Shown piece by piece: positions 1 to 64,000 of a DNA stretch of 64,000 bases. Position 1 is the first letter of the stretch. Every line of letters starts with the position of its first letter. The DNA lies in the NCBI GenBank assembly GCA_029263395.1, contig JAJCXO010000282.1:62001-126000 (forward strand). Direction: 5' to 3'. The DNA is from Acidobacteriota bacterium (GTDB lineage: Bacteria > Acidobacteriota > Thermoanaerobaculia > Multivoradales > J023). Under the pieces are notes generated by a model. It had not been told where the DNA came from. It worked only from the letters and a program-made list of their open reading frames with translations, and did not search any database. A program made the position numbers and the translations under genes.

Positions 1-186
1 GTCGAGCACCTCGACTTCGACAATGATCGGAGCCTGTTCGACCATCACCTCGTCAGCCACCATGACAAAACTGGTGGCGCTGGCGACGTTCGGCATCAAG
101 ACTAAAAGCACACCGAGAGCAACCATCGAACGCAGTGTCCGGTGCAACATTTTCCGAGATAGGGCTTCTGGAGCTGTCGTATTCAT
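1..186 (-). CDS. Secreted protein of unknown function, N-terminal part only
   Basis: The frame runs off the left edge of the window, so only the first 62 codons are present. The start is the ATG at 186, preceded by a GGAGG ribosome binding site 4 bases upstream. Residues 1-38 look like a signal peptide: a basic stretch with Arg/Lys, a hydrophobic core of Leu/Val/Met, then an Ala-Ser-Ala type cleavage site. The mature N-terminus begins TSFVMVADEVMVEQAP and continues with a Val-rich strand. The protein should be exported across the inner membrane. The short mature part does not allow a family assignment. It is divergent from the next gene, with about 270 bases between them. Confidence 0.7.
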   Translation of the reverse strand, partial: MNTTAPEALSRKMLHRTLRSMVALGVLLVLMPNVASATSFVMVADEVMVEQAPIIVEVEVLD

Positions 187-453
187 GAGGCCTCCGAGGA
201 GAGATTGACGTCGGGACAATATCGAGGAAATCACAGGGACAGCTGGTAGTTGGCATGCCCTGGTCGCGATCGTGGTGAAGTCGGCATTTTGTCATCATAC
301 CATTGAGGCTGATCCCTGGATCCTGACAATCACCTCGCGTCGCAGGCCGGATTGCAATATCCCCAGGCTCTATTGATGCTTTTCAAAGGTTTGGCAACAG
401 GTTACCCTCGACGTCCATTTCGCAGAGTCTTACGCAACGAATAAGGAGCCGGA

Positions 454-747
454 ATGTCTGTAACAGTTATGTTGGAAGTCAAAGCCAAGCCGGATTCGAT
501 CGACGCATTACGCCAGGGGCTGGCAGCACTTTTGCCGGGGACGCGAGCCTTCGAAGGTTGCCAGGGGCTCACCACCTACCAAGATCTCGAGGATGGTCAG
601 ACCCTGGTCGCAGTTGAACATTGGGACTCCAAAGAGCACTACGAACGGTACCTGGCCTGGCGTACTGAAACCGGGGCCATGGCACAATTGGTTTCGCTGT
701 TAGAGGGCCCGCCGAACATTCGGTATTTCGAAGCGGTTCCGGCCTGA
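454..747 (+). CDS. Antibiotic biosynthesis monooxygenase (ABM)-fold protein
   Basis: This 97-residue protein has the pattern of the ABM ferredoxin-like fold: a first strand VTVMLEVKAKP, a helix with DALRQGLAALL, a middle region ending in the strand TLVAVEHWDSKEHYERY, and a helix rich in Trp, Tyr and Arg. ABM-domain proteins are small dimeric enzymes or stress proteins, some of them cofactor-free oxygenases that act on quinones. The start ATG has AAGGAG 8 bases upstream. The next gene follows after 16 bases on the same strand, so they probably share a transcript. The substrate cannot be told from the sequence. Confidence 0.75.
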   Translation: MSVTVMLEVKAKPDSIDALRQGLAALLPGTRAFEGCQGLTTYQDLEDGQTLVAVEHWDSKEHYERYLAWRTETGAMAQLVSLLEGPPNIRYFEAVPA

Positions 748-763
748 AGACGTCGCATCCGGC

Positions 764-1390
764 ATGAGCAAATCTCTCGAGCTTCAGGTGGCCGGCACCT
801 GGGATGGCGAACCGATCGCCGACGATGAACGCGTCACGTTTCGTCTTGCGACGACACGCGGTGGCTTGAGCATCGAGGTCGATGCTCCATTCCACGACGA
901 CCCGCCGCCACCCGGCAAACCAGGACCCTGTGATCGGTTGTGGGAGTTCGAAGTTGCAGAATTGTTCATTGTCGGCACAGCGAAGGCGGACAACACCTCC
1001 ACCCCGCTGTACACCGAGCTCGAACTCTCACCCCATGGCCACTATTTGACGCTCCGACTGGAGGGGGTTCGCCGGATCGTCGAAGGCTTGATCCCGATCC
1101 CCTATCGTTCGCAAGTTCTGGATACACCCTGGCAAGGAAAACACTGGCGAGGCCGAGCCATCGTGCCCTGGCAGCTGCTGCCCCCGGCGCCCCATCGACT
1201 CAACGCTTTTGCTATGCATGGTGTCGGCTCGTCCAGGCGGTATCTGGCGATGACACCGGTGCCCGGACCTGAGCCCGACTTCCATCGCCTCGATGCGTAC
1301 CAGGCGATCGAACTGCCTCTCGCCGCCAGCAACAACATCGGCTCCCGGGCGCGGCGCAAGGCGAATTCGCGACTGACGCCAGAGCCTTAA
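764..1390 (+). CDS. UPF0462 (C4orf33-like) family protein
   Basis: The 208-residue protein matches the UPF0462 family known from human C4orf33. Shared features are an acidic/proline segment with DDPPPPGKPG near residue 45, LWEFEVAELF near 60, the strand ELELSPHGHYLTLRL near 85, a WRGRAIVPW element near 125, and NAFAMHGVG near 148. The fold resembles the CBM9/DOMON beta-sandwich, but no biochemical role is established for the family. The last 20 residues are basic and probably disordered. It lies 16 bases after the ABM-fold gene and converges on the PspA gene, whose end is only 20 bases away. Confidence 0.75.
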   Translation: MSKSLELQVAGTWDGEPIADDERVTFRLATTRGGLSIEVDAPFHDDPPPPGKPGPCDRLWEFEVAELFIVGTAKADNTSTPLYTELELSPHGHYLTLRLEGVRRIVEGLIPIPYRSQVLDTPWQGKHWRGRAIVPWQLLPPAPHRLNAFAMHGVGSSRRYLAMTPVPGPEPDFHRLDAYQAIELPLAASNNIGSRARRKANSRLTPEP

Positions 1391-1410
1391 CAGACGCCAC
1401 CAGAGGCGCC

Positions 1411-2103
1411 TCACGCCGCACCCCCGGACGCTTCGGCGTCGATCTCGGCACGCAACCGTTCCAGTTGGTCATCCACCGCATCGTCGACGTCCGCGGTCTC
1501 GCGACGACACCTCAGATCGTTTCCCGACAGCTCGTCACCAAGCTTCAGGTACGCACTCTCCTCCGCAGCCCAAACCTCGACCCGTTCACCGAGCCGCTCG
1601 AATTCGCCGCTGAGATTGGAAGACTCAACGCTACGCATTACCTTACCCATCGCACGACGCGCCTCGCCCTGACGGAGTCGGGCTTGCAGCACCTGCAGTC
1701 GTGACCTGCCTTGGCGTAGCTGTTCGTGGAGCCGCGTCACCGAATCTCGAATCTGCGTCGTATCACTCTCCTGAGCGGTGAGTTGCTCGGTCAGTTGGCG
1801 TGCCTGGCGATCCGCCAGCTCACCTTGCCGGAGCGCCTCGCGGGCCTCGTCATCTCGACCCCTGGTCAATGATCGACGACCCGAGGATTGCCATTGATCC
1901 GCATCCTTGCGATGGGCGGCAATCCGTGCCCGCAGCCGTTCCTCGTTGGCCATCGCCTGAGCCACCGCACGTTTGGCCACCTCCAATTGCTCCTCCATCT
2001 CGATCACCAGTTGATGGAGGCTACGCTCTGGATCCTCTATCGCATTACAAACCGACGTGAAGCTGGTCTTGACCAAAAGCCGAAAGCGTTGCGAAATATT
2101 CAT
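1411..2103 (-). CDS. pspA: PspA/IM30 family protein
   Basis: This 230-residue protein is almost entirely coiled coil, as in PspA and Vipp1. The N-terminus (RFRLLVKTSFTSVCNAIEDP) matches the amphipathic helix and the following conserved Glu-Asp-Pro turn of the family, which form membrane-bound ESCRT-III-like rods during envelope stress. I chose the ATG at 2103 because AAGGAG lies 7 bases upstream; a longer frame exists but lacks a site. The gene follows a very large membrane protein on the same strand after 94 bases, so the two are probably cotranscribed. No pspF-like activator lies next to it, although a sigma-54 type regulator is encoded at 7597. Confidence 0.85.
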   Translation of the reverse strand: MNISQRFRLLVKTSFTSVCNAIEDPERSLHQLVIEMEEQLEVAKRAVAQAMANEERLRARIAAHRKDADQWQSSGRRSLTRGRDDEAREALRQGELADRQARQLTEQLTAQESDTTQIRDSVTRLHEQLRQGRSRLQVLQARLRQGEARRAMGKVMRSVESSNLSGEFERLGERVEVWAAEESAYLKLGDELSGNDLRCRRETADVDDAVDDQLERLRAEIDAEASGGAA

Positions 2104-2197
2104 CGTTTTCTCCTTGAAGTACCGTGATGTGACGTGTTGTGAACCAGACCTGTGTGCGAAGTGACGTAAAGATCTCTGATCCCTCAAGCCCAAAACC

Positions 2198-5100
2198 TCA
2201 GGCCCAAGATCGCAGCTCCTGGCCCCAAACCCGCAAATGCTGAAGCAACACCTCACGGCGATGCTCCAACAAGCCGGCAACCGCCATCAGCCCGAGGCCA
2301 AAAGCCACACCAGCAACCCATAACAACAGCGGTTCGGTCTGCCGCAAGCGAATCAGAAAGCAGGCAAGATCGATCACCAAAGCGGCGGTCGAAACCGTCA
2401 ACAGGGATCGACTGCGTAACCGAAAACTCGCCGCCCCGAACCCCACAGCCAGCAGCAAGAGAGCAATCTGCCAGCCCCAGCTCAACTGATCTAGCAGCCC
2501 GAGGACCGGCATGGCATACAGACTCGCGGCCCCGAGGGTGAACAGACGATCTCGCCAGACATCGCCAAGCTCTCGATGTAACAACTGCGACAGCCCCAGG
2601 AACGCGAGTCCAGGACCCAGGCAGTAGAGCTCCGGCCCCGGCGTCGCCAGGCGGAACAACAAGGCCGTAAACGAGACCAAGAAGGTGCCGGCGGCCCACA
2701 AGGCCGAGGCCTTCCGGTGATGACCATGGGTTGCCATGAAGACGAAAAACAGACTGGCTAGAAATCCCGGTAACAGCGCCACCCACGGCGAGCTACCTAC
2801 AAAACCTGAAGCTGTACTTGCAATCGCCCCATCCCAGATTGCGCTGATCCCACCGCTGGCGCCAAACAGCATGGCGGCGTCAAACAACATTCGGGGCAGA
2901 TCCGAACCACCACGGCGAGCCAGAGCCTCGCCGCCGATCCACAAACCGAAAGCCATCCCCAACCAGCCGAGACCAGCGAACCAGAGGCCGCCGATGCTGA
3001 AGCTCGCGGCTTGTAATGGCACCCAGAGGAAGAGGGCGCCAAGCGCCGCCTGAAGCCGCCATGGCAAGGTCCTGACGGCCGCGGCACCAAATCCCTCGTC
3101 GGTGGTGAGACGACGCTGACGGCGCCGATCACGGTCGACTTCGTCGAGACACAGCAGGCTACCGATCAGCAACAGATGCAGCGGCTCGATCGTCAAATCC
3201 CCTCCTGCAGCCGCCCCGGCGATCCAGAACAGACCACTCGCGGCGCAGGCAACAAGCGCCAAACGCAGTCCATATCGTGCCGTGTCGACCCATTGCCCAC
3301 GGCGCTGGGCAAGCTGCCGCAAACTCACCCAGGCGACCACCATGAGCCCCTGGCTGACCAACGACAGGCTGGCGGTCGAACCATCGGTCGCTCCGCCGAC
3401 GACACAGTGCAAGCCAGCGGTCAGCCCAACCGCTGCCGCTCCAAACAGCCAGCGGTGGCGCAAAATACAGCCAGCGAGCAGAAAGCTCTCCGCCGCAACC
3501 AACATCAACGTCCCGCTGCTCCCCAATTGCCCAGCTGACAGATCCAACGATTGGGCGACGAGCCACAGCGCCATCCCCAGGGGTGGCCATGTCAGCAGAC
3601 GCAACGTGCCGTCTCCGGCAAACACCTCTGGGCGTCGACGCAGCAACCAGAGACCGCCGCCGAGGAACAAAGCTTGGACCAAGGCGAGCACCAACCCATA
3701 GTGAGTCAGCCAAGCGCCGCCGACAGCATCACTGCCAGGCCAAGTCCATGCAAAGGCCGTGGTCACCAAAGCCTGGTAGAAGACCGGCAGTAGCAGGGGC
3801 CAGGACAGTCGCACGATGCCACCCAAAAGGAACGCCGCACAAATTGGGGCAACCCATCGTGCGACCATCGGATCGAACAAGCTCAGGAGCAACAACAACC
3901 CAGCCGCAAATGCCGTGATGACGGTGTGAGTCTTGGCCATCCCCGGCGTTAATCGGTCGCGCAACACCCAAGCCAGCGCCAGCAGCGCCCCGATCATCCA
4001 CAAGTCACCAAGTCCAACGATGGCCGCCGGACTGTTGGGGTCAAACCCGAGGGTTTCCACGACGCTCTTGAAGAAGCGCACCACGGTGTCCGGGTACAGC
4101 ACCGGTACAGCGTGGTAGGCAATGATCCCCGCCAACAGACCGCAACCATGCGCCATCGCGCTGCGATACCGGATAGCCCATGCCAGCAACCGCCAAGTCA
4201 CGATCGAGGACACCAACGCCAGGCTGTAGCTGCCAGGGTCCAGCGGCGAAACAACCAACGCGGTCGCCAGGGTTGCAAACCCGAGAGCCAACAAGGCGAC
4301 CGAGCGCCTCGGCCACCGCTCGGGGCGTTGGCCGGTCGCCCGGATCAGCGCTCGAAAATACTCTTCACCCGCATCAAGCAAAGCCAACGCGATACAAGCC
4401 AGCGGCAAGGCAAGATGGGTCCAGAACGCAACCAGCTGGCTGGCAGCCGCCGCATATACCAGCACCAACAAGGCAAACGGCAGGCCGTGGATCGGCCGAT
4501 CGATACCCTGTAGACGATCGCGATGAAAGAAGAACCGGTTGATATGGCGGCAGGCAGCCCATAGCAGCACGCCGAGCACAGCAATCGTCAGCACGAAGAA
4601 CAGCTCGGGTTGACCTGTCCACCGAGCCTCCAAGTACGGCAAGGCCGGCAGCGCCATCAACAACCCACCCAGAGTTGCGGTGTAGAACCAGCCGCGGTAA
4701 CCCAGCACGTCACGCAAGACCCGTTGCGAGGCAGCCAAGAGGCCTCCGAGTCCTAGGATCAAACTTGGCCAACCAGCTGGGGTTTCGAGGATCTGCAGGT
4801 GGGATGCTCCCCATGCCAGGAGCGGTACCATCGCCGCGAAAAGACAGAGAAACGCCGATCCCGCAACCGGCAAGCGCAGGCGATTGCGGGTCAGGTCCCC
4901 GATCCCAAAAACGGTGAGGGCACCTACCACCAGGGTCAGAAACCGAGCGCACGACCCGAGTCCCCCCCACTCCGCCGCCACCAGGCGGACCACAGAGACC
5001 GCAACCACCAGACTGCCCGCCAGTAAGAGCCAACGGATGCCTTGGAGCGATCTCAATCCGTCGTCAACCGGCGATGCAGGCTCGTTCAGAGGTTCGTCAA

Positions 5101-5209
5101 CCCGCTGCTGCTCAAGACCGTACCATTCGATATCGTTCTGTTCGATACGCTGCTGTCCAATACCCGACTGTTCATCGTTACGTTGTGAAGATTCGATCGG
5201 AATGCTCAT
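2198..5209 (-). CDS. Very large polytopic membrane protein of unknown function
   Basis: The 1003-residue protein has a polar N-terminus (about residues 1-55, rich in Gln, Glu and Asn) followed by roughly 25 hydrophobic segments packed one after another to the C-terminus, with short Arg-rich loops such as RRRPEVF and DRDRRRQRR. There is no soluble catalytic domain. I chose the ATG at 5209, with AGGAGG 6 bases upstream, over a longer frame that begins at 5311. It resembles in outline the large multi-pass proteins annotated with DUF2157/DUF2339-type domains, but I cannot assign a family. It is the first gene of a likely two-gene unit with pspA, which suggests a role at a stressed membrane. Confidence 0.7.
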   Translation of the reverse strand: MSIPIESSQRNDEQSGIGQQRIEQNDIEWYGLEQQRVDEPLNEPASPVDDGLRSLQGIRWLLLAGSLVVAVSVVRLVAAEWGGLGSCARFLTLVVGALTVFGIGDLTRNRLRLPVAGSAFLCLFAAMVPLLAWGASHLQILETPAGWPSLILGLGGLLAASQRVLRDVLGYRGWFYTATLGGLLMALPALPYLEARWTGQPELFFVLTIAVLGVLLWAACRHINRFFFHRDRLQGIDRPIHGLPFALLVLVYAAAASQLVAFWTHLALPLACIALALLDAGEEYFRALIRATGQRPERWPRRSVALLALGFATLATALVVSPLDPGSYSLALVSSIVTWRLLAWAIRYRSAMAHGCGLLAGIIAYHAVPVLYPDTVVRFFKSVVETLGFDPNSPAAIVGLGDLWMIGALLALAWVLRDRLTPGMAKTHTVITAFAAGLLLLLSLFDPMVARWVAPICAAFLLGGIVRLSWPLLLPVFYQALVTTAFAWTWPGSDAVGGAWLTHYGLVLALVQALFLGGGLWLLRRRPEVFAGDGTLRLLTWPPLGMALWLVAQSLDLSAGQLGSSGTLMLVAAESFLLAGCILRHRWLFGAAAVGLTAGLHCVVGGATDGSTASLSLVSQGLMVVAWVSLRQLAQRRGQWVDTARYGLRLALVACAASGLFWIAGAAAGGDLTIEPLHLLLIGSLLCLDEVDRDRRRQRRLTTDEGFGAAAVRTLPWRLQAALGALFLWVPLQAASFSIGGLWFAGLGWLGMAFGLWIGGEALARRGGSDLPRMLFDAAMLFGASGGISAIWDGAIASTASGFVGSSPWVALLPGFLASLFFVFMATHGHHRKASALWAAGTFLVSFTALLFRLATPGPELYCLGPGLAFLGLSQLLHRELGDVWRDRLFTLGAASLYAMPVLGLLDQLSWGWQIALLLLAVGFGAASFRLRSRSLLTVSTAALVIDLACFLIRLRQTEPLLLWVAGVAFGLGLMAVAGLLEHRREVLLQHLRVWGQELRSWA

Positions 5210-5331
5210 CGCAGCCTCCTCTTGTTTAGAGAAGCTGTAGTTCAAGCTGCGTACCAACCCCGTGGGCACCCCGAAACGCTGGTATCGCTGGGGTTGAGAC
5301 CATCCACCCACTTGGGTGCAGCTTGCGAGTT

Positions 5332-5396
5332 GCAGCTTTGAAGCTGCGGTGCATCATTCAGACTGCACCTCTCAGGTCCCATTCCGGCGGACCTGA
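5332..5396. promoter_or_regulatory. Two perfect inverted repeats upstream of the sensor kinase
   Basis: In the 210-base divergent gap between the large membrane protein and the histidine kinase there are two perfect small palindromes. GCAGCTT-TG-AAGCTGC covers 5332-5347. TCAGGTCC, a 9-base spacer, and GGACCTGA cover 5372-5396. The second ends 23 bases before the kinase start codon. They could be operators or short RNA hairpins. I found no sigma-54 promoter with correct spacing here. Confidence 0.4.
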
Positions 5397-5419
5397 CGAA
5401 GTAGGCATAAAGTAGGCCT

Positions 5420-7597
5420 ATGGCGTCGACAGACCTCACCAGCGAGCTCCTGCTCTACTTCGAACAGCTGCTCTTTCTGACCGGCACGCTGCTTTATGGC
5501 TTTCTGGCTCGCGAGGTTCTATGTCGTCCAGAGGTTCTCACCGGCAATTGGCCAGCTCGAGCCCTGTTGATATGCCTCACAACGTGGTTCGGCGGCACAC
5601 TGATCGATCAGACCCTCTACATGCTCGTCGGCACGCCGCCGAGCCTCGCCCTCCCCGGAACTGCCCTCGACTTGATCCGAGGGTTTGCCTGGTTGTTGAG
5701 CCTGCCGCTGCTGGCGCACACCCTTGTCAAGATCCTCGCCGACAGCCCCAAGTCACCACGGGCGGCGAACACCGTGTTGCCGTGGCTCGCCTACCTGCCT
5801 GTCGCCTTGTTTCTAGGCCCAGCGGTCGACTTCGCAGGTCGCGGCACTCCCTGGCTCGGCGCCGCAATCTCGGACCTCCATCCCCGCATCATCGTTCACG
5901 CCGTGCTGTCGCTGGGTGTTGCCGCGATCACCACCCTCTACCTTGCCAACAGCTATCGTCGAGCCGACGACGACAACCGCCGACTGCTGGGTTTCCTGCG
6001 GGCCCTCGCCATCATCCTGGCGATCCTGTTGGGCCTGATGGTAGCCAGCGGCTTCTTCCACCCCTGGTCCGAGGACGCGGCAGGCGTCGACCGAGTGCTC
6101 CGCACCCTGCTGCTCGGCGGACTGCTACTGCCTGGCGGACTCTTCGCCTTCTATGTCCAACGCTACAACTTGCTGCGGTTGTCTCTTTCCCACAGCACCC
6201 TGCGTCACTATCTCGGCGTGCTGGTTTTGGTGATCCTGGTCATCGCAGCTGGCCCGACCCTCGGCGGCGGCGATATCCGTCTGTTGCGAAGGTTCGTGGC
6301 ATGGGGATTGCTGCTGGCCTTCGTGTTGGGCACCGGCTACCGACCCCTGAGCGAATTTGTCCTGAGGCGTTCGGCAGCACTGCGGCGCTTCCTCGGTAAG
6401 AACCTCTCCCCCCGGGAGCTCGATCGTTTGATGGACCGGATCCAGAATATCGACTTGAACGAGAACGAGGCCCTCGACCAGACCAGCGTTGAGCTCGGAC
6501 GCTGGCTGGGGAGCGATGCGACCTTCTTACCGTCCCCTGACGACGGACCGACAACCGCTCCTTTCTGGTCACACTTCGCGCTCCCGGACACCCAGGTTGT
6601 GCATCGCCTCGCCCCACCCACTCCACAACTTGCAATGCTGCTCTCCAGGCAGCGGCTACACGCCGTGTTTCCACTGCGGATCGACGGTGAGCTCGAAGGG
6701 ATTCTCGCCCTCTCCACCAGCGCCACCGGCGGCGGCTACTCGGGTGACGAGCTCGAGGCGGTGCGGCTGGTCATGCGCCAACTTGCCGGCACGCTGGCGT
6801 TGCGGCGGCTGGTCGAATCGCGGATCACCGAAGAGCGACGGTTGGTGGAGCATGAACGTCTCGGAATGCTCGGCCTGGTGTCGGCTTCGTTGGCGCACGA
6901 AATCAAGAACCCTCTGTCGTCGATGAAGGCGTTGGCGCAAGCACTGCGCGAGGACCTCGCCTCAGAGGTGGAGAACGACCCGCCCGGCCACGGGTCTCAA
7001 GCCAGCCGCCGAGCCGACGGCGTCGCCGACCTCGACGTCATCGTCGAACAGATCGACCGATTACACGAAACCACCCGCGAGATCCTCGGGCTGGCTCGAC
7101 CACGCTCGGGTGAACCGGTGGATCTCACCGCCCTGGTCAAAAGTGCACTTTATGTGTTGCAAGCCGAAGCCCGCAAGCGCGGCGTCGAGATCCGAGCCCA
7201 GGAGATTCAACCGGTCGGGCCCGTCCACGGCTCCGCCGCCACCTGGCAAACCGTTGTATTCAATCTGATGCTGAACGCCGTCGAGCACACCGCGGCCGGC
7301 GAAACAATCGACGTCAGACTGACCTCCGACGGCAACGATGTGACCTTCACCACCTCGAATCCAGGCCCGCCGCTGGACGATACCGCCGAGGGACGCATCT
7401 TCGAACCCTTCGTCAGCAACGGCGGCACCGGCTTGGGCCTGCCCTTGGTCGCACGCCGAGTGCGCGACCTCGGTGGCACCATCGAGGTATCCTCAGGCTC
7501 CGGCCAGATCGTTTTCAAGGTCTGCAGCCGCTGTCTACCATCTTCAACCGAGCTACCGTCTTCCACCGAGTTACCGTCTTTGACCGAGAACGCCTGA
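5420..7597 (+). CDS. Membrane sensor histidine kinase with GAF-like domain
   Basis: The protein has 725 residues. About eight hydrophobic segments fill residues 10-320. A GAF-like region follows (about 345-465), then a HisKA domain with the phosphoacceptor in SLAHEIKNPLSS (His near 493). The HATPase domain has the N-box NLMLNAVEHT near 615 and the G-box GTGLGL near 670. The organisation resembles PrsK kinases of PEP-CTERM/exosortase systems, but no exosortase or PEP-CTERM gene is present in the window, so I do not name it. The extreme C-terminus repeats SSTELP. Its stop codon overlaps the start of the response regulator (TGATG), so the pair is translationally coupled. Confidence 0.9.
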   Translation: MASTDLTSELLLYFEQLLFLTGTLLYGFLAREVLCRPEVLTGNWPARALLICLTTWFGGTLIDQTLYMLVGTPPSLALPGTALDLIRGFAWLLSLPLLAHTLVKILADSPKSPRAANTVLPWLAYLPVALFLGPAVDFAGRGTPWLGAAISDLHPRIIVHAVLSLGVAAITTLYLANSYRRADDDNRRLLGFLRALAIILAILLGLMVASGFFHPWSEDAAGVDRVLRTLLLGGLLLPGGLFAFYVQRYNLLRLSLSHSTLRHYLGVLVLVILVIAAGPTLGGGDIRLLRRFVAWGLLLAFVLGTGYRPLSEFVLRRSAALRRFLGKNLSPRELDRLMDRIQNIDLNENEALDQTSVELGRWLGSDATFLPSPDDGPTTAPFWSHFALPDTQVVHRLAPPTPQLAMLLSRQRLHAVFPLRIDGELEGILALSTSATGGGYSGDELEAVRLVMRQLAGTLALRRLVESRITEERRLVEHERLGMLGLVSASLAHEIKNPLSSMKALAQALREDLASEVENDPPGHGSQASRRADGVADLDVIVEQIDRLHETTREILGLARPRSGEPVDLTALVKSALYVLQAEARKRGVEIRAQEIQPVGPVHGSAATWQTVVFNLMLNAVEHTAAGETIDVRLTSDGNDVTFTTSNPGPPLDDTAEGRIFEPFVSNGGTGLGLPLVARRVRDLGGTIEVSSGSGQIVFKVCSRCLPSSTELPSSTELPSLTENA

Positions 7598-8985
7598 TGA
7601 GCTCGATCCGCCACCGTCTCATCGTCTGTGATGACGAACCCGCCGCCCGCCGTGGGGTCATACGGGCCCTCGGCGGCGCCTACGACTTCCTAGAATGTGG
7701 CAGCGGCCTCGAGTGTCTCGAACAGTTGGACACCACAGCGGTTGATCTTGTGCTGCTCGATCTGCGCATGCCCGGCCTCGATGGGCGCGCCACCCTCGAA
7801 CGGATTTTGCAACTGCCACATTCGCCGCCGGTCGTCATGATCACTGCCGATTCCAGCCTGCGGACCGCAATTGACGCGGTCAAGGCGGGGGCCGCGGACT
7901 TCCTGGCCAAACCCTACGAAATCGAAGAGCTGCGGTGGATCGTCGAACGTACCCTCGATACCACTCACCTGCGCCGAGAGAACCAGTCTTTGCGAGCCGA
8001 AGTCCGCAGGCTTGGCGGATCCGGTGAGCTGATCGGCGAATCACCAATGATGCAACGCCTGTTCAGCGAGATCGAAACCGTGGGCCCGACGGCGGCCAGC
8101 GTCTTGATCCGCGGAGAAACCGGCACCGGCAAGGAGCTCGTAGCACGTCGCATCCACCAGCTCAGCCAGGTTGCTCGCGGCCCTTTTGTCGCTCTCAACT
8201 GTGCGGCGGTGCCCGAGAACCTGCTCGAGAGTGAGCTTTTCGGTCATCGCAAAGGCGCGTTCACCGGCGCCGATCGGGATCGTACCGGACGCTTCCGTGA
8301 GGCTCACGGCGGCACCTTGTTTCTGGACGAAATCGGCGACATGCCGCTCGCCGCCCAGGCCAAGCTGTTGCGAGTTCTGCAGGAACGGATCGTCGAGCCT
8401 CTTGGCGGCGGCAAAGCGGTCCGAGTCGACGTGCGGGTGCTGGCCGCCACCCACCGTGATCTTCTCGACCTGGCCCGTCAGCAGCTCTTCCGCGAAGACC
8501 TCTACTATCGACTGCGGGTGGTCGAAGTCACCATCCCACCGCTAGTCGAACGCGGCGACGACATTCTTCACCTGGCACGACATTTCCTCAGTCTTGCGGG
8601 TCGTCCCGAGTGCGAGCTCCAGGCCGAAACAGCAAGCGCGTTGCGAGCCCATGTCTGGCCCGGCAATGTCCGGGAGTTACGCAACGCTATGGAGCGCGCC
8701 GCCATCTTCTGCCGTGGCGCCGTCCAACTGCAGGACTTACCGTCGGAGATCGGCGCCAACGGCACGCCCCGCAACTCCGCCGCCAGCGCCACTGAAACCC
8801 TAGGTGAGACCGATTTTCAGAAAGCCAAATCCCTCGCTGTCGAAGCCTTCGAGCGCAATTTTCTCACCGCTTCCCTCCGTCGCCATGAGGGCAACATCTC
8901 TCAAGCAGCTCGAGAGGCGGGTATGCATCGCCAGAACTTGCAAAAAAAGCTGCGCCAGCTCAGGATCGACCCGAAGGAGAAGTGA
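7597..8985 (+). CDS. NtrC-family sigma-54-dependent response regulator
   Basis: This 462-residue protein has a receiver domain (phosphoacceptor Asp55 in LVLLDLRMPG), an AAA+ domain with Walker A GETGTGKE near 173, the sigma-54 contact loop GAFTGA near 217 and LFLDEIGDMP near 242, and a Fis-type helix-turn-helix at the C-terminus (NISQAAREAGMHRQNLQKKL). It should activate RNA polymerase carrying sigma-54 after phosphorylation by the adjacent kinase. Its last 46 codons lie inside a 150-base sequence that is repeated at 9798-9947. Directly after the stop comes GATGATCGGG, the same context as the start of the LtrA-family gene downstream of the second copy. Confidence 0.92.
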   Translation: MSSIRHRLIVCDDEPAARRGVIRALGGAYDFLECGSGLECLEQLDTTAVDLVLLDLRMPGLDGRATLERILQLPHSPPVVMITADSSLRTAIDAVKAGAADFLAKPYEIEELRWIVERTLDTTHLRRENQSLRAEVRRLGGSGELIGESPMMQRLFSEIETVGPTAASVLIRGETGTGKELVARRIHQLSQVARGPFVALNCAAVPENLLESELFGHRKGAFTGADRDRTGRFREAHGGTLFLDEIGDMPLAAQAKLLRVLQERIVEPLGGGKAVRVDVRVLAATHRDLLDLARQQLFREDLYYRLRVVEVTIPPLVERGDDILHLARHFLSLAGRPECELQAETASALRAHVWPGNVRELRNAMERAAIFCRGAVQLQDLPSEIGANGTPRNSAASATETLGETDFQKAKSLAVEAFERNFLTASLRRHEGNISQAAREAGMHRQNLQKKLRQLRIDPKEK

Positions 8986-8995
8986 GATGATCGGG
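8846..8995 (+). repeat. 150-nt direct repeat, copy A (3' end of the response regulator gene)
   Basis: This segment encodes the C-terminal FERNFLTASLRRHEGN...PKEK of the regulator plus the ten bases GATGATCGGG after its stop. It matches 9798-9947 at 144 of 150 positions by my count. The two copies flank the TA pair at 9022-9704. After the repeat, copy A leads into a dead frame (MIGSQKPRVSAD then stop), whereas copy B leads into the full LtrA-family gene. Confidence 0.9.
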
Positions 8996-9021
8996 TCACA
9001 GAAGCCTAGAGTCAGTGCCGA

Positions 9022-9420
9022 CTAATCTGAACCGAAAGGGTCGATGATCGTAATCCCACAGTCTTCGAAATCTCTAACGTTGCGGGTTACTAACGGCAGG
9101 CCGTGAATTCGGGCGGTTGCCGCTATCAACATATCGGCCTGGCTCCATACCTGTCCGGCCGCTTGCAATCGTCCTCGCATCTCACCGGCCAACCGTGCGA
9201 CAGGCTCGCTCACGTCGAGTACCACGCAACGTACCTCCAAGAATCTTTCGACCCAAGCGTGTATCCGCGGACGGGGCTTCCAGGTGAGACCGAACAGAAG
9301 CTCTTCGACAGTCACCGTCGAAATCGCAAGATCACTCTCGGTCTCGACCCAGGTCAACACAGCGGGATGAGGCTCGCGCCGAGCTAGCTCGCTCAGGATA
9401 TTAGTATCCCAGAGCTTCAT
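9022..9420 (-). CDS. vapC: PIN-domain toxin, VapC/FitB type
   Basis: The 132-residue protein has the PIN-domain acidic residues in order: Asp in MKLWDTNILSELAR, Glu in STVTVEELLFGL, Asp in QADMLIAATARIHGLPLVTRNVRDF. PIN toxins of this kind are Mg-dependent ribonucleases that cut tRNA or other RNA. The start ATG overlaps the antitoxin stop (ATGA, 9417-9420), the standard coupling of antitoxin first, toxin second. The pair lies between the two 150-nt repeats. Confidence 0.9.
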   Translation of the reverse strand: MKLWDTNILSELARREPHPAVLTWVETESDLAISTVTVEELLFGLTWKPRPRIHAWVERFLEVRCVVLDVSEPVARLAGEMRGRLQAAGQVWSQADMLIAATARIHGLPLVTRNVRDFEDCGITIIDPFGSD

Positions 9421-9704
9421 ACCTCGTCGGGCCCCTTCGCGAAGGGGTTCGAGCGGTTCTCACGAGTGATTTCTGGAAACTCATACTCTTCTTCTGTGCA
9501 GAGCGCTCGCAGCTCGGAGAAAGACTCCGAAAGAGGTTGACGCTGCTCTTGCTCTCGGCGCCAAACTTCGAAGAGGGCCAAAGTCTCACTGCCAATCACC
9601 GCTGCCACCGGCTGGTTACGGTTGAAGATGTACTGCGGTTCCTTGGCAGCGGCACGGATCACTTGAGACAAATTTTGTTTAGCTTGCGCAATTTTCCAGG
9701 TCAT
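9417..9704 (-). CDS. Phd/YefM-type antitoxin
   Basis: The 95-residue protein begins MTWKIAQAKQNLSQVIRAA and continues with FNRNQPVAAVIGSETLALF, which is the Phd/YefM DNA-binding fold. The C-terminal part is Glu-rich and probably disordered until it wraps the toxin. The start ATG has AGGAG 7 bases upstream. It neutralises the VapC encoded immediately downstream and should repress its own promoter. Confidence 0.88.
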   Translation of the reverse strand: MTWKIAQAKQNLSQVIRAAAKEPQYIFNRNQPVAAVIGSETLALFEVWRREQEQRQPLSESFSELRALCTEEEYEFPEITRENRSNPFAKGPDEV

Positions 9705-9728
9705 CCCGCACTCCTAAGGAATCTCGAT

Positions 9729-9741
9729 ACCCAGCATGGGT
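9729..9741. promoter_or_regulatory. Possible antitoxin operator
   Basis: ACCCA-GCA-TGGGT is a perfect 5-bp palindrome located 25-37 bases upstream of the Phd/YefM start codon. This is where such antitoxins normally bind to autoregulate. The match is short, so it may be chance. Confidence 0.35.
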
Positions 9742-9775
9742 CCGATATTCAACATGACCATATCAGAACCCTCTT

Positions 9776-9937
9776 ATGTCCATCACAGACATTGATACCT
9801 TCGAGCGCAATTTTCTCACCGCTTCTCTACGTCGCCATGAGGGCAACATCTCTCAGGCTGCTCGAGAGGCGGGTATGCATCGCCAAAACTTGCAAAAAAA
9901 GCTGCGCCAGCTCAGGATCGACCCGAAGGAGAATTGA
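9776..9937 (+). pseudogene. Duplicated Fis-type HTH tail of the response regulator
   Basis: An ATG at 9776 opens a 53-codon frame. After ten unrelated codons it encodes the same C-terminal helix-turn-helix as the response regulator at 7597. Only the final residue differs (Asn for Lys); the other five base differences are synonymous. It is either a gene fragment left by an insertion or a tiny DNA-binding protein that could compete with the regulator. It ends one base before the LtrA start codon, so its translation could couple to LtrA. Confidence 0.6.
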
Positions 9938-9947
9938 GATGATCGGG
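9798..9947 (+). repeat. 150-nt direct repeat, copy B
   Basis: This is the second copy of 8846-8995. Six substitutions separate the copies: five at synonymous third codon positions and one that changes the last residue. That pattern points to divergence while both were coding for a functional protein end, rather than random decay of a fresh duplication. Confidence 0.9.
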
Positions 9948-11117
9948 ACTTCCAACTTGCGCCCTCTCGTGGCCCGCGATCGCCACCAGGAACATCGCTC
10001 AGCGACTGAGCTCGAGCTACTGTTCGACCTGGTATTTGTGGTCGCGATCGCAGCAGCCGCTCATGGGTTACGTCACGAAATTGTGGCCGGTCACGTACAG
10101 GACGGGATTATCAAGTTCCTGATGGCCTTCTTCTGCGTGTGGTGGCCTTGGAACCAGTTCACCTGGTTCGCCACCAGCTTCGACAACGATGACGCCGCCT
10201 ACCGAATCAAGGTGATGCTCATCATGTTTGGCGCCATGTTCGTGGCCGCTAGCATGCCAGGGTTCTTCGAGTTTCAGACCCTGGTCTACACGTTCATCGG
10301 GTACGTGATCATGCGCCTAGCGTTCGCCGCCCTGTGGATTCGAGCAGGGAAAGACAATCCAGAGTACCGAGTCGCGGCCACCCGCTATTCGGGCGGACAG
10401 ATCCTGCTGCAAGGCTTGTGGGCCGTTGTTGTCTTCGGGACGGAGCCGGGAGAACCGCTCTTTTACGGCGTCTTCGCACTGGGCGTTGTTGGCGAGCTTT
10501 TTGTGCCCTGGTATGCCGAACAGGCAGCCAATACGCAATGGCACCGCCACCACATCATCGAACGATTCGGGCTTCTGAACATCATCGTTCTCGGTGAGGT
10601 GTTGCTGAGCAGTACCAGCGCTCTCCAAGCTGAGTTTGCAGCAGGGTTCAACTCAGCTCTTTTCAGTATTGCGGTCAGCGGCGTCCTGATCGCGTTCTCG
10701 ATGTGGTGGCTCTACTTCTCTGAAGCAGACCATCTGCAATCCACTGACCCCAAACAGGCCTTCATCTGGGGCTACGGCCACTTTCTGATCTTTGCGGCAG
10801 GAGCCGCCGCCGGAGCAGGACTGGGAATTGCGATCGATATGGCTACGGGTGAACATCACGGACACGGCTCACCTGCCATCGCCTCCTTCGCTGTTTCGAT
10901 TCCGGTTGCCCTCTATATTGTGGGGCTCTGGCTGGTCCGCGACCGTCACCTACTTCGAGGCGTAAGGGGATGGCTGATGCTGCTTGTTGCAGCGTCAGTT
11001 GCGGTCTCCGGCTTCCTACCCTATGCGCCTATCCCAACGGCGGCTTTGCTGGTCACGTACCTCGTCATTCGACTGCGGAGTGAACGACGACTCAGTCAGT
11101 CACTAGGTGAACCTTGA
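9939..11117 (+). CDS. LtrA-family (low temperature requirement A) membrane protein
   Basis: The 392-residue protein begins MIGTSNLRPLVARDRHQEHRSATELELLFDLVFVVAIA in two adjoining parts, which is the signature N-terminus of the LtrA family: a basic/acidic cluster, then ELLFDLVFV leading into the first membrane helix. About ten to twelve hydrophobic segments follow, with the conserved HHIIERFGLLNIIVLGE near residue 210. LtrA was named for growth of Listeria at low temperature; its biochemical role is not known. The ATG at 9939 follows the stop of the duplicated HTH tail by one base, and AAGGAG lies 8-13 bases upstream inside the repeat. Confidence 0.85.
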   Translation: MIGTSNLRPLVARDRHQEHRSATELELLFDLVFVVAIAAAAHGLRHEIVAGHVQDGIIKFLMAFFCVWWPWNQFTWFATSFDNDDAAYRIKVMLIMFGAMFVAASMPGFFEFQTLVYTFIGYVIMRLAFAALWIRAGKDNPEYRVAATRYSGGQILLQGLWAVVVFGTEPGEPLFYGVFALGVVGELFVPWYAEQAANTQWHRHHIIERFGLLNIIVLGEVLLSSTSALQAEFAAGFNSALFSIAVSGVLIAFSMWWLYFSEADHLQSTDPKQAFIWGYGHFLIFAAGAAAGAGLGIAIDMATGEHHGHGSPAIASFAVSIPVALYIVGLWLVRDRHLLRGVRGWLMLLVAASVAVSGFLPYAPIPTAALLVTYLVIRLRSERRLSQSLGEP

Positions 11118-11156
11118 CGAGCGCAGAATCTAGGCCCCGGGTCCTAGCGTGTGAAA

Positions 11157-11186
11157 GTATCAATTCTTGATACCTTCGAATTGAAG
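11157..11186. promoter_or_regulatory. Palindromic operator candidate before the orphan antitoxin
   Basis: GTATCAA-TTC-TTGATAC (11157-11173) is a perfect 7-bp inverted repeat. It is followed directly by a second, imperfect one, CTTCGAATTGAAG (11174-11186). The block ends 8 bases before the antitoxin start codon, the usual place for autoregulation by ribbon-helix-helix antitoxins. Confidence 0.55.
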
Positions 11187-11194
11187 GGTTAAAC

Positions 11195-11395
11195 ATGACA
11201 CTACAAATCAGGGTCGAACTCGACGAAGACCTGTTATTGGAGGTTCAGAGCATCCTAGGGACGCGTACGATTCGTGAAACCATTGAAGTAGCTCTTCGCG
11301 AAGTTATCCGTTCTCAGGCTCGGCGCGAAGAAGTCCGTGTCTCAACAACTATGGAAGGCATGGACCTCGCCGAGTCTATTGGGACTAAGGTGTAG
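11195..11395 (+). CDS. VapB-type antitoxin without an adjacent toxin
   Basis: The 66-residue protein starts with the strand LQIRVELDEDLLLEVQ and continues TIRETIEVALREVI, the type II VapB (ribbon-helix-helix) pattern with the TxxETxxxALxE core. No toxin follows on this strand: the next gene, a PIN toxin, is on the other strand and has its own antitoxin. It resembles the antitoxin at 11830 only in the family core. It may be a remnant of a lost pair or a trans-acting antidote. Confidence 0.8.
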   Translation: MTLQIRVELDEDLLLEVQSILGTRTIRETIEVALREVIRSQARREEVRVSTTMEGMDLAESIGTKV

Positions 11396-11416
11396 TCCTA
11401 AGGGGCCGTTCCGCCA

Positions 11417-11833
11417 CTACAACGATCCTCGAGCTGCAATCCACTGCGTGGACTGACCGGTGATTTCGGCAATCCGGTCGTAATCGGCATCGTAATGCAG
11501 GACGACTGTGGCGGCAGCTTCCGCTGAAGCAGCAATCAGCAGGTCGGCAATCTTGACGCTTCGGTGGTGAAGACCGCCGACATGAGCGAGTCCACGCTGG
11601 ATTTCTAGAGCTCGTTGGAAGGTCGAGGAATCACTCGGGATCGGGCGTAGAGCAGACAACTCCTCATCTAGGGCCTCGTAGTCTTTGGCGGAACGTGCCG
11701 ACCACAAGATTTCGAGCCGAACCTGATCGCAGATTCCCAACCTGTCAAGCTCAAGATACCGCAGCCAATCTCGAGCTACCTGCGGATTCGTCGCGTGATG
11801 CCAAGCACTCGTGTCGACGCAAAAGAGAGTCAT
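11417..11833 (-). CDS. vapC: PIN-domain toxin, VapC
   Basis: This 138-residue protein has the PIN acidic residues: [10 protein letters not shown] at the N-terminus, Glu in [13 protein letters not shown], Asp in [15 protein letters not shown] and a final [16 protein letters not shown]. It should be a ribonuclease held inactive by the upstream VapB. Start and antitoxin stop overlap by ATGA (11830-11833). Confidence 0.9.
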
Positions 11834-12042
11834 CGTAGGGGCCGGCTCGCGGCGAGCAATTCGGGCGACCTGTCGATCCCGGCCCCGCTCTGAATCCTCT
11901 CAGCAAGCCGTTCCCGTAGGTAGCGTCGAATCGCCTCCCGAAAGGCTGTGTCCACGGTCTCCTTGAGGCCACGGGTTCCCAGCGCTAATTGGGCCTGAGT
12001 CAACAGTGTATCGTCAACCTCTAGAGTTGTACGTCTCGACAT
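11830..12042 (-). CDS. vapB: VapB antitoxin
   Basis: The 70-residue protein has the VapB type II core: [20 protein letters not shown], then [18 protein letters not shown] chose the ATG at 12042, which gives the usual VapB length. A frame extends 40 codons further upstream but has no family similarity. It is the cognate antitoxin for the overlapping VapC. Confidence 0.88.
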
Positions 12043-12154
12043 CAAACAACTATATATCAGGAAAGCCATTGAATATAGCTCAGCTACCACAATTGGGAAT
12101 CGATGCGCTTTCATGATCGCCCAGACTCGACCCGAAACTTGTAGGATCAGCCAG

Positions 12155-13750
12155 ATGCGCACGCTTTCATCTCACATCGACCCACAGTCCAACACCTTCA
12201 CCAGCAACCGGCAGTGGTTCCTCACCAAACTCGACGAGCTCGACCAGGCGATGGTCGAGGTCAACGCTGCGGGTGGCCCTAAATACGTCGAGCGCCATCA
12301 TCGGCGAGGCAAGTTGATGGCGCGGGAGCGCATCGAGCTGCTACTCGACCGTGACGCACCCTTCTTGGAGATCGGGGCCCTGGCAGCCTGGGGTACGGAC
12401 TTTGCCCTCGGCGGCAGCATGATCTGTGGCATCGGTGTGGTCTCTGGCGTGGAGTGCGTGATCGTCGCCAACGAACCGACGATCCGCGGTGGGTCGATCA
12501 ACCCCTACACCGCACGCAAAGTCGAACGGGCGATGGAGATCTGCGCCCAGAACCGCCTACCGATGATCAACCTCACCGAATCGGGTGGCGCCGACTTACC
12601 CCATCAAGCCGAGTTGTTCGTACCCGGCGGCGCGATGTTTCGTGAGCTCACCCGCCGTTCCGCCGAACGGATCCCGACGATCTGCCTGGTGTTCGGCTCG
12701 TCCACCGCCGGTGGCGCCTACGTGCCTGGGATGTCGGACTATACGGTGATGGTGAAGGAGCAGGCGCGGGTCTTTCTCGGCGGACCACCCTTGGTCAAAA
12801 TGGCGATCCACGAGGATTCCACCGAAGAGGAGCTTGGGGGCGCCGAGATGCACAGCCGAATCTCCGGTGTCTCCGACTACCTGGCCGAAGACGAACTCGA
12901 CGCCATCCGTCTCGGTCGCGAAATTGTCGCCCAGCTGCACTGGCAAAAACTGGGGCCCTCACCTGCTGCACCATCGGATGAGCCGCTCTACAACCCCGAA
13001 GAGTTGCTCGGCATCGCCAGTGCCGACATCCGGCAACCCTTCGACGTCAAAGAAGTGATCGCACGCCTGGTTGATGGTTCGCGCTTCCACGAATTCAAAG
13101 CCACTTACGGCACCACTTTGATCACCGGCTTCGCCACGCTGCACGGATACCCGATCGGGATCGTGGCCAACAACGGCGTGATCTTTTCCGAGTCTGCGGA
13201 AAAAGGCGCCCAATTTGTCCAGCTGTGCAACAAGCAAGACAAGCCGCTGCTCTTCCTGCAAAACATCACCGGCATGATGGTCGGCAGGCGGACCGAGGAA
13301 GGCGGCATGATCAAAGATGGCGCCAAGTTGATCAACGCGGTCGCCAACAGCGAGGTGCCGCATCTGACGCTGATGATCGGAGCCTCCTACGGCGCCGGCA
13401 ACTACGCCATGTCCGGCCGCGCCTACAAGCCACGCTTCCTCTTTTCCTGGCCCAACCACCGTATTGCGGTGATGGGCCCCGAACAACTGGCCGGAGTGCT
13501 ATCGATCGTTCGACGCGGGGCTGCGGCTCGCGCCGGGCTACCCTTCGACGACACCCAAGACGCCAAGCTTCGGCAAGCGGTGGAGCACCAGATCAAGAAC
13601 GAGTCCTACGCTTTCTTCGCCTCCGGTCGACTGTGGGACGACGGTGTCATCGATCCCCGGGATACCCGCACCGTGTTGGGCCTCGCCCTATCCGCCGCCC
13701 ATTCAGGCCCCGTCGCAGGCACCGACCGTTACGGCGTGTTCCGGATGTGA
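12155..13750 (+). CDS. Acyl-CoA carboxylase, carboxyltransferase (beta) subunit
   Basis: The protein has 531 residues from the chosen ATG (AGGA 8-11 bases upstream), the length of methylcrotonyl- or geranyl-CoA carboxylase beta subunits. Family motifs include [20 protein letters not shown] near 45, an oxyanion-forming [16 protein letters not shown] near 185, [16 protein letters not shown] near 370 and [14 protein letters not shown] near 415. It transfers carboxyl from carboxybiotin to a branched short-chain acyl-CoA. The biotin-carrying partner is encoded at 16114, separated from it by an oppositely oriented oxidoreductase gene and a TA pair. Together with the hydratase and AtuA-like gene the set points to leucine/isovalerate or acyclic terpene breakdown. 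Confidence 0.92.
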
Positions 13751-15496
13751 CCGGGCGCTCGACCGGACACCGCGCTCAGGATCGTAGAGCGCCTGCATCG
13801 GGTGGGATTGACCGGTGAGGGTGGCGGTCACCGCTTCCGCAACGGCGGGAGCTTGGGTAAACCCTCCCGTGTTGTGGCCGGAGGCGATCACCATGCGACC
13901 GCCTGCTGAGGTACCCAGGACCTCGAAGATCCCGAGGCTCGTGCTGGTGAAGGGTCGAATACACGCCCTGCGGGACTCGGCAAACCAAGGCTCGCCGACC
14001 GCTCTGCGATAAGGGTGCGGGAAGTACCGTCGAGCGGTCTCCTCGAGGGCTTCGAAGAGACACGTGATCTCTGGTGAGCTCATATCCAATGGCCGACTGC
14101 CGACGAAACCGTAGCCCGAGCCCAGGATGAGCATGGGACGACTCGTGGCATCGGTAGCCAAGGTCACGTTCGAATCCTCCCCCACCCATCCCTCACGGTG
14201 AACTTTGACCGGGTGGCGCAAGCGTGGCTCCAGGTTCGGCAGCCGTAGCCACAATCCCAAAATCCCCTGGATCTTGCCGGCAGAGCGCGTACCCTCGAGC
14301 AGTGGATTGCCGTACGCTCCGGGTGAGAGGACGTAATGTTCTGACCGCACGAGCCTGGTCTGTACCCGCTTCGACTCCATCGCGCCGTCTTGGACGCGCA
14401 GGCCCGTCACCAGTCCATCGTCCGTTCGTTCGATAGCGGCCACATGCTGGTTCCAACGAATCGCAGCGCCCTTGGCTTCGAGATGTGCCATCAGCTTGCG
14501 TACGAAGTCATGAATCGTGAGGGAAAACCCTTCAACTTCGAGGGCCGCCGCGATCTCACGGCGCGCAACCGCCTCACCCAACGCGGGGTGGCGACGGCTC
14601 AGCGAGTTGGCATCCAGCACCCGCACTAAGGAGCCGAGCTTGCGATGTAGAGCCTCGGCTGCTTCGGCCCTATGTGCCTCGGAATAAAGACGCAGGACAC
14701 TCGGGGTGTACCCCACCCCCTCGAAAAGATGTGAAGCGTCGAGTTGTAGCTGCTTCCACAAGGGATGGCTGGCGATGTTGATGCCGTGAATATCCTCGGT
14801 GAAGGTCTCTGCTCGCCAACGCGGAAGATGCTGGAAGTTGTCGATCCAGGCCCGTTCGTGACGATTCAGTGTTTCGGGCCTGGTCAACAACCAGCCACCT
14901 TCGCTGATGCGGCGGCGGAAAACCGTGCTCGTATTCGACTCGACTGTCCGGCCCTTCTCGCTGTAGTTGTCTGCTTCGGTGAAGCAGAACATGCGGGCGT
15001 TCTCACCACCGTGGGTTGCACCAAGCTGCTGCCAACTCGGCCGGCTCCGTGGATCAGGGCTCGCGTCCAGAATCTCGACCTGGGCCCCTTGTTCAATCAG
15101 GTCGAGGGCGGTCATGAGATTGACAATGCCTGCTCCGACCAGCGTCACCCGCGAGCCAGACAAAGACTGTGATGCCCGCGGCGAAATACCAACGGAGCTC
15201 AAACGTTCGGCGACCTGGCGATGCATCACACTGCGCTCGGCGAGTCCAAGAGCGCGTGAATCGTCCAGCAGGCTGCTGGGACCTCCATCGACTTGTTGGA
15301 CGTGGAGCCCCGGGAAATCGATTCGGCTCGCTGCGCTCCCGTACTTGACCAAGACCGCACCGAGACGATGTTCAGCCAAAGCTCGACGCATCGGACCTTC
15401 GGGCTGCGAGGCGAGCTCCGGTCGATAAATGACGAGATCCCCGAGGCCAGATTGCACGAGCTCTGGGCTCAGGGGGTACGTAACGAGGACTTTCAT
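13703..15496 (-). CDS. FAD-dependent oxidoreductase (DAO family) with N-terminal extension
   Basis: The 597-residue protein has an unusual N-terminal region of about 110 residues before the FAD-binding Rossmann motif [22 protein letters not shown] (given here in parts: [10 protein letters not shown] then [10 protein letters not shown]). The C-terminal FAD part has [18 protein letters not shown] near 545. DAO-type enzymes oxidise amine substrates such as D-amino acids or sarcosine; the substrate is unknown here. The N-terminal extension, with the pattern [14 protein letters not shown], resembles the first strand of a second nucleotide-binding-like domain. The gene overlaps the end of the carboxyltransferase gene tail to tail by 48 bases. 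Confidence 0.8.
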
Positions 15497-15500
15497 CAGA

Positions 15501-15800
15501 TCAAGTCAGGCGACCGCGCCAATTTTCTGAGTGCCGACGCATGTGCATGACCGCAAGCACCAGCACGGTCGTCTCTCCGTCAACGAGGGTGTAGTAGATC
15601 CCGTACGGGAAACGGCGAACTAGAAAACGCCGGACCCCATCGTCGACAACCGGCCAAGTCCCAGGGGCATGCAAGATCTTTTCGATGGCTTCCTCGACGT
15701 TGGCTACGAACGACCTAGCCAATTCGGGAGAAATCTCGAGGTAGTACTTGCTCGCTTCTAACAACTCCTCGGCTGCTTCAGGGTGATATCGCCAGATCAT
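15501..15800 (-). CDS. ParE/RelE-family toxin
   Basis: The 99-residue protein has the ParE pattern: WRYHPEAAEELLEASKYYLE at the N-terminus, a Glu/Ala-rich second helix, then RRFLVRRFPYGIYYTLV and a last strand VLVLAVMHMRRHSENW. ParE-like toxins inhibit gyrase, RelE-like ones cut mRNA on the ribosome; which applies cannot be told. The start overlaps the antitoxin stop by ATGA. Confidence 0.88.
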   Translation of the reverse strand: MIWRYHPEAAEELLEASKYYLEISPELARSFVANVEEAIEKILHAPGTWPVVDDGVRRFLVRRFPYGIYYTLVDGETTVLVLAVMHMRRHSENWRGRLT

Positions 15801-16024
15801 CCTCCGACGAGTTGACGGGCACGGGCCATAACAACGTCACCCTCAAGAGCCTCAACCTGCCCTGACAGGATCTCGCCTCTGCGTCGCTTGGCTGTCTTTA
15901 AATGCGCTTGCTCGACCTCTGGGTCGACATGGGACCCTAGGTAGGCGACCAGACGTTCCGCCAATGAAGCTTTAGAGTCGTCTGGTAACGCCATCGCTGC
16001 TTCGAATAGTTCTTCGACCGTCAT
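15797..16024 (-). CDS. Addiction-module antitoxin (TIGR02574 type)
   Basis: The 75-residue protein starts MTVEELFEAAMALPDDSKAS, the signature of short helical antitoxins in the TIGR02574 family that precede ParE/RelE toxins (Leu-Pro followed by Arg/Lys-Leu-Ala-Glu-Arg/Leu). The ATG at 16024 has AGGAG 6 bases upstream. A GTG one codon earlier is possible. Confidence 0.85.
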   Translation of the reverse strand: MTVEELFEAAMALPDDSKASLAERLVAYLGSHVDPEVEQAHLKTAKRRRGEILSGQVEALEGDVVMARARQLVGG

Positions 16025-16113
16025 CACTTCTCCTGTCTCGATTGTACCTCAACCCGAGCCGACAAAGAGACCAGCCGTTCGAAGACCAGGAGCGTCGCTT
16101 ATCATAATGAGCT

Positions 16114-18222
16114 ATGTCCACAACCTCGACCCCTAAGGCCTCTATGTCTCCAACTCCCACGGACACATTCCACAAAGTTCTGGTCGCCAATCGCGGCGAG
16201 ATTGCTCGACGGATCTCCCGCACCTTACGCGAGATGGGCTTGGCAACTGTCGCCGTCTATTCCGATGCCGATTGCGACGCACCCCACGTTTCCGAAGCGG
16301 ATGAGGCGGTGCGCATCGGCCCGGCTCCAAGCAGCGAGTCGTACCTCGATCAGGACGCGGTGATCGCGGCGGCGAAGACCGTCGGCGCAGAGGCGATTCA
16401 CCCAGGGTATGGCTTCCTCGCCGAAAATGCCGACTTTGCCGAACGCTGTGCAGTGGAAGGGCTGGTCTTCATTGGACCTTCCCCGCAAGCCATCCGCCAG
16501 ATGGGTGACAAAGCTGCTGCCAAGGAGTTGGCGGCTCAGGTGGGTGTGGCGATCCTCGACGGCTTCACGGTCGACAAGCTCGACGTCGACGAGATTCGGC
16601 GTCGAGCCAAAGACCTCGGCTTCCCGTTGTTGGTCAAAGCAGCCGCCGGAGGCGGCGGCAAGGGCATGCGCGTCGTCTCGCAAGCCGACGAACTCGCCGA
16701 GGCTCTCGACGCTGCCGGCCGAGAAGCTGACGCCGCCTTCGGTGATGGCTCGCTGCTCATCGAACGTTTGGTTGTTGCACCACGCCATGTCGAGATCCAG
16801 GTGCTCGGTGACGCACACGGCAACCTCGTGCACCTCTTCGAACGGGATTGCTCAATCCAACGACGCCATCAGAAAGTCTTCGAGGAATCCCCATCCCCCG
16901 CGGTCGACGCCGAGTTGCGTCAACGGATGGGCGAAGCCGCCGTCACCCTGGCCCGTGCGGTGGACTATCAGGGTGCCGGCACGGTGGAATTCTTGCTCGA
17001 TGGTGCCGGCGCGTTCTACTTCTTGGAGATGAATACTCGGCTGCAGGTCGAACACCCGGTGACCGAGGCCGTCACCGGTCTGGACCTGGTGCGGCTCCAA
17101 GTCGACGTCGCCCAGGGGCTGCCCTTGCCTTTCGAACAGAGTGATCTGGAACTCGACGGCCACGCCATTGAGGCGCGGCTGTATGCCGAAGATCCTGCCA
17201 ACCACTTCCTCCCTGCTAGCGGCACCGTGTCCCTGTGGGCGGTCCCCGAGCTACCGGGCCTGCGGGTCGACAGCGGCGTCGAACAAGGCGACACCGTCGG
17301 CATTCACTACGACCCGATGCTCGCCAAGGTGATCACCCACGGCTCAACGCGAGCTGAAGCCTTGCGACGCCTCCACCGCGGGCTCTCGGAGCTTGCCGTC
17401 GGCGGGCTGACCACCAATCGTGAGTTCCTACTGACGACACTCGAGCACCAGGCGTTCCGCAGTGGCAAGTTCGACACCGGCTTTATCGATCAACATTTGC
17501 CACCCGGCTCACGTGAACCCAAAGCCAATGCTGACGTGCTTGCGCAGCAGGGTATCGCCGCCACCTTGCATCTCTTTCAGGTCCGTTCAGAGGCACAGCG
17601 ACGTGGGGAACACGGCCCGATCCCCTCCAGCATCCCCTCTGGTTGGCGCAACAATCGGTGGCGACCTCAGGAACAGAGCTTCGAATCCCCAGCCGGACGA
17701 CTCACCGTTCGCTACGTCGCGAAACCCGGCAATCGCTTCACCATCGACATGATCTCGCCGGCCATGGAAGGCAATCCGGACGAACCGAGGACGTATGCCG
17801 TCCACCTCGTCGAGTCTCGAGCTGGCCTCGTCACCGTGGAGATCAACGGTGTCCGGCGTCGTTTTCGGATCGGGACCCTCGGGGTCACCGGCTCTACGCG
17901 CAAGTTATCCGTCCATAGTTCGGGACGGGTATCCGACTTCCAACTCGTGGCACGTTTTCCGCTACGTCAAGCCGCGGCCGTTGCCGGGGGTTGTGCGGCA
18001 CCGATGACTGGCAAAGTTGTCGCGGTGGAGGTGGCAGTCGGTGACGAGGTCACCGTCGGTTCAACCCTCGTGGTCCTCGAGGCGATGAAAATGGAGCATG
18101 AGCTCCAAGCCCAGACCGACGGCATCGTCGAAGCCGTCCACGTCGAAGCCGGGCAAATGGTGGATCCAGACAAAGTTTTGGTGGTCGTCAAGCCCCACGA
18201 TTCAAAAACGGAGGATGTTTGA
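16114..18222 (+). CDS. Acyl-CoA carboxylase, biotin carboxylase/biotin carrier (alpha) subunit
   Basis: The 702-residue protein has a biotin carboxylase domain (FHKVLVANRGEIARRI near 20, ATP-grasp with KAAAGGGGKGMRVV near 175, EMNTRLQVEHPVTE near 305), a middle domain, and a C-terminal biotinyl domain with VLEAMKMEHEL, whose Lys near 659 carries biotin. It carboxylates its own biotin with ATP and bicarbonate and pairs with the beta subunit encoded at 12155. The start could also be the ATG ten codons later. The next gene, enoyl-CoA hydratase, starts on the last base of its stop codon, so it is translationally coupled. Confidence 0.93.
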   Translation: MSTTSTPKASMSPTPTDTFHKVLVANRGEIARRISRTLREMGLATVAVYSDADCDAPHVSEADEAVRIGPAPSSESYLDQDAVIAAAKTVGAEAIHPGYGFLAENADFAERCAVEGLVFIGPSPQAIRQMGDKAAAKELAAQVGVAILDGFTVDKLDVDEIRRRAKDLGFPLLVKAAAGGGGKGMRVVSQADELAEALDAAGREADAAFGDGSLLIERLVVAPRHVEIQVLGDAHGNLVHLFERDCSIQRRHQKVFEESPSPAVDAELRQRMGEAAVTLARAVDYQGAGTVEFLLDGAGAFYFLEMNTRLQVEHPVTEAVTGLDLVRLQVDVAQGLPLPFEQSDLELDGHAIEARLYAEDPANHFLPASGTVSLWAVPELPGLRVDSGVEQGDTVGIHYDPMLAKVITHGSTRAEALRRLHRGLSELAVGGLTTNREFLLTTLEHQAFRSGKFDTGFIDQHLPPGSREPKANADVLAQQGIAATLHLFQVRSEAQRRGEHGPIPSSIPSGWRNNRWRPQEQSFESPAGRLTVRYVAKPGNRFTIDMISPAMEGNPDEPRTYAVHLVESRAGLVTVEINGVRRRFRIGTLGVTGSTRKLSVHSSGRVSDFQLVARFPLRQAAAVAGGCAAPMTGKVVAVEVAVGDEVTVGSTLVVLEAMKMEHELQAQTDGIVEAVHVEAGQMVDPDKVLVVVKPHDSKTEDV

Positions 18223-19043
18223 TGGCACCTGATCCACACGATGAACAGGTCCGCTATGACCAGCTGCGCTACGAAACCAAGGGCCAAGCCGCCTGGATCG
18301 TGCTCGATCGACCGGAGAAGCGCAATGCGCTCTCCTCCACCATGATCACGCAGCTCGGCGAAGCCCTCGACCGAGCGAGCAGCGACACCGACGTCCGGGC
18401 GGTGGTCCTCACCGGCAACGGATCAGCGTTCTGTGCCGGCGCCGACCTCGACGCTGGCGATGCCATTGTCGACGATGCGGGCCATGATCACGTCCGAGGC
18501 GATAGCAGCCCCAGGAATCCGTTTGCTGAGATGTTGCAACGGTTGGAGCACCACCCCAAGCCGGTGATCGCGGCCATCAACGGGCCGGCTTTTGGTGGTG
18601 GGCTCGGCCTGGTGGCAGCCGCCGATATCGGCATCGCCGCTAGCGCCGCCAGCTTCAGTTTCAGCGAGGTCCGTCTCGGACTTATCCCGGCCATGATCTC
18701 GGTGGTTGTCTTGCCGCGGATCGGGACCCATCATGCTCGCCGGCTGTTCCTCACCGGCCGGCGCTTTTCTGCTGAAGAAGCGGTCAACGTCGAGCTGATC
18801 CATCGGGTGGTCTCCCCGGAGAAACTCGAAGCCGCGGTGGCGGATGAGGTTGCCGACATCGCTAGGGGAGGCCCGGTGGCCGTCACCGAGGCCAAACGAC
18901 TGATTCAGGAGATCCCGACGCTGCCGCGTGCCGTGGCCTTCGAACGTGCCGCGGGTTGGCTTGCCGAGCGCATGGGCTCTGACGAGGGCCGTGAAGGTAT
19001 GGCCGCCTTTGTCGAGAAGCGTCGCCCCAGTTGGCGCAAGTAG
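18222..19043 (+). CDS. Enoyl-CoA hydratase/isomerase family protein
   Basis: This 273-residue crotonase-fold protein has the substrate-binding AFCAGADLDAG near 68 and the oxyanion loop INGPAFGGGLGLVAAADI near 118, followed by FSEVRLGLIPA. The ATG overlaps the preceding stop (TGATG) and has GGAGG 7 bases upstream. By its neighbours it should hydrate the unsaturated product of the carboxylase, for instance 3-methylglutaconyl-CoA or isohexenylglutaconyl-CoA. Sequence alone does not choose between the two. Confidence 0.92.
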   Translation: MAPDPHDEQVRYDQLRYETKGQAAWIVLDRPEKRNALSSTMITQLGEALDRASSDTDVRAVVLTGNGSAFCAGADLDAGDAIVDDAGHDHVRGDSSPRNPFAEMLQRLEHHPKPVIAAINGPAFGGGLGLVAAADIGIAASAASFSFSEVRLGLIPAMISVVVLPRIGTHHARRLFLTGRRFSAEEAVNVELIHRVVSPEKLEAAVADEVADIARGGPVAVTEAKRLIQEIPTLPRAVAFERAAGWLAERMGSDEGREGMAAFVEKRRPSWRK

Positions 19044-19058
19044 AACGAGCCATTCGGT

Positions 19059-20822
19059 ATGAGCGCATCAAGAGCTGACATCCTCCGCATCGCCAATTGC
19101 AGCGGCTTTTACGGTGATCGTCTCTCGGCAGCCCGTGAGATGGTCGAAGGCGGGCCAATCGACGTTTTGACCGGTGACTACCTCGCCGAGCTGACCCTCA
19201 TGATCCTGGATCGGGATCGCCAAGCCGATCCGACGACGGGCTACGCCAAAACCTTCCCGCTGCAACTGCGGCAAATTGCGGCAACCTGCCTGGAGCGCGG
19301 CATCAAAATAGTCGTCAACGCCGGCGGACTCAACCCAGCGGGTTGTGCCGACGCCTGCCGCGCCGTCTACAGACAGCTAGGCCTCGACGCCCGGGTTGCC
19401 CACATCGAAGGGGACGATCTACTCCCCAAGCTTGCGGACCTCCAAGCTGCCGGGGAACCCCTCAACCACCTCGATCAAGGCATCCCACTAGAAACCCTCG
19501 AAGTCCCGGTGCTCAGCGCCAACGCCTACCTGGGCAGTTGGGGTATCGCCAAGGCCCTCGAGCTTGGTGCCGACCTGGTGATCTGCCCAAGGGTGACGGA
19601 TGCCTCGCTTGTAGTGGGTCCTGCCGCTTGGCGTTTCGGCTGGCAGCGCGACGATTGGGACCGCCTGGCCTCGGCGGTGGTTGCCGGTCACATCCTGGAA
19701 TGCGGCCCCCAGACGACCGGCGGTAACTACGCATCGTTTCGCGACGTCGAAGGACTCCACCATCCCGGCTTCCCGATCGCCGAAATCGCCCCTGACGGCA
19801 GCTTCACGGTGACCAAACATCAGGGCACCGGTGGCGAAGTCTCCGTCGGCACTGTTACCGCCCAGCTGCTCTACGAGATTGGCGCACCGCGGTACCAAAA
19901 CCCTGATGTCACCGCTCGTTTCGACACCATCCGGCTCACACAGACCGGCCCAGATCGCCTGTTGGTCAACGGCGTCCAGGGTGAGCCCCCACCGCCCACC
20001 ACCAAAGTCTGCCTCAACTATCGCGGCGGCTTCAAAAACAGCATCACCTTCCTGCTCACCGGCCTCGATATCGAAGCCAAAGCCAAGCTGGCCGAAGAGA
20101 CCCTGTGGGCCAGTCTCGGCGGGCGGGAGCAGTTCGCCGAGACCCACGTCAGCCTGCATCGAACCGATGACTCCGCAGCCACCGTCGAAAGCTCGTTCTC
20201 GTTCCTGACCGTGTCGGTCAAGGACCCCAACCCCAAGAACGTTGGTCGACGCTTCACCAGCGCTGCCGTCGAAATGGCCCTGGCCAACTATCCCGGCTTC
20301 AACCTCACCGCCCCACCCGGCAAAGAACGCCCGTTCGGCGTCTACTGGCCAGCCCTCGTCGCTAGTGACGCGGTCGAGCATCGTGTCGTCTTCGAAGGGC
20401 AAACCGTCGACATTCCGCATACCGCGGGCGCCGAGCCACCCGACGCCTCCGTCGGCGCGCCCGAGCCACCCTCCGTCGACTCCGAGGCGGATACCGAGTT
20501 GACCCCACTCGGCAAGATCTGCGGCGCCCGCTCCGGCGACAAAGGCGGCAACGCCAACCTCGGCGTGTGGACCGAGTCCGACGCCGCGTTCGAGTGGCTG
20601 CATGGCTACCTGACAGTCGATCGGCTAAGTGAGCTGATTCCCGAAGCCCGAGGTCTGGAGATCGACCGTTATCCGCTACCTAATCTACGCGCCGTCAACT
20701 TCGTCCTCCGAGGCTTCCTCGGCGACGGCGTGGCCGCATCCCTGGCGACCGATGCCCAAGCCAAGGGGCTCGGGGAGTTCTTACGGGCACGGACGGTTCG
20801 GATTCCGACGTTGTTGCTCTGA
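19059..20822 (+). CDS. Acyclic terpene utilisation AtuA-family protein
   Basis: The 587-residue protein matches the AtuA family (DUF1446): RIANCSGFYGDRLSAAREMV at the start, VLTGDYLAELTLMIL near 36, VVNAGGLNPAGCADA near 88, and VICPRVTDASLVVGPAAWRF near 172. After a Pro/Glu-rich linker near 455 comes the small C-terminal AtuA-like domain starting ICGARSGDKGGNANLGVW. Fusion of both parts is common. The family is tied to citronellol/geraniol and leucine-type branched acyl-CoA catabolism, but its reaction is not settled. It follows the hydratase gene by 15 bases. Confidence 0.9.
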   Translation: MSASRADILRIANCSGFYGDRLSAAREMVEGGPIDVLTGDYLAELTLMILDRDRQADPTTGYAKTFPLQLRQIAATCLERGIKIVVNAGGLNPAGCADACRAVYRQLGLDARVAHIEGDDLLPKLADLQAAGEPLNHLDQGIPLETLEVPVLSANAYLGSWGIAKALELGADLVICPRVTDASLVVGPAAWRFGWQRDDWDRLASAVVAGHILECGPQTTGGNYASFRDVEGLHHPGFPIAEIAPDGSFTVTKHQGTGGEVSVGTVTAQLLYEIGAPRYQNPDVTARFDTIRLTQTGPDRLLVNGVQGEPPPPTTKVCLNYRGGFKNSITFLLTGLDIEAKAKLAEETLWASLGGREQFAETHVSLHRTDDSAATVESSFSFLTVSVKDPNPKNVGRRFTSAAVEMALANYPGFNLTAPPGKERPFGVYWPALVASDAVEHRVVFEGQTVDIPHTAGAEPPDASVGAPEPPSVDSEADTELTPLGKICGARSGDKGGNANLGVWTESDAAFEWLHGYLTVDRLSELIPEARGLEIDRYPLPNLRAVNFVLRGFLGDGVAASLATDAQAKGLGEFLRARTVRIPTLLL

Positions 20823-20851
20823 TCTCATCAGCGGACTTAGACCAAGGTGCT

Positions 20852-20866
20852 GGCCCCTCCGGGGCC
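20852..20866. terminator. Possible hairpin terminator of the carboxylase operon
   Basis: GGCCCC-TCC-GGGGCC lies 30 bases after the AtuA-like stop codon, in the convergent gap before the PIN toxin. The stem is strong but no T-run follows, so Rho-independent termination is uncertain. Confidence 0.35.
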
Positions 20867-20914
20867 GCGGAAGCTGGTCAAACCCAACTCGGTTATCTCA
20901 GCTACTGGAGACTC

Positions 20915-21292
20915 TTACCAGGCAGCACCGTCAAAGTTTTTGTGGATTCTGCGGTCGTTTGTAATCAAAGGTGCCCGATGCAAAGCCGCAGTGGCCACCA
21001 GCATTCTATCGAACGGATCTCTTGTCCACGTAAGACCCACAGCTTCAGCGATGACTGCCGCCATTGAGTCTTCAGACTGGGCAATACCAAGATTGCTCGC
21101 CAAGTCTCCGAGAACTTCGTCTGGTTTCGCCGTAAGACGGCCAATCTCATTCAAGAAGGCAAGCTCTAAACGAACGACCGGAGACACAAAGAGTGCAGCG
21201 TGTTCGAGCAGATCGATCGCGGCAGACCCAAAGACCTCCGTTTCCCCTTCTCCCAGCGCAACAGCAGCATGGGTATCGAGAAAAGCCTTCAC
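20915..21292 (-). CDS. PIN-domain toxin
   Basis: The 125-residue protein starts KAFLDTHAAVALGEG, has Glu in SPVVRLELAFLNEIG, and ends with RDPFDRMLVATAALHRAPLI and a final ITNDRRIH, the VapC pattern of the subgroup with LDTHA. It begins with GTG, which overlaps the antitoxin stop (GTGA). No other start fits this spacing. Confidence 0.88.
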   Translation of the reverse strand: MKAFLDTHAAVALGEGETEVFGSAAIDLLEHAALFVSPVVRLELAFLNEIGRLTAKPDEVLGDLASNLGIAQSEDSMAAVIAEAVGLTWTRDPFDRMLVATAALHRAPLITNDRRIHKNFDGAAW

Positions 21293-21522
21293 GAACCTGG
21301 TTCCCAGGCATGCTCCCAGGAGGTTTCAACCAACTCTTCGAAGCTACAGGTTGTGATCTTTCGCCGCGGTAGTTCGTCGAGTCGGCGGCGTTTCGCTTCC
21401 GCAGGAACAATGAGCAACTTACGACCTTTGCGAACGACTTCCTGTGCACGCCCAGAATCGAGAACCTCATCTAGGATCCGGTAGACATTGCTGCGTAACT
21501 CGGTGGCGGTGACGGTACTCAT
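21289..21522 (-). CDS. Phd/YefM-type antitoxin
   Basis: The 77-residue protein begins STVTATELRSNVYRILDEVL and continues VVRKGRKLLIVPAEAKRRR, the Phd/YefM fold with its typical basic strand. It precedes and overlaps the PIN toxin. A pair of 20-bp-spaced direct repeats upstream is the likely operator. Confidence 0.85.
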   Translation of the reverse strand: MSTVTATELRSNVYRILDEVLDSGRAQEVVRKGRKLLIVPAEAKRRRLDELPRRKITTCSFEELVETSWEHAWEPGS

Positions 21523-21535
21523 GATCAGATCTCCT

Positions 21536-21584
21536 ATCTAGACGGTCAACGTACGCTTCTATATTAACACGTACGCATCTAGAC
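21536..21584. promoter_or_regulatory. Direct-repeat operator upstream of the antitoxin
   Basis: ACGTACGC(T/A)TCTA occurs at 21549-21561 and again at 21569-21581, exactly 20 bases apart, so both sites face the same side of the helix after two turns. ATCTAGAC occurs at both ends of the block. The block begins 14 bases before the antitoxin start codon and contains an AT-rich core (TATATTAA), consistent with an autoregulated promoter. Confidence 0.55.
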
Positions 21585-21669
21585 TTCACCTGCTTCGAAA
21601 TGTGACCCCATCGCGAAAGATAGAATGCAGGCAACGAATCTAAAGCTGAGCTGATCTAGGGAGTTTCCG

Positions 21670-22968
21670 ATGGGCGATTACAATCTTTCCGGCCTCTCCA
21701 CCCGGTCCTTCGAGAAGCTGATTCAAGCCCTCGCGGTGAAAAACCTCGGTGCGGGCACCGTGGTGTTCGGTGACGGCCCGGACGGTGGTCGGGAGGCGAC
21801 GTTCGAAGGCTGTATGGACTATCCCTCGAAGGCTGAGCCCTGGGATGGATATTGCGTCATCCAAGCAAAGTTCCGCCAACGTCCAGAAGGTACGGGTAAA
21901 GACGGCAAGTGGGCGCTCGAGCAACTCGAGCAGGAGCTGAAGGACTACGCCGACCGCAAGAAAAGTCGCCGGTCACCGGAGTACTACATCTTCGCTGTCA
22001 ACGCAGTGCTTTCGCCTGCCCGGGACAAGGGAGCCAAAGACAAGGCCGCAGCCCTCTTCCGCAAGTACAAAAAGACCGTACCCATCCGGGACTGGCGCAT
22101 CTGGGATCGCGACCAGATCGGTACCTTCCTCGACGATGCGGCCGACATCCGTCGCGCCTACGCGGCATGGACTACACCAGGAGACGTCCTCGCCGCGGTG
22201 ATCGACGGGCTGCAACCCGAGCGACCCGATTTCCAGGAGGTGATGGCGAGCTTCCTCGCCCGCGACCTGCTGCGAGATCGCTACGCGAATCTAGCGTCCC
22301 CCAAAGTGGCTGCATCCAGAAATTTCCTACGGCTGTTCCAAAGAATCGGTAGCGCAGATATCGGCCAACTTGGCCCAATCGCACGATGGGCTCAGGACGA
22401 TGAAAACTGGCTCGTAGTTCTAGATGCCATCGGCAGAACCTTACCCCTTTTCTACAATCGTATTGCCGGAGAGTCGCTTTTACTAGAATTGGTTTCCAGC
22501 CTGTCCCTAAAGCACCCTGACAAACCAGGGCTGCTTCCCATCCTGATAGGAACCTTGCTTGCCCAACAAAATCGTCGAACAGTACCTCTCCCTGCAGCTC
22601 GCTTTGAAGACTTTGTCGCACCACCTGTGCAACGCGCTGCCCTGCTTCTAGAACTCGCGAACGGGAATATGACACTTGCACGAGCCACTGAATTGGCCGC
22701 TGCGACATTGCAGGAATCCGACTTGGACAGTAGCTTAATGGCCAACGCGATCCAAATCCTTGAAGGCTTTGAACACTTCGACAAAGCCTCGGAACATTAC
22801 TTACTGGAGCTTGCCGAACTCCTAAAAGAAAGGCAAGATTGGACCGGAATGCGGGCAATCCTCAACACACTCGAAAACTACTTCGGTCGTCGGACGAGTG
22901 GCCTGAATGACAACGACACGTGGCAGAGGCTCGCTCTACCCAAGGGCCTATTGGCAACAACTCCGTAG
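21670..22968 (+). CDS. Mrr-like nuclease domain protein lacking the usual NTPase
   Basis: Residues 1-195 of 432 resemble the restriction-endonuclease-like N-terminal domain found on large STAND/NACHT defence proteins: STRSFEKLIQALAVKNLGAG, then GPDGGREATFEG and YCVIQAKFRQ supply the Asp/Glu...Gln-X-Lys nuclease motif. In those relatives a NACHT ATPase follows the segment AAWTTPGDVL. Here no Walker A or B motif is present. After DLLRDRYANL the protein passes into a helical region with lower GC codon use that ends in TPR-like helices. It may be an internally deleted defence gene or a short stand-alone form. Confidence 0.6.
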   Translation: MGDYNLSGLSTRSFEKLIQALAVKNLGAGTVVFGDGPDGGREATFEGCMDYPSKAEPWDGYCVIQAKFRQRPEGTGKDGKWALEQLEQELKDYADRKKSRRSPEYYIFAVNAVLSPARDKGAKDKAAALFRKYKKTVPIRDWRIWDRDQIGTFLDDAADIRRAYAAWTTPGDVLAAVIDGLQPERPDFQEVMASFLARDLLRDRYANLASPKVAASRNFLRLFQRIGSADIGQLGPIARWAQDDENWLVVLDAIGRTLPLFYNRIAGESLLLELVSSLSLKHPDKPGLLPILIGTLLAQQNRRTVPLPAARFEDFVAPPVQRAALLLELANGNMTLARATELAAATLQESDLDSSLMANAIQILEGFEHFDKASEHYLLELAELLKERQDWTGMRAILNTLENYFGRRTSGLNDNDTWQRLALPKGLLATTP

Positions 22969-23002
22969 CCCCAGTCGACGATGCAGTCTGGAATCACCAA
23001 CC

Positions 23003-23491
23003 TCAAAACTCAATATCCAACGCCTCTCCCGTATCCAGATAATGCTGCAGCATCCGCTCCGCCGCCGCCACCATGGCGGTGAAGTCCTCTTGACGCAACT
23101 CGGCGACATGCTGATCCCCAGCCTCGTCGAGCGCAGTGATCTCCTGCTGCCACAGTAAACGGCTCGATCCGTCACCGGCGGCACCGACACGGATGTCGTA
23201 GCGAATGGCCCGCAGTGCATTCACACGGACGAAGCCGACGCGACGCGAGGGCTCGTAGTGGGTCATCACCCAGATGTCCGTGCCGTCCTCGGCATTACCC
23301 GTCCGGAAGATGCAGCCTTCCTCGGCGATGCCGGACTTGGTGTAGATGATTTCGGCTTTCCACGGCAGGATCCAATCGTGCTCACGGACGGGGCAGAGCA
23401 GCGGGAAAATCGCCTCGGGCTCGGCTTGAATGTGCTGGACGGCGTTGAATCGAACACGGCGACGGTCGGTTTTGGGCTCGGTTGAGGTCAT
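23003..23491 (-). CDS. SRPBCC (START-like) fold protein
   Basis: The 162-residue protein has the SRPBCC pattern: FNAVQHIQAEPEAIFPLLCP as first strand and helix, WKAEIIYTKSGIAEEGCIFR and DIWVMTHYEPSRRVGFVRV as middle strands, and a long C-terminal helix. Such proteins bind hydrophobic ligands or act as cyclases/transport proteins. I chose the ATG at 23491, with AAGGAG upstream, rather than a longer frame. No partner in the neighbourhood indicates its ligand. Confidence 0.78.
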   Translation of the reverse strand: MTSTEPKTDRRRVRFNAVQHIQAEPEAIFPLLCPVREHDWILPWKAEIIYTKSGIAEEGCIFRTGNAEDGTDIWVMTHYEPSRRVGFVRVNALRAIRYDIRVGAAGDGSSRLLWQQEITALDEAGDQHVAELRQEDFTAMVAAAERMLQHYLDTGEALDIEF

Positions 23492-23632
23492 GTCTCTCTC
23501 CTTCTCGGTTGAGGTGAGAGAAGACCCTAAAGTGTGAAGCCATAGACGGGTCAAGGGTTTTCTGTACGGGGTGACACGCGGAGGAGCGGCTCGCAAAGGC
23601 CGTGACACGTTTTTCGGGTATAATGTTTCGCC

Positions 23633-24376
23633 ATGGCGAAGAAAGGCAAGAAACAGAAGACCGCTAGCATCCGCCACGACGTTGAGCGCGCTGGCGCGTT
23701 GTGCGTGGCGTTCGTCAATACGACGGCAACGGGACGCGACAATCGACGGCTCGAGCCACTGGTTCAACCGGCCACCCGGATCGAGACTTACCAAGGTTTG
23801 GTGACCTGGCTGCAACAGGCCGGGAAGCTGGGGATCACTGAGTGCGAGAGGCTACGCCGCACGGCGACAGAGCGGCCAGCCGAAGCCACTACGGTGTTGG
23901 AGCGTGCGCTGGATCTGCGCGCCACCATGACGCGCATCTTCTCCAGCCTGGCGAAACGGCAGGCGCCGTCGAGGCAAGACCTAGACACCCTCAACAACAC
24001 CTTGCCCATGCCACAAATCGCCCAGAAGGCGGGAGGATTCCGCCTGCACTGGGGAGAGGACTCGGAGGCGCTCGATCGGGTGCTGTGGCTGCTGGCTGAG
24101 TCGGCGATGGAGCTGCTGACCTCTGAACAACACCAGCGCCTCCGCCAATGCGCGACCGAGGGATGCTGCCGACTGTTCGTCTACGCGCATTCACAACGCA
24201 TGTGGTGCGACGACAAGACCTGCGGCAACCGCTCCCGAGCACGGCGCAACGACCGGCGGAACAGAAAAATGTTCGAAGAGAGCAGGCAGAAGAGGGAAGC
24301 CGAGCGTTGGCGGCGCTCCGAGAAGACGCCAGAAGCTCCAGCGGACGCCCAAGACGGCGGTAGGCTCGAAGCCTGA
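23633..24376 (+). CDS. CGNR zinc-finger (ABATE-type) regulator
   Basis: The 247-residue protein has a helical N-terminal ligand-binding part and a C-terminal CGNR zinc finger: CATEGCCRLFVYAH near 173, then RMWCDDKTCGNRSRARR near 190, giving Cys residues for zinc and a basic helix for DNA contact. Such proteins are putative stress-responsive transcription regulators. The C-terminal 45 residues are charged and probably disordered. It is divergent from the SRPBCC gene (141-base gap), which it may regulate. Confidence 0.82.
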   Translation: MAKKGKKQKTASIRHDVERAGALCVAFVNTTATGRDNRRLEPLVQPATRIETYQGLVTWLQQAGKLGITECERLRRTATERPAEATTVLERALDLRATMTRIFSSLAKRQAPSRQDLDTLNNTLPMPQIAQKAGGFRLHWGEDSEALDRVLWLLAESAMELLTSEQHQRLRQCATEGCCRLFVYAHSQRMWCDDKTCGNRSRARRNDRRNRKMFEESRQKREAERWRRSEKTPEAPADAQDGGRLEA

Positions 24377-24465
24377 CACGGCAGGAGCCGAGACGGGGGC
24401 CCACAGCGGGTCGGGATCCGCTGCATCAACCACTTTCGCGGCGGTTAGGCCGCTGACCGGCAGAC

Positions 24466-24672
24466 ATCTAACGGGTTTGTTCTGCATCAACCCGTTAGAT
24501 GCGGATGTAGGTAACGGCTTTTCATGACAAAAACCCGTTAGACGTGAATGCAAGTAACGGGTTTTGACGACAAAAACCCATTAGATCACTCTATATCTAA
24601 CGGGTTTTTCCCAATGAAATGCGTTAGATCCCTCCACATCTAACGCATTTTCGGATCGAAAAACCGTTAGAT
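24466..24672. repeat. Tandem array of five hairpin units with about 44-base period
   Basis: Five units begin near 24466, 24510, 24554, 24594 and 24637. Each has a left arm like ATCTAACGGGTTTT, a 6-10 base spacer, and a right arm like AAAACCCGTTAGAT. Every right arm can also pair with the next left arm. The fourth right arm (AAATGCGTTAGAT) and fifth left arm (ATCTAACGCATTT) have both changed and remain perfectly complementary over 13 bp. The array fills the convergent gap between the CGNR gene and the LytTR gene (24377-24750). The rest of that gap shows nothing I recognise. It is not a CRISPR: spacers are too short and the repeats are palindromic. Confidence 0.85.
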
Positions 24673-24750
24673 GCAGCCGCGCCGGAGAGGTCTTCGAGCC
24701 GTCGCCTGGAAGGACGGCGAGACAACAAACCGCTAGTGCCGAGTCGATCC

Positions 24751-25647
24751 TCAGGAGGATTCGGTTCGATACTCAGCCGGGCTGCCAAAGGCGTCCATAA
24801 CTTCACGAGCGCGACGCCGGCTGACCGGCACAACATCACCGGTGGAGAGCTCGCAGGCCCAACCCGAGCCGCGGCGCAGCAGCCGTCGAACGTGGTTGCG
24901 AGCGACCCAATGTGAGCGGTGCACCCGCAGCCCCGGTACCCGGCCCTCGAGCTCGTTCACCGCGTCCTTGAGGTTGTAGAGCACCAGGGCCTTACCCCGC
25001 GGTGTATAAGCGCGCAGGTAATGCAGCTCTGAGGTGAGACACACGATGTCATCGCCAAGAGCCACGGGCAGTGCAGCGAAGAAATCCAACAGGGGCTCGG
25101 ATGCTGGCTCGGTTGGCGGCTCGGATCCTGGCTCGGCTAGCGGCGCGGGATCGAGCCGTGGCTCTGCCGTCGCCTGGACCTTGGCTCGGAAATCCAGTTG
25201 TAGGAGCCAGGGTAGCTGCAACACGATCCACGTAACCGTCACCGACGGCGCCAACTCGCTGGCCTCGGCGAGGATCGCTCCGAAAATGCCGTAGCGAGTC
25301 CACCCCTCGATCCCCTTGCCGTCGAAGTCCTCTGGCTGACCAAACAAGCTTTCGAGACCCAGGGCCAAGGGGGCAAAAAGCAGCGACCCCAACAAGCCGG
25401 CCGCAGCCACGGCCAACCACGGCCGACGGCGTAACACTCTGATGCGGTCGACCCACGGTTGTACCCAAGCCAGGGCAGCGAGGGTGCCGGCTGCGTGGAC
25501 CAGCCAGAACGCCAGCCGTGCTGGCAATCCCAAACCGGCCGACGGCGACGGATCGAGCACCGCAAACACCACGGCTACGACCACTCCGGCCGCCACCAGG
25601 TATCGCCCAAAATCTAGCGACGCCGACGATCCTGTCGTCCATTCCAT
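24751..25647 (-). CDS. Membrane-bound LytTR-type transcription regulator
   Basis: The 298-residue protein has four hydrophobic segments in residues 14-165, a Pro/Glu/Ser-rich linker (about 170-200), and a C-terminal LytTR DNA-binding domain: LGDDIVCLTSELHYLRAYT, then GLRVHRSHWVARNHVRRLL and a last STGDVVPVSRRRAREV. There is no receiver domain, so the membrane part probably senses the signal. It is divergent from the outer membrane protein gene at 25820 (172-base gap), a likely target. Confidence 0.85.
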   Translation of the reverse strand: MEWTTGSSASLDFGRYLVAAGVVVAVVFAVLDPSPSAGLGLPARLAFWLVHAAGTLAALAWVQPWVDRIRVLRRRPWLAVAAAGLLGSLLFAPLALGLESLFGQPEDFDGKGIEGWTRYGIFGAILAEASELAPSVTVTWIVLQLPWLLQLDFRAKVQATAEPRLDPAPLAEPGSEPPTEPASEPLLDFFAALPVALGDDIVCLTSELHYLRAYTPRGKALVLYNLKDAVNELEGRVPGLRVHRSHWVARNHVRRLLRRGSGWACELSTGDVVPVSRRRAREVMDAFGSPAEYRTESS

Positions 25648-25819
25648 TACGCAATTCTCTCAGATCTGGCGCAGTCCTACCGTTCGTGCATCAACGGTGC
25701 CGTTGGTGCAAAGGCCGCATCGGGCAGCCGCGGAAGCCCGAAGATCCTCGCGACACCCGACGCTGAGCGGCCTCATTGTCACGCAGCGCTCTCAACGAAC
25801 GAAACGACAGGAGAACACG

Positions 25820-26533
25820 ATGATTCGCTCAAAGACCGTGACTTCCCCGAAAACAATTCTTTCCCCCTCGAAGACGACAGCTCCCCCGCACATGACCCTC
25901 ACCGCGGCATTCCTCGTCACTCTGTTGGTGATCTTCACCGGTCCTGTGGACGCCGCCGCCGAGCCCTATTTCAAGCTGATCGCCGGAGTGGGTAGCCTCG
26001 ACGATGGCGGCAGTCTCTCCATCGAAGATCCAGACTTCGCTCCGGGTGACGCCGACGCCGACTACGGCTCCGGCTTCGCTGGCGGGTTCGCTTTCGGCGC
26101 CGACTTCGACCAACTGACCTTCGAGCTCGACTATCTCTACCGCTCGAACGAGTTCGATCGCGTCACCTTCGCCGACGGTCGCACGGTGCAAGAGGGCAAC
26201 TACGCCTCAGTGACCATCGGCGCCAACGCCTACTATCGTTTCCGGCCACAGGCCGCTTGGCAACCCTACCTCGGCGCCGGTCTGGCCTGGGTCCAAGAGG
26301 TCGACGTGGACTTCGAGGAGAACGGCGTCGAAACCTCCTTCGAGACCGACGAATTCGGTTGGCAGCTCGCTGCCGGTGTGCGCTTGACCAGCAGCAAGCG
26401 CTGGTTGGTCGACGCCCAGGTCCGCTGGCTCAACACCTCGGACATTACGATGGAGGCCGAAGATGGCGTCGGCACGGTGACGGCTGACTACAGTCCCCTC
26501 AACCTGCTGGTCGCGGTCGGCTGGCGCTGGTAA
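25820..26533 (+). CDS. Outer membrane beta-barrel protein (OmpA/porin-like)
   Basis: The 237-residue protein has a long signal region (hydrophobic core LTAAFLVTLLVIFTGPVDA near 27-45) and a barrel of alternating strands such as YFKLIAGVGSL, FELDYLYRSNEF, YASVTIGANAYYRF, PYLGAGLAWVQEV and WQLAAGVRL, ending in the aromatic NLLVAVGWRW that signals outer membrane insertion. I chose the ATG at 25820, with AGGAG 8 bases upstream. Acidic loops dominate the extracellular side. Its function is probably structural or a small pore. Confidence 0.85.
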   Translation: MIRSKTVTSPKTILSPSKTTAPPHMTLTAAFLVTLLVIFTGPVDAAAEPYFKLIAGVGSLDDGGSLSIEDPDFAPGDADADYGSGFAGGFAFGADFDQLTFELDYLYRSNEFDRVTFADGRTVQEGNYASVTIGANAYYRFRPQAAWQPYLGAGLAWVQEVDVDFEENGVETSFETDEFGWQLAAGVRLTSSKRWLVDAQVRWLNTSDITMEAEDGVGTVTADYSPLNLLVAVGWRW

Positions 26534-26640
26534 GCCTATTCAGACTCGGCGCACTCGAGGTTGCTCCTGAAGACCGCTGTCGACGGGTGTTCCTGGGCTT
26601 CGGCCTTGGACACCGCCAGCACGAAGTAAAGCCGTGTGCG

Positions 26641-27351
26641 TTACGCTGAAAATACCGCGCCAACGATGTCGAAAATCGTTTCGAAGACGCCAGCGGCCAG
26701 CTCACCGGTAGCTTCGACCGCGGCACCGATCACCTCAGGAGCCGTGCTTACCGTCTCCGTTATCAGTGACGTGCCAGCTTCAGCACCATGACCGGCAACC
26801 TGGATCCCCGCCACCACCAGCTCCGGAGCGTTGAAGGCAACTTCAGCCGCAAGGTAGCCGACGTCGCCCGCTGTGCTGGACACTTGGCGAAGCTTCGAAC
26901 TAGGCCTGGCTTTGTCGCGTTTCAGCACCGAATCAACCTGAAGTTCCCAGATTTCCTCCAGCTCGATCCGATCGAACCACACGCCCCGGCACGCCGCACA
27001 GAAGTCGAGATGCAGACCTTGGAACTTTCGCCGCTCCATAAGCTGGGTGCATGTCGGACAGTCGAGATCGTTGCTCCAATCGCAGACCGGGCAAGCCGCA
27101 GCATTACGATCCATCATCGCGCTGCAGCTATGGCAAGTCATGCTGAAAGCATCGGTCGACAAAACTGCCCGGCGCCAACGAGCTCGAGGCTTGAGCCGCC
27201 TCAGCTCCTCTACCTCACCATGGTCGAACCACATGCCACCGCAACGCTCGCACTGGTCGAGCATCAACTCGTGCCGCTGAGCCATCGGTAATTTGGTCAT
27301 CTTGGTACCGAGACAGACCGGGCAAGGCAGTCGCACTTCGGATTCAGGCAT
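26641..27351 (-). CDS. Protein with TFIIB-type zinc ribbons
   Basis: The 236-residue protein carries zf-TFIIB ribbons: LPCPVCLGTKM followed by CERCGGMWFDHGEVEEL near 35, and CPTCTQLMERR with CAACRGVWFDRIELEEIW near 110; a third pair of CxxC motifs lies between. The C-terminal 85 residues are Ala/Val/Glu-rich and helical. The family has no proven role. The ATG at 27351 overlaps the end of the preceding gene by 8 bases, so the two form an operon. Confidence 0.78.
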   Translation of the reverse strand: MPESEVRLPCPVCLGTKMTKLPMAQRHELMLDQCERCGGMWFDHGEVEELRRLKPRARWRRAVLSTDAFSMTCHSCSAMMDRNAAACPVCDWSNDLDCPTCTQLMERRKFQGLHLDFCAACRGVWFDRIELEEIWELQVDSVLKRDKARPSSKLRQVSSTAGDVGYLAAEVAFNAPELVVAGIQVAGHGAEAGTSLITETVSTAPEVIGAAVEATGELAAGVFETIFDIVGAVFSA

Positions 27352-27808
27352 CGAGCACTCCTTTGGCGGTTGCTTTTTCGGCCAGGTGCTGAACGTCGTA
27401 GAACGCGTAGACCAAAACTCCGGACTCGCTGAGTTGCACCTCGGCCAACCCTTCGACCGCCATGTTTTGCAGCGCCTCGTCAATGGTCGCGGCGTCGAAC
27501 GCCAACTCGGCCACTGCCTCGACCACCGTCAGTCTACCGTCGCGCCGCTCAGCCAGCTTGAGAAGCTCCGCCGCGAGCGTCTGGCGCCGCAGTACATCTT
27601 TGCGCTGCCGCAGTCGGGAGCGCTCCCTGCCCCGCGCCGACGACGAACTCCATAGCAGGTAGCCACCGCCAGCAGCAGGCGCCGCGATAGCAATCAACAC
27701 GGTGATTGCCAGAGTCGCGCCGGAGGCCGCCACATCGGCCTTGAACAGCCCGAACAGCATGAACAAGGACAAGATCAAAAGCGCGATGCCGAGGAGTTGT
27801 TTTCCCAT
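27344..27808 (-). CDS. Small two-helix membrane protein with winged-helix-like tail
   Basis: The 154-residue protein has two transmembrane helices (about residues 4-23 and 32-53), a basic stretch RGRERSRLRQRKDVLRR, then a helical domain with LTVVEAVAELAFDAATIDEA and VYAFYDVQHLAEKA, which reads like a winged-helix fold. It precedes and overlaps the zinc-ribbon gene, suggesting the two proteins act together at the membrane. No family name can be given. Confidence 0.65.
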   Translation of the reverse strand: MGKQLLGIALLILSLFMLFGLFKADVAASGATLAITVLIAIAAPAAGGGYLLWSSSSARGRERSRLRQRKDVLRRQTLAAELLKLAERRDGRLTVVEAVAELAFDAATIDEALQNMAVEGLAEVQLSESGVLVYAFYDVQHLAEKATAKGVLDA

Positions 27809-27861
27809 GATTATTGGCAGGTACGTCTGAGCGTTGGAATTAGTCGCTAGGTTGGAAGCAC

Positions 27862-27918
27862 AACCCCGATAAGATCGCATAACAGACCCTGGGTTAGCGC
27901 AGAGCACGCCACTCTGAA
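27862..27918. repeat. Degraded copy of the REP-like palindrome
   Basis: AACCCCGATAAGATCGCATAACAG and the following CCCTGGGTTAGCGCAGAGC run parallel, with many substitutions, to the intact repeat at 28011-28069 (quoted here in parts of 20 bases or fewer when read as AACCCCGATAAG, GATCGCATAACAG). It indicates older REP activity at the same site. Confidence 0.5.
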
Positions 27919-28010
27919 TCTCGGTGGCCCCACTTCAACGGGATTGTCTCCTTCGAGAGACTCTCTCAATCTCTTGCTCTGTGTAAGATCTGAGGCTATG
28001 TGGTCGTGCC

Positions 28011-28069
28011 AACCCCGAAGGGGTTGTATAACAAAGCCCGGGGTCAGCGCGAAGCGCGCCACCCTGGGT
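28011..28069 (+). repeat. REP-like 59-nt repeat, left copy
   Basis: It starts with a GC-rich palindrome AACCCCGAAGGGGTT, passes through TATAACAAAGCCCGGGG and ends ACCCTGGGT. A 22-base part (GCGAAGCGCGCCACCCTGGG and flank) is repeated directly at 28069-28095, so the left end carries one and a half units. Confidence 0.85.
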
Positions 28070-28171
28070 TGCGAAGCGCGCCACCCTGGGTTGCGGCTTG
28101 CGCCATCCCGGTTTGTGACGTTGCCACGATCCCCAACCCCAACGGGGTTGCATACTTCCGGAGGCTCTGCA

Positions 28172-28627
28172 ATGCCCCAATCTCTTGCTCAGGTCTACCT
28201 CCATCTCATTTGGTCCACGAAGAACCGAATCCCATTCTTGAAGGACGAACAGCTACGCACGGAGATGCACTCCTACCTTGCAGGTGCCTGCAAGAGCATG
28301 AACTCCCCACCTCTCAAGGTTGGGGGAGTTGACGACCACGTCCATGTGGCATGTCGACTTTCTCGGAAGATAGCAATTTCAGACCTTGCCAGGGGACTGA
28401 AAAGGGAGTCTTCGAAGTGGATCAAGAAACGGGACACCTCTCTTGCCAACTTCTTTTGGCAGGAGGGTTATGGCGCGTTCTCCGTCAGCCCAGCACATGT
28501 CGAGGCACTTCAGCAGTACATCACTAAACAAGCGGAGCATCATCGGCGGGAAGACTTCAAGGAAGAATTTCGGCGGCTGTTGCAGAAGTATGAAGTCGAA
28601 TTTGACGAGAAGTACATCTGGGATTGA
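28172..28627 (+). CDS. REP-associated tyrosine transposase (IS200/IS605 TnpA-like)
   Basis: The 151-residue protein has the Y1 HUH fold: AQVYLHLIWSTKNRIPFL at the N-terminus, the metal-binding HUH in VDDHVHVACR near 62, and the catalytic Tyr in EALQQYITKQAEHH near 123. Length and motifs fit the IS200/RAYT group, which nicks single-stranded DNA beside hairpins. The ATG at 28172 has CGGAGG 8 bases upstream. There is no tnpB. The flanking perfect inverted repeats support a RAYT rather than an active insertion sequence. Confidence 0.88.
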   Translation: MPQSLAQVYLHLIWSTKNRIPFLKDEQLRTEMHSYLAGACKSMNSPPLKVGGVDDHVHVACRLSRKIAISDLARGLKRESSKWIKKRDTSLANFFWQEGYGAFSVSPAHVEALQQYITKQAEHHRREDFKEEFRRLLQKYEVEFDEKYIWD

Positions 28628-28708
28628 CGATGTGAAGTAAAAGGAAGGTGTGAGGTAAAGGAACATTTATTAAACCCCGTTGGGGTTTGGACACGGCTGG
28701 TGCCGTTC

Positions 28709-28767
28709 ACCCAGGGTGGCGCGCTTCGCGCTGACCCCGGGCTTTGTTATACAACCCCTTCGGGGTT
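28709..28767 (-). repeat. REP-like 59-nt repeat, right copy (inverted)
   Basis: This is the exact reverse complement of 28011-28069, with no mismatch in 59 bases by my reading. Exact identity implies recent duplication or ongoing conversion between the two copies. Confidence 0.88.
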
Positions 28768-28842
28768 TCCGGCATTGTCAAACGCGCCTATCACTCCCAG
28801 GCTGGTACGCATCTCTTCAGGGCCGCAGGCCAGGTTCACCGC

Positions 28843-29271
28843 TCAACGTAACCGATCGACCAACTCCCCTACCACCTCGATGACCAGTTCTGGCTGATCC
28901 TTCTGAATCTGGTGGCCGCTGCGCTTGGCCATGACTTGCCTGCTGTTGGTCGACAAGGCCAACATGCCGGCTTGCAAACGGTGACGCAAGGCTAGGTCTT
29001 CACGGGCCTGGTCCAGGGTCATGCTGGCCGGCCGGGGTTGGTCTTCGATCGGCCCGGCGGCAGTCAAGACGACTAAGGGCAGATCACCCAGGGAGCCCGC
29101 AACCCCAACCTCTTTGATCTGGTTGGTGGTGATGGCAACCCCTTCGTTCTCCGCCACCATGGTCGAGATGAACGACGGACGATAGACCAAGACGTTTTCC
29201 ATCGCTTGGGCTTCCGGTGGCAAGTCATGACCATCGATCATGCCGAAGAGATGCGCCACGCCGAACCACAA
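28843..29271 (-). pseudogene. C-terminal remnant of an alpha/beta hydrolase
   Basis: The frame encodes LGDLPLVVLTAAGPIEDQP, then LQAGMLALSTNSRQVMAKRSGHQIQKDQPELV, in which SGHQIQKDQP (His near residue 119) matches the catalytic His region of alpha/beta hydrolases. The nucleophile elbow and oxyanion half of the fold are missing, because the frame runs head-on into the winged-helix regulator gene at 29240. About the last 130 residues of a typical 280-residue enzyme remain. It should be inactive. Confidence 0.6.
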
Positions 29272-30560
29272 CCGCCACGAGCTTGCTGATTACAGGTTGG
29301 GGGACGCGCTCGTTCGGGTCCGTTCTCGCACCATCGAAACGGATGGCGAGAGCCGGCAGCTCGATCACAAGGCCCTCCAGGTTTTGCACTGTCTGGTGCA
29401 ACAAGCAGACGCTGCCCGCACAGAAGACACTGCCCGCACAGAAGACGCTGGCCGCATGGACGTGGTTCGCAAGGAAGACCTCTTCGATCGGGTCTGGCCG
29501 CAAACCCATGTCTCCGACGACGTCTTGACCGGCGCAATCAGCCGCCTGCGCCGCGCCCTAGGCGACGACCCACGGACACCGCGCTTCATTGAGACGGTAC
29601 CCTCGGTGGGTTATCGCCTGATCGCAACCATCGAGCCAGTTGAGCCACCGGAGGCCAAACCGAGGACCAGCAAACCCGTCGCGACGCGGCTCCATTGGAG
29701 CTGGCGCCTCACCGCTGCCTTGGTCGTGGTGCTCACTCTGATTGTGCTCTCTGTGGTGCGACAACCCGCCAAGGAGACATCGCGATCGATTGCGGTTTTG
29801 CCCCTCGCCAACTTGACCGGTGACCCTGCCCAAGCCCACCTCGCGGCCGGGATGAGCGAGGCGCTGATCACCGGCCTGGCGCGGCAAGAGGGATTTTGCC
29901 GCTGCTGAACAACGTTTTGAAGATGCCCTCACCCTGGATCCCCACGACATCATGGCTCGGGACGGTTATAGCCGTTTGCTCACCGTGACCGGAGACTTCG
30001 AGCAAGCGCTCGAACAACAGCGGATCTTGCGCGAGCTTAACCCGCTGATTTATCACCAACCATACCTCGCCACCATCCACAACATGGCTCGCCAGCACGA
30101 GCAAGCTCTAAAAGAGTTACAACGTCAGCTCACCCTCGAACGTAGCTCACCGCGGCTCTACTCGCATCTCGCGTCTACCTATCGGTGGCTCGATCGGCCG
30201 GCGGAAGCCATCGTCCCTTTACTGACGTCTCTGCGGCTCGAAGGGATTCCCGCCGCCAACATCGACGATATCCGTGCCGCTTTTGAACGAGGTCATGTCG
30301 CGGGTGTTGGCCGCTTCATCCTGCGCCATTACGAGACGCTCCAGAACGGCGGCCTAACGGTTCCGGCCATGTCTCGCGCTGAAGCGTTTGTCCTCGCCGG
30401 TGAGTTCGAGGCAGCGATGCAGCACATCGAACACGCTTTCGATACCCGCGAACCGCGTCTGCTGGTGATCGTCCACAGCCCGGACTACGACGTACTGAGG
30501 GATCAGCCCCGGTTCCTGACCGTCCTCGGCCAGCTCGGTCTACCTGAAAGCCAGTATTGA
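29240..30560 (+). pseudogene. CadC-like winged-helix/TPR regulator broken by an internal deletion
   Basis: The first part (29240-29908) encodes a winged-helix DNA-binding domain with LDHKALQVLHCLVQQ and FIETVPSVGYRLIATI, one transmembrane helix near 155-172, and SIAVLPLANLTGDP. The frame then stops. From about 29897 another frame continues with AAAEQRFEDALTLDPHDIMA and TPR repeats to 30560. In intact relatives several hundred residues separate these segments, so a deletion joined GLARQEG to the TPR half out of frame. A small in-frame duplication (ARTEDTARTEDA) interrupts the winged helix. Part of the protein could still be made from either piece. Confidence 0.7.
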
Positions 30561-30680
30561 GTAGCGCTCGAGCCTGACGGATACGGTGCCTCGATCAGGC
30601 TAGGACTCGGCGCCCCTAAGAAACTTGGCCAAATACGCTTGCCAGGAGCCTATTCTCCTGTCGTCATATTGGGCGTAACC

Positions 30681-30710
30681 TGATCTACCTATTTTAAATA
30701 GGCAAGATCA
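30681..30710. promoter_or_regulatory. Palindromic operator candidate upstream of the substrate-binding lipoprotein
   Basis: TGATCT, CCTATTT, AAATAGG and AGATCA form a nested 30-base inverted repeat with AT-rich centre, 32 bases before the start codon of the lipoprotein gene. It is unlike the surrounding GC-rich DNA and could bind a repressor. Confidence 0.5.
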
Positions 30711-30741
30711 AATACCCCCCTAACAACCCAGGAGACGATTC

Positions 30742-32316
30742 TTGCGCGGCAAAAAAAATCGACGGTTGATGAAAAACTATTCTTATTACACGCTGACCTC
30801 GCTTTTATTTATAACGTTCGGCTGCCAACCGGCGAACCAGGTCTCTCTCGAAGAGCAGACGACTGAGGCCACTAGCACAGCCCCTCAAGAGCATCCTCTG
30901 CGTATCGCGCTCGACGAGGACCTTCCGAGCCTAGACCCACACTTGCAGTTGACGATCGTAGGACAAGATGTGTTGTTCAACGTCTACGAGGCGCTGACAA
31001 CCACCGATCCCGAGGGCAAGTTACAGCCTGGTCTAGCGGAACGCTGGGAACGGGTCGACCCAAAAACCTGGCACTTCTACCTCAGGCAGGGTGTCCTGTT
31101 TCACAACGGGAATCCACTGACAGCCGCTGATGTCGTGGCGAGCCTGGATCGGGCACAGAACCACCCACAAAGTGAAGTCAGCACGTTCCTCAGCGGCGTC
31201 GTAGAGATCTCGGCTGACGCGAACCTCCAACGGGTCGAGATCAAAACAGAGCTCGATATGCCGCTGTTGTTGCATAGCCTGATCGGGGTTTCGATCCTTC
31301 CGCAGGATGCTCCAGAAGAAGTCACACAGCCGATCGGAACCGGGCCCTATCGATGCATCTCCTGTCAACCCGGTGAGGTGCTCCGCTTGGAATCGTTCGC
31401 GGACTATTGGCGCGGCCCCGCCCCCGAAGCGCAAGCTGAGTTCCACACGATCCCGCAAGCTACCCAAGCTTTGAATTCGCTGGCGAGTGGCGAGATCGAC
31501 CTGATTGGCGCTCTAGACCCGGCGTTGGTCCGCAACATCGAGGAACAAGAAGATCTCTGGGTCGAATCGCGACTCAGCCAAACGGTTTATCACCTCAGCC
31601 TCAACCCGCGCCACCTACCTCTCAACGAACCGTTGGTCCGTCAAGCCATCGACGTTGCACTCGATCGCGGCGAACTCATGCGCGAAGCGTCTTTCAATTA
31701 CTCGCAACCGACGGGCCAGATGTTGAGTCCTGACATCTATGGCTACGACCCCGGACTGACCGTTGTGGCCCAGGACACCGCGGCCGCCAAGGAGCTGCTG
31801 CGCCAAGCTGGCCATCCAGACGGTGTCGAGCTGATCCTGGAAACGACTGAGGCTTTCCACCGTGTGGCTGAAATCATGGTGCGGCAGTTGGCCAAAGCGG
31901 GTATCCGAGCCACTACGATTGAGAGTCCGTGGCCTGAGCTCTACGCACGCATGCAGGCTGGCGAGGTCGGCATCTGGCTCGGCGCATGGGCATTCGACGG
32001 GCCAGACGCAGGGCTCTTCTTCGACGGCATGGTGCATTCCACCGTCGAGGGTACTGCGTGGGGAAGCTCGAATTCCATGGGTGGTTACGGCGACCCCGAT
32101 CTCGATCGGTTGATCGAGGCCGCCAGTATCGAGTCGGATCCCGCACAGCGGCTAGCGAAATTCCAACACATCTCGCGGCAGATGGCCGAGCAGCGATTTT
32201 ATCTACCGCTGCTTTGGCCTCTGAACATCTACGGTCTACGGCGTGACTTGAACTGGGAGGCAAGACAAGACGGCCTGCTCTTGCTTTACGACATGAAGAG
32301 GTCTTTGTCCCGTTAG
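30742..32316 (+). CDS. ABC transporter substrate-binding lipoprotein, peptide/nickel family
   Basis: The 524-residue protein has a lipoprotein signal with lipobox LFITFGC (Cys28), then an SBP_bac_5 domain: LPSLDPHLQLTIVGQDVLFN near 58, LAERWERVDPKTWHFYLRQGV near 92 (in parts), and FHNGNPLTAADVVASLDRA near 115. Such proteins deliver oligopeptides to an inner membrane ABC importer. No permease or ATPase genes are adjacent, so it is an orphan. The start is TTG at 30742, chosen because AGGAG lies 7 bases upstream; the ATG at 30769 has no site but would also leave a signal peptide. Confidence 0.88.
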   Translation: MRGKKNRRLMKNYSYYTLTSLLFITFGCQPANQVSLEEQTTEATSTAPQEHPLRIALDEDLPSLDPHLQLTIVGQDVLFNVYEALTTTDPEGKLQPGLAERWERVDPKTWHFYLRQGVLFHNGNPLTAADVVASLDRAQNHPQSEVSTFLSGVVEISADANLQRVEIKTELDMPLLLHSLIGVSILPQDAPEEVTQPIGTGPYRCISCQPGEVLRLESFADYWRGPAPEAQAEFHTIPQATQALNSLASGEIDLIGALDPALVRNIEEQEDLWVESRLSQTVYHLSLNPRHLPLNEPLVRQAIDVALDRGELMREASFNYSQPTGQMLSPDIYGYDPGLTVVAQDTAAAKELLRQAGHPDGVELILETTEAFHRVAEIMVRQLAKAGIRATTIESPWPELYARMQAGEVGIWLGAWAFDGPDAGLFFDGMVHSTVEGTAWGSSNSMGGYGDPDLDRLIEAASIESDPAQRLAKFQHISRQMAEQRFYLPLLWPLNIYGLRRDLNWEARQDGLLLLYDMKRSLSR

Positions 32317-32331
32317 TGACGTCATGGCTGA

Positions 32332-32354
32332 GCGCGGGTCTTTCAGTCCCGCGC
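32332..32354. terminator. Hairpin between convergent genes
   Basis: GCGCGGG and CCCGCGC (7 bp, 9-base loop) lie in the 67-base gap between the lipoprotein gene and the convergent radical SAM gene. It could stop transcription from both sides. No clear T-run follows. Confidence 0.45.
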
Positions 32355-32383
32355 AGAGGGAGGGATCTAACTCAGGCCCTGCG

Positions 32384-33796
32384 TCAAGCCTCGGTGATCG
32401 CAGGCTCCAGCTCATGGCGGGTCAAGTACATCCCCGCCCGTCCCACCCGAGCGTTGACATAACTCTTCGCCTGTCCCAACAACGTCCCTTGCGACAGCTT
32501 CCGCTGACGATGGAGCGCTACTTCGCTGACCATCCACCGGGTGGCGAAGTTGTAAAACCGCTTCGACCGTCGACCAGCGACAGTTTGTAGGCGATCGGTG
32601 CCGGTTTCCCACGACTCGGTGAGAGGCACGATGCGATCGGCGACTTCTTCGTAAAACTTGGTGCCCTTGATGGGATAAGCCACGGTGGTGAGGAAGATGT
32701 CCGGCAGGGCTGCCTTGAGGCGATCGACGGTGGCTTCGAGATCTTCCCATTCTTCCCCAGCGTAACCCAGCATGATGAACATACCGGCTTCGATATCGAA
32801 ACGCTGGAGCAGCTTGACCATCTCGACCAGGCGCTCGGCGTCGGTCCGACGCTCCATACGATCGAGAATACGCTGGGATCCGGACTCGGCACCGATCCAG
32901 ATGCGATAACAGTCCATACTTTTCAAAGTTTGGACCACTTGCTCGTTAAGGCGATCTTCCCGCGAGATGGTCTCGAACGGCAGCTTGAGACCGCGACGCT
33001 CGAGCTCGGCGGCGTAGCCGTAGAGCCAACGATGATGGATGGTGAAGACATCGTCGGCGTACCACAACATGTCGGGGTTGTAACGCTCGACGATCGCCTC
33101 GACTTCATGCACCACATTTTCTGGCGAGCGTCGACGATGGGTGTAGCCAAACACCGAGTGGCTACACCAGCGGCATTTGTAGGGGCAGCCGCGGGCAGTG
33201 ATCAACGAGACTGGCCGTTGGCCGTGGTGCTGCTGCCAGACGTCCATGTAGGCTGGGATATCGATCGCTTCGCGGTCCGGGAAGGGCTGCTCGTCGAGCT
33301 TGGGGATCTGCACCCGTGCCGACGTCTCGACCAGCTCCCCGTCGTCGTCGAGATAAGAAATACCGTCGACCGCTTCGAGCCCGCTCTGTCCGTGACGCGC
33401 CAGGTGCCGCAGGAGCTCTTCGAGGGTCAACTCACCTTCCCCTGCCACCACGATGTCGGCACCTGCCGACAGGTATTCGCGGGGATAGTTGCCAGGCTCG
33501 GGACCACCGAGGATCACCGTCGCTCCCTGGCGTTTGAGCAACCGGGTCATCGCCAGGGCGCTGGCGCGGGTGATCAAATTGACGTAAATCCCGACCACCG
33601 AGGGTCGCTCTCGCTCGACATAGTCCGTGAACGCGCTACGGTTCGACAACGTCGAATCGAACACCTCCACGGCAAAACCTTTGGCCTTCAAGTGCGCCGA
33701 AATGTAGAGCAGGCCAAGCGGCGGGTAAGGCCGCATGATCTCGCGCTCGTGCTCGTCCTCTTCGAGGAAGTAGCCGTGGGTTAGGAGGATGTCCAT
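32384..33796 (-). CDS. B12-binding-domain radical SAM enzyme
   Basis: The 470-residue protein has an N-terminal cobalamin-binding-like domain (residues 1-130, with PPLGLLYISAHLK and VVAGEGELTLEEL) and a radical SAM domain with the 4Fe-4S ligands in CPYKCRWC (Cys204, 208, 211), followed by WYADDVFTIHHRW and ESGSQRILDRMERRT. Members methylate unreactive carbon or remodel tetrapyrroles, lipids and natural products. The substrate is unknown. It is a single gene, convergent with the lipoprotein and divergent from the sigma factor gene. It is about 5 kb from the RiPP locus, so a role there is possible but not shown. Confidence 0.88.
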   Translation of the reverse strand: MDILLTHGYFLEEDEHEREIMRPYPPLGLLYISAHLKAKGFAVEVFDSTLSNRSAFTDYVERERPSVVGIYVNLITRASALAMTRLLKRQGATVILGGPEPGNYPREYLSAGADIVVAGEGELTLEELLRHLARHGQSGLEAVDGISYLDDDGELVETSARVQIPKLDEQPFPDREAIDIPAYMDVWQQHHGQRPVSLITARGCPYKCRWCSHSVFGYTHRRRSPENVVHEVEAIVERYNPDMLWYADDVFTIHHRWLYGYAAELERRGLKLPFETISREDRLNEQVVQTLKSMDCYRIWIGAESGSQRILDRMERRTDAERLVEMVKLLQRFDIEAGMFIMLGYAGEEWEDLEATVDRLKAALPDIFLTTVAYPIKGTKFYEEVADRIVPLTESWETGTDRLQTVAGRRSKRFYNFATRWMVSEVALHRQRKLSQGTLLGQAKSYVNARVGRAGMYLTRHELEPAITEA

Positions 33797-33979
33797 AAAT
33801 TCGCGACCTCAAATCTGCACGATTGGAAATGCCGGCACGATCCTATCGGAAGGGGGCACCTGTCGGCGGATCTATTCCGGGAGGTGGTTCACGAGCGCTT
33901 GATCCCTATCCGTCACCCTGACAACATCGAAGCTTCGAAATGCAACGATCTGTTTGGATCGCAGCCGCGGGAGCCGACG

Positions 33980-34594
33980 ATGGGCATGCCTTCGCAAGGA
34001 GAGGTCACCCGTTTGCTGGTGGACTGGAGCAACGGGGATCAGGCGGCAGTGGATCAGTTGATGCCACTGGTGTACGACGAGTTGCATCGACTGGCCGAGC
34101 GCCACATGCGGCGGGAGCGTGTCGAGCACACCCTGCAACCAACCGCGCTGGTGCACGAGGCCTACTGTCGACTGATCGATCAGCACCGAGTCCACTGGCA
34201 AAACCGAGCGCAGTTCTTCGGCATCGCCGCCCAGCAGATGCGCCGTATTCTGGTCGATCATGCCCGCCGTCGACGTTACGCGAAACGGCAAGGCAGCGAA
34301 CATCAGATCAGCCTCGACGATGCCGTGCTGCCGACAACCGGACGGCCAGCCGACCTGCTCGCTCTCGATGACGCCTTGTCCAGCCTCGCTGAGCTCGATG
34401 CCCGCATGGCACAAGTCATCGAATTGCGGATCTTCGGCGGCCTGACGATCGAAGAGTCCGCTGCCGTGCTCGGCGTCTCCAACACGACGGTGATCACCGA
34501 CTTCAAGGCGGCTCGTGCCTGGCTGTATCGCGAGCTGAGCGATGACCTCGAGGTAGCGGACGACTCGGTGGCTCGCCATCAGCAGACAGCATGA
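33980..34594 (+). CDS. ECF-type RNA polymerase sigma factor (TIGR02999 type)
   Basis: The 204-residue protein has sigma region 2 (LMPLVYDELHRLAERHMRRE near 28) followed by the family hallmark HTLQPTALVHEAYCRLID near 52, and region 4 with LDARMAQVIELRIFGGLTIEE near 140. I chose the ATG at 33980 with GGGAG upstream; a GTG further upstream gives an unsupported extension. It overlaps the kinase gene by ATGA. In Acidobacteria and Planctomycetes such sigma factors are commonly paired with Ser/Thr kinases rather than anti-sigma factors. Confidence 0.88.
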   Translation: MGMPSQGEVTRLLVDWSNGDQAAVDQLMPLVYDELHRLAERHMRRERVEHTLQPTALVHEAYCRLIDQHRVHWQNRAQFFGIAAQQMRRILVDHARRRRYAKRQGSEHQISLDDAVLPTTGRPADLLALDDALSSLAELDARMAQVIELRIFGGLTIEESAAVLGVSNTTVITDFKAARAWLYRELSDDLEVADDSVARHQQTA

Positions 34595-37248
34595 CCCCTG
34601 AACGCTTTCGGCGAGCCAACGAGCTGTTCCAAGTCGCCTTGGAACAGAACGGAGAGCTCGATCCGTCGGCGCAGTCACATCTCCTCGACCGTGTGTGCCA
34701 GGACGATCCAGAGCTACGCCAGGAGGTTGACTCCCTGCTGGCTGCCCACCACCGAGCGGGCAGCTTTCTAGAAGATACGGTCGCCGCCGAGGCGAAACGA
34801 TTCACCACGTCCCGAGACGGCACCCGTATCGGCGCCTACGAAGTGATCCGTCTGCTCGGCCAGGGCGGCATGAGCGCGGTCTACCTCGCGGTGCGGACCG
34901 ACGAACGGTATCGCAAAGAGGTGGCAATCAAGGTCCTCAAGCGGGGCTTGGACACCGACGAGATCCAACGTCGATTTCACCAGGAACGTCAGATCCTGGC
35001 CAACCTCGATCACCCCAACATTGCCCGCTTGCTGGATGCCGCGACCAGCGAGGATGGCCTGCCCTGCTTCGTAATGGAGGTGGTGGAAGGGGATCCGATC
35101 GACGTCTACTGCAATCGTCAACACCTACCTCTACCTCAGCGACTAGCGCTATTCCGCACCGTCTGCTCAGCGGTCCAAGCCGCCCACCGCAACCAGGTGG
35201 TGCACCGAGACCTCAAGCCCAGCAATATCCTAGTCACCGCTGGAGGTATCCCCAAGCTGCTCGACTTCGGCATCGCCAAATTGCTCGATCCCGCCGGCTT
35301 TCCTCAGACCATCGCCGCGACTGCATTGGCACACCGGCCAATGACCCCAGAATACGCCAGCCCCGAGCAAGTCCGAGGCGAAGCAATCACCACCGCCAGC
35401 GATATCTATTCCTTGGGGATCCTGCTGCATGTGCTGCTCACCGGCCGGCAGCCCTATCGCGTCGACACCCTCGAGCCCCGTGCGATGGAACGGGTCATCT
35501 GCGAACATGAAGTCATCAAGCCGAGCGCTGCCTTGGATCCCGAGACGGTACCCGGGCCACTCGAGAAGGTCCGCAGCCAACTTGTCGGCGACCTCGACAC
35601 GATTGTGCTGAAAGCCTTGGACAAGGAGGCGGACCAGCGTTACGGGTCCGTCGACCAACTCTCTGAGGACTTACGGCGCCATCTGGAGGGTCTGCCGATC
35701 CTCGCTCGCCGGCCGACGTTCCGCTACCGTGCCGGTAAGTTCCTCCGCCGCCATCGGACCGGGGTGTTGATGGCAATGTTATCTGTAATGTTGCTGGTGG
35801 CTGGCATCCTTGCAACGGCTTGGCAAGCTCACATTGCAAGCCTCGAACGGGCCACTGCTGAAGCGGAACGCCAGCGAGCGGAAGAGGTATCCGCGGCCCT
35901 CGAGCAGCTGTTCCAGGTTGCGGACCCCGGCCGGACCTCGGGCGAAGTGGTCACCGCCCGCGACCTGTTGGACAAGGCTGCCGAGGAATTCGTTTCGGAA
36001 CCATGGGAGCAACCGACAGTACAGGCGCAGTTGCTCGACACCATGGGCACCAGTTACCACGGGCTCGGTTTCTATGACGAAGCGCAGCAGACCTTGCAGA
36101 CAGCGCTTCGCATCCGCCGTCGAGCCTTGGGTACGCCCCACCTCGAGGTAGCCGAGACGCTGGAGAATCTTGGCGCGGTCCTCCAGGCAAAAGCTGCCTA
36201 TCGCGAGGCCAGCAAGCTCTCCCGCGAGGCGCTGACCATCCGCCGCCAGCTGCTTGGCCCGGAGCACCCCGTCGTTGCCGAGAGCCTCAACAACCTGGCC
36301 GCGGCCTATCGGGCGACAGATGATCTCGAGGCCGCGGAACCTTTGCTGCGGGAAGCCCTGGCGATCAAGCGTCGAGTGTTGGGCAACGAACACTTGTCCG
36401 TGGTCGTGGGTATCAACAACCTCGCTCAGCTGTTGAACGACCGCGCCAACTACCAGGCCAGCGAACCCCTGCTGCAGGAAGCTCTGACCGTCCGTCGTAA
36501 GCTCCTCGGCAACGTCCACCCGTTGGTCGCAGAGAGCCTCAACAACTTGGCTTCGGTGTTCTTGCGGCAGCAAAAACTCGACCAAGCCGAAATCACGTTT
36601 CGCGAAACCTTGGCCCTGCGTCGGCAGCTGTACGATGGTGATCATCCCTCCGTCGCCCGCAGCTTCGGCAATCTCGGGGTTGTGTTGGTAGATCAGGCCA
36701 ACTATGCCGATGCGGAACCCCTGCTACGCGAAGCGTTGGCCATGAAACGTCGACTGTTGGGCGACGAACATCCCAGCCTGGCTTTCACCCAGCATACTCT
36801 CGGGCAGACCCGTGAAGCCCGAGGCGATACCACCGACGCCGAGGCCTTGTTCCGCGAAGCTCTCAGGTTACGTCGACAAGCGCTGGCCGAAGACCACCGC
36901 CACATCGCAACCTCCGCCCTGGCCCTTGGCCAATTACTGCTCGACCGTGGCGACCTCACCCATGCTGAGCCGCTGATCCGTGAAGCCGTGGTCATCCAAT
37001 GCCTCAAGCAAGCCGACCCGTGGCGCTTGGCCGAGGCCGAAAGTGCCCTCGGCGGCCTTCTTTTGGTGGCGGGAGATACCATCCGTGCCGAGGCCATCTT
37101 GACCACAAGCCACCAAGGTTTGGTCGACGGCCTAGGGCCAAACGATCGACGAGTCGCACGCGCTAAAGCTCGCTTGGACGCTTTGTACGAGATCCCGGGT
37201 CGATCCAAAGACGCCAGGCTCTACCGATCCTCGACCGAAACGGACTGA
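34591..37248 (+). CDS. Transmembrane Ser/Thr protein kinase with TPR sensor domain
   Basis: The 885-residue protein has a short helical N-terminus, a Hanks-type kinase domain (glycine loop LLGQGGMSAVYLA near 88, catalytic Lys114 in VAIKVLK, HRDLKPSNIL near 205, DFG near 225, TPEYASPEQ near 250), one transmembrane helix near 391-412, and about ten kinesin-light-chain-like TPR repeats to the end (for example LNNLAAAYRATDDLEAAEPL). The kinase is cytoplasmic; the TPR part should lie in the periplasm. The sigma factor gene overlaps it, so phosphorylation of the sigma factor is likely. Its 3' end overlaps the metalloprotease-like gene by 28 bases. Confidence 0.92.
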   Translation: MTPERFRRANELFQVALEQNGELDPSAQSHLLDRVCQDDPELRQEVDSLLAAHHRAGSFLEDTVAAEAKRFTTSRDGTRIGAYEVIRLLGQGGMSAVYLAVRTDERYRKEVAIKVLKRGLDTDEIQRRFHQERQILANLDHPNIARLLDAATSEDGLPCFVMEVVEGDPIDVYCNRQHLPLPQRLALFRTVCSAVQAAHRNQVVHRDLKPSNILVTAGGIPKLLDFGIAKLLDPAGFPQTIAATALAHRPMTPEYASPEQVRGEAITTASDIYSLGILLHVLLTGRQPYRVDTLEPRAMERVICEHEVIKPSAALDPETVPGPLEKVRSQLVGDLDTIVLKALDKEADQRYGSVDQLSEDLRRHLEGLPILARRPTFRYRAGKFLRRHRTGVLMAMLSVMLLVAGILATAWQAHIASLERATAEAERQRAEEVSAALEQLFQVADPGRTSGEVVTARDLLDKAAEEFVSEPWEQPTVQAQLLDTMGTSYHGLGFYDEAQQTLQTALRIRRRALGTPHLEVAETLENLGAVLQAKAAYREASKLSREALTIRRQLLGPEHPVVAESLNNLAAAYRATDDLEAAEPLLREALAIKRRVLGNEHLSVVVGINNLAQLLNDRANYQASEPLLQEALTVRRKLLGNVHPLVAESLNNLASVFLRQQKLDQAEITFRETLALRRQLYDGDHPSVARSFGNLGVVLVDQANYADAEPLLREALAMKRRLLGDEHPSLAFTQHTLGQTREARGDTTDAEALFREALRLRRQALAEDHRHIATSALALGQLLLDRGDLTHAEPLIREAVVIQCLKQADPWRLAEAESALGGLLLVAGDTIRAEAILTTSHQGLVDGLGPNDRRVARAKARLDALYEIPGRSKDARLYRSSTETD

Positions 37249-38405
37249 TCGAGCCGTCGAAGAGACTCGGCGAGCATGGCGGAGCCGGCTTCGGAAGCCA
37301 ATTCGTCAACCCTTAGAGTTGCGAGGGCGGCGAGGACCAGAGCCTGCATGCGGGGAGATCTCTTGTCTGCCACATGTTCACGGTCGAAAACTTCCAACTG
37401 ACGAGCTGCACGAACAATCAGCTGTTGCAGCACACGGAAAGCTCCGTCTGAGAGCGGTGGGTCACCACGGTAGAGGTCTAGACGTCGACCCGGGTGATAA
37501 CTCGGGAAGTGTTCCAGGCCGATGAAGCGCAGGAACCAATCACTGCGGTAGTGTCCTTCGGCGGCGACGATCCCAGCGTAGTCGGCGATCAGCTCATCGA
37601 GCAGGTTGTTCCGCATGGAGCCGAAGATGCGACGCGTGAAGTAGTGCGTGCATTCGTGCTCGCGACGAATGATCAGCGACTTTTGACGCCAGATCTCCTC
37701 GTCGAGCCCCATCTCGTCTGCTTCGACCGCGCTGTAGGGCCCGTCGGAGAGCAAGATGAAACGATCCTGATAGAGCTTTTTCCGCTGACGAATATAGGCA
37801 AACTCTTCCTTCCAAGTCTCACGTTCGGGCTCACTGTTGCTCACCCACTCTGCCTGCAGGGCGCGGATGCGACACCAGTTGTTGAATCCTCCGATCATTT
37901 TGGCGCCCATCGAATCCGGCACCGCAACCGGTTCATTACGATTGGTGAGGGCGCGCACGAAAGCCTTGAACTGCGGTCGACCGCTGAGAGTGATGATCGG
38001 GATATGTCCCGCGAGACTCGGATAGATCGCGAGCTCAACGGTCCCCGGCGCATCGATCACGAGGCCCGTCGCTTCCTCGAACTCGTCGGGATCACGGCCT
38101 TGGAGCGTCGCCGCTCGGTAAGCCGGCGTCTGACTGATCCCCTCCTGAATCGGGAAGCGCAACTGTGGCAAATAGCGTTGCAGAGTCTCGAAGGCACGGC
38201 TGTTTTGACCAGCCTCATCAGCCCAAGCCCGCCAGGTGCTGGCGAATGGCTCGTCTGGAAGGGGGAGCTCGGCCAACAACCGAGACTCGGTCGGATCGAA
38301 AGCACTCTCGTTGTAAACCAAGAGCTCCTCAACCTCATGCCGCGAAGCTCCTGCGGCCACGATCTGCTCAGCTCGCTGTTTGGGACTCATTCCTTCCTGG
38401 CTCAT
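37221..38405 (-). CDS. Putative zinc metalloprotease, divergent to the RiPP precursor
   Basis: The 394-residue protein has no family I can name with certainty. It contains HECTH at residues 250-254, an HExxH zinc-protease motif, within SLIIRREHECTHYFTRRIFG, followed by LLDELIADYAGI near 268, whose Glu/Asp could supply the third zinc ligand. The first 200 residues are helical and charged. I chose the ATG at 38405 with GGAG upstream; a TTG five codons earlier and an ATG five codons later are alternatives. It is divergent from precursor 1 (182-base gap), so it may be an accessory peptidase or immunity protein of the RiPP locus. Confidence 0.6.
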   Translation of the reverse strand: MSQEGMSPKQRAEQIVAAGASRHEVEELLVYNESAFDPTESRLLAELPLPDEPFASTWRAWADEAGQNSRAFETLQRYLPQLRFPIQEGISQTPAYRAATLQGRDPDEFEEATGLVIDAPGTVELAIYPSLAGHIPIITLSGRPQFKAFVRALTNRNEPVAVPDSMGAKMIGGFNNWCRIRALQAEWVSNSEPERETWKEEFAYIRQRKKLYQDRFILLSDGPYSAVEADEMGLDEEIWRQKSLIIRREHECTHYFTRRIFGSMRNNLLDELIADYAGIVAAEGHYRSDWFLRFIGLEHFPSYHPGRRLDLYRGDPPLSDGAFRVLQQLIVRAARQLEVFDREHVADKRSPRMQALVLAALATLRVDELASEAGSAMLAESLRRLDQSVSVEDR

Positions 38406-38527
38406 CCGAAGACTCTCCAAATCGCGGTTCGGTCAGCGGTCATTTTGGCCCCACCGATACAATCCACGGCAACGTGGACCACTCTGCTGCTGAGATGTGT
38501 CGGATCCAGATGGCTGACAAGCCTACA

Positions 38528-38556
38528 TTGACATGCTCCGCTCGCGGCGTTAATCT
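38528..38556 (+). promoter_or_regulatory. Sigma-70-type promoter of RiPP precursor 1
   Basis: TTGACA (38528-38533), a 17-base spacer, and TAATCT (38551-38556) match the consensus -35 and -10 boxes with ideal spacing. Transcription would begin near 38563, giving a leader of about 25 bases before the ATG at 38588, with AGGAG at 38574-38578. Confidence 0.7.
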
Positions 38557-38587
38557 GGTTAAATTCTTTCTTCAGGAGAATTGCACA

Positions 38588-38737
38588 ATGAGCGACAGCA
38601 CCCTTCATCAGGATGAGCACCCCCAGAGCACCGAAGAGCCGGAAGTCGCTTCGGAAGCTCAGGAACTGAGCGACGAGGATCTCGAGCACGTTGCCGGTGG
38701 CTGGACTGGCGACGACGGCGGCAACGGCGGGGGCTGA
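38588..38737 (+). CDS. RiPP precursor peptide 1, double-glycine leader, Gly-rich core
   Basis: The 49-residue peptide has an acidic leader ending in ELSDEDLEHVAGG (Gly37-Gly38) and a core of only 11 residues, WTGDDGGNGGG, with one Thr and no Cys. The leader end matches that of precursor 2 (ELSEDELEEVAGG), and both cores start with Trp. The C39 peptidase encoded at 54124 would cut after Gly-Gly. AGGAG lies 9 bases before the ATG, and a strong promoter lies upstream. The core is too poor in Ser/Thr/Cys for a normal lanthipeptide. The next gene may begin inside it. Confidence 0.8.
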   Translation: MSDSTLHQDEHPQSTEEPEVASEAQELSDEDLEHVAGGWTGDDGGNGGG

Positions 38738-39773
38738 CCTCGTTCTGAAGGAGTACCACGCCGGCCTCTGGTGGCCGCTGGTTTCTCGTTATCTGGAGGC
38801 CGCCAACCGACAGCCCCTCGACGACGAGTCTTTAGTCCTCGGACTGCTCCATCGTCTACCGTATGATGCTCTGACTGCTCTGGAATATCCTCTGCGGTCT
38901 GAAGACAGGCCCGCTCTCCCCGACATCTCGCAGCGAATCGAGACACCTTCGCAAGTCGAGTTTTTGGTGGGTGCCTGCGATAGGCCGTGGGCAAAAATGC
39001 TGCGCGACTGGAGTCGGGCCCGCCAGCTCCAAACGTCGGGCCATTTGGCCAAGGTAGAGGCGGTTTGGCTCGAATTCGACCTCCGCCGGACCGAGCAACC
39101 CGAGCCTCTGCTGTGTCTCTACCTGCCGCCTGACGATCGCAACGATTTGCTCGCCTGGCTCGACCTTCTCCCCGGCGGCCCGCACCGGGATTCCAGACCG
39201 CAGCAAGCCGCTACGGTCCAGCGCGCCCATAAAGCGGCTCCGTCCGGCGCCAGCCTGATGTACCTATTCGACCTGTCGGCGCGAGATCCGGGCTCGATTC
39301 GTCTCGAGTGGTTCGGTGTCACTCTTGCTGAAATGGCTCCCTTTCTCGACCGTCTCGGCAGTCCGACCCCTACCTGGTGGAAAAACTTGCCCGAACTGAT
39401 CGGAGACGGACGTCGACTGCACTTCTCTTTCGACATCAGATCCGATGGCACCCTTGGTGATCGCATCGGGATCGAGACCTCTTTTGCCAAGCTACCCCCG
39501 AATGAGCCACGCTGGGGGCAGCTGTTCAAGCGACTGATCGACGGCGGACTCAGTGATCCGCAGGCCCTGGATTCGATCCAACGTTGGCTCGGCCAAGATC
39601 GTTCGACCACCGCTGGGGCGCTCTGGCCACCACAGTCCGAGCTTGCCGACGGCCACTTGGCTCGGGTACTGAGTCACGTCAAAGTTGTCGGTAAAGGGCA
39701 AGAGGATCCGATCGCCAAGACGTACCTGCTCTTTCGCTATCTTGCAGAGCGTCCAGTCAAGAGGTCCGCATGA
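38691..39773 (+). CDS. Uncharacterised RiPP-locus protein following precursor 1
   Basis: I do not recognise this 360-residue protein. It alternates strands and helices: VEAVWLEFDLRR near 120, PLLCLYLPPDDR near 138, RLHFSFDIRSDGTLGDRIGI near 240, and a C-terminal LARVLSHVKVVGKG near 330 followed by AKTYLLFRYL. The ending resembles a motif I recall from proteins found beside other peptide-maturation genes, but I cannot name the family. No ATG is available: the start is TTG at 38691 or GTG at 38697, both inside the precursor gene in another frame, or a CTG near 38745. An AAGGAG at 38748 has no usable start after it. It overlaps the next gene by ATGA. Confidence 0.65.
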   Translation: MPVAGLATTAATAGADLVLKEYHAGLWWPLVSRYLEAANRQPLDDESLVLGLLHRLPYDALTALEYPLRSEDRPALPDISQRIETPSQVEFLVGACDRPWAKMLRDWSRARQLQTSGHLAKVEAVWLEFDLRRTEQPEPLLCLYLPPDDRNDLLAWLDLLPGGPHRDSRPQQAATVQRAHKAAPSGASLMYLFDLSARDPGSIRLEWFGVTLAEMAPFLDRLGSPTPTWWKNLPELIGDGRRLHFSFDIRSDGTLGDRIGIETSFAKLPPNEPRWGQLFKRLIDGGLSDPQALDSIQRWLGQDRSTTAGALWPPQSELADGHLARVLSHVKVVGKGQEDPIAKTYLLFRYLAERPVKRSA

Positions 39774-40495
39774 GTCACCCACCAACGAACGGCCCACCCA
39801 TGAACCTGGTGTCGGCGGCCGATCGCTCACGCAAGGTTTGGATGCAGCACATCGCCGCCAGCGGCCCACCAGGAGAAGACTGGTGCGAAGTCTACGGGCG
39901 CCACGATGAGGTCGAAAGAATCAGTACCGAGGCGCTGGTACTTTTGCGCCAGCATCGTTTGGAGGAAGGTCGGGCGAGGCTCACTGATGCGTCCAAAGAA
40001 CGGCAACAACTGCCGCCAGGACTCCAAGGTTCGATCGTAGCGGTCCTAGATCGATGGTATTTCGGCACCGAGGGTTACGCGCTGTTCCTGGAAGGAGAGC
40101 TCGACCGGGCCGCCGAGGCGATGGAAAAGGCACGCCAGGCGGTGATCGCGGCGCTGTCGGAAGCTCCGTTCTTGATGCCACTCGCCAACCATTGCCAGGA
40201 ATTCACCATGCACCGTGCCCGTATCGAGCGTAACCGGCGACGCTGGGCCGAGATGTGGACACACATCGACGAGGCCCGCAACATGCTCATCGAACGTCAG
40301 CCTTTATGCCGCTTGCAGGACGGCAGCACGATCGACTTGCAGACACTTCAGCACTTCTATGAGGCGCTGGACCTCGCTAAGGAAGAACGTTCGGCGGTTG
40401 GAGTCTTGGACAGCTTGGAGCAGCGTGACCGACTGTTCGGTGCTTTTCTGCGGCGGCTGCTTACGCCTCCAGATTTCACCATCGTCGGGCCCTGA
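39770..40495 (+). CDS. Helical protein of unknown function in the RiPP locus
   Basis: The 241-residue protein is predicted to be all-helical, with TPR-like periodicity: VERISTEALVLLRQHRLEEG near 48, GYALFLEGELDRAAEAMEKA near 102, and a Glu/Arg-rich C-terminal half. It has no motif I recognise. The start overlaps the preceding stop (ATGA), so it is coupled to the unknown protein before it. It may be a scaffold or chaperone for the maturation enzymes. Confidence 0.65.
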   Translation: MSHPPTNGPPMNLVSAADRSRKVWMQHIAASGPPGEDWCEVYGRHDEVERISTEALVLLRQHRLEEGRARLTDASKERQQLPPGLQGSIVAVLDRWYFGTEGYALFLEGELDRAAEAMEKARQAVIAALSEAPFLMPLANHCQEFTMHRARIERNRRRWAEMWTHIDEARNMLIERQPLCRLQDGSTIDLQTLQHFYEALDLAKEERSAVGVLDSLEQRDRLFGAFLRRLLTPPDFTIVGP

Positions 40496-40525
40496 CGGCA
40501 ACAACGAAGAGGTTGGGCGCCGCCA

Positions 40526-41515
40526 TCAGGCATCTGTAATCGCCTTCCACGCCAAGTGATAAGCCAAAGCTTCTTCCGGACGACTGGTGCCGAGGGCATT
40601 GGCAATACCGTGCAGCGCTTTGAACATCGGCGTAAAGTACGCGGCGGTGGCGAATGGATCGAAGCGTTCAGCTGGATACCGATGCTCGACCAGATCGCGA
40701 AGCCGGGCGAGAGCACCCGGCCAGCTCTGCAACTCTTCAGGATTACGCCATTCGAAGGACGATTCGTCCAGAATTCCGTTCAGTCCGCTGGCGGCGGTGT
40801 GGCTTTCGAGCCGGCTCAGCCACTCGGCTTCGTCCGGGCCGGCGGCTCCCGTCCTGACGAGCAGCGCACGGATCAACCAATCTCGATGGTAGGCCAGATA
40901 AGCAGCGGCTGAGTCACCGTCCGGCATCAGTCCTCCGAGACCGTCGATCAACAACTCGAGAAGTAAGCGCCGACGACGCCCCAACGTCATCGGATGCCGC
41001 CACCCAGCAACGAGCTGTTGGCAACCGACAGCCAATGTTTCTACCAGCAACCCAACCACGTCGTCATCATTGAGCAATGGATCAGCGCCCAGGCTGACAC
41101 TGCTGCGACGGTAGCTCGGGAACACCAACCGAGGCGGCGGATCCGGGCCCCGCCCGTTGTTCGCTGCCGCTTCGTCCTCGCTGTCGATCGCAGGCGCCTC
41201 GGTCACTCTCCGCGGTGAAGTGATGGCGGGCAGGTCGGCCAGAAAGGGCTCGCACACCTTGATCAATCGGCCTCGCGTAGCCTCAGCCAAGTCAGCATTT
41301 TGCGAATGAAACCGGATTTTCAAATGCCCGCCACCGAGTGGGTAGCGTAGCCACCAGAGTCGAGCGGAAGCCATGTCGAGTTGCTCGACGATAGGCCGGA
41401 GGCAGCTGTCGACGGCCGCATCGAGGTTCCCCGAACAGTAGAGATTTGCACTCCACACTGGATCGGAGGGCACGGCGGTCGAACTTGCCTGCACAGTCTT
41501 TCCGGAAGGCTTCAC
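40526..41515 (-). CDS. SpaB_C-type (thiopeptide elimination domain) protein, minus-strand copy
   Basis: The 329-residue protein matches the lantibiotic dehydratase C-terminal/thiopeptide-type domain: SANLYCSGNLDAAVDSCLRP near 23, LWWLRYPLGGGHLKIRFH near 53, and a C-terminal helix pair with LHGIANALGTSRPEEA. In thiopeptide systems such proteins eliminate glutamate from glutamylated Ser/Thr or build pyridine rings. It is paralogous to the protein at 41573 (both have YRDWLIR/HRDWLIR and IANALG/LANALG). It starts with GTG and is divergent from that paralogue with a 57-base gap, so it sits in the opposite direction inside the maturation genes. Confidence 0.8.
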   Translation of the reverse strand: MKPSGKTVQASSTAVPSDPVWSANLYCSGNLDAAVDSCLRPIVEQLDMASARLWWLRYPLGGGHLKIRFHSQNADLAEATRGRLIKVCEPFLADLPAITSPRRVTEAPAIDSEDEAAANNGRGPDPPPRLVFPSYRRSSVSLGADPLLNDDDVVGLLVETLAVGCQQLVAGWRHPMTLGRRRRLLLELLIDGLGGLMPDGDSAAAYLAYHRDWLIRALLVRTGAAGPDEAEWLSRLESHTAASGLNGILDESSFEWRNPEELQSWPGALARLRDLVEHRYPAERFDPFATAAYFTPMFKALHGIANALGTSRPEEALAYHLAWKAITDA

Positions 41516-41572
41516 TTGGCCACCTGCTCTTCACTGGTCATCTGTCAGTCAATCATAGACAATCATGCTGTC

Positions 41573-42643
41573 ATGAAGGTCTCAGATCAACCGAAAGGTG
41601 ACTCTCCGAACACCAATGATTTGTCGGCGGCTACAACGCGACGACCCGATCCTCTGTTGACCGCCAGTCTCTACGCTTCCGGTGCGATTGACGAAGCCAT
41701 CACGGGATGGATCGTGCCTCTCCGGGCTCGCTTGCTCAGCCTCGAGGGAGACTCTGGCAGGTACCTGTGGCTCTGGCGTCACACTCGACATGGAGAGCAC
41801 CTCAAGCTCAGGATCCACGCCGACCCTGGCAAACGAGCTGAGCTGTCCCAAGCCGTGGAAGAGACTGCTCGAGGATTCCTTGCCAAGCTTCAGCCACACG
41901 AACCATCGGCGCCAAGCCGTTCTGCATCGCGGCCACCGATCGACGCCGACGAAGACTCCGAACCGTTACCTCGCGATCGATCGTTCCGGTTCACTCAATA
42001 CCTTCGTCAAGCACCGATTCTTGGTAATCCTTTGCTCCAGGCTGACGATGAATACACCGATCGTTTCTGCCGATGTTCAGGTTTTGGCCACCACTGGTTC
42101 CTGGATGAACTCGGCACGTCGGGTTGGAGTCGGGAACTGCCAGCAACTTGGTTTACGATCTTCTTCGCGACTGCGATCGAGGTGGCCGGCATTGCCCCGG
42201 GTTCCTGTCTCCGAACCTATCGGGACTGGCTGATCCGCCTGCCGCTGCTGAAGATGAAGTCGACTCAGCAACACGCCGATGCTTGGACTCTCAAACTTCA
42301 GCAGCGTTCGAGCGCCTGGGACTCAGGTGGTTTCGAAGATCTCCCGAGCGCTCTCGAGAGGGCTTCCGGAACGATGGCTGCGGCCTGGCGTGAAGCACTC
42401 GTTTCGCTATTCGATTACGCCCGGATCCATGCCGAGACCCCGGCCTTCGAACGTGATCCGTTCGCCCGCACGATTCTAGATCTGCCTTTGGCCAAAGTCC
42501 TGCTGGCGCTCGCCAACGCCCTCGGCTTGTCGATGTTCGATCAAGCGGTGCTAGTCCATCGCCTGCTCGCGACACATGACCCCGAGCTCGCCGCCGAGAG
42601 CCTTCGCCTGGAAGCACCCAGCGCTTTGGAAGCTTCTCGATGA
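41573..42643 (+). CDS. SpaB_C-type (thiopeptide elimination domain) protein, copy 2
   Basis: The 356-residue protein has LTASLYASGAIDEAITGWIV near 28, RYLWLWRHTRHGEHLKLRIH near 63, and TYRDWLIRLPLLKM near 220. The central FIRY...HLRLRF motif of the family has become WLWRHTRHGEHLKLRIH, so one usual Arg-Tyr is changed while HLKLR is kept. I chose the ATG at 41573. Its stop overlaps the dehydratase start by ATGA, which suggests the two proteins work as partners, as the glutamylation and elimination halves of a split LanB. Confidence 0.82.
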   Translation: MKVSDQPKGDSPNTNDLSAATTRRPDPLLTASLYASGAIDEAITGWIVPLRARLLSLEGDSGRYLWLWRHTRHGEHLKLRIHADPGKRAELSQAVEETARGFLAKLQPHEPSAPSRSASRPPIDADEDSEPLPRDRSFRFTQYLRQAPILGNPLLQADDEYTDRFCRCSGFGHHWFLDELGTSGWSRELPATWFTIFFATAIEVAGIAPGSCLRTYRDWLIRLPLLKMKSTQQHADAWTLKLQQRSSAWDSGGFEDLPSALERASGTMAAAWREALVSLFDYARIHAETPAFERDPFARTILDLPLAKVLLALANALGLSMFDQAVLVHRLLATHDPELAAESLRLEAPSALEASR

Positions 42644-45315
42644 GCCGTTTGCGAGCCCGGCCGTTTTTAGTCCGTGTGGCTGGCTTGACGGGGTCGGCGC
42701 TGACCCGATTGCGCTCACCAGAGTTACTAGCGCAAGTCGAACAATGGTTGCTCCTGACAGACCGGCGGGCATTGGCGAGAAGCCGCCTCGCTGACGAGCT
42801 CCATTCATGGATTGGCAGTGCCGAGGCAACCGAGCGGCGTGAGCTCCTCGCTTTGCGACGGGATTGTCACAACGGCCGGCCGCTCGAAAAATACCGGAGC
42901 CAGCCGCTGTGGAAGCGGGTGATGCGAGACAGCTCGAACGCGCCCGAAGTCGTCGATCTCGAGGCACAGCTCGAACGCTTGCGTGAGACCCTGGCGCAGA
43001 CTTTCCAGCAACAGCGGGAGAGGGCCTTGGAGGTGCTCCTCGACTCGGCGGTAGACCCCGGCTTTCGGCGTGGGCTCGCCCTCGCTAGTCCGGCTCTTTC
43101 AAAGCGTCTCGAAGGCACATCCGGCATCTCGAACGCCAAAGATCTCAACGCGCTACCAGCGCGTCGCCGACGAAAAATGGAATCCAGCCTGCTGCGTTAC
43201 GTCAGTCGCGGCGCCGCCAAACTATCGCCATATTCCACCTTGACTCGGGTCGCCATCGGTCAACTCGTCGGCGAGGAACTCGAGTCGCCGATCCACTGGC
43301 CAGTGGGTCGCTGGCACGAGCACTCTTTGCTTCGCAGTCGAAGGTATCTCACGGAACAACTGGTCGAAGCCTGGCAACGGCACCCTGCTGTACGCCGTCA
43401 GTTGGCGCTGGTCGTCAACCCTTCGATCGAGCGGATCGGCGATCAGTTGCGGTACTTGCGACCACCGGCTTGGCGAATCGACGAGGCCGGGTGTCTGAAG
43501 ACCCGGCCTTTGAAGCTTGCTCGGACCGAGGCGGGCGCGGTGACAGCTGAAGTTCTTGCCTTGGTGGATTCGGGAAACTCGACGGTTGTGGATCTCGTGG
43601 ATCGGCTCGCAACATCGTTCGAGATCGACCCTGCCAGGGCAAAAGCTCTTGTCGACAAAATGATCGATCTCGGACTGGTCTCTGTGCGCCTTCCCTGGGA
43701 CGATAGCTGTGATGTTCTCGAGGCCGAACTGCTCGAGGGGCTACGGCGATTGGGTGGACCTCGATCAGCGGTCGACTCGCTCGAGGCACTGCTGGCGGCG
43801 CAGCGTGGATTCTTACAATCCAGGGATCCGGCTGCAACACTGCGCGAGGTCGTTTCGAATTTGGAGAGTGCCTGGGAGGCCCTGGCACCGGGCGCCGGTT
43901 TCGAAGGGCTCGCGCTATGGCGACCGCATGCCAACGAATTGTTCGAAGACGTCATCATGAAGCCGGAGGACCCTTCCGGCCCGGGGGTTTTGATGTCAGA
44001 GGTGCAGGCGGAAGCGACACTCGACGCTTTGAATCCCTGGCTACAGCTCTCGTTCCTGACAGACCAACGATTCGACTTCCTACATACCGTCACCGCTGCG
44101 ATGCACGCTTCCCGCCCCGGAGCCGACAGCCTCACTCTGCTCGACCTCTATTCTGAGATCCAACCGCTCTGGCGGCAATTCGTCGCCCATGAGCGTCAGG
44201 TTGGAGATGCTTGGGACAAACCCTTCAATCCGCTCGACCTGCCAGCCATCCGCGAGCTCGGGAGCCTGCGAAACGATCTCTTTCAGCGCCTGCACAATGC
44301 AGCGGAACGCGCCGAGGGAGGCTCCATACCCTCTGCTGTGATCACCGAAATCGTGGCACACATTCCCCTCCGGTATCGCGTGCCGGTGGAACCCTGTGCT
44401 TTTGTTCAGCCAGCCGACAAGCGGGGAGAACAATGGGTGGTCAATCAAATCTTCGAGGGAACCGGACGCTTCAGCACCCGTTACGCCAGTCTGCTAGCCG
44501 GAGACGGCAGGCGCCGATTCCTGGAGGCATTTCAGCAACGAAGCATTCAGTCTGGAGAGCCGGGGGCCGTGGCGTTGATGGATCTGCCGTGGAATCATGG
44601 AGACAACCTTGCGGTCCACCCTGCTTCGACGCGCCTCGCTCTGGTGACGCCTGGAGAGAACTTCGATCCGCTGTCTCCGTCGATACCTACCGGCTACGAA
44701 CAAGTCCTCGCTCCACCGGACCTCCGAGTCCTTATTCCCGCGGCACCTGAAGAGCTACCGGACCTGGTCGGATGTGACGGGCGACGATTAACGGCCGTTC
44801 ATCTGGGTGGAGTGGCGGCACGATTCCTCCCCTCTTGGCTTCAATTTGTCTCACTTTGGGGCCCGCGAGGCGCTACCACGGTTTTGCCAGCCGCTAGCTG
44901 GCGACGAGAGCGGGGTATCGAGGTCAGCGACCGATGGACAGTCGGCGGATTGATCATCCGACGCAAGCGCTGGCGTAGTCCCGGTGCCGTGCTACTCGCC
45001 AGAGTGGGTCGTGCTGATCTCAAGGGATTCCTGGGGCTTCACCAATGGCTGCGCGATGTCGGCATACCTGATCGGGTTTTCTTCATCGAAAAGACTATCG
45101 AAGGAGACAGCATACGCCGAAAGCCCCAGTACCTCGACTTCTCTTGCCCTCTGTTCGTCGAACTCTTGCAGCGCTCGATTCGTGGAGGCAATGTCATTTT
45201 CGAGGAGGCTCTGCCAGTCCCTGACGATTTTCCTCTTGCCTACGATCGAGAGCCCCGGGCACAGGAGATTCAACTCGATGCGCTCGCTCTGCGAGGACCC
45301 TCGCCTGTCGAATGA
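42640..45315 (+). CDS. LanB-type dehydratase, glutamylation domain only
   Basis: The 891-residue protein is a full-length lantibiotic dehydratase N-terminal domain: RARPFLVRVAGL at the start, ARRRRKMESSLLRYVSRGAA near 175, SPYSTLTRVAIGQL near 196, and the late motif RKPQYLDFSCPLFVELLQ near 828. It should attach glutamate from Glu-tRNA to Ser/Thr of the precursor. The C-terminal elimination domain of full LanB is absent and is supplied by separate proteins, as in thiopeptide, goadsporin and pyritide systems. Its length far exceeds that expected of a PEARL peptide-aminoacyl-tRNA ligase only in the late part, so a PEARL role is less likely. Confidence 0.88.
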   Translation: MSRLRARPFLVRVAGLTGSALTRLRSPELLAQVEQWLLLTDRRALARSRLADELHSWIGSAEATERRELLALRRDCHNGRPLEKYRSQPLWKRVMRDSSNAPEVVDLEAQLERLRETLAQTFQQQRERALEVLLDSAVDPGFRRGLALASPALSKRLEGTSGISNAKDLNALPARRRRKMESSLLRYVSRGAAKLSPYSTLTRVAIGQLVGEELESPIHWPVGRWHEHSLLRSRRYLTEQLVEAWQRHPAVRRQLALVVNPSIERIGDQLRYLRPPAWRIDEAGCLKTRPLKLARTEAGAVTAEVLALVDSGNSTVVDLVDRLATSFEIDPARAKALVDKMIDLGLVSVRLPWDDSCDVLEAELLEGLRRLGGPRSAVDSLEALLAAQRGFLQSRDPAATLREVVSNLESAWEALAPGAGFEGLALWRPHANELFEDVIMKPEDPSGPGVLMSEVQAEATLDALNPWLQLSFLTDQRFDFLHTVTAAMHASRPGADSLTLLDLYSEIQPLWRQFVAHERQVGDAWDKPFNPLDLPAIRELGSLRNDLFQRLHNAAERAEGGSIPSAVITEIVAHIPLRYRVPVEPCAFVQPADKRGEQWVVNQIFEGTGRFSTRYASLLAGDGRRRFLEAFQQRSIQSGEPGAVALMDLPWNHGDNLAVHPASTRLALVTPGENFDPLSPSIPTGYEQVLAPPDLRVLIPAAPEELPDLVGCDGRRLTAVHLGGVAARFLPSWLQFVSLWGPRGATTVLPAASWRRERGIEVSDRWTVGGLIIRRKRWRSPGAVLLARVGRADLKGFLGLHQWLRDVGIPDRVFFIEKTIEGDSIRRKPQYLDFSCPLFVELLQRSIRGGNVIFEEALPVPDDFPLAYDREPRAQEIQLDALALRGPSPVE

Positions 45316-45421
45316 GTCGGCGCTCTGATTCGCAGGATGGCGACAGCGATTGGATCAGCCAGGTCGATTGGAGGCGCCCCACTCGACACTCCTGATTGCG
45401 TAATGTCGCCTAACCAATCCA

Positions 45422-45451
45422 TTGGACAACAGATAGATGCATCAGTATCAT
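45422..45451 (+). promoter_or_regulatory. Possible promoter of RiPP precursor 2
   Basis: TTGGAC, an 18-base spacer and TATCAT lie in the 232-base gap between the dehydratase gene and precursor 2. The small palindrome CCAAT-CC-ATTGG overlaps the -35 box and might be an operator. The transcript would have a leader of about 90 bases. Confidence 0.4.
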
Positions 45452-45547
45452 TGGCTGATTAATTCGTCGTGCACTTGTGTCTCTTGCAACCGGCATAGGT
45501 GTGTCTTGTCACCAGGGGTTCTGCCCCGACCAGTCTAGGAGATCATC

Positions 45548-45727
45548 ATGGATCAAGAGAAAGTAAATGCCGTCAAGGACGAGATGAAGTCCCGCCTAGA
45601 GCAGCTCGAGAACATCGATGCTGAAGAGCTCAGCGAAGACGAGCTTGAAGAAGTAGCCGGCGGCTGGTGCTCCTGGCGACGTTGCTCGAACGCTCCAGAA
45701 GAGGATTCCACCCCTGAGGAACAGTAG
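45548..45727 (+). CDS. RiPP precursor peptide 2, double-glycine leader, Ser/Cys-containing core
   Basis: The 59-residue peptide has a charged helical leader ending in AEELSEDELEEVAGG (Gly38-Gly39) and a 20-residue core beginning WCSWRRCSNAP, with two Cys, three Ser and one Thr, and an acidic tail. Ser42 and Ser47 lie in CS pairs separated by Trp-Arg-Arg. These residues could be dehydrated and joined to Cys or to each other. TAGGAG lies 6 bases before the ATG. The gene has its own stem-loop downstream, consistent with high expression relative to the enzymes. Confidence 0.85.
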   Translation: MDQEKVNAVKDEMKSRLEQLENIDAEELSEDELEEVAGGWCSWRRCSNAPEEDSTPEEQ

Positions 45728-45781
45728 GGGTCTGCTCTCTTGGATGTCGCCGACAGGTTCTAGAGCCACTCGGTGACGTCA

Positions 45782-45814
45782 ATAGAACGGCGCCCTTAGT
45801 CGGCGCCGTTCTAT
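45782..45814 (+). terminator. Perfect 13-bp stem-loop after precursor 2
   Basis: ATAGAACGGCGCC, a 7-base loop and GGCGCCGTTCTAT form a perfect stem 55 bases after the precursor stop codon and 78 bases before the next gene. No T-run follows. It probably stabilises the precursor mRNA or attenuates readthrough into the two enzyme genes. Confidence 0.65.
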
Positions 45815-45891
45815 CGCTCTAGCCCGCCATGGCCTCGAAAAGTCCTGTGCTACTCCCTCCAGGCCCGCCTTTTTTGCCGTAGGATTCATCT

Positions 45892-46818
45892 GTGCACAGG
45901 CTCGGCTGTACCCTTTACCTTTGGTCGCCGGACGAACAAGATCGTTTTCTACGCGACGCGCTAGGGCCTTTTACCCATCGCGTCCTGGATTCTGGTCTCG
46001 TGAGTGGATTCTGGTTCGATCGTTTCGACGCTCGGGGCCCTCATGTGTTCTTTGTTTTGACGACTCGAGAGAACACTGTCGGTCCACTCGAACGCGAGGT
46101 CCGCAACCTGCTCGAGGGGTGGCTCGAGACACCGCCGTCGAAGCCGCCTCTCTCGCTCAGCGACTTGGAAGCACTACACGTCGCCTGCCGTGGGAAGACC
46201 CTGTGTGCCGCCGACCGGCTCGATGGGTTCGCGACGCATTCGAGCTTCGAGATCTTCTCGCATCCAATCTCAGGTTACCCGTTTTCCCTTGGACGGTACT
46301 TCGGGGAGGTTCTGGACGCCGACGCTCCTGACGAGTCTCCGTGGCGCGCATGGACAGAAACAGCCTTTTGGACAATCGGACTCCTTGGGAAGCCAGTGCT
46401 CGCTCCGGTCATGCGTTGGCTCGCCGCGATCGATCAGCTCATGGATGATGAACAAGCAGCGGACTTCTGGCGCTACTCGTTGCGCTGCCTGCTCCCCGAA
46501 TTGCCTATGCTCGAAAGCCTCGACAAAGTTGATACCGCAATGCTCGAGCGTTTTATCAGCGACAAGAATCTTCCGGTACTGCGGGATCTCTGGGATATTG
46601 ATCTCCACTACACCGCTTCGTCCGAGCTTGCCGATCCAACCGCACTGGTGCGAGCTGGGCTGGCACCTGCTCTGGACGCCCATAGGTGGAAATTTCTGCG
46701 GGAAGTGGTCTTCGTGACCTTGAAACAGATGCGGATTCGGATCCGTCGGCAGGCACAACTCTACGCTTTTGCGCTCGATCGCAGGCTGAAACTGCGAGCG
46801 GTGGGAGACGTGGATTGA
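45892..46818 (+). CDS. SpaB_C-like protein with degenerate core motif
   Basis: The 308-residue protein has the family layout: CTLYLWSPDEQDRFLRDALG near the start, then GFWFDRFDARGPHVFFVL near 38 in the position of the FIRY...HLRLRL motif. The His is kept but the Arg residues after it are replaced by hydrophobic ones, so it may bind peptide without catalysing elimination. It starts with GTG, with AGGA 7 bases upstream. Its last bases overlap the next gene. Confidence 0.72.
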   Translation: MHRLGCTLYLWSPDEQDRFLRDALGPFTHRVLDSGLVSGFWFDRFDARGPHVFFVLTTRENTVGPLEREVRNLLEGWLETPPSKPPLSLSDLEALHVACRGKTLCAADRLDGFATHSSFEIFSHPISGYPFSLGRYFGEVLDADAPDESPWRAWTETAFWTIGLLGKPVLAPVMRWLAAIDQLMDDEQAADFWRYSLRCLLPELPMLESLDKVDTAMLERFISDKNLPVLRDLWDIDLHYTASSELADPTALVRAGLAPALDAHRWKFLREVVFVTLKQMRIRIRRQAQLYAFALDRRLKLRAVGDVD

Positions 46819-47822
46819 ATCGGTGGTACGCGTGGCACTTGCACTATCACGCCGGACTCACACGGGTGTTGGCCGAGCTCGTCGGCCCTCTGCTCAGTCC
46901 GTGGATCAAGAATCGCCAGATCGATCGTTTTTTCTTTATCCGCTACGCCCTCGGGGGGCCCCACCTGCGGCTACGCCTTCGGCTCGAACAAGGTGTCTCC
47001 AGTCAAGATCTTGGACATGAGCTAACCGAGCGAGCGAGCAACTTCTTCCAACGTTATCCCTCAATGGAGAGTTGGAGTGAGTCGAAAATTCGACAGACTG
47101 ACGCCAAATTGCTAGCCGACAGTGAGGTCGTGCTTACCGAAAGCGATCTTGAAGGAACGGTTCCTGACGAACGAGTCGTGCCGGCACCCTATCTGCCGGA
47201 AATCGATCGCTACGGCGGGGCCGAGCGCCTGGGCCCGAATCACGACTTTTTCACTCTTTCGAGCGCCATCGCGTTGCATACTTTGCATGGTTACTCCGCC
47301 AGCGACGGTCGGCGACCGAGTCGCATTCGGCTGCTGCCGTTGCTGCTGGCGCAAACGGTGGGCGGTTCCGCGACGGCTGCTGAAGCCCGCTCGATCATAC
47401 GCTATCCCCCCGCCGAGGCGTGGAAGGCCTTCGCACCGGTAGTGAATAAGGCGGAAGCTCTCTTCGACCGCGACCATGGAGCGTTCGCGGAACTGATCAG
47501 CGAAACGGTTACACGCATGAACTTGCCGGAGACTGCGGAGGGGAAGCTCGCCAGAGGCGCTGGGTATCTGGCACGGCTCTGCGAAGACTCCAAGACTCGT
47601 CGCCGAGTTCTCTGCAGCCAGCTCCACATGACTGCAAATCGACTCGGGTTGAGCAATGCCGAAGAGGTCTACTTATCCCACATCGCGACGCGATGTTTCG
47701 ACCGCTTCTCGACATCCTTCACTGAGGTTCCCCAGACCGATTTGCCACCGACTGAAGCACCTCGACTCCTAGGTGAGCTCGTCGAAAGCTGCCTCATGCC
47801 CCTACTGCATCGAAGTGATTAG
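46815..47822 (+). CDS. SpaB_C-type protein with intact motif
   Basis: The 335-residue protein is the most typical family member here: WYAWHLHYHAGLTRVLAELV at the start, RFFFIRYALGGPHLRLRLRL near 37, and PYLPEIDRYGGAERLG near 125, the signature of thiopeptide-type biosynthesis domains. It is the best candidate for glutamate elimination from the precursor. The start is TTG at 46815, overlapping the preceding stop (TTGA) with GGGAG upstream. It converges on the cyclase-like gene with a 30-base gap. Confidence 0.85.
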   Translation: MNRWYAWHLHYHAGLTRVLAELVGPLLSPWIKNRQIDRFFFIRYALGGPHLRLRLRLEQGVSSQDLGHELTERASNFFQRYPSMESWSESKIRQTDAKLLADSEVVLTESDLEGTVPDERVVPAPYLPEIDRYGGAERLGPNHDFFTLSSAIALHTLHGYSASDGRRPSRIRLLPLLLAQTVGGSATAAEARSIIRYPPAEAWKAFAPVVNKAEALFDRDHGAFAELISETVTRMNLPETAEGKLARGAGYLARLCEDSKTRRRVLCSQLHMTANRLGLSNAEEVYLSHIATRCFDRFSTSFTEVPQTDLPPTEAPRLLGELVESCLMPLLHRSD

Positions 47823-47852
47823 TGGGGCCGAACCACTCGCAGGATTCTCCAA

Positions 47853-50800
47853 TCAGTCGGTCACCGCCATCGAATCTGCGCGCTCGACCCAGATAGGCAG
47901 CTGAAGTTTTTCGAACGCACCTCGCGCCTGATTGAAGTGCACCTCCGCGCCCTCGCGGTCCCCGGCCAATTGATCCAATCGACCGAGCTCGAGCTCGATC
48001 CGCGCCGCTTCGAACGGGATGTGCAGTTCTTCAAAACGCTGGCGCGCCTGGTCGAGCCAGTCCTTAGCAACTTGTACTTCACCCGCTTCGATTGCAATCC
48101 TAGCGAGAGCTGCTTGTGCCAAGCCAACACCGTAGAGAAAGTTCGCTTCCTTCGAAGCCTGGCGTCCCCTTTCAGCCGAAGCCCGTGCGTTATCGAAGTC
48201 TCTCTGAGCTAGGTAGGCTTCGCCGAGGATCGCCGCGAACCAGCCTTCGAGCTGCTGCATCCCGGCCTCTTCCATCAGGGTAGCCGCTGGCTCTAGGTAC
48301 TCGATCGCAGCCGCCGGGTCCCCCCCTTTTTGTAACAACGCATGCCCGAGAAACCCGGCGGAGACCGCTGAGTTCAACGGATCCTGCGATCGTTCCAGAC
48401 CGCGACGACATTGTTCGATGCCAGTTTCCGCTTCACCCAACGAGGCATAAAAATAGCCGAGGCTCCACGATGAGTCCAAACGCACATCGTCGAGCGCGTC
48501 GCCGAGCGCCAAAGTACGTTCGACGGCATCGATCGCCTGTTCAAAGTGGCCGAGGACATAGTGATTGAATCCGGCAACCCAATACGCCTGCCCTTGCCAC
48601 CAGGGTTCTCCGTTGCGCTCGAGCAAAACCACCGCACGCAGGCTGTTCTCTATACCGGTCTGGAACTGTCCCGACCAGAAACCATCCCGTCCGAGCACAT
48701 AACAGGCTTTGCCTTCCGTCGTCTCGTCACTGCATTCGCGAGCCGCGGCAATCGACTTCTCGGCGAAACTCCGTGTCTCATCCTGCATTCCCAAATAGGT
48801 GTAGGTGTGAGCGAGCCAAAAGTAGTACTGACCAGCGAGGCGGGGGTCGCCGAGTGACTCGAGTCGTTCGAGGTATTTCAGGAAGAGTTCGAGGGTCTCC
48901 GGAAAGGACGCCAAGGGCAACAAGGATTCTGCGAGCTGCAACAAGACTTCGACTGAGCGGAGATTGCGTTCGGCCGCTGGCAGCATCTCCACTTGGTCGA
49001 GAGCTTCACGGAGCGCCCTCGCCGCTTCCGTGTGAGCGTAAGCCTCAGCAGCGCGGTCGGCAAACAACGTCAGGTAGTGAATTGTTTTCTCCGGCTGGCC
49101 AGCTTTCGGGTAATGGTAGATCAGGCGGTCGTATACTTCTTCGAGACGGTCTTGATAAAGGGACTCGAGCGCCTGTGAAACCCGACGATGCAAACTCTCG
49201 CGGCGCGAGGCGAGCAGACTGCCGTAGATCACTTCCTGAGTCAGGGCGTGTTGGAAGAAGAAGGTAACTTTGTCTTCTGCCGGAGCTTTGTAGAGCAGCT
49301 CCCAACGTTGCAAATCCTCGAGCAATCGCTCGAGGTCCGCAGGCCGATCCCAGATCTCACGCAGCAACTCGATCTGGAGCTCGCGGCCGAGGACCGACGC
49401 GGTTCGTAACAGTTGTTTATGCTCGTCGGGCAGTCGGTCAACCCTCGCCATCAGAATACCCTGGACGGTGTCGGGGACGGTCTCTCCGGAAGAACCACTG
49501 ATCAGTACCCGCGCCATCTCCTCGAGGAAAAACGGATTGCCCTCGGCCTTTTCCAATAACTCCGTTGGTGGCTCACCAGCGTAGTCGGCCCGGTCGAACA
49601 GCGATCGCACCAGGCTGTGGCTGTCATCTTCGGAAAGCTGGCCCATATTCATGCTGGTCGCGTAGGATTTATCGATCCATTTCGGTCGATACCCGGAACG
49701 GTAGGTCAGCAGCAGCAGCAAGCGGGTTGGCGCCATGACCTCGATCAACGAGTCGAGAAACTCGGCGGACGTGGCATCGATCCACTGCAAGTCCTCAATC
49801 TCGACCACCACCAGGGACAACCGGCTGGCATCGAGCAGCATTCGCCGCATCGCCGCAAACGTCCTGGCTTGGATGGCCTGAGGCTCGAGCTCGTCCAGCG
49901 CTTCGGTCCCCTCACGAACTCCGAGCAGCTTCAGGAGAAAGGGAAGGGTCTCTTTACTCTCGGTGCCGACCGCCTGCAAGCTCCGCGTCAGCTTGCCATG
50001 AATCTCAGCCGGACCATCGCTTCCAGAGATCCGCGAAGCCTTTCGAATCATGTCGGCGAGCGGTAGATAGGGTACGCCCGAAGCGTACGAAACGCATTGG
50101 CCACGCAAGTAGCTGGCTTTCTCGGCACCAAAAAATGTGCGGCGATACAGGCTGTGGAGTAGACGAGACTTGCCCGAGCCGGCCACACCGGTCACCGCTG
50201 CAACTTGACCCTGCTTCTGGCGAGCACGATCGCGCAGCTCCTCGAGTACCGACAACTCACGAACGCGGCCTACAAAAGGGGTCGCGATACCATCAACGAA
50301 AGGGCTTGGTGTCTCGAAATCCGTTCTCTTCGAGACCCGCCATACGTCGAACGCTTGTCCGTCGTCGCCCCCCGCTGACTCGAGTTTTTCCAGAGCAGTC
50401 TGGCTGGCGACCAGGCGTGCGGTTTGATCGCTGATCAGAATCTCGCCAGCCAGCGCTTGCCGTTGAAGGCGTGTCGCAATATTGGTGGCTTCGCCGATCG
50501 CCATGTCACCGCCGCCGCCAATCACTATCGAACCGGTATCGAGACCAATACTCACTGACCAGGCAAGACCGTTTCCAGTGCCTTCTACCAGCACCTTTCG
50601 TCGGACCCCCTGCGCCGCCAAGATGGCTCGCTGAGGATGATCTTCGTAGGCCATCGGTGCTCCGAAGAGCGCCATGAACTCTTGGCCGGACACACTGTGG
50701 ACAGTACCGCCATAACGCGCTGTCTCTTCACGCGAAAGTTCCAGGAACCGTGACAAGATCTCATGCATCGCATCTGGTGTCGGTGCTCCGGCAGTCTCTA

Positions 50801-51086
50801 GGGCACAACGCAGCACTGTGACCTGCTTGCGCTCCCCCTCCGGTGAGGCCAGAGATTGGTGAACCACAGGGGGCAACGGCGTATCCGGCACCAGCGGAAC
50901 GGCTGCGGCTTCAGCCCCCGAGGCCTGACTTGCTGTCCCAAGCGGCTTGCCGCAATCTCCGCAGAAACGATACGAAGGCAACATTTCTGCACGACATTCC
51001 GGGCAGCGAACAACCAATCTGGTGCCGCAGTGCACACAGAATTTCATCGAATCGGGACTGTCGGATCGGCACTGTGGACAGTTCAT
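47853..51086 (-). CDS. Zinc-ribbon/cyclase-like/AAA/TPR protein, cyclase part degenerate
   Basis: The 1077-residue protein has two zinc ribbons (CPQC, CVHCG, CPEC, CGDCG in residues 3-46), a class III adenylate cyclase-like domain (about 88-255), a STAND/AAA ATPase domain with Walker A GVAGSGKS near 300 and EIEDLQWIDATSAEFLD near 430, and about 500 residues of TPR repeats. In active cyclases the two metal Asp residues sit in the first strand and before MALFGAP; here these read VTVLRCALETAG and VSGQEFMALFGAP, without Asp, so it should not make cyclic nucleotide. It lies 46 bases after the exporter ABC gene on the same strand and may regulate it. Confidence 0.82.
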   Translation of the reverse strand: MNCPQCRSDSPDSMKFCVHCGTRLVVRCPECRAEMLPSYRFCGDCGKPLGTASQASGAEAAAVPLVPDTPLPPVVHQSLASPEGERKQVTVLRCALETAGAPTPDAMHEILSRFLELSREETARYGGTVHSVSGQEFMALFGAPMAYEDHPQRAILAAQGVRRKVLVEGTGNGLAWSVSIGLDTGSIVIGGGGDMAIGEATNIATRLQRQALAGEILISDQTARLVASQTALEKLESAGGDDGQAFDVWRVSKRTDFETPSPFVDGIATPFVGRVRELSVLEELRDRARQKQGQVAAVTGVAGSGKSRLLHSLYRRTFFGAEKASYLRGQCVSYASGVPYLPLADMIRKASRISGSDGPAEIHGKLTRSLQAVGTESKETLPFLLKLLGVREGTEALDELEPQAIQARTFAAMRRMLLDASRLSLVVVEIEDLQWIDATSAEFLDSLIEVMAPTRLLLLLTYRSGYRPKWIDKSYATSMNMGQLSEDDSHSLVRSLFDRADYAGEPPTELLEKAEGNPFFLEEMARVLISGSSGETVPDTVQGILMARVDRLPDEHKQLLRTASVLGRELQIELLREIWDRPADLERLLEDLQRWELLYKAPAEDKVTFFFQHALTQEVIYGSLLASRRESLHRRVSQALESLYQDRLEEVYDRLIYHYPKAGQPEKTIHYLTLFADRAAEAYAHTEAARALREALDQVEMLPAAERNLRSVEVLLQLAESLLPLASFPETLELFLKYLERLESLGDPRLAGQYYFWLAHTYTYLGMQDETRSFAEKSIAAARECSDETTEGKACYVLGRDGFWSGQFQTGIENSLRAVVLLERNGEPWWQGQAYWVAGFNHYVLGHFEQAIDAVERTLALGDALDDVRLDSSWSLGYFYASLGEAETGIEQCRRGLERSQDPLNSAVSAGFLGHALLQKGGDPAAAIEYLEPAATLMEEAGMQQLEGWFAAILGEAYLAQRDFDNARASAERGRQASKEANFLYGVGLAQAALARIAIEAGEVQVAKDWLDQARQRFEELHIPFEAARIELELGRLDQLAGDREGAEVHFNQARGAFEKLQLPIWVERADSMAVTD

Positions 51087-51132
51087 TTCGCGCTCCGAAG
51101 AAACAGTAGCTGGGCGGTGAACATCGAGCAGG

Positions 51133-54111
51133 TCATGAGATCTGGCGGGTCGCTAGACGATGGAAGGTACCCCCCATCGCCATCAATTCATCATAGCTGC
51201 CTTGCTCAGTGACACGCCCCTTTTCCAACACGTAGATTCGGTCCGCGTGGCGTACCGTCGTGAGCCGATGAGCGACGACCACCCGCGTCGGTTTCAAGCG
51301 TTCGAGGCTCCTGCCGACCAACTCCTGAGTGCGGTTGTCGAGGGCGCTGGTAGCTTCGTCGAACAACAGAAGTCGGGGACGGTGGACTATGGCCCGAGCA
51401 ATCATCAAACGCTGGATTTGGCCACCAGAAAAACTGCCGCCCTCTTCACTGATGATGGTGTGCATTCCCATCGGCATAGCCTTGATGTCGTCCGCAAGAC
51501 CGGCCATTTCAGCCGCCTCGATGGCTTCCTTCATACCGAAGTTCGAAGTACCTACGATATTGGTGAAGATATCTCCGATCATCGGCTGGCCGTTCTGTAA
51601 CACGACCCCCATCTGTCTCCTGACCGACTGCACGTCGAGGGCCGCAAGATCCTGGCCGTCGTAGTAAATCGAGCCCGCTTCCGGCTGTTCGAAGGCCAAC
51701 AGCAAACGCAGCGTTGTCGACTTGCCCGAACCTGAGGGGCCTACCAGAGCAATGAACTCTCCTGGACGGGCACGGATCGAGATGTCGTCGAGGATCAGAG
51801 GACCGTTCGGATCGTAACGAAAGGAAACGTGGCTAAGCTCGATATCACCCGACAGATCGCCAGCAGCCGCCTTGGAAGCGTCCACTTCGGGCGGTGTTTG
51901 CAGCAGCGGACTCAGGCGTTCGTAAAGCGGCACCATCGTCAACACGCTCGACAACAGGCTGATGAGCGCTAGAGAAGTCACCTGAAATTGGCCGAAGGCG
52001 GCTGAAAAGGCCAAGAAGTCGCTGACCGGCAACTCGATCTCCGACCAAAAGTGGACCGCTGCAAACATCGCCATGAGGCTGATAATCGCAAATACCGAGT
52101 TGAAGGTGTTCTGGCCGTTGGCGAGGTGCCGTACCTTGAACGTCAACTTCCGCATCTCGCCGAAGCGTTTTGCCCACAACGAGAAAGCGCGAGGCTCGGC
52201 ACCGGCACCACGCAGCTTCTGGATGCCGTTGAGCAGGTTGAAGACCAGGCTCGACAACTTGCCCTGCATCTCCAGTAGCCTGCGTTGATAACGGACCTGC
52301 AGCCAGACGATGACTGCGGTGACCAGGACTAGGACCAAGGTCATGGTCACCGCCACCAACGCTAGGCGCCAGCTATAGTAGAAGAGGAGGATGAGGCTGA
52401 GGATCGAAGAAATCGAGTCGAGGAACGAAGTGGCAACGTTGCCGAGGATCAGCGTACGGATCTGATCGATGCCCATCGACCGCGCCAATAAGTCGCCGAC
52501 CGTGAAACGCTTGTAGAACATCACTGGGAGAGCGAGCAATCGATCCCACACAGCAGCCTGCACAGATCCGTCGAGCTTGCCTGATAGACGCAGGATCGCG
52601 ACTGCTCGAGTCAACCGGAAGCCGAAAACTGCAACCGCAGCGACCGCCAGTGCAAGGGCCATCTGTGTCAGTTGTGAACGTTCGGCCGCAGGAACGACGG
52701 TACCGAAAATGTGACCGGTCAGGATCGGTGTCAGCAGCGACAACAGTCCGGTCGCCACGCCGATCGCGCCGAGCGTCAGCAGATCTCGACGACGTCCACG
52801 TATTCCCAAACGGACGAGGTCGACCAGGCCAACCGCTCTCTCGGGAAGCGGGGAATAGAACATGAACGCTTCGCCTTCGAGCGTCGCCGCGATATCGGCA
52901 TCTATCGCCCGCCTCTCACCGGTTGCCGGATCAGCCAGCTCGTAGCTAGTGGCGGAAGTCGGTAGCAAGGCGACCGGTTTGCCCCGCAACCGATGTTTGG
53001 GGTTCGGCGCGCCTTCCTTCCAAAGGAAGCCTAGAAGTGGACCGTTATCGCGCCGCCACCAGTCGCCGCGCAAGATAACCAAACGTTGACGTATCCGCGA
53101 AGCTGCGCAGATCATGGCAATCGCGTGTCCGTGGTGGATCTGGCCTCGGGCATTTTGGGGTCGCTCGATAGTGATCCCCATCTGTTCACCTACCCAGGAC
53201 GCGGCCAGCAACAGTGAATCCGCGGCTTCTCCATCGGTGAGGTCGGCAGCCGGAGCAACTTGTTGCGACAATACTGAAGCCAACCTCCGCGTTGCCATTC
53301 CCAAGACTCCGCGATCATTCAGCTGCCGACGACGTAACCGCTCCACTTCGTCGTGTCGCGACTCTCCGACGATCAGGTCGACATACCCGAGAAACAGCTC
53401 ATGAAAGCGCGCCAGGCCTTCCCAGACGGCGCCGCTGGCGATCAGGTTCTCAGTGCCAACACAGGAGACCGTCGCCCCCTCGGTGCTAGTCATCCAAGTT
53501 TCGTCCGAGAGCGGCAGTAGGAAACCTGCAACTCTCATGGGCAACGCACTTTGACCGAGGAAAAAAGACTCGCCGGTGATGTGGCGGACCCACACGACCC
53601 CAGAGGCCGACCGTGCAGCACCATCGCCTTCCAAGGTCACCTCGTCACCAGCGGCGACGGTCTCGAAATTCTTGGGCGCTGCAGCTCGGGGCACCTTGGC
53701 GAACAAGTCGGACAGCCACGCCTCGACGCCGGAACAAATCGCTCCGAGGTGCTCTGCTTCGCGAGCCAACTGGACCAAGGACTGGATCGACGCCTTCAGG
53801 AGACGGGTTTCGGGCAGCCCGACAGCAATCAGAGCCGTCGCCCGCGACTGCTGGTCGCGCCGCAAGAAGGACGTAGCGGAGCTCTGCCGCTGCGGCTGGA
53901 TACCAAACAGCATACGGCCGGCCTCGATCGTAGTGACGTGGGTCCGTTGCCCGCGGTGTTCAGGATCGACGGACACTGCAAAAATCTCGACTTTCCCGGA
54001 CTCCACCAACCAGACATTCGGTTCTTTGTCGAGGCGGATGGGCTCGTTGCCTCCGAGATCGATGACTTCGGCACCGATGGCAATCAAGCTAGTGCGGGTA
54101 ACAGTATCCAT
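51133..54111 (-). CDS. NHLM-type peptide exporter ABC protein with cNMP-like N-terminal domain
   Basis: The 992-residue protein has an N-terminal part resembling a cyclic-nucleotide-binding domain (EPNVWLVESGKVEIFAV near 28), a long linker, six membrane helices (about 430-700) and an ATPase domain with VGPSGSGKST near 792, FSGGQIQRLMIARAI and LLLFDEATSALD. There is no peptidase domain. It matches the ATP-binding component of NHLM bacteriocin export systems (TIGR03797). It lies 12 bases after the C39-bearing exporter gene, so the two probably form one machine or alternate exporters. Confidence 0.88.
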   Translation of the reverse strand: MDTVTRTSLIAIGAEVIDLGGNEPIRLDKEPNVWLVESGKVEIFAVSVDPEHRGQRTHVTTIEAGRMLFGIQPQRQSSATSFLRRDQQSRATALIAVGLPETRLLKASIQSLVQLAREAEHLGAICSGVEAWLSDLFAKVPRAAAPKNFETVAAGDEVTLEGDGAARSASGVVWVRHITGESFFLGQSALPMRVAGFLLPLSDETWMTSTEGATVSCVGTENLIASGAVWEGLARFHELFLGYVDLIVGESRHDEVERLRRRQLNDRGVLGMATRRLASVLSQQVAPAADLTDGEAADSLLLAASWVGEQMGITIERPQNARGQIHHGHAIAMICAASRIRQRLVILRGDWWRRDNGPLLGFLWKEGAPNPKHRLRGKPVALLPTSATSYELADPATGERRAIDADIAATLEGEAFMFYSPLPERAVGLVDLVRLGIRGRRRDLLTLGAIGVATGLLSLLTPILTGHIFGTVVPAAERSQLTQMALALAVAAVAVFGFRLTRAVAILRLSGKLDGSVQAAVWDRLLALPVMFYKRFTVGDLLARSMGIDQIRTLILGNVATSFLDSISSILSLILLFYYSWRLALVAVTMTLVLVLVTAVIVWLQVRYQRRLLEMQGKLSSLVFNLLNGIQKLRGAGAEPRAFSLWAKRFGEMRKLTFKVRHLANGQNTFNSVFAIISLMAMFAAVHFWSEIELPVSDFLAFSAAFGQFQVTSLALISLLSSVLTMVPLYERLSPLLQTPPEVDASKAAAGDLSGDIELSHVSFRYDPNGPLILDDISIRARPGEFIALVGPSGSGKSTTLRLLLAFEQPEAGSIYYDGQDLAALDVQSVRRQMGVVLQNGQPMIGDIFTNIVGTSNFGMKEAIEAAEMAGLADDIKAMPMGMHTIISEEGGSFSGGQIQRLMIARAIVHRPRLLLFDEATSALDNRTQELVGRSLERLKPTRVVVAHRLTTVRHADRIYVLEKGRVTEQGSYDELMAMGGTFHRLATRQIS

Positions 54112-54123
54112 GGCCGCAACTTG

Positions 54124-56427
54124 TCAATACGAAGAGATCAGCTGCGCGTAGAGGCCATCTTCGTCTCGGAGCTGATCGTGGGTACCACGCTGAACAACCT
54201 TGCCCTGTGCGAGGACGATGATCTCGTCGGCGTCGCGAATGGTGCTCAGCCGATGCGCCACGATCAGGCAGGTACACCCTCGCCGCCGCAAAGCCTCGTC
54301 AATGGCTGTCTCCGTTGAAGAATCCAATGCGCTAGTCGCTTCGTCGAGAACCAGCAAGGAGGGATTCCCGACCAGCGCCCGGGCGATTTCGAGACGCTGC
54401 CGCTGACCGCCGCTCCAGTTGGCACCATTCTCCGCCATCTCGCTTTCGTAGCCTCCAGAACGCGCAGCAATATCCTCGTGGATCTGTGCGTCACGGGCCG
54501 CAGCGAGCACCTGTGCCATAGGAATGGTCGAATCCCACAGGGTCAGATTCTCTCGAATCGTACCCTCGAAGAGAGAAATCGATTGGTCTACCGACGCCAT
54601 CGACGCGGTAATGACCGAGCGTGGAATTTCGGATCGATGCGCGCCATCGAAGAGGATTTCGCCCGACCACGGCTGGTAGAGACCATTGACGAGAGCCGAC
54701 AGAGTCGACTTGCCGCTGCCTGAGCTACCAACCAAGGCAACCCGCAATCCGGGCTCGAGAAGTAGGTTGAAGTCCTCGATCAACGGCGGGCCTAGGCGCG
54801 AGTAGCCGAAGGCGACGTTGCGCAACTCCAAATGTCCAGTGAGCTTGACCGGGCCGGAGTTCCCCAACCAGTCATCGTCCGTCGCCTCGGCGGCGACAAG
54901 CGCCGAATCGGCAGGATACCGCAACACGTCATCGAGCCGATTCATATCTCCTTCGACATTCTGCAGCTTGCTACCCAAGCTGACCATTCTCTGCACAGGC
55001 TGGGTGAAGGCGAACATGAGTGCTTGGAAAGCCACCAGGCTGCCGAGAGTCAGGGCGCCGTCGATCACCCGCAAACTGCCAAGACCTAAAATTGTGGCGG
55101 TAGTGAGCGCAGCCAAGAACGGCGGTATCGCCTCGAGTGTTTGGGTAGATTGTTCCAAACGCTGCCGAATGTTGACGACCTTGGTTTGATATCCCGCCCA
55201 ACGAGTATAGAGATCCGATTCCCCACCCTGTGCCTTCAGCATCTCGATCACCTTCAAGCCGGCAAGCGCGGTGCCTGAAAGCTTACCCTGCTCCTGCAGC
55301 AAGTTGCGGTTAGCGTCGATGCGCTTGCGAGAAACGAAGCGCAAGGCGGCCACATTTAGGGAAACGATGAAGACTCCTACCAGCGTCAACAACACGTCAT
55401 ACTGGAACATCAGAATGGCATAAAAAACTATGAGGAAGGACCCGAGAGCGTTGGTCGCCAGATCTCGCGACAGCAGCTGGGCGACGCGATCGTTGGCCGC
55501 AACGCGGCCGGCAATATCCCCCGTCATGCGTTGTGCGAAGAAGTCGATCGGCATGCGCAGGACGTGCCAAAAAAAACGTGCCGATGACGACACCGCCATC
55601 TTCGTCTCCAGCCGCAGCAAATAGGCCTGCTGAAGCCAAGTCAGGGCGCCGGTGAGCACCGCGGTGAGACCCATCGCGACCAGCATTGGTCGTACCCAGG
55701 AGTCGTAGTCGCGTAGTAACACCTGGTCGACAAAAAGCTTCGAGTAAACCGGCATGACCAACCCTGGCATTACGAGTGCCAAGCCGGCGAGTAATACAAA
55801 GACGAGAGCAGCTCGCAAGCCGGACAGTCGCCTCAGCAGGGCAGGGACCAGTCGCGGTGGCTCTCCGACCGGCTCGAAATCTGGCCCCGGCTCCAGCTTG
55901 AGAACGACGCCGGTAAAGGCCTGGTCCAGCTCTTCTTCGGTGATCGTGCGTGGGCCGCTACCAGGATCATTGATCCGCACCTTGCCACGGCGGAATCCGT
56001 CGAGCACAACGAAGTGATTGAAGTTCCAGTGGATGATCAGCGGCGGATGCATCTTGCGCAGTTGTCCGGGCTCCGTCTTGAAGCCCTTCGCCACCAACCC
56101 GTAACGCCGTGCAGCCTTCATCATGTTGGAGGCTTTGCTACCGTCGCGCGAGACCCCACAATCAGCCCGTAACTGCTCGAGGGGCACCCAGCGTCCATAG
56201 TGCGCCAGGACGATGCCAAGGGCTGCCGCGCCACATTCGAGTGCTTCCATCTGCAAGACGGTCGGCGAATCGACACACCTCGGCAGCTGCCAGCGATTCA
56301 GAGTTCTCCGCAACCCGGCCAGTCGCTCGGCTTCCGCGAAGCGACTGGCGGCGAGTCGCATCGACAGTCTGGAGGCAAGTTCACGGCGAGCTCCTGAGAC
56401 CAGCTCGAAAAGGCTGCGGCCAGCCAT
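54124..56427 (-). CDS. NHLM-type exporter with C39 peptidase domain
   Basis: The 767-residue protein has an N-terminal C39 cysteine peptidase: Cys65 in LQMEALECGAAAL, His138 in WNFNHFVVLDG, and Asp154 in RINDPGSG. Six membrane helices (about 200-480) and an ATPase with VGSSGSGKST near 570, WSGGQRQRLEIARAL and LLVLDEATSALD follow. It matches the peptidase/ATP-binding component of NHLM systems (TIGR03796). It should cut both precursor leaders after VAGG and drive export. It is 2 bases from the adaptor gene. Confidence 0.92.
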   Translation of the reverse strand: MAGRSLFELVSGARRELASRLSMRLAASRFAEAERLAGLRRTLNRWQLPRCVDSPTVLQMEALECGAAALGIVLAHYGRWVPLEQLRADCGVSRDGSKASNMMKAARRYGLVAKGFKTEPGQLRKMHPPLIIHWNFNHFVVLDGFRRGKVRINDPGSGPRTITEEELDQAFTGVVLKLEPGPDFEPVGEPPRLVPALLRRLSGLRAALVFVLLAGLALVMPGLVMPVYSKLFVDQVLLRDYDSWVRPMLVAMGLTAVLTGALTWLQQAYLLRLETKMAVSSSARFFWHVLRMPIDFFAQRMTGDIAGRVAANDRVAQLLSRDLATNALGSFLIVFYAILMFQYDVLLTLVGVFIVSLNVAALRFVSRKRIDANRNLLQEQGKLSGTALAGLKVIEMLKAQGGESDLYTRWAGYQTKVVNIRQRLEQSTQTLEAIPPFLAALTTATILGLGSLRVIDGALTLGSLVAFQALMFAFTQPVQRMVSLGSKLQNVEGDMNRLDDVLRYPADSALVAAEATDDDWLGNSGPVKLTGHLELRNVAFGYSRLGPPLIEDFNLLLEPGLRVALVGSSGSGKSTLSALVNGLYQPWSGEILFDGAHRSEIPRSVITASMASVDQSISLFEGTIRENLTLWDSTIPMAQVLAAARDAQIHEDIAARSGGYESEMAENGANWSGGQRQRLEIARALVGNPSLLVLDEATSALDSSTETAIDEALRRRGCTCLIVAHRLSTIRDADEIIVLAQGKVVQRGTHDQLRDEDGLYAQLISSY

Positions 56428-56429
56428 GG

Positions 56430-57683
56430 TCAGATCCCGAGCTTCTTGCGAACGGTCGGAATCACCAGCGAGATCGGCCGGTTCCGCCGTACGATGACGC
56501 TACCGCTAGCGAGCGTGCCGCTCGAGATGTCGATGTCCGGGCCACGAGAAGACGACCACCTAAAACCTGTCGGCGTCCCAGGATCGACGAGCAGTCGCAC
56601 GTCGACTTGGATCGGAGGCCCGGCCTGCATCAACTTCGATACCAGGTCGTCGTTGGCAAGCAGGCGACTCATGCCGCGCGAGGTGGATGGAAACTCCGCC
56701 ACCCATTGCACTTCACCGATGATGAAGCCATGTTCCTCGGCCTTGACAGTCGTCGGCGTCACTCGGGCGACCATGCCCGGGGCGATCTGCTTTCCCATCT
56801 CTGCGGGCACAAAGACCACCGCCATCAGATCTTCGGCCACCACTTCCATGCTCAGGATCGGCGAGCCCGGCGAGACCACGTCGCCATGATCGACGATCAA
56901 CTCCACAACGCGCCCGTCCTCGGTTGCTACGACCTGGGCGTTTTCTTCCAAAGAGGCTTGCGACTCGCGCAGGTCGAGATCGAGATCGCGCAGTCGCGAA
57001 CGACTATTCTCCAACTGTTGCTGTAGCGCCTGCTCGCCTTCGAGGCGAGTCAATTCGAGCCCAGCCAGTTCTAGGCGCTGGGCGGCGAGCTGATCGCCCA
57101 CACGGTTCACTTCCTGCTCACTCGATAGCACCGTTTGCTGGGTCACCAGACCGTCAACAAGGAGCTCTTTTTGAACCTCGAAATTCTTCTTCAGGAGCTC
57201 GACCTGCCGCTCGAAGGAAACGATTGAACGCTGTAGATCCTGCCGACGTTGCCCCTCGTTGGCCACCGACAGTTGGGTTTGATTACGGGCATATCGTTCG
57301 AGCGTTGCGAGTTCGAGTTCGAGAGCGTCCCTGCGCGCCTGATTGTCTGAGATCTGGCGCTCGATCCCCTCCTGGCGTAACTTGGCGACCACTTGCCCTC
57401 TCTGGACGACATCACCGACCTGAAGGAGGATCTCGGCAATCTGCCCCGATCCCGCAGATACCACTTCCGAGACGCCCCCACGGCGCAGCAAGATGCCTTC
57501 GCCGGCCGCTGTGGTCGGAATGTAGCCGAGAAAACCCCAGGCCAAAGCCACCGCGAGCAGGCCCAGAATCGCCAACAGAGCGATCCAGCCTTTCGGACTG
57601 GTGACCTGCATCAATTGATCGAGCTGCTCGGGAGACGAGAGCCGCTCGAGTGATACCTTCCGGAAGATCTCTTTATTAGCCAT
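56430..57683 (-). CDS. HlyD-type membrane fusion adaptor of the NHLM exporter
   Basis: The 417-residue protein has one N-terminal membrane helix (near 36-56), a biotinyl-lipoyl-like segment with VVSAGSGQIAEILLQVGDVV near 78, a long coiled coil (about 110-250), and the returning half VVELIVDHGDVVSPGSPILS near 258. It links the inner membrane ABC protein to the outer membrane channel. It overlaps the channel gene by 8 bases. It matches the NHLM secretion protein family (TIGR03794). Confidence 0.9.
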   Translation of the reverse strand: MANKEIFRKVSLERLSSPEQLDQLMQVTSPKGWIALLAILGLLAVALAWGFLGYIPTTAAGEGILLRRGGVSEVVSAGSGQIAEILLQVGDVVQRGQVVAKLRQEGIERQISDNQARRDALELELATLERYARNQTQLSVANEGQRRQDLQRSIVSFERQVELLKKNFEVQKELLVDGLVTQQTVLSSEQEVNRVGDQLAAQRLELAGLELTRLEGEQALQQQLENSRSRLRDLDLDLRESQASLEENAQVVATEDGRVVELIVDHGDVVSPGSPILSMEVVAEDLMAVVFVPAEMGKQIAPGMVARVTPTTVKAEEHGFIIGEVQWVAEFPSTSRGMSRLLANDDLVSKLMQAGPPIQVDVRLLVDPGTPTGFRWSSSRGPDIDISSGTLASGSVIVRRNRPISLVIPTVRKKLGI

Positions 57684-59187
57684 CTGACGCTCGTAGAGGA
57701 AGGATCGTCAGATCCTCGACGCGGACGCTCCGCACGCCTTCTGCCGACGGCCTGACCAGGGTTCCGGTTTCGAAGCGCAGATCGCTTATCGCACGAGCCA
57801 GGGCCAGTTGCGCTGAAACCAGGCGCTGTTGAGCAGCAGTGAGCCGATCCCGCTGATTGAGCACGTCGATCAAGGTTGAACTACCGACGCGCAACTTCTT
57901 TTCCTCGTTCTCCAGAGTCTTTCCGAAAAGCTCTACAGCCCGCTCTAACTTGAGCAGCCGCTCGGCGTTCTTGCGCACCGCATCGAGAGCGATGGGAACG
58001 TCAGCATCGATCTGTAATTCGCTGCTCTCCACGGCTAACGCTTGTTGTTCAGCCAACGACTCTGATCGTAACAGGGCACCCTCCGCAACTCGATTGGCGA
58101 GCGGGAACGAGTAGCTGAGATTGATGCTGGCCGAGAAACCAGGAATATTGCGAAACGGCGCACTGAATACATCGCCAAAGCCGTCGCCCTCGACCAAGCC
58201 GGTGAACGACGGTGTGAACTCCAGATCGAGCAGTGGTTTGAGGTTGTCCCGGGCCGCCCGCAAACGAATCGTGTCTGCCTCCAAACGCTGCCGAGCCGCC
58301 GCCAGATCAGCGCGACTGGCACGGGCTTCGGCAAGTAAGGCGCGAGGCGAATCCGGAATCTCGTCGGGCTGGACCGTCGGGAACGGATCGGTGGGCAACC
58401 CTAGACGGGCGATCTGTTGGGCAGTCAATCCGATCTCACCACCGAGATTTTGGAGAGCGGCAAACAGAGCCTGCTCTGCGGAGATCCGACTCGCTTCGCG
58501 AAACACCAGATCGGCTTCGAGCTGGATCAACTCGGCCGCAGGTGTCACGTCGGCATCGACCAGCCGTCGGGTCGTTTCGAGCAACTCGCGCGATCGTTCT
58601 TCGGTCTCGGTCAGGATTTCGAGATCTTTGATCGAGGCTTTTGCCGTCCAATACTGGTTGGTCATCGCCAGCAAGCGCTCGGAGATACGGTGGGCGAGAT
58701 CGAGCCGACTTGCCGCAAGTTCGCGGTCAGCCGCCCGCTCCACCGCGGTCACCACCGACGAGCGGCGCCCCTGAATGAGCGGCTGACGCAAGGTGAAGGC
58801 GATCGTGCCGACCGAGATTTCCGGCTCGCCATCGGGCTGCAGCAGCTGAAGGCTCGGCTGCAGCGTCTGGCCGCTGCGCAGCCGACGGGTCGCCGTCAGG
58901 CTTTCCGAGAATGAGCGACTTTCAGTGTCGGTCGATTCACTGGTTGGTTCGACGGAATCAGTAGCGTCGACATCAGCACTGAGAACGGTGTCGAACCGCC
59001 CGGATGCCACCAGAGCGGAACCACGCTGCGACTCGACTTGGCTGGCGGATATCCGGATACTCGGATCGTTGGCGAGTGTCTGCTCGATAGCTTCGAGCAG
59101 CGACAGCGATGCGGACTCGGCGGTGGCGGCTCGCGAGACGAGGAAACACATGGTGACAATGAAGGCACTGAGGCTCCGGGAGTGCAT
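57676..59187 (-). CDS. TolC-family outer membrane efflux protein
   Basis: The 503-residue protein has a signal peptide (SLSAFIVTMCFLVSRAATA) and two outer membrane efflux repeats with long helical hairpins (for example DLAAARQRLEADTIRLRAAR near 270 and RLTAAQQRLVSAQLALARAI near 458). I chose the ATG at 59187 because it gives a proper signal peptide. It is the first gene of the exporter operon and provides the outer membrane pore. The gap 59188-59364 upstream shows no clear promoter. Confidence 0.88.
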   Translation of the reverse strand: MHSRSLSAFIVTMCFLVSRAATAESASLSLLEAIEQTLANDPSIRISASQVESQRGSALVASGRFDTVLSADVDATDSVEPTSESTDTESRSFSESLTATRRLRSGQTLQPSLQLLQPDGEPEISVGTIAFTLRQPLIQGRRSSVVTAVERAADRELAASRLDLAHRISERLLAMTNQYWTAKASIKDLEILTETEERSRELLETTRRLVDADVTPAAELIQLEADLVFREASRISAEQALFAALQNLGGEIGLTAQQIARLGLPTDPFPTVQPDEIPDSPRALLAEARASRADLAAARQRLEADTIRLRAARDNLKPLLDLEFTPSFTGLVEGDGFGDVFSAPFRNIPGFSASINLSYSFPLANRVAEGALLRSESLAEQQALAVESSELQIDADVPIALDAVRKNAERLLKLERAVELFGKTLENEEKKLRVGSSTLIDVLNQRDRLTAAQQRLVSAQLALARAISDLRFETGTLVRPSAEGVRSVRVEDLTILPLRASDG

Positions 59188-59364
59188 AGAAATCCGATCA
59201 ATGGCCCGAAGCCGTGGATCGAGATGAAATGATGCAGGCGTCACAGACGGCAACGCTATTTGAATTGACCTTGCCTGACAAGAATCTCTGATCAATCTCC
59301 TTGTGTCTCTTGCCTGTCTCCGGCAACACCGAGTCGTAAAACAAGGGGCAGCACCGAGTCTTGC

Positions 59365-60114
59365 TCACGGTGACGGGCAGTTGTACTCGCGGCAATCTTC
59401 AGTGGTCAATCTGCAGACGTAACAAAGATCTTCCCTGTCCACTTCGCCGCTGTAGTTGACATCAGCTTTGCAATCACGCCCCTGGGAGTTGAAAACTGAA
59501 ATGAGCTCGCCGATCGAAAGCAATCCATCGCCGTCGAGATCGGTGCCAGGATGATGATCCCCATAAGAATCCCAAGCAGCTTCGGCAATCGCCAAATCGT
59601 TGCCACCAACACGCCCTTGGTAGTCGAGATCCTGGGTACAAATACGCCCTAATGCTGCCTCAACCATGACCACGTCATCGATGTCGACAGCCTTGTCGCG
59701 ATTGACGTCCCCTGGATCTGGACAATCCCCCCAGTTGCCCAGCAGCACCATTAGGTCGCCGTGGGACACTTCGTGATTGTGGTTCAGATCAGCCGGGCAG
59801 CCATACTTCTCCGAGCATTCTTTGAGCTCGACGTCCGGACAGTCGGCGCCATCACAAGGGATACTGCACTCACCGTTGAAACAATCCAGGAGGGCTTGCA
59901 CATCGTGCTGGTTTACGACCCTAGCTTGGTCGAGATCTTGGTACAGATCTCCGTAGCAGATACAGGGTTTATCTTCGATTGAGATCTCGTGGGCAGACGC
60001 GCTCATCGGTAGGAAACAAAGAACGATCGCGGCCAGGAAGCGGGTGCACTGCATGGCCGCATGCTGCAAGGTTGTAAATGCCACGGTTGCACGCGTCTCG
60101 GTTGTACTCGTCAC
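59365..60114 (-). CDS. Secreted Cys-rich protein with dockerin/EF-hand repeats
   Basis: The 249-residue protein has a signal peptide ending ASAHE, then repeats of the type DLNHNHEVSHGDLMVLLGNW, DVNRDKAVDIDDVVMVEAAL and DLDGDGLLSIGELISVF, which are calcium-binding dockerin-like loops. It contains about 16 Cys. The start is GTG at 60114, chosen for the AAGGAG 6 bases upstream. No cohesin partner is visible. Such proteins may bind calcium at the surface or act as secreted structural proteins. Confidence 0.82.
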   Translation of the reverse strand: MTSTTETRATVAFTTLQHAAMQCTRFLAAIVLCFLPMSASAHEISIEDKPCICYGDLYQDLDQARVVNQHDVQALLDCFNGECSIPCDGADCPDVELKECSEKYGCPADLNHNHEVSHGDLMVLLGNWGDCPDPGDVNRDKAVDIDDVVMVEAALGRICTQDLDYQGRVGGNDLAIAEAAWDSYGDHHPGTDLDGDGLLSIGELISVFNSQGRDCKADVNYSGEVDREDLCYVCRLTTEDCREYNCPSP

Positions 60115-60323
60115 GGCGATCTCCTTTCTCGGGGGATTCCAGATTCGGCTGGAGCACAGGTCTCGCTTGATCTAGTGAGTCTCGTAGCCACGGCCACTCT
60201 AACCAACAAGTCTCTCAGGTCGTCCCAAAACGGGAAACGGGAAGCCGATGCCGCATCGACTTCCCTGAGCGTGACCGCAAGAACGGTCGGCGCGGACGGA
60301 CTTCCTACAGCACCACGTTGGCC

Positions 60324-60938
60324 CTAGAACAATGCAAAATAGGCGATCAAGTCAGCGATATTGAACTGACCGTCCTGATTGAGATCACCCGCGAGATCAC
60401 ACGGGACGAACGTCACATCCTCCGAGAAACTCTTGGCAACCAGCAACAAGTCCGCGATGTTGACGCTTTCGTCACCGTTCACATCCCCTGGCACGCCAGG
60501 ACACGGCAAGCTGCTACCTAAAGCCAGTGCGTCTGAAATGTTGACGTCGCCATCGAGGTTGACGTCGGCCACAGCCAGACAAGGCGTGGGCTCCGGGCCA
60601 CCGAGAAAAAGGTAGTTCAACAGATAATTGACATCGGCCAAAGCGACGACTTCGCTTCCGTTGACGTCGCCGAGCAATGCCTCTTCGCAGGCCACTTGAT
60701 TGAGGATGGCGACAACATCGGCAATATTGATGCTGCCATCACCGTTGGCATCGGCCTCACTCATACAGGTCGGTTTGCCGCCCATGGCGAACAGGTAGTT
60801 GAAAAGATCCTCTGCATCGAGGAAGTCGACCACGCCATCGTTATTGATGTCATTGTCAACGCTACATTGGGCCGCCAACGGCCCCGCGAATAACATCATC
60901 AAGCTGGACAGACCGATCCATAGAAGGTGCTTCTTCAT
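60324..60938 (-). CDS. Secreted protein made of six dockerin-type I repeats
   Basis: After a signal peptide (LLWIGLSSLMMLFAGPLAA), the 204-residue protein is almost entirely made of six Asp/Asn-rich loops: DINNDGVVDFLDAEDLF, DANGDGSINIADVVAIL, DVNGSEVVALADVNYLL, DVNLDGDVNISDAL, DVNGDESVNIADLLLV and DLNQDGQFNIADLIAYF. The third loop lacks some calcium ligands. AAGGAG lies upstream of the ATG. The gap 60115-60323 to the related gene shows nothing I recognise. The two may be paralogues. Confidence 0.85.
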   Translation of the reverse strand: MKKHLLWIGLSSLMMLFAGPLAAQCSVDNDINNDGVVDFLDAEDLFNYLFAMGGKPTCMSEADANGDGSINIADVVAILNQVACEEALLGDVNGSEVVALADVNYLLNYLFLGGPEPTPCLAVADVNLDGDVNISDALALGSSLPCPGVPGDVNGDESVNIADLLLVAKSFSEDVTFVPCDLAGDLNQDGQFNIADLIAYFALF

Positions 60939-61076
60939 GCTCCCTCTCTCCTTGGTTGGACCGCGACCGTGCGGTCTATGGGGGTCCGGTCGACTAGCCG
61001 CCGGACAGGTTTCGAGTGCTTCTGAGGATTAACGCGAGAACTCAGCGTCAATCAAACAGATACTTCGAAACTCTTT

Positions 61077-61697
61077 TCAGTGGGCGCGAGAGTCCACTCG
61101 ATCGTCGCGAAGAACGGCGGCAAGGGCCAGATCGCTGACTCCGTCAGCAACCGCTTCGGGATTGAGTGGTCCGCCAGGTCGGTACCACTTCGAAATCCAC
61201 ATCACCATGCCTAGTAAGCTGAACGCGGCAACCGTCGTATCGATGTTGTCACGCAGCTTTTTTTCTTTGCCAAGCTCGTTCAAGGTCGCACGGATCACCT
61301 CGTAATAGGCGCGCTTGCGGTGGGTGATCATCCGGCGGTCGTCGGGAGTCAGGACGTGCGTTTCGTCGATGACCAACACGGTAAAGGTGCCCTCGCCTTC
61401 CTGAGCGATCATGCGTGCATGCCCAAACAAGATCCTCTTCAACCGCTGTTCGTTGCTGCTCGAACTCAACGTCACCGCCAGAGTCTCCTTCTCCAAAAAG
61501 TCCATCGCGTGGCTCATGATGGCGAAGAGTAGCTCTTGCTTACTTTTGAAGTGGTAGTACAGCCCGGGCTTGGTCAAATCGGCACGCTCCGCAATGAGAT
61601 TCATCGAGGTCGCCTCGTAACCATGCTCCATGAAGACTCGTGCTGCTTGCCTGAGAATATTGGCCTTGCGATCTCTTCCTGCTCCCAAAGTCTTCAT
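61077..61697 (-). CDS. TetR-family transcription regulator
   Basis: The 206-residue protein has the TetR helix-turn-helix: KANILRQAARVFMEHGYEAT, then MNLIAERADLTKPGLYYHF and KSKQELLFAIM. The C-terminal ligand domain has the TetR_C_17-like pattern found in lipid- and acyl-CoA-sensing regulators. I chose the ATG at 61697; a start 27 codons earlier is possible. It is divergent from the ABC exporter gene at 62009 and probably represses it. Confidence 0.88.
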   Translation of the reverse strand: MKTLGAGRDRKANILRQAARVFMEHGYEATSMNLIAERADLTKPGLYYHFKSKQELLFAIMSHAMDFLEKETLAVTLSSSSNEQRLKRILFGHARMIAQEGEGTFTVLVIDETHVLTPDDRRMITHRKRAYYEVIRATLNELGKEKKLRDNIDTTVAAFSLLGMVMWISKWYRPGGPLNPEAVADGVSDLALAAVLRDDRVDSRAH

Positions 61698-62008
61698 CCT
61701 CTGGTTACTAGCCCGGAGACGCCACTGCGAAACCCTATTCGACGGTACCTTGGACCAACCATCCAAACGCATCGCCATTTCTCTGGTGCGTCATTCAAAT
61801 TCTAATCAACCCTTGCTTTTCACTTGAATCTCGCCTTAATCTCTTTTGCATAGATTGTTTTGACGAGAGCTTCACGGCCGAATTTACGGCAGCCTACAAC
61901 ACTGGCCCGCCCGGTGCGATCAGCTTGCTGGCGATGTCTCCGCCACGCTGTGTCTGGGGATGCCTTGCGTCGGGCGACCTCCTGCCCTTGGACTCGTGAG
62001 GTGGGCGA

Positions 62009-64000
62009 TGAGTGAAACTCAGCGCTCGCGCCGTCGGACGACAACTCAAGATAGCTCAACAACCCACGGCTTGACTCTCGCCGGATTCCTATCGCGGACC
62101 CTTCATTACTTCCGCCCTTATGTCGGACACACGGCAGTCGTGCTGGTCGCACTGCTGGTTCAAGCAGCGTTCCGAGTTGCGGTACCTATCGCCTACCAGC
62201 AGATTTTCGATCGTGCTGTTTTACAACGAGACATGGCGGTCTTGACGCGTATCCTCGGCCTCTTGTTGGCTGGCTGGGTAGTCCAAGCCACGGCAAGCCT
62301 GGTACAAGACTTCTTCTCCGCCAAGAGCGGGAATCGCGCCATGAGCGACCTCCGGCTGGCCATGTTCGATCATCTTCTGCGCCTGCCTGTTGGCTACTAT
62401 TCACGGACCGACTCAGGCGACCTGATGTCGCGGTTCTCAAACGATCTGGCAGTGATCGAAAATGCGTTCGTACGGTCGGTGCACACTTTCCTGTTCTCCG
62501 CTCTGATCTTATCGACGAGTCTGATCCTCTTATTCGTGGTCGAGTGGCGCCTAGCATTGATCACTTTAGTGGCATTACCAGCTGCGCTGCTCGGCCCCAA
62601 ATTGTTCAGCGGACGAGCCCAATGGCTGAGCTACCAGTGCAAGAAACTCGAAGCCAAGGTTGCAGCCTCGATCCAGGAAGCTATCGGATCCCACGCGGTG
62701 ATTCGTACGTTCGGCCTCCAAGACTCTCGGCTGAGGGATTTTCGTCAACAGTTGGCAGAGTTGGTGAACCTCGCCACTAAGGCACGGTTCGCCGCTACGC
62801 TGGCGAGTCGTACGGCCAGCCAAAGCGTCTATTTCATCCAGGTGCTAACTATGGGTGTGGGAGCTTTTCTCGCCATCCATGGATTCTTGTCGGTCGGTTC
62901 GTTGGTGGCTTTTGTCGCCCTGCTGCTCAATGTCGCCAACGCAGCCAATCACCTGTCCGCAGTCATGCCGGAATTGCTCCAGGCCAGTGGCGGGATGCAG
63001 CGGGTACTCGACTTCTTGTCTGAAGAACCGACAGTACGCGAAGTCCAAGGATCTCCAGCCTTGCCTCGCCTCTCCGGCAAGATCTGCTTCGAGGACGTGT
63101 CGTTCGGTTACCGCCAGAGCTCACAGGCACTACTTGGCGTCAACTTCACAGTCAACGCCGGCGAGTCGGTGGCCGTCGTCGGCCCGAGCGGCTCCGGCAA
63201 AAGCACAATCCTCAACCTAATCTTGAGACTCTATGACCCCGACGAAGGCCGAGTAACCCTCGACGGTCTCGATCTCCGCTACACCAGCGAGAGCTCGCTG
63301 CGGGCCCAGACCGGTGTCGTGCTGCAGGACTCAGTCTTGTTCAACACCACCTTGCTCGAAAACATCCGGATCGGCCAGCCCGATGCCAGCGAAGCCGATG
63401 TGCGACGGGCTGCGCGTAAGGCTGAGATCCATGATCTGATCATGTCGCTACCCAACCGCTACCGCACCCGGGTCGGAGAAGGAGGCAGCCATCTTTCCGG
63501 TGGCGAACGCCAACGGATCGCCATCGCCCGCGCTATTCTCCGCAACCCGGCACTGCTGATTCTGGACGAGCCAACATCCGCCCTCGACCCCGCCACGGCA
63601 ACTGCGGTCAACACCACTCTTAGACGAATCGGCCGCGAGTGCACAGTCTTCTCAACAACCCACCGTCTGGGATCGATCACCCACATGAACCGCATCCTGG
63701 TGATCGAACGCGGCAAGATGGTAGAACAAGGTCGGCATCAAGACTTGCTTGATCGTCAAGGGGTTTACCACCGGTTGTGGAGTAAGCAGAGCGGCTTCAC
63801 GGTTAGCGAGGACGGGCGATCCGCCCAATGTTCTCCCGAGCGCCTGAAAGCCATCCCGCTGCTCGCCGGACTTGATCATCAACGCCTGCAGACCATCGCT
63901 GACCTATTGGTCTCCGAGTCGTACCCAGAAGATCGGATCGTCTACTCCAAAGGCGAACCCGGCGACCGTTTCTACTTGATCGTTCGCGGCGAAGTCGAAC
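62009..64000 (+). CDS. ABC exporter with C-terminal cNMP-binding-like domain, cut by window end
   Basis: The frame is open for 664 codons to the end of the window. Six membrane helices lie in residues 30-330, followed by an ATPase with VGPSGSGKST near 392, LSGGERQRIAIARAI near 495 and LLILDEPTSALD near 515. After TVSEDGRSAQCSPERLKA near 600 comes the start of a cyclic-nucleotide-binding-like domain, IPLLAGLDHQRLQTIA and YSKGEPGDRFYLIVRGEVE. The start ATG has GAGGTGG upstream. It is an ABCB-type exporter; its substrate is unknown, but a second export route for the nearby RiPP products is possible. Confidence 0.88.

Follow-up and report, generated by a model that had tools for sequence, protein, structure and literature searches.

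The role of the extra lyase-like SpaB_C proteins found in peptide clusters is a question raised in PMC7268733 (cited here, like PMC9011353, PMC9247985, PMC9486935 and PMC11002830, for the part of the text that was available). The locus described here makes this question testable, as two divergent families of such proteins are conserved together with a simple core of few Cys and Ser residues, in one nearly complete genome without a LanC match and in another one beside a LanM. It was found in a window of 64,000 nucleotides (the whole stretch of DNA that was analysed) of a bacterium of the phylum Acidobacteria and, judged by its sequence, appears to be a cluster for two modified peptides (Table 1). 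What would such a gene set make? Our preferred reading, held tentatively and at a little less than an even chance, is a two-product RiPP island, in which a peptide dehydrated by LanB and S4 would become a LanC-free thioether peptide, a second one would be prenylated on Trp, and both would share one NHLP-type exporter. We lowered this estimate from an even one because the S1/2-type protein of a related genome (G333, see below) could be a lyase.

Table 1. Features of the locus, with positions in the window
Feature	Position	Strand	Description	Basis
Precursor 1	38588..38737	+	leader ...ELSDEDLEHVAGG, core WTGDDGGNGGG, Trp first, without Cys	translation
PT (ORF 38691)	38691..39773	+	predicted aromatic/indole prenyltransferase-fold protein	AF2, Foldseek, VIA
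g39770	39770..40495	+	TPR-like protein	weak TPR matches (Pfam)
S1	40526..41515	-	SpaB_C-type, S1/2 family	PF14028 7.3e-8
S2	41573..42643	+	second member of S1/2 family	PF14028 0.0069 and homology to S1
LanB	42640..45315	+	glutamylation protein without elimination domain	PF04738; PDB relative 6ec7
Precursor 2	45548..45727	+	leader ...EELSEDELEEVAGG, core WCSWRRCSNAPEEDSTPEEQ	translation, relatives
S3	45892..46818	+	SpaB_C-type	PF14028 3.9e-5
S4	46815..47822	+	SpaB_C, full glutamyl-lyase signature, likely glutamate-eliminating partner of LanB	PF14028 5.5e-35
Zinc-ribbon/AAA_16/TPR protein	47853..51086	-	possible regulator	Pfam
ABC transporter	51133..54111	-	membrane domain and ATPase, presumed partner of the 54124 gene	Pfam
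NHLP-family peptide export ABC transporter	54124..56427	-	with peptidase domain	TIGR03796

The preliminary description of this DNA had listed a stand-alone LanB glutamylation protein, four SpaB_C-type proteins and two precursors with GG leaders, and each of them was found where it had been placed. The exporter reached 1085 bits with its family model (cut-off 853), and its peptidase domain likely removes the GG leaders. In the Pfam scan, LanB matched PF04738 (2.8e-18) at residues 139-415 of 891 and had no match to PF14028, and its best PDB relative by sequence, named 'Lantibiotic dehydratase domain protein', is an entry that we take to be TbtB. Among 297 genomes of the phylum, eight had a match to LanB, the only close one being in G238 (33% across most of the protein), and a scan of genome contigs with LanB, an insensitive method based on a few short patterns, gave no match.

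S4 was aligned across the whole PF14028 profile (alone against the PDB it gave weak matches only), and R-x-R, E-x-x-R-Y-G-G and H-M-x-x-[NS]-R were all kept in S4 and its three relatives (4/4). By sequence and profile alignment, S4 is the only one of the four SpaB_C proteins of the window with the canonical glutamyl-lyase motifs; the 20 canonical lyase domains behind the profile were chosen by ExxR[YF] and H-x-x-x-[NS]-R, so these motifs are present in it by selection. Which of these motifs holds which lyase residue we take from our own alignment. The roles of Arg/Arg, Glu, Arg and His in glutamyl lyases are given in the available text of PMC9486935 and PMC9011353. The locus has both the LanB glutamylation domain and the glutamyl lyase with these residues that are expected for a class I lanthipeptide, and it resembles the split-LanB systems of pinensin and SapT in its separate glutamylation and glutamyl-lyase proteins and in the ring spacing of Ser/Thr and Cys, but differs from them by the missing LanC and by three more SpaB_C proteins without lyase motifs.

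In S1 and S3 the PF14028 match covers about the first quarter of the profile, while S2, with a match under the cut-off, is homologous to S1 (phmmer about 2e-20); nearly the whole profile is spanned in three S1/2 relatives (6.3e-8, 1.1e-7, 0.0032) and in one S3 relative (6.5e-8). All eight S1/2 genes (seven whole, one as two frameshifted pieces) are missing the first Arg and ExxRYGG; S1 has Lys for this Arg and retains the His, which is also gone in S2, and both gamma-carboxylate Arg positions are missing in S3 and its relatives (3/3). The canonical-lyase profile aligned the first third of S1-S3 only, and whether these proteins keep ExxRYGG and the His was read from the sequences and MAFFT alignments. 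An AF2 model of S1 built on a 3-sequence alignment was unusable (pLDDT 38), and searches of the PDB gave nothing useful with the S1/2-family profile and weak matches only with S1 alone. This pattern supports the earlier proposal that one SpaB_C protein would eliminate glutamate and the others would act differently, as the sequences of the two remaining families are divergent and their conservation extends to relatives.

The S1/2 search gave matches in 10 of 72 genomes, of which six were taken as real carriers (G000, the genome of the window, and G238, G298, G300, G333 and G347), whereas the matches in the other four were weak (4e-7 to 5e-5) and fell on different SpaB_C proteins; a further match count beside this one was 5 of 396, including two weak matches. 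A contig scan with the S1/2 alignment, again with few short patterns and insensitive, found one contig, QIHU01000177.1 (Acidobacteria SZUA-115). A g39770 relative is present in 6/6 genomes with S1/S2-type proteins, and one was also found in G346, which is without such proteins.

The surroundings of these relatives bear on the possibility that S1 and S2 are divergent glutamyl lyases, like SptBb or the CoiSA domain, in which case the locus would have lyases of two types, each for different residues, and its rings would arise in another way. G333 has a single SpaB_C-like ORF within 19.9 kb of LanB, that of the S1/2 protein, the genome has no S4 match and the one PF14028 match in it belongs to another protein, encoded on a separate contig, so the S1/2 protein could act there as glutamyl lyase; in G298, a genome of the same genus, S1/2 is fused to LanB, and known divergent lyases are also without the His or Arg826 (PMC9011353, PMC9486935, available parts). 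Against this stand the S4-type proteins, which carry all motifs and occur in the window as well as in G238 and G298, and also G300, where S1/2 and g39770 relatives adjoin a complete LanM, an enzyme that uses no glutamate, with no LanB-like ORF in the 17-kb stretch around the S1/2 relative and LanM; S1/2 is probably paired with LanM in G347 too. Taken together, we consider divergent lyases unlikely. The PF14028 genome search missed the S1/2 gene of G300, and genome-wide absences are therefore only as good as the method. Additional PF14028 proteins are also found in class I clusters with a stand-alone elimination-domain protein, where, as far as the available text goes, other chemistry was suspected or other stereochemistry shown (PMC7268733; coi cluster, PMC9486935); the present locus differs from those in that its LanB is split, the additional proteins number three and fall into two families, a relative adjoins LanM, and the locus itself lacks LanC.

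The absence of LanC, YcaO and LanD-like genes that had been claimed was borne out for the locus itself. The two LanC (PF05147) matches of the G000 genome lie on contigs C274 and C123 and its two YcaOs on C64 and C160, with none of either on the window contig C282, which is thus without the YcaO that makes thiopeptide azoles; the window proteins had no similarity to four LanC/LanM sequences, and no flavoprotein (LanD-like) match occurred among ten proteins scanned with Pfam. The YcaOs were rejected as serving the locus because they are on other contigs with their own neighbours (read by eye). The preliminary description had also asked whether a LanC or YcaO elsewhere in the genome is tied to the locus: both exist on other contigs, but the LanC on C274 is accompanied by a LanB and a SpaB_C of its own. 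Its proposal of a LanC-free pathway gained from G238 (99% complete), in which the module is present with 0 LanC and 0 YcaO matches genome-wide, but has to be restricted by G298, where a LanC overlaps the start of the S1/2-LanB fusion: LanC can accompany this module, which is not inherently LanC-free.

An ordinary class I lanthipeptide, with LanC supplied in trans and S1-S3 only binding or chaperoning the peptide, is an unlikely alternative. In its favour, two LanCs are at hand on other contigs, the homologous G298 cluster contains one, and extra elimination-domain proteins are known from class I clusters (PMC7268733, in the available part). It is at odds with the lack of a LanC match in G238, with the C274 LanC being already equipped, and with the distance of the two G000 LanCs (6e-196 to each other) from the G298 LanC (1.9e-21, 1.4e-29). 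The short LanB without elimination domain, the missing LanC and the Cys-free precursor 1 could also suggest a peptide aminoacyl-tRNA ligase (PEARL) that extends a scaffold peptide by an amino acid. Such a pearlin pathway, with a short LanB and a Cys-free scaffold, is very improbable, since a lyase-competent S4 (by motifs) stands in the same gene run and precursor 2 has two Cys, with at least two in 8/8 precursor-2-type cores, compared with Cys-free precursors in the PEARL clusters described in the available text of PMC11002830.

The cores associated with S1/2 have (CS)x3(CS) or (SC)x3(SC) spacing. Cys-Cys at i/i+5 was found in 7/8 (equalled in 0/4000 shuffles), a Ser/Thr pair at i+5 also in 7/8 (equalled in 0.1% of shuffles) and Ser/Thr-x3-Cys in 6/8; these figures come from cores of shared descent and from a comparison of 40 spacings. 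Ser3/Ser8 of precursor 2 form an i/i+5 pair, one of the two spacings (i/i+5 or i/i+6) of pyritide rings, though this is not kept by every relative, one G333 core copy having Lys instead of the second Ser/Thr. Because of this pair we favoured at first a pyritide-like route, in which S1/S2 (or S3) as pyridine synthase would join two dehydroalanines five residues apart to a 14-membered ring (our own count from i/i+5) as in pyritide A1; MroA1 uses Ser1 and Ser6 (PMC9247985, available part). G333, G300 with its LanM, and the model scores demoted it to a rival that we now regard as rather unlikely.

With the TbtD/PbtD model (NF045556), scores ranged from 16.6 to 48.2 bits, the best being 46.5 in the window (S4) and 48.2 in relatives, compared with a cut-off of 325; the top scorers were S4-type proteins, not S1-S3, and 5/5 scanned S1/2 relatives had no match, although for both scanned S3 proteins this model scored above the general model (21.5 against 20.1 bits, and 35.7 against 19.5 bits). 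The comparison with pyridine synthases suggested earlier thus proved weak. The locus shares with the pyritide system (MroB/MroC/MroD) a short LanB, a separate lyase, a further SpaB_C, the Ser pair and the lack of YcaO and LanC, for which G238 offers a genome-wide parallel, but its Cys-rich cores differ from the Cys-free M. rosaria precursors, and pyridine formation itself removes the leader, whereas this locus has GG sites and a peptidase-exporter.

In the two-product scheme that we prefer, LanB would glutamylate Ser of precursor 2 with Glu-tRNA as donor, S4 would eliminate glutamate to give dehydroalanine, and a neighbouring Cys would close the thioether without LanC (Ser3-x3-Cys7, possibly nested with Cys2/Ser8), while S1/S2 and S3, with g39770, would act on the dehydrated core by binding, positioning or closing it, and not by eliminating glutamate. 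We infer these reactions, ring pairs and roles of S1-S3, as well as the prenyl donor of the other product, from sequence comparisons. A doubtful extension is that S1/S2, together with g39770 and perhaps with S3, form rings independently of LanC as an enzyme family of glutamyl-lyase fold, which would work on (CS)x3(CS)/(SC)x3(SC) cores with dehydroalanine from LanB or LanM.

Both precursors had been placed in one pathway, but precursor 1 probably belongs with PT and not with the enzymes of precursor 2, each precursor having different enzymes; as a LanB substrate it was rejected for its lack of Cys, its one Thr and PT as partner. PT had no significant Pfam or NCBIfam match, and its family profile no sequence match in the PDB. 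The AF2 model (pLDDT 87, 15-sequence alignment) predicts an alpha-beta-beta-alpha barrel of five hairpins, as in the ABBA/DMATS fold, and aromatic-type prenyltransferases fill the best 50 Foldseek and the best 50 VIA rows, with VIA Z up to 16.6 at 6-13% sequence identity and low Foldseek TM-scores (0.37-0.55). The indole prenyltransferases PriB, IptA and FgaPT2 resemble the predicted fold with VIA Z of 15.6-16.3 and rmsd of 4.1-4.5, but share 8-13% identity, and PT would act on a peptide, not on free Trp. The alignment of the 15 sequences has invariant E, D, R, K and Y columns, among which the diphosphate-binding and acid residues of this fold might lie. The listed TTG start of ORF 38691 overlaps precursor 1, and this start is uncertain.

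The PT search gave 18 matches in 17 of 72 genomes, of which 15 were examined; the three left out were a second match in G301 (3e-36, partial) and two others that were weak or incomplete. Beside 14 of the 15 genes lies a GG precursor with Trp as the only aromatic core residue (G152, with a wrong-strand listing beside the gene, was counted as without precursor). Trp occurs in 14/14 PT-adjacent cores vs 2/17 other GG cores of the same loci, all picked by eye from pattern lists with obvious wrong-strand listings ignored, and with near-identical copies collapsed the Trp-first counts are 10/14 vs 1/10 (p = 0.005). The core of precursor 2 likewise has Trp in first position. From the Trp in all adjacent cores, PT probably transfers a prenyl group to Trp; in precursor 1 the modified residue would be the Trp that opens the core, and the exporter peptidase would then cleave after GG. 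MppC of the mpp lanthipeptide (PMC12715784) is likewise a prenyltransferase of alpha-beta-beta-alpha fold that targets Trp in a RiPP precursor with a long leader, a likeness by description to the predicted PT, and G300 and G347 also combine a PT-type enzyme with LanM as in mpp; here, however, 11/14 PT-adjacent cores are without Cys and 10/14 start with Trp. Sequence searches do not reveal this family, whose putative substrates are very short and mostly begin with Trp; it might be useful for peptide lipidation. Relatives of the 47853..51086 protein, which itself has a weak nucleotide-cyclase match (PF00211, 0.0012, under the cut-off), lie in the same stretch as the PT gene for 9 of the 15 PT genes.

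Translation and family scans bore out, item by item, the locus contents that the preliminary description had listed (a split LanB, four proteins of the SpaB_C type, PF14028, and two GG-leader precursors), and the observation of this RiPP gene set is sound. The window spans positions 62001-126000 of contig C282 in an acidobacterial genome of 10.68 Mb (G000; 291 contigs, 96% complete). By their coordinates, S2, LanB, precursor 2, S3 and S4 share one direction, with 4-base overlaps at S2/LanB and S3/S4, and S1 is oriented opposite to this run. Another unit on the plus strand comprises precursor 1, ORF 38691 and the TPR-like ORF 39770. One of the two ABC transporters is an NHLP-family peptidase-exporter, scoring above the model cut-off. 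As a whole, the locus is a variation on the split-LanB kind joined to a putative variation on RiPP prenylation.

Coordinates of features in the window and in fetched stretches of this and other genomes (L numbers)
Feature	Position	Strand	Remarks
tRNA	2886-2974		ARAGORN, anticodon undetermined; probably spurious
Precursor 1	38588-38737	plus	GG leader
Precursor 1 and ORF 38691, pair	38588-39773	plus	
S1	40526-41515	minus	SpaB_C type
S2	41573-42643	plus	SpaB_C type
LanB	42640-45315	plus	split glutamylation protein
Precursor 2	45548-45727	plus	GG leader, Cys/Ser core
S3	45892-46818	plus	SpaB_C type
S4	46815-47822	plus	SpaB_C type
Large AAA/TPR protein	47853-51086	minus	downstream; zinc-ribbon, AAA, TPR, weak cyclase match (family scan)
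Two ABC transporters	downstream of AAA/TPR protein region	minus	family scans
Separate class I set	L017 (G000, contig C274) 7134-13119		LanB-like protein (1000 aa), SpaB_C, LanC in a 682 aa ORF
JmjC_2-type protein	L016 14852-16087		
JmjC_2-type protein	L034 10510-11751		
JmjC_2-type protein	L143 8884-10086		
GG precursor row	L147 (G301) 13058-14876		
ATP-grasp and radical SAM genes	L036 (G350) 5897-13860		by eye; own GG precursors

For the gamma-carboxylate, NisB is reported to rely on Arg784 and Arg786; the further residues that it uses are Arg826, the conserved Glu823 and a His acting as base (PMC9486935, PMC9011353). A lyase profile was built from 20 PF14028 domains of the window's order, and the four SpaB_C kinds were aligned to it, in addition to MAFFT alignments. 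S4 and its three relatives kept all lyase motifs (4/4), with Ser replacing Asn in one His motif. In the family of S1 and S2 (S1/2), Lys or Gln replaces the first Arg and ExxRYGG is missing in all eight proteins, the second Arg is retained in 8/8, and the His in seven, the exception being S2 itself. Neither Arg is kept in the three S3 proteins, where the His position holds Phe in the window and His in the two relatives. By this pattern of motif retention, S4 alone qualifies as a predicted lyase, which fits the earlier proposal that one SpaB_C protein eliminates glutamate, and S1/2 and S3 appear as two diverged families. Motif loss alone does not prove lost activity, as divergent lyases are already in print, and SptBb and CoiSA are described there with a diverged active site (PMC9011353, PMC9486935). 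Class I clusters with additional elimination-domain proteins have likewise been described, and other chemistry has been suggested for these (PMC7268733). The earlier comparison with pyridine synthases is weak, S1-S3 scoring far under the cut-off of the TbtD/PbtD model.

Of 72 genomes from the order, six were judged to carry S1/2-type genes, and strong matches occurred in 3 of 396 genomes of the phylum, all three from this order. In G238 (99% complete), one contig carries LanB, S1/2, a precursor (core AEIDEGDCDSWWCCSNTNA), S4, a JmjC protein, S3 and a relative of ORF 39770; another carries exporters, an AAA protein, the prenyltransferase-fold protein (PT, family of ORF 38691), a Trp-first precursor, a second S1/2 protein and another precursor (core ICSIWCCSGQIERSPDIQ). 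G298, a congener of G000, encodes S1/2 and LanB as a fusion of 1254 aa, with a precursor, ORF 39770 relative, S3 and S4. G300 places S1/2 and the ORF 39770 relative beside a complete LanM (DUF4135 2.5e-117, LANC_like 4.1e-60); PT and a single precursor are there too, and the 17-kb stretch lacks any LanB-like ORF. In G347, a short contig holds a frameshifted S1/2 and the ORF 39770 relative, and another holds LanM pieces, PT and a precursor whose core resembles that of G300. G352 carries LanB together with S4, a precursor rich in repeats and a JmjC-like protein, and has neither S1/2 nor S3. In literature judged by titles and abstract openings, with few subscription papers covered, neither S1/2- or S3-type proteins nor Trp-first, PT-linked GG precursors were recognised for Acidobacteria.

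Action of S1/2 on glutamyl esters alone is unlikely, because the family accompanies LanB and also LanM, in G300 and probably in G347. The opposing view, that S1/2 would be the glutamyl lyase of LanB, has its case in G333, where no other protein resembles LanB's lyase: the 19.9-kb stretch comprises S1/2, LanB, two precursors (GSFTCSIFKC...), an ORF 39770 relative, PT with its own precursor, an AAA protein and exporters, its sole SpaB_C-like ORF is the S1/2 protein, S4 and S3 matched nowhere in the genome, and the single PF14028 match is a different protein on a different contig.

No LanC-like ORF was seen in that stretch, and genome searches of G238 matched neither LanC nor YcaO, in contrast to the G298 cluster, where one LanC overlaps the fusion at its start and another LanC-like protein lies past S4. 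G000 has two LanC genes, both on contigs other than the window's; one has its own LanB and neither is close to the G298 LanC. Given G238 and this placement, we think that LanC probably has no part in the window pathway, action of a G000 LanC in trans being possible.

Eight S1/2-associated cores were compared with 4000 shuffles (five residue pairs at spacings 1-8, 40 tests). Cys-Cys at +5 occurred in 7/8 cores (shuffle mean 1.4; 7 reached in 0/4000), Ser/Thr-Ser/Thr at +5 in 7/8 (mean 3.0; equalled in 0.1%), Ser/Thr-Cys at +3 in 7/8 (0.4%) and at +4 in 6/8 (2.4%), figures that are too favourable since the cores are related by descent. The Cys-Cys exception is the LanC-bearing G298. A dipeptide recurs in these cores, as CS-x3-CS (with variations) in LanB settings and as SC-x3-SC in LanM settings, and nested thioethers (inner i/i+4, outer i/i+6) are compatible with both. 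A Ser-Ser pyridine ring would suit 7/8 cores, but the G300 LanM retains its cyclase domain, the second Ser is replaced by Lys in one G333 copy and the cores are rich in Cys, so thioethers are preferred as a tentative reading. The L147 row comprises seven Cys-rich precursors, most with cores resembling CTGCEGCDRCNGCDG.

Neither Pfam nor NCBIfam gave a significant match for ORF 38691, and a PDB sequence search with its family profile gave none. For its predicted model (pLDDT 87; alignment of 15 members), the best 50 of 60 Foldseek matches at E <= 0.001 were aromatic-type prenyltransferases (best E 1.1e-6, TM-scores just 0.37-0.55), as were the 50 VIA matches listed (Z 14.7-16.6, rmsd 3.8-4.9, 253-299 residues aligned). 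The modelled fold is that of an aromatic-type prenyltransferase, which by itself does not prove activity. A published enzyme, MppC, is an ABBA-type prenyltransferase that acts on Trp of a LanM product and depends on the leader (PMC12715784).

Of 15 PT genes studied across the order, 14 have an adjoining GG-leader precursor, the window pair included. These 14 cores all contain Trp, at the first position in ten, and none contains Phe, Tyr or His; the 17 further GG cores of these loci include two with Trp, which comes first in one of them, the window's precursor 2. Precursor 1 probably pairs with ORF 38691 rather than sharing one pathway with precursor 2. Precursor 2 may be a second PT substrate, as its core begins with Trp. 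Relatives of the AAA/TPR protein, possibly a dedicated regulator or sensor, lie within the examined stretch of 9/15 PT genes, in some cases at a distance from them.

Modification modules seem to be swapped in and out of the exporter island, since the ATP-grasp and radical SAM genes of L036 lie between an AAA protein and exporters of the window type; L036 also has an apparently frame-broken S4 relative. The homologous JmjC_2-type proteins, possibly lanthipeptide hydroxylases, adjoin LanB in two genomes and LanM in a third.
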